Source: a virus. Taken from it: a stretch of DNA of 20,307 nucleotides. Shown piece after piece: positions 1 to 20,307 of this stretch. The stretch is from positions 1 through 20,307 of IMG/VR virus record IMGVR_UViG_3300032315_000609. One strand, given 5' to 3'. The translations under genes and the position numbers were made by a program. The number at the start of each line of letters is the position of its first letter. The first letter of the stretch is position 1. Under the pieces are notes generated by a model. The model ran no database searches. It worked only from the letters and a program-made list of their open reading frames with translations, and was not told where the DNA came from.

Positions 1-3000
1 ACATTTTTTAAAGTTTTTGGTACAGGAATTTTTTCTTTTTCCGAGAGAGCCTTGAGGTTTTTAAGGATATCTCCTAAGTTTGCCGCACGCTTGTAGAATT
101 CTGTCTCAAGAAGAGGATTTGATTCAATAATGTTTAAGACAGCCTGTCTGGCTTCGTTTAGCGGCATCTGACGAACTAGCCGAAGAAGTTTTTGTTTTTC
201 TGTGTCCGAAACACCGAGCTGCTCTAGCTGGTCTCTTAGTACTTGAAGTATAGGAGCATTTTCTTCGTCTTTCGCCCATGCAATGTCTGCTTCCGAAAGT
301 TTAAATTTCGGTTCATAAGGTTGTCCCCAACCTGGGAACTCTCCGGCAGGTAGTTTTTCCTGATTCCGGCCAATTTCTTCTAATAGCAGAAGAGTTTTAA
401 TAGAAAGTCTTTTGTCTTCGTCAGACATCCCTGTAAAATCAAGCTCAGAAATATCTGCTGGTATAGGGAGGGCTCGAGTCGGGGCAGAAGTTTCTTCTTC
501 TACTTCTTCTTCAGTCTCAGTTTCAGTTTCAGTAGTCTCGGTTACTACAGGTTTTTTACCAATAATGTCAATTTGTGCAGTTGGGCGTACATCAATAACA
601 GAGATATTTCCATCAGAGTCTTGAAGAGATAGTCTTACCCAAGGAGTTTTCTGTCCGGAGATAGAGATAGGAGAAGAGTTGATAACTGTTGCAGATTTTT
701 TCTTGTCTGTTCCGGGGACATAAATTCTATCTCCAATTTTTACCTCTGATGCACTAGCGCTATATGATTCCTCAGTGGCTGTTGTTGTAGTAGTCGTCCT
801 CTTAAGCGGAATAAAGTCTCCAATAATGCTGGTAAGATTTCGCATCAAGGAGTCATTAATGTCTCTTTGGGCGGCAACAATTGCAGTTCTGTATTCTCTA
901 CTGTTTACAAAATCTTCTCCGAAGTACTTAACTCTAGAGGGGTCCATCATCACTGCAGTAGCAAAATCAGAAAAAATTTCTTTCACTTTTTTACGAGCTT
1001 CGGCTCTAGTGATGTTGGGGTCTTCGTCAATCAATTTGCGAAGAATAGTCTCAAGGTTTTGCAACGAGTCCACTAGAGCCATATCAATAGTGCTGTCTCG
1101 AACATTTGCAATGGCCTCGACCCGGTCTTCTTCCGAAAGGGTGCCGGCCTCAATCTGCTGCTTAAGCCACTTCCAGTAGGCCTTGTTGCCCTCCGGGTCC
1201 TCTAGTTTGAAGACAGGTTTTTCAGAAATTTGAGCAGAAAATGCGTCAATTTGACGATTAAACTCATCATCGTAAAGTTTGTTAGAGTCGGCTATAGATT
1301 TCTTTTCTACATTTTTAAATACTGCCTTATCGACAACATCTCCAAAAATTTTTTTAAATGTGTCCCTCATAGATGCAATGGAGTTATACACATCCGTATT
1401 CTTAAAAGCCTCTAAAGCTTGTCCCTTAGTGGCGTCGGGATTTTCTTTAAAATATTTAGTAAGAAATCTTTTTACGTCCCCTTCTAGATCCTTGTGAGTC
1501 GCCTCGCTTGCTGCAGTAAACAGTGCATTGACGGCTTCTTTAAGATCCGCCTGGGTGATTTTTCCTTCTTTAATTTTCTCTGCAACCCACTCCCAGTACT
1601 CATGGGTTCCGACCTCCGGTTTTGAGGTAGTGGGTGTAGACAGCTTTTTATTGAGGGCCTCAATGAGTTTTGCACGATCTGCGTCCGATCTAGAAAGAAC
1701 AGACGTTGTGTACTCGCTATCATCTTCAGCAAGCGAGGTGTCGTGGGCAGGGACGGCATCCTTGGCATCAAACATAAGCCAATCAAATGCTGCCTCATTC
1801 TTATCTAGGTTGCCCTTGAAATGGATTACCCCGTCGCTAGTAATCTCAAAAGAAACACCGTTCTCAAGATCTCCCCTTGTGCCAGGTTTTCCACTAAAGT
1901 TTTCTGTCTCATCAGAGACATCTCCAGAGCTTTGCCTTTCTTCATAAAGTCTTTTTAGATTTTCTGCAATAAATTTTACAGCATCTTCGACTGTACCTTT
2001 TTTAATATCAAAACTAAGTGAGTGGGAGGCCCGCTTTAGGTCTCTAAAATAGTTCGGGTTCTTTGGGTCTTTTCCCTTACCGTGGTACTGCAATACGACA
2101 CTGCCAGCGCCACTTTGTCTAAAAAGCGCTGCTGCTTGCTTTAAAAGATCTACATTGTTCCAGTAGTCTTTCCCAAAGACAACCATGACCCCGTCGTCAT
2201 AAACATCGTAATCAATCCCTTCAGCAATTTTAATTTTTTCATCTTTTACAACAACGTCTGTTGTACTTTCGGTTTTTGATAAATCTTTATAGTACTCTTC
2301 AACCTTAAATCCGGCTCTTTCCATTTCGGCTTCAAGTCTGTCCATCTCTAGCTCAATTGCAATGTTTTGGTTTAGCAGAGCAACTTTATCCCGCGAGTTG
2401 TCAGGAAGAGGCAGAAGTGTCTCAGTATTTTTAATATAACGAGCAGACATTTGGTTGTATCTGTCAATTGCAGGTTTTTTTGATTCAAAAACTTCTTGTC
2501 GGGACACTTTATTTTTTATAGGGGTGTATCTCGTGTTCCCTTCTTTTAGCTCCATTTTTTTCTTAACAACGGAGCCCCTGGGGATCTTAATAACACTTGT
2601 CTTGCCGTCTGCGTCTTTAACCACAACGTAGAAGTTTTTGCCATCGGGCTCTAGTGATGCTGAGACAAAAGTGTATTCTTGTCCAGTAGCAATATCAAAA
2701 AGCACATTACCGGCATCAAGCTCATCAATGCCGGTTCTTTTTGTGGGGCCTAAATCTTCTTGTGCTGGTGCTGCAACTTCATCTGCTGGTTTAGGGGGAA
2801 CTACTCGGTAAGAGACTTCTTGATCTAAATCCATAGCGAGGTTTGTTTCGTTAACTTCGTCTCTTAAGGTAAGTCTGTAGAATCCAGGCGAGCCTTTAAT
2901 CTCTACAGGATTCTTGAGTACTGAATACATCTGACCGTCATCAAAAACAATGACGTCACCTTTTTGGAGATTTTTAACTTCATATAGGCCGGATCTGGGA

Positions 3001-3818
3001 GCTTCTGGCTCTTCAGGCGCAATTCCGTCTTCGGTTGGCTCGTCTTTCTTCTTTCGAGCAGCCATTTTATCAATAGTGGCCTCTTGCTCGGTCTGCTTCC
3101 AAACAAAAACAGGTCGATCAATGTTTTTAGTGGGGACCTGCGAAATTCTCTTGTTTTGCCAGCGGACCCAAATCCCATTCTCGTCGTTAGAAACAACAAG
3201 TCCGTAGACATCGTCTCCCTCATCAAAAACAAGGTCTCCGGGCGTAAGCTCAGAATATGTTGTTTGAGTTTTTTCTCTTTTTGCTGCCATTCTGTCTAAG
3301 TTAGGCAGTGGTTCAAGTTTTCTATTAGAGTTGTCTACGTCCTCTTGACTGGCATCGTCTCTAGTGACTCCATTAATGTCAATAATAAGGCCAGGATCTG
3401 ATGGAAGAGCCTGAGTCTCTGCACCAATTCTCTGTAGATACTCTTCAGAGAGTTTTGCCTTAACGCCGAGATCAACTTTTTCCATTGGGAGGTGGTAAAC
3501 TCCGTCAGGAATGTTTGCACTTCCGGTAATTAAAAACTTTCCATAAGTTGGTCCGTCATTAGATGGTCCAATGTAGGTAAAAATCTCACTGCTAACTTTT
3601 CCTTGAGAGTTTCTAACTTTGGAGAGACCGAGTCCGCCCATCTCGGCAAACTGCCCTGCGTTTTCGCCAGTTTGAACTCTTCGCTGAAACTCTGCCCACC
3701 AACCCCAAGGCTTGCCACTTTTGGTAAGAGACTTAATTACTCTACCAATAAGGCTCGCAACAATTGGAGCCAGATCTTCTGGCTCTTGATTATAGGTGCT
3801 TTCGTGGAGGCTAGTCAT
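1..3818 (-). CDS. Second giant multi-module phage protein, 3' end beyond the window
   Basis: The frame is open from an ATG at 3818 to the window edge, giving 1272 visible codons with no stop. An in-frame TAG two codons upstream fixes the earliest start, and the gene overlaps the preceding small gene by 8 nt. Residues about 50-170 resemble the N-terminal module of the 3387-residue giant upstream: both have GQFAEMGG (here about 55-62), then a G-x-Y-x-x-P segment (VYHLP here). That module ends at a boundary motif, LDRMAAK (M177), and a second, IDKMAAR (M252), follows. After these come several short beta-rich stretches of the form L-x-x-G-D-x-(I/V)-x-(F/Y), which look like SH3-type barrels, then a charged helical region. 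Two helical units starting with YW(E/K)W at residues 741 and 881 look like a tandem duplication. No catalytic motif is recognised in the visible part. It is probably a virion-associated polyvalent-type protein or a tail/head accessory; the function is unknown. Confidence 0.85.
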   Translation of the reverse strand, partial: MTSLHESTYNQEPEDLAPIVASLIGRVIKSLTKSGKPWGWWAEFQRRVQTGENAGQFAEMGGLGLSKVRNSQGKVSSEIFTYIGPSNDGPTYGKFLITGSANIPDGVYHLPMEKVDLGVKAKLSEEYLQRIGAETQALPSDPGLIIDINGVTRDDASQEDVDNSNRKLEPLPNLDRMAAKREKTQTTYSELTPGDLVFDEGDDVYGLVVSNDENGIWVRWQNKRISQVPTKNIDRPVFVWKQTEQEATIDKMAARKKKDEPTEDGIAPEEPEAPRSGLYEVKNLQKGDVIVFDDGQMYSVLKNPVEIKGSPGFYRLTLRDEVNETNLAMDLDQEVSYRVVPPKPADEVAAPAQEDLGPTKRTGIDELDAGNVLFDIATGQEYTFVSASLEPDGKNFYVVVKDADGKTSVIKIPRGSVVKKKMELKEGNTRYTPIKNKVSRQEVFESKKPAIDRYNQMSARYIKNTETLLPLPDNSRDKVALLNQNIAIELEMDRLEAEMERAGFKVEEYYKDLSKTESTTDVVVKDEKIKIAEGIDYDVYDDGVMVVFGKDYWNNVDLLKQAAALFRQSGAGSVVLQYHGKGKDPKNPNYFRDLKRASHSLSFDIKKGTVEDAVKFIAENLKRLYEERQSSGDVSDETENFSGKPGTRGDLENGVSFEITSDGVIHFKGNLDKNEAAFDWLMFDAKDAVPAHDTSLAEDDSEYTTSVLSRSDADRAKLIEALNKKLSTPTTSKPEVGTHEYWEWVAEKIKEGKITQADLKEAVNALFTAASEATHKDLEGDVKRFLTKYFKENPDATKGQALEAFKNTDVYNSIASMRDTFKKIFGDVVDKAVFKNVEKKSIADSNKLYDDEFNRQIDAFSAQISEKPVFKLEDPEGNKAYWKWLKQQIEAGTLSEEDRVEAIANVRDSTIDMALVDSLQNLETILRKLIDEDPNITRAEARKKVKEIFSDFATAVMMDPSRVKYFGEDFVNSREYRTAIVAAQRDINDSLMRNLTSIIGDFIPLKRTTTTTTATEESYSASASEVKIGDRIYVPGTDKKKSATVINSSPISISGQKTPWVRLSLQDSDGNISVIDVRPTAQIDIIGKKPVVTETTETETETEEEVEEETSAPTRALPIPADISELDFTGMSDEDKRLSIKTLLLLEEIGRNQEKLPAGEFPGWGQPYEPKFKLSEADIAWAKDEENAPILQVLRDQLEQLGVSDTEKQKLLRLVRQMPLNEARQAVLNIIESNPLLETEFYKRAANLGDILKNLKALSEKEKIPVPKTLKN
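3060..3074 (-). other. Module-boundary motif IDKMA in the second giant (M252)
   Basis: Encodes IDKMA then ARKKK, between two short SH3-like beta-rich segments. Codons are ATT GAT AAA ATG GCT. Confidence 0.7.
3285..3299 (-). other. Module-boundary motif LDRMA in the second giant (M177)
   Basis: Encodes LDRMA then AKREK, at the end of the N-terminal GQFAEMGG module of the left-hand giant, the same position relative to that module as M317 in the first giant. Confidence 0.7.
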
Positions 3819-4074
3819 TCTCTAATTCAATAGCCTTTTTTTCTTTTTGACGCTGTTTCCACTCGATATACCAACGAGCGTCGTCTCCGGTTAAATCGTC
3901 AACTCCCTTCGAGATATCAATCCCAATTCTTTCACGTAAGGCTAGGCGCGCTACATCTACGCGAGCATCCACCCACAGCTCTTCAAGTTGGTCGTCGGTG
4001 AGGTCAGAGACCTTGACCTCGGCGTCGCCAGCTCCGGTAAGGTGTAGGGAGATAGTTTGGTTTTCGTAATCCAC
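3811..4074 (-). CDS. Small acidic protein of unknown function, paralogue A
   Basis: This 87-residue protein has a GTG start at 4074 that shares one nucleotide with the TAG stop of the preceding gene (TAGTG), so the two are probably translationally coupled. Its stop lies inside the next gene. The C-terminal half, with LALRERIGIDI and then DARWYIEWKQ, matches the neighbouring 85-residue protein in pattern: an Arg-rich helix, G-(I/F)-D, a Lys, a T-(G/P)-(D/Q)-DAR segment and an aromatic/Trp helix ending in Lys. The N-terminal half looks like a short beta hairpin followed by an acidic helix. There is no signal peptide, membrane segment or known enzymatic motif. Small acidic proteins here could be tail-assembly chaperones or scaffolds, but nothing in the sequence decides this. 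Confidence 0.75.
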   Translation of the reverse strand: MDYENQTISLHLTGAGDAEVKVSDLTDDQLEELWVDARVDVARLALRERIGIDISKGVDDLTGDDARWYIEWKQRQKEKKAIELEND

Positions 4075-4331
4075 TAAACTTCCTTCTCTGTGTCGTTCTC
4101 ATCTTCTATTGTATCGGAATTTTCTTCGAGCCACTTTTCGTAGTCCCGAGCGTCCTGGGGAGTTTGCTCTTTAATTGGCTTGTACGGGTCAAAGCCTTTG
4201 CGCCTACGAAATTCGTAGCGTGCTTGCATAATTCCTAAAGATGCAAAGTGAAAAAGACGGCTAAGAGGCATGACAGAAAAGTCATGCTCAACTTCCTCGA
4301 TTCCGGCATCACCGTTAATGATAATTTTCAT
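4074..4331 (-). CDS. Small protein of unknown function, paralogue B
   Basis: This 85-residue protein has an ATG start at 4331, 8 nt after the stop of a 43-residue gene. The N-terminus (MKIIINGDAG) suggests a beta strand. A central helix with YEFRRRKGFDP leads to TPQDARDYEKWLEE and a strongly acidic tail. The segment from the Arg-rich helix to the Trp resembles the same region of the next gene downstream, so the two probably arose by duplication. The ribosome binding site is weak (only purine-rich GAGAAGAAG upstream), which fits coupling to the previous gene. No family is recognised. Confidence 0.75.
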   Translation of the reverse strand: MKIIINGDAGIEEVEHDFSVMPLSRLFHFASLGIMQARYEFRRRKGFDPYKPIKEQTPQDARDYEKWLEENSDTIEDENDTEKEV

Positions 4332-4339
4332 AGCAGCGG

Positions 4340-4471
4340 CTACTTCTTCTCGGCCTCTACTACAGCTTCCTTAATATCTTCTGGAGAGTCTGTATTTGGC
4401 TCAAAGTACCCAATCCAATACTCTTCATCTTTGAGGGGGTCGTAGTTGTCCATGTTGTACTGTTCGGCCAC
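4340..4471 (-). CDS. Very small acidic protein (43 residues), unknown function
   Basis: A GTG at 4471 opens a 43-codon frame ending in TAG at 4340-4342. A clear AGGAG lies 5 nt upstream of the GTG; an ATG six codons further in (4453) lacks such a site. The product begins MAEQYNMDNYDPLKDEEYW, is rich in Asp/Glu and Tyr, and ends in a predicted helix with EAVVEAEKK. It fills the only sizeable gap between the 3387-residue giant and the next small gene, with spacing of 42 and 8 nt on the two sides, as expected for an operon member. No homology is recognised. The evidence is the good ribosome binding site and the packed context, not the protein itself. Confidence 0.6.
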   Translation of the reverse strand: MAEQYNMDNYDPLKDEEYWIGYFEPNTDSPEDIKEAVVEAEKK

Positions 4472-4476
4472 GTAGT

Positions 4477-4481
4477 CTCCT
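4477..4481 (-). promoter_or_regulatory. Ribosome binding site deciding a GTG start
   Basis: AGGAG read on the minus strand, 5 nt before the GTG at 4471. It supports the 43-residue gene and its GTG start over the internal ATG. Confidence 0.6.
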
Positions 4482-4513
4482 AAAACTAAATCTTACCCAA
4501 GTATACCAAAGAA

Positions 4514-7500
4514 TTAAAGATCTCTTTGTATTTTTTCATCTACCAGTTCTTTTAGTTCGTTATAAGACATTCCAAGTCTTTCTGCCCAGAATCTAATTAT
4601 TTGCTCCCTGGCGCTCGGGGACGTGATGGATGCCAGCGTGGCAACAATAGACATCAAGGATTCGTATGTCTGGCCAGATAAGCTCCACTCAAAGAACCCC
4701 TCCATAAGCAAGCCACTCTCAAGATCTAGCCTATTCTTGATTGCCGCTAAGAGAGCCTCTTTCCCACCCTCTTTGTAGATATCGGCTGGATCATTTGAGT
4801 CTTTAGTGGCCTCTCCGTCCGAAACAGAGACTGGCCTATTTACCATGCTGTGGAGGATCGGGTAGTCATATCCGATCTTCAGGGCTCTTCTTGCTGCCTT
4901 ACGTCCGGCTGCGTCAGGGTCTAGGAAGAAAACCATTTCTCTAAATGGCTTGTCTCCTGGTTTAGTGAGGCCCATAAACATGTTAATATGTGCCTTGGTA
5001 AACTCAGATCCCATGATTGCAACAGCATTGTCAATGCCGGCTGCCTGCATAGCAATGACGTCCATTTGACCTTCAACAAAGAATATCTGATTTCTCTTTT
5101 GAATACCTTCGCGGGCAACATCAAGACCAAACACAGACTCACTCTTCTTAAAGATTGGAGATGCTTTGGTATAAACGTATCTAGCATCGTCTTCGGGGTT
5201 TACTGTTCGAGCCGTAAACGCTAGGATGTTTCCGTCAGCATCTTTAAGAGGGATGACAATTTTGTCGTCTCCAGTGCTTCCGACAATTAGGACATCGTAA
5301 ATAGTCCCCGTTCCCTCTTTAATGTTGACTAAGCCAGAAAGGACCATGTCTTCTTTACTGAATCCAAGATCAGTAAGGTGGTTAAACAGAGCTTTCCAAC
5401 CTCCGCCCTTGTTGTATCCGGCAGCCCGCCCTAATTGGAACTTCTTAGCATCGTTGATGTTAAAGCCCCGGCTTACTAGGTACTTAATAGCAGGAGAGTA
5501 CTTAGATGCAGACGTTAGGTTGTTTTCGTAGAACTCTGCCGCAGCTTTGTTAAGTGCATAGAGTCGCTTAGTTACCTCTTCATTGTCTTCTCCAGGTACT
5601 TTAGCCGCCATCTTGTCAATTTCAGCTCCTGGGCCACCCGATGCGGCAATGAGGTCCTTGAGGGCCTGAAGAGCTTCAACTCTTCTTCTAGGTGCGTCAT
5701 CTCCACCAAGGCTAAGTCTCCACGTGCCAGACTTTCCATGCCAGAAGAACTTAAATGGGCGACCATTATTGTCAACGGTCACTGACTTGATCTCATCTTT
5801 GTACCTCTTGGTGTCACCGAGAAGGATAATCTGATCCCCCTCAATTCGGTAGTTTACTCCGCTACCTAGTCCATTAAATTCACCAGATGCTCCAGTAATG
5901 ATTCCAGTCTCAGCACCGATTGCTTCTGTGGGAGTGTAGTCAGTATCGGCGTCAGCCTCAACAAGACCCTTATCCATTGACAACCAGTACCCGCCAAGAA
6001 TGTGCTCTACTGCTTGTCCGGCAAGAGTTGCGGCTTCCATAACCATAGCTGGGTCATCTTTAAGTGACTCAAGCCAGCCCCCAACGTAAGAGACAGAGTT
6101 ATCATATGTGACATCAATATTGAAAATTTGAGCAAGCATTGCAGCGCCAATCTCAGCGATAAGCTCTTCTCTTGCCCTACTTTCAATGTGTGCACCGTAG
6201 TTTTCTAGAACATCTTTACGATTTAGTCTAGCCGGGTCTGCGGTACTGTGGGTTAGCTCGTGAGTAAGAGTTGCAAAATATTCTTCAGCACTAGAGAATT
6301 GGTTTCTAAGTGGCAAGAATATAGTGTCTAGCTGAGGAGCCCAATATGCCTGGTCTTGCGGACGATTGAAGATCGGGGGTTTATTTGTATAACTATCAAG
6401 AATAATAGTCTCAGCATCTAGAGTCTCGATCGGCTCACGAGTTGCCGCTGGAGGTAGAGTAATTCCCTTGATATCGTCTTCGTTATAGACAGTGTAGTAC
6501 CCGACTCGGGGGAACTTCTTCTCTACTTCGCGTACCTGATCAATTACCTTGTTGGAATCATTGGGATCTGGTACCTGGGTAACTTCTTTCTCTGTCTTTT
6601 TTACAGTACTGACATAAGAAATAGTTGTAGGGATAGCAGTGTCCTCAACGTAGCCACCCATTTTTTTAATCGCATTTGCGGTATACCATCTAGTTCCCTT
6701 GTAGCCCCGCATCTCGCTAACAAGATTGAGCCAAAGAAGGTTAAAGCGTCGGTAGACCTTACCCGACGACCCGGAAGTTGGAAGTGTTCCATCTACAGAC
6801 CAAGGCTTTTGCCAAGGAAGCTTTCCAGATTCTTGAATAGCCTTAATCATTTGATTGCCCATTTCTTCGGCAAACTTTTGATTACCAGAACGAACTTCCG
6901 AAGCGCCAGCTTCGTCTAGAGGCTCTAGATCGGAGCCTGGACCGCTTTCTGTAGGAATTTCGTTGTCATCGCTCTTAGGAGCCATTCTGTCAATCTCGGG
7001 TGCCTGCGCTTGAGGCGCAACGTCGCCGCCCTCATCAGCAAAACGGTGACTCTCGAGCTCTTTGAGGTCTCCAGTGACAACCCACTCTAAGGATCCAGGA
7101 TCGAGGGCATCTTCGGCTCGAGTGATTGCTACATAGCCATTATTAAGCTCATCTTCAGAGAATGCTCGGTTTCTTGACTCTGCTCCTTCGCGAGGATCGT
7201 AGAAGTCGTTCCAGAGTTTAACGCGCTGGCCCTCAAGACCTTTAGCGTTGTGCGCTGTCATAAACCTAATTACAATGTCATCACCATTTAGGGAGAAGAC
7301 AAGATCTGTTAGCTGCATTTCAAAATTTGCTGCTACGTTTTTTACAAATCGAGGTGCTGTCTTTCCTGGCTGATACTCGTAGTCTTCTTTCACATACCCA
7401 AGTCTTTCGAGGACTTGTCTATTGTCAAAGATCCCATCTCCATATTTTCTGTTAAAGGTGCTGTTTACAAGATAAACTTTATCTTTTTCGCGCCTAAACG

Positions 7501-10500
7501 AAATGTTTCCTCCAATAGAACCTTCGGACCCAATAGTAGCAGGCATCCGGAAAGTCTCTCGCTTAAGGCTTAGTTTCTCCACCATATCAATAATTTCTTC
7601 AATGGCTTCTGATTCTTTTTTGAGCCTCGAGGTGCTCTTTACTTGATAAATAAGGTTTTTATAGACCTTAAGCTCTCTATCTTCCGCAGCCGCAGCCATG
7701 AACATATCCCAAGTTAAAAAGTTAGCTAGTTCTGCTGGAATAGTCTTTGGCCTGTACTGAGGGTTGGCTCCATATCTGAGCCACTTTAGTGTCCTCATGT
7801 TTTCTAGAATACGCTTTTTAAAGTTAATAGTTGTCCCAAAAATTACAGAGTTTCCCTGGAGGATACGGAAGTAGTACAGAGCCTCAACAATTCCAGAGTT
7901 TGTCCTAGCCAACAAAAGATCTGGGTCATCCATTGAACCGGCTTTAAGTATCTCTGTTGTTTTGTATGGGTTTCCAGTAAGGTCTTTTTTATTGCCCAAG
8001 TGCTTTAGAATTTTGTCTGCAACTTTGGCAAGTTCTGGTCCAAATCTCCAACTCTGAGTTAGTGGCAACATGTAGTCAGTCTTAATGACCTCAAAAGCAT
8101 TAATAGTTCCACGGAAACGATACATCGACTGGTTTCGGTCACCAATGATTAGGAACACTATGTCTACTTTGTGCAAATCTTGTTGGTCGGCAAGAATTCC
8201 ACCAAGGACTTCATTGATGTCCTGAGCCTCATCTAGGATGACTAGATCGGGAGCTCCGCTTTTAAGCCCGTGAGGACTCTTATTGTCAGATCCGATTTCT
8301 TTCAAATTGGGTCGAGTTAGGCCCCAATTTTTTGTCATCATATCAAAATCAATCTGAATCTGAGGGCCTTCTCTGTCTAATGGATCCGTAACATCTTTCC
8401 ACATTCTTCCTGCCATATCAATGTAGAAGAAATATTCTTCATAAGACTCTGGAGCGTAGTCTCCCATTTCTTCGATCATATCAATATGCCGAATATTAGG
8501 CGAGGCATCAGACGAAAGGACCCAGTTCTTAAAAGTAGCGACTATGATCCGCTCTGCGGTCAGTCTAGGAGCATTCTTGGGGAACCCGCTGGCAGTATCT
8601 AGTCTTTGAGGAAGTTTGTCGATCCTAGGCGCGTTAGGATTTTTAAACTGATATGCAGCATACATTTCTCGAGTAAGCTGTTCCATATCCCGCTTGGTGG
8701 CATTTTTAAGCCATTCTGCGACATCTTCTGGGTCGTCAGTCCCGATAATTCTTCCAACGGCGGCAAGTCTATTTTCTTTAGACATTGCAACTTGATAGTC
8801 TTTGTCGGACATGTCAAGATCATAACTATTGCTCTCAAAGAACCCAAAGAAGTCCATAAGGGCGCCTGGAATACGAAGATTTACTCGAGCATGGTAGCTG
8901 GCAGTTAGGTTTGACTGCTCGTCAAATTTTGTTGACATAGATCTATTAGCAGAAGCAGCTTTAGAAACAGAGTGAGAAGTTCTTGACTCAACAAACTTTG
9001 GCATTCGACGCTCAGCATCAAGTTGAGTCTCTTTGTTAAAGACAAGGTTGAGGACTCTTGATTTAGGGTTTAGCTTTTTATATGCTGCAGATAGTACTAC
9101 CGCAAGAGAAGTTTTACCTACACCGGCGTACGCTTCAGCACTGACACCTCTTTGATTTAGGATGGCGTTAATAATCTGTCGACCCTCTTCGGTCGGAGGG
9201 AACTTAAGGTCAAGCTCCTCTTCTACGCCACTAAATAGGTCTGGGAGGCTACTAATGTCAGGAACAGCGTCCTTCTTTTTTCTAGCAGCCATTTTATCAA
9301 TTTCTGGCTTGCCGGCTGGGAACCCCCCTTGAGGAAGACTATCAGCAATGTCTGAGTTAGCATCGAGAAGGTCAAACTGATCAATAGCATTTTTAAGTCT
9401 AACAATTATTCCGTTTGCTGCTCTATTTGAGTAGGCTTTTGTTTTTACGGCAGACTTATAGGCTTCGGCAATCTCACTAGTGATGCCTTTTCGAGAAAGC
9501 AGCTGATCTACTAAATTGAGGATCTGTGAGTAGTGGTCTTGGTTTGCACCATCTAAGTTTGACGATTCTGCAACAACAAGATTTGCAGCTTTTTCAGGAT
9601 AAACGGACTCGGCGTATCCAACAAGGACCTCGCCAACGTTTGTCCCGAATCCCAAAACTCTTGCTACCTGATCGGATGAGCCCTTAGTGACATTCATTCC
9701 GTAGTCAATTAGAATGCCGTTTTTAGAGATGTATCTATTTGTTACAGGGCTCAGTTGTTGCGCAGGAGTCTGCTCTAGGTTAAACTTCTGCTCTCTTTCC
9801 CCACCAACAGCGAGATAGTTTACAAGAAGGTTCCCTCCAGGAATAAGCCCAACAACCTGGCCCACTCGACCATCGCTGATATTAAATGCATATGTCCCAC
9901 CGGGAAGACCCTTAATCGTTGCAGGAACAGGGGTTACAATTGCATCCCTATTCTCACTTGAAATTGTGAGGTTTTCGGTCATAGACTTGAAATCAGAAAT
10001 CATTTGATTTTCAATGTCTTCGGCTGTGAGCCCCTGCAGTGCCAAAATACGCTTGTATCGGCTAATCCAGTACGCTACAGCCTTTTCTTCATACTCAGCA
10101 ACCGCAGAGTCGTACTTCTCTTGGTCCCAGCCGTTAAGAGATTTTTCATACGAAAACTCTGCACCACCGAGTGCAAGGCCCCGCTGAGCGCGGTCAAACA
10201 TTGCATTAAGAACGTCAACGGTAGATGCAACGTCAGCGTCTGCTTCGTGGCGACCGTTGTTAGAAAGTCCGAAGTAGGTAACTAGAGCTTCAAGAGTGTG
10301 AGCCGGCACCTGAACTCCGTAGAGTCTTCTCTTTAGGTTCTCGTCGTATCTGCTGCCAATTTTGTATGGTGCATCGGGGTTTTCGGGGGACCACTTAGGC
10401 ATCATGTGTCGAGCAAGTCCAAGAGTGTCAAGATATCCAGAAGGGTTGAGCCCCTCTAGACCGGCTTGTCTCATTGTACGATCAAGAACCTCTTTATCAA

Positions 10501-13500
10501 AGACATAGAAGTTGTGCCCACCAATAATAGACCCTTGGGGTATAAAGTCCATAACTTGCTGCATAACTTCTTTTTTCGTGGGGAACTGAGACAAGAATTC
10601 GGGAGTAACTTTTCCGCCCTTGCCGTCACCTACGCCGCTAAGGGTGTAGGCACTAAGCTTTGATTCAGGATTGATATATGTCGAAAATACATCCACAACT
10701 TGTAAGTTTTTAACCTTAGAAATAGCAATCTGGACGGGGTCGTTTTTGATTTCTGGATCGTCAAGATCTACAAGTCCGGTAGTTTCAAAGTCAATGATGT
10801 AGAACTCTGAGTTCTTCAACAGCGAGACAACATCGTCCCAAGAAGTTGCTCCTTTGAGAAGATCAAACGCAGGCCCAGCAAAGGTTGGTGGGTCAACGTA
10901 AGGACTTCTTGGCTTATCGACCTGAGTTGGAATGGTGACCATCTTGTCAATCTCTGAAGCAAGTTCTTGGTCTTCTGGGGTTCCAGCAAAAACGCCAGCC
11001 TTATACAGACCAACAAGGTCTAGAACAGCAGACTTTGCTCTAGTTAAGGCATCCCTGTCTGATGCTTTTTTACTTCGGGGGCTGCCGTAGATTCCTGGGG
11101 CATCGGTCCTAATTGTAAGAAGTCCCTCAGCAATTTGCTCGAGTCTGTCGTTCAACTCTCGAGGAGTTAAAAGAGGATTACGTCGGCCAAGATGCATGGT
11201 GTAGTGGATGACGTTTAGGTCCCCGTTTGCAGCTTGTAGAATTTTGCGTGCACCGGTACTAAGTTTGTCGGGGGTTAGGCTGTACAGATCTGCAAAAACG
11301 CCAAACACGCTGCGAATGCCACGGCGGAGTCGCGCTAGGTCTGCTCGAAGAGCCTGCCCGGCCAAGAACTCGTCGTTTACAACAAATGAGTCCTCATCTG
11401 GAGTAGAGACAATAGTGTTGACAACATTAATTGGAGTTCCGGCTTCGAGAGCTTTATTAATTTCAGCTTCCGTTGAGCCAAGCCACTTACCAGGAAACTT
11501 TGGCGTGTATCCTTCAGGAATCTCGACAAGGCGCTTACCTTCTGCACCATTACGAAGTCCTGCTATCTCGTATCCCTTTTTAATTGACTGCTCTAGGATA
11601 TGCTTGTCGTGAGCATTTTCAATTTCTTTATACTTATTTAAATATTTAGTAGAGACTTCTTCTCGAGTCATGTCCGGGATGGCTTTTACCATTTCTTCCC
11701 ACTCAGACGCATCGCTAATAAAGTTTCTAAAGCGCATGCGCTCAAGAGCGCGAAGCATTCTCGGGGTTGGGGTTGTTTTTCCGCCTTCAGGCAGGTTAGA
11801 TTTTAAAACACCAACTGCACTGTACTTCTTACGATTAGGCAGCGCTTGAAGAGTATCAATTATTTCTTTAATAATTTTTCTTGGCTGGTTCGGGATTATC
11901 CTTGTGAGACGGTCAATTTCGTCAGCAGAGATGTCTTTGTTTTCAAATAAGAACTCGACCATTGCAAGCATGGCATCACTAGGGATAAAGCCCTCTTGAG
12001 TCATATTAGTGAATAGGTAGTTTGGCTTTAAGTTGGTTGGAACAATCGTGTTGTTGTTTGTTGAAGAACTGTCGTCTCCAATTGCTTTTTGGAGCTCAGT
12101 AATTGCGTTTGAGGCCTCTCTGGCCCAGTATCCTAAGTAACTTGCTCTAATTGAATTGAGTCTATCTTCAGGAATGGCATTGCCGACGCGCTTAAGAAGT
12201 CTTTCAATAAGAGCTTTCTGGGCGGGCGTAATTCTTCCTCTTTGACCGACCTTAGATTCAGCGGGGGTCGTAGGTCCGCTAGGAGTTCCGGTGTCTGTCG
12301 AAGTGGACACCACTTCTGCAGGCTTAGATCCATTAATAATATAAAACAAACGACGAGCTTCGGCGTTGGTGTACTCGTCTCGGTTGTCTCTAATAGCGTC
12401 GTAAGCACGTCGCATTTCGGGAGTGTGGTCGGGGTTGGCAAATAAGAGCTTACGGAGAGCGGTAAATCTGCTTCCCGTAACGGGGCCGTCTGGATCTTCG
12501 CCAACCAGTCGAATGGCACTCTTGTCTTCTTCTGTCGGAGTAAGAAATTCGTGTACGTCAAAACCTGTCGCAGACCCGACGCCATCTTTAAGGAAATTAA
12601 GGGCATCAATAGTGTCTTGAAGAAGTTCAAAAGACAGGTTTCGATAGTTCCCTGCTATCTGATCTTTGGTGATCCCATCTCTACCGCCAATTTTAATTCC
12701 GTTTTCTGGAAAATTGACAACGGCAAGGAGGTCACGAATAATTTGACGTCGAGCAGCACTAAGCTTTCCGTAGCTTGTTTCGTTACCGCGAGACTCTGCC
12801 CGGTCAGGTTGCTTGTTAAAAATACCTAAAAGTTTGCGTGCTTGCTGAGTAATAAAGTTGTCGCGTAATGTTGCCATTTCGTCAAAGATGTCGACCATCT
12901 CAGGAGTAAGCTCTTTTTGGTCATACTTTTTGTGCACAGTCGAGAAAAGAGCAGCACTAATTGGGTCAGTCGCTCCCTTAATAGAGAGGTCCTTTTCGCT
13001 CATAGCAACCAGCTCTTCGCGGCCTGGCGTCAGCTCATCGCGGTTGGGAGCCATTCTGTCGAGATCGCTGTCTGGGATCTCGGTGGGGTTGAATCTAATA
13101 GCGGTTACAAGCTCTTCAACTCCGTCCCAGTTAAATGCAACACCAATAGTCTCATTGGTGGCAAAATCAGTAACCTCAAAGACGTCGTCAAGGTGTACTG
13201 CATTTCCGTCTTCTTCAACAGTAAATAGTGCGCGACCAAACCGTGCCTGATATCCGGTATAAGGATCAATGAAAACATTTGGAATATTTTCAATCCAGTT
13301 TTTGGGCTTGTCTGCTCTAGGGTCAATTACAGCAGGAGTTTCGCCTTCCTGCGTTTCTTCCTCTTCAGGCTCTTCGTCTCTTGGTGCCATTCTGTCAAGT
13401 GGGACGGGGCTTGGACCTCTGTCAACTTCGGGAAGTGGCTCGTTTTCTGCTTCTGGGTATGACGCATCTTCTTCAGTTGCAAGCTTTTGTACGGATGCCC

Positions 13501-14677
13501 AATCTTGAGCATAGCCAACAACCTCGGTTTGACCACGCTTCGTTGAAATAAGTTCGTAAACGGGGAAGTCAGGGCTTAGGGTGTCGGTTCCAGATGAGCT
13601 AATTACCTGAGCATTGAAAACCTCTCGAGCGTCCGAGACACGTCGAGCAAGAGCACGTCCTTCATTCTCATTCTCAAAGTAGTTTGCTCTATATCCGTCA
13701 CCAGTTGCATAAGTCTTCTTAGGGGCCATCTTATCAATGCCGGGGACCTCTACAGAAGAGCGTGACTCAAACCAACTTGTCGGAAACTCTTTGCGGCGAA
13801 GAGTTGCAAGATCGACAAACTGCACATTTCTGTCAGGAGAAACATCGATTGATTTTGAAATTGCGTGTTCAGGAAGAATTGCCTTGAATGTGTGAGAAAT
13901 ATTGGAAGGAATAGTGTAGATACCATTTTTTAGGCCCTTAACACCAGAAACTTCAACATCAATACCTTCTGGGTCATTTTCAGGAAGGCCAGCGATCTTA
14001 CCAACAATTGATAAGAGTCTTCCGTTAGGAAGTCGTCCATAGAATCGAACTCCACCGCCCATTTCAGCAAATTGGCCTTCATCGTCACGACGCTGCTTGT
14101 TTGCACGCATGGCACGGTGCCAGAAGCTGTTTTTACCAGCATAAGGATCGCCAAACGCCAAGAGTGGTGTAATTAAGAGGTCGGACGGGACCTGACCCTC
14201 TCCAAGGGATTGAAGGCGTGTCAAATGATAGGTGCGCTCGACAGAAAATGGGTTACTGGCATAGACAGCAGCAACAATTGCACGCGCTTCGTCTGAAACA
14301 ATTCGTGGGTCAGCTGCAAGCCACTCAGCTTGAAGAGAGCGGACAGTGTCAAAAGAAAGGTCGGCTTGCTTCTTGGAATATGGGTTAGAGATTGGCAAAA
14401 GATCTGCGTGCTTAGCGGATCCGCTAGCTGTGATGCCCTGAGTAGCTAGAGTAATAAAACTATTGACTTCACGAAGAGTATTGAAGAACTTTACGTCACT
14501 ATCGAAGTTAGAGTAGAAAGCAAGGGCACGCTCGGCAACCTGAAAAAGAGCTTCTTCATCAACCATGCGCGCTTGAGGAGCCTCGACACGGGTCGATTCA
14601 AGAATATCAATAATGGCGTGCTTAAGATTTAGCTCGTCACCAAACTCTGCATCAAATGCGTCAACTAAACTGCTCAC
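4514..14677 (-). CDS. Giant polyvalent protein: DEDDh exonuclease, SF1 helicase, ArdC/zincin and DnaG-type primase
   Basis: This 3387-residue protein starts at a GTG overlapping the previous stop by 4 nt (GTGA). Order: N-terminal module 1-316 with GQFAEMGG around 201-208; two small modules (317-429, 430-541); a helical region (542-1245) with degenerate repeats; a DEDDh exonuclease with DFETTGL (D1296, E1298), D1394 in NFYVFDKE, and H1477/D1482 in HEADAD; a beta-rich segment and another helical repeat to 1795. A UvrD/FBH1-like SF1 helicase follows, with Walker A AGVGKT (K1855), Walker B DEAQD (D2149, E2150), then GDRNQSMYRFRG, TAHNAKGLEG and YVAITRA. The ArdC-like part has an N-terminal DNA-binding region (W-x-x-PW) and zincin HELTH (H2806, E2807, H2810) with EELIAEI. 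The DnaG-type core and Toprim carry E3202 and DPD 3253-3255 but no zinc-finger cysteines. (I/L)D(K/R)MA motifs sit at M317, 430, 542, 1796, 2565 and 3023, plus IDKMV at 1246. The family theme is delivery of protective and replication enzymes with phage DNA. Its place beside the portal suggests head packaging, which is inference. Confidence 0.93.
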   Translation of the reverse strand: MSSLVDAFDAEFGDELNLKHAIIDILESTRVEAPQARMVDEEALFQVAERALAFYSNFDSDVKFFNTLREVNSFITLATQGITASGSAKHADLLPISNPYSKKQADLSFDTVRSLQAEWLAADPRIVSDEARAIVAAVYASNPFSVERTYHLTRLQSLGEGQVPSDLLITPLLAFGDPYAGKNSFWHRAMRANKQRRDDEGQFAEMGGGVRFYGRLPNGRLLSIVGKIAGLPENDPEGIDVEVSGVKGLKNGIYTIPSNISHTFKAILPEHAISKSIDVSPDRNVQFVDLATLRRKEFPTSWFESRSSVEVPGIDKMAPKKTYATGDGYRANYFENENEGRALARRVSDAREVFNAQVISSSGTDTLSPDFPVYELISTKRGQTEVVGYAQDWASVQKLATEEDASYPEAENEPLPEVDRGPSPVPLDRMAPRDEEPEEEETQEGETPAVIDPRADKPKNWIENIPNVFIDPYTGYQARFGRALFTVEEDGNAVHLDDVFEVTDFATNETIGVAFNWDGVEELVTAIRFNPTEIPDSDLDRMAPNRDELTPGREELVAMSEKDLSIKGATDPISAALFSTVHKKYDQKELTPEMVDIFDEMATLRDNFITQQARKLLGIFNKQPDRAESRGNETSYGKLSAARRQIIRDLLAVVNFPENGIKIGGRDGITKDQIAGNYRNLSFELLQDTIDALNFLKDGVGSATGFDVHEFLTPTEEDKSAIRLVGEDPDGPVTGSRFTALRKLLFANPDHTPEMRRAYDAIRDNRDEYTNAEARRLFYIINGSKPAEVVSTSTDTGTPSGPTTPAESKVGQRGRITPAQKALIERLLKRVGNAIPEDRLNSIRASYLGYWAREASNAITELQKAIGDDSSSTNNNTIVPTNLKPNYLFTNMTQEGFIPSDAMLAMVEFLFENKDISADEIDRLTRIIPNQPRKIIKEIIDTLQALPNRKKYSAVGVLKSNLPEGGKTTPTPRMLRALERMRFRNFISDASEWEEMVKAIPDMTREEVSTKYLNKYKEIENAHDKHILEQSIKKGYEIAGLRNGAEGKRLVEIPEGYTPKFPGKWLGSTEAEINKALEAGTPINVVNTIVSTPDEDSFVVNDEFLAGQALRADLARLRRGIRSVFGVFADLYSLTPDKLSTGARKILQAANGDLNVIHYTMHLGRRNPLLTPRELNDRLEQIAEGLLTIRTDAPGIYGSPRSKKASDRDALTRAKSAVLDLVGLYKAGVFAGTPEDQELASEIDKMVTIPTQVDKPRSPYVDPPTFAGPAFDLLKGATSWDDVVSLLKNSEFYIIDFETTGLVDLDDPEIKNDPVQIAISKVKNLQVVDVFSTYINPESKLSAYTLSGVGDGKGGKVTPEFLSQFPTKKEVMQQVMDFIPQGSIIGGHNFYVFDKEVLDRTMRQAGLEGLNPSGYLDTLGLARHMMPKWSPENPDAPYKIGSRYDENLKRRLYGVQVPAHTLEALVTYFGLSNNGRHEADADVASTVDVLNAMFDRAQRGLALGGAEFSYEKSLNGWDQEKYDSAVAEYEEKAVAYWISRYKRILALQGLTAEDIENQMISDFKSMTENLTISSENRDAIVTPVPATIKGLPGGTYAFNISDGRVGQVVGLIPGGNLLVNYLAVGGEREQKFNLEQTPAQQLSPVTNRYISKNGILIDYGMNVTKGSSDQVARVLGFGTNVGEVLVGYAESVYPEKAANLVVAESSNLDGANQDHYSQILNLVDQLLSRKGITSEIAEAYKSAVKTKAYSNRAANGIIVRLKNAIDQFDLLDANSDIADSLPQGGFPAGKPEIDKMAARKKKDAVPDISSLPDLFSGVEEELDLKFPPTEEGRQIINAILNQRGVSAEAYAGVGKTSLAVVLSAAYKKLNPKSRVLNLVFNKETQLDAERRMPKFVESRTSHSVSKAASANRSMSTKFDEQSNLTASYHARVNLRIPGALMDFFGFFESNSYDLDMSDKDYQVAMSKENRLAAVGRIIGTDDPEDVAEWLKNATKRDMEQLTREMYAAYQFKNPNAPRIDKLPQRLDTASGFPKNAPRLTAERIIVATFKNWVLSSDASPNIRHIDMIEEMGDYAPESYEEYFFYIDMAGRMWKDVTDPLDREGPQIQIDFDMMTKNWGLTRPNLKEIGSDNKSPHGLKSGAPDLVILDEAQDINEVLGGILADQQDLHKVDIVFLIIGDRNQSMYRFRGTINAFEVIKTDYMLPLTQSWRFGPELAKVADKILKHLGNKKDLTGNPYKTTEILKAGSMDDPDLLLARTNSGIVEALYYFRILQGNSVIFGTTINFKKRILENMRTLKWLRYGANPQYRPKTIPAELANFLTWDMFMAAAAEDRELKVYKNLIYQVKSTSRLKKESEAIEEIIDMVEKLSLKRETFRMPATIGSEGSIGGNISFRREKDKVYLVNSTFNRKYGDGIFDNRQVLERLGYVKEDYEYQPGKTAPRFVKNVAANFEMQLTDLVFSLNGDDIVIRFMTAHNAKGLEGQRVKLWNDFYDPREGAESRNRAFSEDELNNGYVAITRAEDALDPGSLEWVVTGDLKELESHRFADEGGDVAPQAQAPEIDRMAPKSDDNEIPTESGPGSDLEPLDEAGASEVRSGNQKFAEEMGNQMIKAIQESGKLPWQKPWSVDGTLPTSGSSGKVYRRFNLLWLNLVSEMRGYKGTRWYTANAIKKMGGYVEDTAIPTTISYVSTVKKTEKEVTQVPDPNDSNKVIDQVREVEKKFPRVGYYTVYNEDDIKGITLPPAATREPIETLDAETIILDSYTNKPPIFNRPQDQAYWAPQLDTIFLPLRNQFSSAEEYFATLTHELTHSTADPARLNRKDVLENYGAHIESRAREELIAEIGAAMLAQIFNIDVTYDNSVSYVGGWLESLKDDPAMVMEAATLAGQAVEHILGGYWLSMDKGLVEADADTDYTPTEAIGAETGIITGASGEFNGLGSGVNYRIEGDQIILLGDTKRYKDEIKSVTVDNNGRPFKFFWHGKSGTWRLSLGGDDAPRRRVEALQALKDLIAASGGPGAEIDKMAAKVPGEDNEEVTKRLYALNKAAAEFYENNLTSASKYSPAIKYLVSRGFNINDAKKFQLGRAAGYNKGGGWKALFNHLTDLGFSKEDMVLSGLVNIKEGTGTIYDVLIVGSTGDDKIVIPLKDADGNILAFTARTVNPEDDARYVYTKASPIFKKSESVFGLDVAREGIQKRNQIFFVEGQMDVIAMQAAGIDNAVAIMGSEFTKAHINMFMGLTKPGDKPFREMVFFLDPDAAGRKAARRALKIGYDYPILHSMVNRPVSVSDGEATKDSNDPADIYKEGGKEALLAAIKNRLDLESGLLMEGFFEWSLSGQTYESLMSIVATLASITSPSAREQIIRFWAERLGMSYNELKELVDEKIQRDL
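5606..5620 (-). other. Module-boundary motif IDKMA (M3023)
   Basis: Encodes EIDKMA then AKVPG, between the ArdC/zincin part and the DnaG-type primase. Confidence 0.75.
6980..6994 (-). other. Module-boundary motif IDRMA (M2565)
   Basis: Encodes EIDRMA then PKSDD, between the helicase and the ArdC-like module. Confidence 0.75.
9287..9301 (-). other. Module-boundary motif IDKMA (M1796)
   Basis: Encodes EIDKMA then ARKKK, immediately before the SF1 helicase module. The sequence closely matches the M252 copy in the second giant (IDKMAARKKK in both). Confidence 0.75.
10937..10951 (-). other. Variant boundary motif IDKMV (M1246)
   Basis: Encodes EIDKMV followed by a Pro-rich linker, just before the exonuclease module. 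The usual Ala after Met is Val. Confidence 0.5.
13049..13063 (-). other. Module-boundary motif LDRMA (M542)
   Basis: Encodes LDRMA then PNRDE, between a small beta-rich module and the long helical region. Codons are CTC GAC AGA ATG GCT. Confidence 0.7.
13385..13399 (-). other. Module-boundary motif LDRMA (M430)
   Basis: Encodes LDRMA then PRDEE, after a Pro/Glu-rich linker and before a strongly acidic stretch. Codons are CTT GAC AGA ATG GCA. Confidence 0.7.
13724..13738 (-). other. Module-boundary motif IDKMA (M317)
   Basis: Encodes IDKMA followed by PKK, at the end of the N-terminal GQFAEMGG module of the 3387-residue giant. Codons are ATT GAT AAG ATG GCC. Confidence 0.7.
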
Positions 14678-16905
14678 TCTGGTTCACTTTCTGTTTGTTG
14701 CTTAGGAAGTAGATCTGCGTCTTTGCTGTCGTATAGGTTGATTGCTAATTCGGCTGCCCGGTCGAAGGGGGACTCGTTATTGGCAACTCCCCGACGCCAC
14801 GCTGCTCTAAAGATGGGAATAGATTCGTAGCCAAGACCTGAATACTCGGCCAGGGCATAAAGCGCATCCTCTGGGCTCTGGTATGTTGACTCATCTTCAA
14901 TCTGAATGTAGAGTTCTCTTTCGGCATAACCGGTAGCCGTCATTGCCGAAGCGGTCCTGCTACTCTTGGGGTGGCCGCTAGGGAGCAAGTCGTTGTCTTG
15001 CGTATATTTGGAGTTTGAGGGGCTACCAGACTTCACTAGCTTAAGGAACGCGTTGACTCGAGCGTGCGCCCATGAGTTGCGGTTCTGGTCTGGGCGGTGG
15101 CTAGTAGAGAATGCTCCAGCGCCACGGCGGTAGACTGCCTTAAGCATTGAGAGAGTGACCTTCTTTGAATCGGCGGTGACGCTCTTGTTGTGGGTCTCAA
15201 CTTTTTCCTTAAGTGAGTCCTCAACCTTCTTGGAGAAGGTGACCTTACGTCCGCTAGAGGCGGAACCCTTTTTGTTCTTGTCAGAACCCTTGATCTGGTC
15301 TTTCTTGGGGGCTGGCTTAGAACCTGCGGTGGCAGTTACAGACGCTTCGTTGTCTGGAACGCAGTTGGGGACCATCTTTCCATTTTTCTCTTTCATTCCA
15401 ACCTGCTTGTAGCCGTCCCAGCAAGGTCCGTCGGAGGCAAGCTCGATGTCTTCTGGATCGATAAGGATTGGGTCAAATCCTGTGGACTCAATTGAGGAAG
15501 TTTCTTTCTGAACGTCTTCAGTAATTGGTCCGCCAGCTGCCCAGGCGTTACAGGTGCGGCTAGCAGCGCACTTAAAATCTAGAGCGGTGCAGTAGCCGAG
15601 CTCTGCTTGGTCAATTGCGTCCCATGCGCTTGCTTCGCCGGAGCCGCCTTCGGCAATTCCGGTTTCGATGCAGTCTAGAGTCTTAGGGCGGCGGTCAAAG
15701 AAGACGCAGTTGCCACAAATACTCTTTTTGGCTTCCATGGGGTCAATGTTCCAACGGTCGCCCTTGTCCTGCCAGAACTCGTCGTTGGGCTCTGCTGGGT
15801 TGAGGGGGCCGTAGCCAACATTGTCGATTGCCTTTTGGCGGTTTTCGATGTTGAGCGCAATGTCCTGAGTTGCGGGAGGGCACTTTCCGCCATAGTCAGC
15901 ATCAGCGAGAAGAGACTTAACACCTTTTGGACGTCGGATCTTGTCCATGTCGAGCATCTCGGCGGGAGCACCTGCTCCGCCAGAAAACTCTCCTGGACGA
16001 TATTCGTGGTTGCCTTTAGTTTTCCCTGCGGGGGCTTTTGACGGGTCAACGGCTCCGTCGGGAAGAACTGCGAAACGGCAGTAACCCTCGGGGTGAACAG
16101 AGAACGCAACAACGGCGCACTTGTCTCCGCCTTGGTAAAGAACGCAGTTTCCGCACTTTACGCCCATCTCAGCGTATGGATTGTCTTCGGGCTCGTGATA
16201 ATCTGCCCAAATACCGGTTTGATCTTCGTCAAACTTTCCATATTTGTCAGCAATCTCAACGAGAGCTCGGGCTAGGTCTTTTTCTTCAGGAACTAGACGT
16301 CCAGCGGCAACAAGAGCGTTTCTACTGGTAAAAACAGTTGGCTGAAGTTCCACAACTACGGGGTGCATGCCCTCGTGAGTTGCATTTACAGGAACTTCAG
16401 CCTCAGATTTTCCCAAGGGAGCCGAAACTGACATTGAGTCAGCCCCAATCGTGGTTCCGATCTGCCAAATCCACTTATCAACGATGTCAATGCGTCCCGC
16501 AAGGAAATCTGCGATTCCCTGAGCGCTAATAGCATTTGCAACAGCAAAAGCGTCGTTAAGCTTGGCGCAGTGGGCAACGTAGGCCATATAGAGGTTGGCC
16601 GACATCTCCATTGGGTCGCCAGAGGCGGGTCGGACCTCAATGCAGCTCAGTGCAGCGAGTTCGAGGAGGAAGTGGGGGGCGTCAAAGCCGAGCTTGCGGA
16701 TATTTTCAGCAATGGGGTCCTCGGCCTCCGCTGCATCTTCATAAAGCTCCTGGAAAAAGTCGTGAAACTGAATAAATTCAGGTCCTTTGACGTTCCAGTG
16801 GTATCCGTGAGCAAGATAGTGAATTGTAACGTTGTCAGCGAGGATGCACGCAAGTAATTTTGCTAGCCCTTCCTTACTGAGCTCGTATTCTGATTCTTTG
16901 TACAT
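14674..16905 (-). CDS. Dps-like ferritin domain fused to cysteine-rich phage head modules
   Basis: 743 residues; ATG at 16905 with AAGGAA 7 nt upstream, overlapping the portal stop. Residues 1 to about 160 are a Dps-type four-helix domain with the signature YHWNVKGP. Against E. coli Dps, ferroxidase-site residues H36, H48, D63 and E67 are kept, but the Asp of the second helix is Gln (Q52). Then come two Cys clusters: C251-x2-C254-x8-C263-x12-C276, ending G-Y-C like small HiPIP-type iron-sulfur domains, and a CGNC cluster with C397, C400, C412, C439, C446 and C452. Between them is CPPATQDIALN (from C342). Further on are CWDGYKQVGMK/VPNCVP (about 495-526) and a FSTSHRP...ARVNAFLK...QDNDLLP module (about 598-642), both of kinds that recur in phage head proteins. 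The C-terminal helical module ends KDADLLPK. It sits where a protease or MuF gene often follows the portal. A role inside the head, protecting or condensing DNA or handling iron, is inference. Confidence 0.88.
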   Translation of the reverse strand: MYKESEYELSKEGLAKLLACILADNVTIHYLAHGYHWNVKGPEFIQFHDFFQELYEDAAEAEDPIAENIRKLGFDAPHFLLELAALSCIEVRPASGDPMEMSANLYMAYVAHCAKLNDAFAVANAISAQGIADFLAGRIDIVDKWIWQIGTTIGADSMSVSAPLGKSEAEVPVNATHEGMHPVVVELQPTVFTSRNALVAAGRLVPEEKDLARALVEIADKYGKFDEDQTGIWADYHEPEDNPYAEMGVKCGNCVLYQGGDKCAVVAFSVHPEGYCRFAVLPDGAVDPSKAPAGKTKGNHEYRPGEFSGGAGAPAEMLDMDKIRRPKGVKSLLADADYGGKCPPATQDIALNIENRQKAIDNVGYGPLNPAEPNDEFWQDKGDRWNIDPMEAKKSICGNCVFFDRRPKTLDCIETGIAEGGSGEASAWDAIDQAELGYCTALDFKCAASRTCNAWAAGGPITEDVQKETSSIESTGFDPILIDPEDIELASDGPCWDGYKQVGMKEKNGKMVPNCVPDNEASVTATAGSKPAPKKDQIKGSDKNKKGSASSGRKVTFSKKVEDSLKEKVETHNKSVTADSKKVTLSMLKAVYRRGAGAFSTSHRPDQNRNSWAHARVNAFLKLVKSGSPSNSKYTQDNDLLPSGHPKSSRTASAMTATGYAERELYIQIEDESTYQSPEDALYALAEYSGLGYESIPIFRAAWRRGVANNESPFDRAAELAINLYDSKDADLLPKQQTESEPE

Positions 16906-16912
16906 GGTTATT

Positions 16913-16918
16913 TTCCTT
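16913..16918 (-). promoter_or_regulatory. Ribosome binding site of the Dps-fusion gene
   Basis: AAGGAA on the minus strand, 7 nt before the ATG at 16905. It overlaps the TAA stop of the portal gene, so translation of the two is probably coupled. Confidence 0.55.
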
Positions 16919-18668
16919 ATTCTGGGATTTCTGATTCATCTGTTGTTGGTTCAGCAAGTTGAATCGGCTGTTCAGTGGGTTCTCCGGCTGGAGGAGCTGC
17001 TTCTTGAGGAGCCGCTCCTGGAACTGGCTGCCCTTGAACCGCTTGAGAGAGGTCTTGAGGCATTGGTCCAACACTCTGGCTCTGCTGAGCCTCTCGAGCC
17101 GCTTGGATGATCTCTGGAGCAACCGCAGCGAGCATTGCTTCAGAAAGTTCGGGGGTAATCATGCCCTTTTCGAGCAGAATTCGCAATCCAAGCTCGGTTG
17201 GGCTAGGGGCATCAGCTTCAGAGAAACCGTGAGTCCGTCTCCACGTCTCAAATGAGACTGCCATCTTCTCAAAACCTGAATCAGCATCTGATGCGCGGTC
17301 ATTTCTGGTTGCAACGGCGCTAGGGTCGTACCAAATAACGATTCGGTCGACGTCTGCTTCGGAATATCCGTTTGCAACGAGGTAAGGACGAAGGTAGACA
17401 ACAGTCAGAGCATCTGCAATGAGCAACATGAGGGGTTCGATGTGTGCTTTGTAGAGTGCTTCGTCAATTTGCAGCGCATTTGAGTACTTGACGTTGGCAA
17501 GACCGGTAACAATGTCTTTAGGGACGTCGAGGCCCTGAAGAATGCGCTCAAGAACGCGATCGGAACGTGCTGCAAGGGCTGGGTCGAAGCTACGCTCGAA
17601 CTTGAACTGCTTAATTCTGTCACCAAGCTCTGCAGGACCGCGAATAATAAGAGGAACAACGGCTGAGGCTGAGTCTTCGTCGCGGATAGGAGTCGTCATC
17701 GCGTCGATGAGCTGATCTTCGAACTCGTCTTGGGCCTCTTCAGGGGTTGGGTCGGCGTAGAGGCCGTCTTCATCCTCGTAAGGGTAGTTGGGGTCGGGCG
17801 TAGAAGCAACAGAAAGGCCGTCAGGCAGGTACAGTGCTCCAGCGTTGAGGCGTGAACGTGCCGTAGCGCGGAAAGTGCGGTTCAAAAGAAGAAGTTCGGC
17901 GCAAAGATCAAGCATTCCGCGGATGCTTGAGTCAGATTCGTCGGAGAAACGAGGGTGAGCGCGCCAAATACGGCCAACAAAAGCAGTTTTGGGAAGTTTA
18001 ATCATTCCCTTGTTGTTTTGATTGCTCATTGCGCTGCCCTGAGTATATTCTCGACGTCCGGCGATGACGTAATTACCCTTAGAGTCCATCGTAAGTTCGT
18101 CAACAGATCGGATATCCCAGCTTTCAGGGAATCCAGTTCCAACGAGAGGAGGCATATTAACGAGATAGCACTCGCCGGTTACGGAAAGGTTGAGAGCGGC
18201 GTCACGAAGAAGCCCTGCTTGCCCGCCGTAAGCGGAGTCGAGACGCTGAAGAGCACGTTCTGCTGCGCGAGCCAGGTCTTCGTCGAATCCAGGGACCTGG
18301 CGAAGTGGCTTAGGAGCTTCCGAAGGATCCTGAATGACAGCGGCATAGAGGCGAATTCTTGAAACAACAGATGCAACGAGGTTGAAGGCATACTTGATCT
18401 CGCCAATTGCGTCGTAGTACTCCCAGGCTTCTGACTGCCAGGACGTCGACTGGACGTTACGACGTGATTTGAAGCGGTCGGCTTCGCCCTTGTCGTTAAG
18501 TTTGATTTGAGACGCGGCGGCAGTGAGAGCTCGAGGTTGGTTGTACGCTACAGCGACTGCTCTACCTTCTGGGCTGAGGAATACAGAACTAGAAGGGAGC
18601 TGAGTTGCAGCAGAGGGGGGAATACCTGCACCTCTAATTGGCTGCGGGTCGCGGCTGAAAACGCCCAA
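16917..18668 (-). CDS. Phage portal protein
   Basis: This 583-residue protein is at the usual portal size. The start is TTG at 18668, chosen because AGGAG lies 6 nt upstream. The portal forms the dodecameric ring at the capsid vertex through which DNA is packaged and ejected, and to which the tail attaches. Supporting features are a helical start (WEYYDAIGEIKYAFNLVAS) typical of portal wings, the middle region with RIWRAHPRFSDESDS, and the later LQGLDVPKDIVTG...KYSNALQIDEALYKAHIEP segment, which matches the clip/stem-to-crown region of actinophage portals. The last 60 residues are rich in Pro, Gln, Ala and Glu and probably disordered. It is followed after 11 nt by the Dps fusion. The terminase large subunit that often precedes a portal is not in the window. 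Confidence 0.85.
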   Translation of the reverse strand: MGVFSRDPQPIRGAGIPPSAATQLPSSSVFLSPEGRAVAVAYNQPRALTAAASQIKLNDKGEADRFKSRRNVQSTSWQSEAWEYYDAIGEIKYAFNLVASVVSRIRLYAAVIQDPSEAPKPLRQVPGFDEDLARAAERALQRLDSAYGGQAGLLRDAALNLSVTGECYLVNMPPLVGTGFPESWDIRSVDELTMDSKGNYVIAGRREYTQGSAMSNQNNKGMIKLPKTAFVGRIWRAHPRFSDESDSSIRGMLDLCAELLLLNRTFRATARSRLNAGALYLPDGLSVASTPDPNYPYEDEDGLYADPTPEEAQDEFEDQLIDAMTTPIRDEDSASAVVPLIIRGPAELGDRIKQFKFERSFDPALAARSDRVLERILQGLDVPKDIVTGLANVKYSNALQIDEALYKAHIEPLMLLIADALTVVYLRPYLVANGYSEADVDRIVIWYDPSAVATRNDRASDADSGFEKMAVSFETWRRTHGFSEADAPSPTELGLRILLEKGMITPELSEAMLAAVAPEIIQAAREAQQSQSVGPMPQDLSQAVQGQPVPGAAPQEAAPPAGEPTEQPIQLAEPTTDESEIPE

Positions 18669-18674
18669 AATTAA

Positions 18675-18679
18675 CTCCT
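18675..18679 (-). promoter_or_regulatory. Ribosome binding site deciding a TTG start
   Basis: AGGAG on the minus strand, 6 nt before the TTG at 18668. It makes the rare TTG the most likely portal start. Confidence 0.6.
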
Positions 18680-18700
18680 GTCATTTATAACGGAACGTGG

Positions 18701-18991
18701 CTAATCAACCCGTGCGGTTATGATACTGGCGACTGCTGAGAGGGCAAGCGGAAGTGAGAATACAACCGCCGTCGTTGTATCTATTGTATACCATACCGTT
18801 AAAAGTGATCCGAACCAGATAGATTGGCAATAGATGCACGTGAATAGATAACCGGTCATGGTGTGCGGAGGCTTGATGCTCCAAATCTTTGTACGCAGGG
18901 GCTCAAAGATTGTGTCAATTACGAAGAGCCGTGCGAGGCGGTACGTCGCAAGGGCAAGAATAATGAAGTGAATTAAAGTGGGTTCGTTCAT
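18701..18991 (-). CDS. DUF1360-type small membrane protein
   Basis: Read from the ATG at 18991 the protein has 96 residues. A longer frame reaches further up inside the preceding gene, but this ATG forms an ATGA overlap with that gene's stop and has AAGGA 9 nt upstream, so it is preferred. The N-terminal segment IHFIILALATYRLARLFVID, the central CIYCQSIWFG and a hydrophobic C-terminal stretch (from AVVFSLPLALSAV) match the DUF1360 pattern: ATYR-x-x-RL near the start, a C-x-x-C-x-S-x-W motif, and two or three membrane segments. Such proteins are common in actinophage genomes near structural genes. Their function is unknown, and a role at the host membrane is only a guess. Confidence 0.8.
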   Translation of the reverse strand: MNEPTLIHFIILALATYRLARLFVIDTIFEPLRTKIWSIKPPHTMTGYLFTCIYCQSIWFGSLLTVWYTIDTTTAVVFSLPLALSAVASIITARVD

Positions 18992-19356
18992 TCTGTAGGA
19001 TCCTTCATTGAGTTGAGGGTTCGGTAGGGATTCCAACCTCGGAGCGTGGATCCGCAGCCGCAGTTGGTGTCCTTCTTGAACGCGATGGTCTTGTTGGTAT
19101 TGGTAATAACATAGGAGTCAACTTCGGGGGCAAGGGACTTTTCAAACTGAGTGTAGGGTTCGTGGAAAACAATCTGAGGGCCGCCGGGAACGTCCTGGGC
19201 AACGGTAATATGTGTGTCGGTAACAATGATGCGAGTAGTTTGAAGGTAGTACGTGTTTTCAGGGGCAGGGGAGGACGTTAGGGCGTGTGGGTCGGGGTAG
19301 ACGTCCGGGGCAGCAATAACGAAGTGGGCGGGGAAAAGGTCGTAGAGAATTCTCAT
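18988..19356 (-). CDS. Phage protein of unknown function with NCGCGS motif
   Basis: This 122-residue protein has an ATG at 19356 overlapping the previous stop by 4 nt (ATGA), and the next gene overlaps its stop in the same way, so all three are probably co-translated. It is rich in beta strands over about 35-90 (TTRIIVTDTHITVAQD and YVITNTNKTIAFKK) and ends with TNCGCGSTLRGWNPY. The C-G-C-G-S-x-L-R-G-W-N-P ending is a pattern I associate with small conserved actinophage proteins next to the portal or terminase region. The two cysteines could bind a metal, but no other ligand is obvious. The role is unknown. Confidence 0.75.
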   Translation of the reverse strand: MRILYDLFPAHFVIAAPDVYPDPHALTSSPAPENTYYLQTTRIIVTDTHITVAQDVPGGPQIVFHEPYTQFEKSLAPEVDSYVITNTNKTIAFKKDTNCGCGSTLRGWNPYRTLNSMKDPTE

Positions 19357-19874
19357 GGGTGTTGGGTTAGTCCTTCCAGACGTCGGGCAATAGCTCTGTG
19401 AGTGACGTTGGCTGCTCGGGCAATGTCTGCAACGGAGACGTTATTTTCTCGGAGTTCTTTGGTGATTTGATTCATCTCCTGATTGGCTTGGTAGGCTTCG
19501 GTGGCCGAGGACATGCGGTGTCGATAGGTCTTAGCAATGGGGGCAATCTGTCGGAGTCTTTGGGCGGTGTGTGCGGGGACGCCTGGGGAAACTGGGGTCA
19601 GACGTTGATATCCACCTTCTGGAGTTCGGAGGCGTGGAATAGGGACGTCGACGTTGATAAGGTCTCTAGGATCGGGAGTGGGATAACGATCCACCCAGGA
19701 TTTAATTGTCGAGCGGGTACGTGTGGGGGAAAGGGCGTTGCCAATGGAGGCTAGAGTCCAACCTGCGTGATAGAGGGAAGAGGCGCGTTTGTGGAGGTTA
19801 GGGCCGGAAAGGGTTGCGAGAAAGTCCGATTCCTTTTTGGGTAGGAATTGGAGTCGGGCGGATCTTCGGGCCAT
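19353..19874 (-). CDS. Helix-turn-helix DNA-binding protein, first gene of the operon
   Basis: This 173-residue basic protein starts at ATG 19874. Two helix-turn-helix candidates are visible. One is near residues 30-65 (SLYHAGWTLASIGNALSPTR, then TIKSWVDRYP), and the other at the C-terminus (NNVSVADIARAANVTHRAIA), which has the classic A-x-x-x-N-V-x-x-x-x-(I/V) recognition layout. The middle is Pro-rich followed by a likely coiled helix. There is no ribosome binding site before the ATG; instead a TACAAT box is 6 nt away, suggesting a leaderless mRNA. A DNA-binding protein first in the portal operon could be a terminase small subunit or a regulator of the operon. The sequence does not decide between these, and no large terminase follows. 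Confidence 0.8.
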   Translation of the reverse strand: MARRSARLQFLPKKESDFLATLSGPNLHKRASSLYHAGWTLASIGNALSPTRTRSTIKSWVDRYPTPDPRDLINVDVPIPRLRTPEGGYQRLTPVSPGVPAHTAQRLRQIAPIAKTYRHRMSSATEAYQANQEMNQITKELRENNVSVADIARAANVTHRAIARRLEGLTQHP

Positions 19875-19880
19875 GATTAT

Positions 19881-19886
19881 ATTGTA
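19881..19886 (-). promoter_or_regulatory. Putative -10 box for a leaderless transcript of the leftward operon
   Basis: TACAAT on the minus strand (consensus TANNNT), with exactly 6 nt (ATAATC) before the ATG at 19874, so the transcript would begin at or next to the start codon. No Shine-Dalgarno sequence is present. No convincing -35 element is seen at 16-18 nt upstream. Confidence 0.5.
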
Positions 19887-20040
19887 TCATACTTTCGGCA
19901 TTGTTTATCTACTGTGCAGAAGAATGATACCTTAACGTATTTTGGTTTTGGCCTGCGAGACGGAAGCGTTGTATTTCGGACATATGTTCGATTGTTTCCT
20001 AACTATGCCCCCTACTTCCCTTTATCTAGGCTGTTTTTGC
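19887..20040. other. Intergenic spacer upstream of the operon
   Basis: About 150 bases of ordinary composition between the promoter and the G-rich array. I see no gene, tRNA or clear inverted repeat. It could hold operator sites for the helix-turn-helix protein, but none can be named. Confidence 0.4.
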
Positions 20041-20307
20041 GCGTGGAGCGTGAGGGTGGCGCGAGGGTGGCGCGGGAGGGTGGCGCGTGGCGCGTGGCGC
20101 GAGGGTGGCGCGTGGCGCGAGGGTGGCGCGTGGCGCGTGAGGGTGGCGCGTGGCGCGTGGCGTGAGGGTGGCGCGTGAGGGTGGCGCGTGAGGGCGGCGC
20201 GTGGCGCGTGAGGGTGGCGCGTGAGGGTGGCGCGTGGCGCGTGGCGCGAGGGTGGCGCGTGGCGCGTGGCGTGAGGGTGGCGCGTGGCGCGAGGGTGGCG
20301 CGTGAGG
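20041..20307. repeat. G-rich tandem array of GTGGCGC and GAGG/GTGAGG words
   Basis: About 267 bases made almost wholly of units of 7 (GTGGCGC), 11 (GAGG+GTGGCGC) and 13 (GTGAGG+GTGGCGC) bases in irregular order, with rare single-base variants (GTGGCGT, GGGAGG, GCGGCGC). There is no A/T-rich unit, spacer or direct periodicity longer than 13. The plus strand is almost free of C outside GCGC, and A occurs only in the GAGG words. It runs off the window edge, so its true length is unknown. It lies just upstream of the structural operon promoter. It may be a terminal, packaging or regulatory repeat, or a low-complexity contig end. Confidence 0.9.

Follow-up and report, generated by a model that had tools for sequence, protein, structure and literature searches.

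Polyvalent proteins of phages are very long multidomain proteins encoded beside portal genes, and ArdC-N, MPTase-PolyVal, helicase and primase domains are found among their modules (PMC5512222). The two giant proteins of the locus described here share these features, but no repeated peptide at the junctions between modules is described there, whereas here there is one such seam peptide per lineage. Iyer et al. 2017 linked MPTase domains with self-processing, citing DdrB of phage P1, while the virion RNA polymerase of N4 has an MPTase yet is packaged uncut, which counts against cutting by zincins (PMC5512222). In P1, the prohead protease takes off the first 75-90 residues of DarA, and DdrB is processed as well (PMC12810830, PMC5512222). 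The Dar and Ddr proteins are packaged, processed anti-restriction proteins, as the giants may be, but a repeated inter-module peptide is not described for them, and here a candidate prohead site lies near the N-terminus, apart from the seams. In SPN3US and phiKZ, many packaged proteins are cut at one short consensus, AXE (PMC10052503), as may be the case here. Those cuts take off propeptides, and portal and capsid proteins have the site too, whereas the seam peptide is found in the giants only. The DarA and AXE precedents, which mainly concern N-terminal removal by a prohead protease, match the xTA^ sites described below and not the seams.

Short recurring peptides also serve other systems. 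The polyproteins of RNA viruses, e.g. those with potyvirus NIa sites, use one consensus per virus at many junctions, and this consensus differs between relatives. The present case differs in that the virus is a dsDNA phage, cutting is a prediction and the protease a candidate. In encapsulin cargo-loading and in the linker repeats of carboxysomal CsoS2, short disordered repeats organise cargo; these bind a conserved shell or enzyme, whereas here the shell is conserved and the peptide is replaced. No account of a seam peptide of this kind turned up in a search of open-access papers.

The locus and its two giant proteins

The window, i.e. the whole stretch of DNA analysed, corresponds to one entire IMG/VR record (20,307 bases) and represents a freshwater phage fragment. 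The order of genes on the minus strand is portal, ferritin/Dps-like protein, giant A, two small ORFs and giant B (Table 1); Pfam and PHROG searches with the two small ORFs gave no match. Giant A unites more than one domain for conflict or DNA processing and so fits the definition of polyvalent proteins in PMC5512222. As is typical of that class, it is encoded in the head region: the portal gene lies upstream in the window, and in relatives the giants lie between the portal and the protease and MCP genes. This gene order and the literature on polyvalent proteins suggest that the giants are probably packaged in the head. A strand-rich N-module is common to giant A, giant B and every relative, and a fold search with its model returned nothing significant (best E 0.12, with weak Spindlin/Tudor-like matches).

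Two further features of the window were observed. The sequence DLLPxxHPxSxK, a possible head-targeting signal, is found both near the N-terminus of giant A (residues ~91-104) and towards the C-terminus of the Dps-like protein, and recurs in the DSL-LC01 homologues of the two. The contig end (20039-20307) is a degenerate GC-rich tandem repeat of GTGGCGC units, which may have caused the assembly to stop.

Table 1. Genes, domains, seam peptide copies and candidate prohead-protease sites in the window
Feature	Position	Strand	Remarks
Portal	16917-18668	-	PHROG portal; best phage match Actinomycetia phage DSL-LC01, 70%
Ferritin/Dps-like protein	14674-16905	-	
Giant A	4514..14677	-	3387-aa polyvalent protein; seven motif copies
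Two small ORFs	3811-4074, 4074-4331		between giants A and B; alike in size
Giant B (left giant)	3..3818	-	N-terminal 1272 aa, truncated by the contig end; two motif copies
ITASG	14420-14434	-	giant A, near N-terminus; candidate prohead-protease site; kept in G001
N-module (R-x-x-GQFAEMGG)	13763..14134	-	giant A; strand-rich domain
IDKMA, M317	13724-13738	-	giant A; boundary of N-module and next domain
LDRMA, M430	13385-13399	-	giant A; low-confidence linker
LDRMA, M542	13049-13063	-	giant A; low-confidence linker; LDRIS in G001
IDKMV, M1246 (variant)	10937-10951	-	giant A; 48 aa upstream of exonuclease domain; kept in L006-L009
DnaQ-like exonuclease domain (RNase_T)	10211..10798	-	giant A residues 1294-1489; Pfam
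IDKMA, M1796	9287-9301	-	giant A; ~55 aa before helicase Walker A
UvrD-type helicase domain	7103..9178	-	giant A residues ~1834-2525
IDRMA, M2565	6980-6994	-	giant A; helicase/ArdC seam
ArdC-N domain	6485..6877	-	giant A residues 2601-2731; Pfam
MPTase-PolyVal zincin (HELTH)	6026..6361	-	giant A residues 2773-2884; Pfam; candidate processing enzyme
IDKMA, M3023	5606-5620	-	giant A; ArdC/primase seam
DnaG-like primase N domain and Toprim	4877..5533	-	giant A residues 3049-3270; Pfam
IVAS	3753-3764	-	giant B, near N-terminus; candidate prohead-protease site
LDRMA, M177	3285-3299	-	giant B; N-module end
IDKMA, M252	3060-3074	-	giant B

A repeated peptide at the module boundaries

The original prediction had placed copies of [IL]D[KR]MA at the module boundaries of both giants, and all of them are present where it put them, with the lengths of the intervening pieces correctly calculated. 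Giant A contains six exact copies and one IDKMV, and giant B two exact copies, against 0.007 and 0.002 expected from composition shuffles; none of the seven D[KR]M tripeptides in giant A lies outside a motif copy. Because [IL]D[KR]MA had been picked after inspection, a second, blind search was run, in which patterns could mix exact and class residues and shuffled sequences served as controls. It returned D(K/R)MAx(K/R) for the window pair with p ~1e-15, against 1e-6.6 for the best shuffled result, and reached 1e-22 in the close relative G001. The copies were said to be followed by P or A and usually one or more basic residues, which does not hold for IDKMV at M1246.

The placement at boundaries was borne out, since no copy lies inside a Pfam domain in giant A of the window, nor in G010 or G012, and the exonuclease domain, which the prediction had overlooked, adds a further module. 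Two low-confidence AlphaFold models from eight sequences (mean pLDDT 58 and 64) cover five copies, four of which (M430, M542, M2565 and M3023) fall in inter-domain stretches with pLDDT <50; the copy at M317 sits in a coil of 15 residues that separates two strand-rich domains, with pLDDT ~80.

G001, a 39.8-kb contig (loci L007, L010 and L036), carries the same locus, with a giant A that is 79% identical to that of the window across the alignment. Eight of the nine window copies stay [IL]D[KR]M(A/V/S) in it, the remaining one being LDRIS. The contig spans all of giant B (L010), a protein of 4714 aa in which eight seam copies were counted; an IDRML within its PIF1/Dda-type helicase is a chance match. 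At the helicase/ArdC seam, a module of ~147 aa has been inserted and, as it bears its own motif copy, the seam now reads IDRMS-module-IDKMS. The motif is confined to the giants, and G001 supplies more junction copies.

The seam motif is selected at the protein level. Codons agree among copies at 0.42-0.60, where codons drawn at random according to the usage of the giants give 0.39-0.49. G001, G012 and G014 show a slight excess; such near-random codons among copies point to selection on the peptide. In orthologue pairs, amino-acid change is lower in motif codons than in the flanks (0.11 vs 0.21 for the window and G001, 0.11 vs 0.18 for G002/G003, 0.46 vs 0.66 for G013/G014), while in the same pairs silent changes are about as frequent in motif codons as in flanks. 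An origin of the copies as recent DNA duplicates was rejected, as amino acids are kept and codons are not.

Replacement of the peptide in sister phages

A portal profile retrieved 80 IMG/VR loci, and giants were inspected in about 22-25 further genomes; these relatives are metagenomic contigs, several of them truncated by contig ends, and G013/G014 and G002/G003 are close pairs. IDKMA occurs as a repeat in none of these relatives' giants. The closer relatives carry a different repeated peptide in its place: VEE(S/M)(A/S)S in G002/G003, PxVD(R/K/A)(K/M) in G006, (E/I)QEM(A/S) in G007 (7 copies vs 0.017 in shuffles), (S/T)PII(K)K in G008, a weak (P)Q(L/F)M(A/S)F in G009, GPSPK(E/Q/K)E in G010 (18 copies, 1e-35), PSQNRE in G012 (13 copies, 1e-39) and GFxQxPG in G013/G014 (~20 copies, 1e-33 to 1e-39). 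The motif scan can overlook degenerate peptides, as the QEM(A/S) of G007 was found by eye and several phages gave low-complexity P/E patterns. The first few of these peptides could be taken for variants of a single drifting one, P-x-(I/V)-(D/E/K/Q)-(K/R/E)-M-(A/S); the others are unrelated. A profile search with the N-module added further contigs of the GPSPKEE and PSQNRE types and a distant MGM(A/S)(I/L)P type.

The replacement occurs at equivalent positions. In ten phages, a seam peptide precedes the Walker A of the UvrD helicase by ~50-60 aa; this stretch reads KPEIDKMAARKKK in the window, APQIEEMAAPKK in G002, GPIVDAKKKTPK in G006, EIIQEMSDMGPKK in G007, KPIIKKMSSERPAD in G008, KPQFMAFQESEPKK in G009, GPSPKEERPAD in G010 and APSQNRERPED in G012. 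The seam equivalent to M1796 is thus occupied in sister phages by IEEMA, IIKKM, IIQEM, IVDAK, PQFMAF, GPSPKEE or PSQNRE. Depending on the phage, the peptide ahead of the ArdC module is IDRMA, IDKMS, LMLMAF, GPSPKEE, PSQNRE or GFAQKPG, and in six phages the ArdC/zincin module is bordered by the phage's own peptide. Within each of these genomes, one peptide stands at most junctions, as expected of a junction code. According to the original prediction, homologues that share the domains but have no conserved boundary motif would refute it; taken literally this is the case, as they have no IDKMA, but the closer ones hold another repeated peptide at the same seams.

The peptides are restricted both within and between genomes. 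Other head proteins of the locus contain none, and whole contigs of G012-G014 contain none beyond the giants, except for one reverse-strand chance match in G014. An exact DNA pattern for IDKMA(P/A)K, searched across IMG/VR, found outside the lineage only single copies in unrelated proteins. Cultured phages (DSL-LC01 and phages of Microbacterium, Arthrobacter and Gordonia) have no IDKMA repeat, and their giants mostly show low-complexity P/E patterns. The scan detected no seam peptide in the group of DSL-LC01, G016, G020 and G027, despite equally long giants, and G016, G020, G024 and G027 have the helicase with a pre-helicase linker lacking a repeated motif. The motif is real, placed at junctions, selected as a peptide, carried along with modules, replaced between lineages and absent from other head proteins.

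Some other giants are built differently. In L291, FYDDxNGFxPxSxG occurs four times at ~115-residue spacing (residues ~701-1040) and may be a repeated small domain, not a seam peptide. Giants made of repeat units, with no detected seam peptide, are found in G015 (L139/L230; five GNAT-like repeats) and G020 (L158/L221; tandem repeats). The giant of G014 (L214) consists of two overlapping ORFs of 3319 and 1779 aa, against one 4801-aa ORF in G013, through either a frameshift or a real split. The distant lineage of L280, L297, L301 and L302 has the seam-like MGM(A/S)(I/L)P in three copies, together with an ArdC-type zincin signature.

Candidate readers of the seams

The prohead protease of a relative is an S78 peptidase (Pfam Peptidase_S78) within a polyprotein of ~1430 aa or more. 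Sites of the form (V/L/I/M)(T/V/S)A(S/A/G) occur in this polyprotein, in the MCP, in the portal and at the N-termini of both giants; those of the MCP include VTA(S/A)AE and AITAGADIPG, the latter in all MCPs compared. These repeated xTA sites look like the cut site of the prohead protease and resemble the herpesvirus assemblin consensus. Across different motif types, identity is 66-84% for the MCP and 56-74% for the protease polyprotein, the xTA^ sites of the MCP are unchanged, and [IL]D[KR]MA is found in neither the prohead protease nor the MCP nor the portal. VTASAE, LVAAG, LTAAA and ITASG are examples of these sites, which are present in all head proteins of the clade (among them the L036 MCP and protease polyprotein, and the window portal at ~18515-18535).

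Zincins have a different distribution. HEY(G/A)H or HE(L/F)xH(S/A)(T/S) signatures are present in 11 of the 11 motif genomes counted (G008, which meets a contig end, is omitted) vs 0 of 13 without a motif, and HELAHSTGH is also present in the distant MGM(A/S)(I/L)P lineage; hence a packaged zincin would be the first candidate for the reader. Pfam confirmed an ArdC-type MPTase in the window, G010, G012, G013 and G014, while G002, G003, G006 and G007 have only a HEYGH-type zincin, barely recognised by Pfam; HExxH sequences of other kinds occur in G018, G021, G024 and G015, which have no detected motif. The ArdC zincin is alike across phages with very different motifs, and zincins seldom require six-residue sites, which counts against a zincin reader. 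A ParB-like module with (D/E)GNHR has nearly the same distribution. The zincin link may reflect shared ancestry, because the motif genomes are mostly one clade, and since several domains, zincins and ParB-like modules among them, track this clade, no single reader is picked out.

The main idea of the original prediction was that the ordinary prohead protease cuts the seams. The location of the giants between the portal and the protease and MCP genes is consistent with it, as is the use of short repeated sites by head proteases, e.g. AXE in SPN3US (PMC10052503). The idea now appears very improbable, because the seam peptide changes fully among phages in which the S78 protease is conserved together with its putative sites in the MCP, the portal and its own polyprotein, and because these substrates hold no [IL]D[KR]MA. 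What stands of the prediction is a recognition signal, for cutting or docking, as the best reading; what is not supported is a head-protease site, as the S78 protease, MCP and portal carry another candidate site common to all, xTA^S/A/G. Nor does the MCP co-vary with the peptide, as it stays 66-84% identical across unrelated peptides. As protease and MCP are conserved while the peptide is replaced, the seam peptide is probably neither the usual signal of a prohead protease nor a label for a shell that is itself conserved; to judge from the sequences, a conserved protease or shell cannot easily read peptides so varied. That argument also weighs on docking, in which the seam peptides would bind a partner (a scaffold, a core protein inside the head, or one of the giants' own domains), whereby an uncut chain of 3000-6000 residues would be threaded into the prohead and arranged there. 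Docking agrees with a copy number that grows with giant length (7-25), with copies in flexible linkers, and with DarA and Hdf being required for the packaging of other Dar proteins in P1 (PMC12810830), and peptide selection with coordinated change suits a co-evolving partner as well as a protease. As the MCP and protease polyprotein are too conserved to partner such different peptides, no other locus protein contains the motif and the search for a candidate partner came back empty, docking, although the chief rival to cutting, is possible but rather doubtful.

Two readings dispense with a protein that recognises the peptide. A short recombination site for module shuffling, with the peptide as by-product, would account for the insertion, duplication and exchange of modules at seams and for the slight codon-identity excess in three phages; it is largely refuted by the near-random codons and by silent changes as common in motif codons as elsewhere, and is very improbable. 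Hardly any more credible is a linker cap without a partner, or internal translation starts: the linkers are Pro/Glu-rich and the window motif includes an ATG, but plain linkers need no exact hexamer in 10-25 copies that is replaced as a set. Internal starts were rejected, as GPSPKEE, PSQNRE and GFxQxPG have no Met/ATG.

Copies that are uniform within a genome, replaced as a set, junctional and selected as peptides form the pattern of a polyprotein junction code. We infer, with moderate confidence, that such a code is recognised by a reader which co-evolves with it, and that this reader is most likely a zincin peptidase, packaged with the giants, by which they are cut into modules. The seam peptide would be a short linear signal at nearly every module boundary of two probably packaged giants. 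One factor per phage would read all copies, and for this reason they would resemble one another in any given genome and change in concert from phage to phage. The most likely reader would be a peptidase, above all the zincin module or modules inside the giants themselves; the linkers would be cut at the prohead stage, inside the head or once the giants have been ejected, freeing the exonuclease, helicase, ArdC, primase and other modules. The S78 prohead protease would come into play before that and at other places, namely the xTA^S/A/G sites close to the N-termini of the giants and those of the MCP, the portal and its own polyprotein. A more speculative and doubtful extension is that the peptide is a phage-specific barcode: each lineage would have its own, which its reader alone accepts, so that a phage's own cargo, and not that of a co-infecting relative, is cut or packaged, and newly captured modules would have their peptide rewritten to the local barcode.

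If the seams are cut, these tailed dsDNA phages would resemble RNA viruses in relying on polyproteins, and would deliver a set of early enzymes as one or two chains of 3000-6500 residues. How giant packaged proteins get through the tail and end up as separate enzymes, a long-standing question, would become directly testable, and a whole set of naturally occurring protease/site pairs would be available. Should the seams dock instead, they would represent a code for internal packing that evolves faster than the capsid. Whether cut or docked, the motif would be an objective marker for module boundaries in polyvalent proteins.
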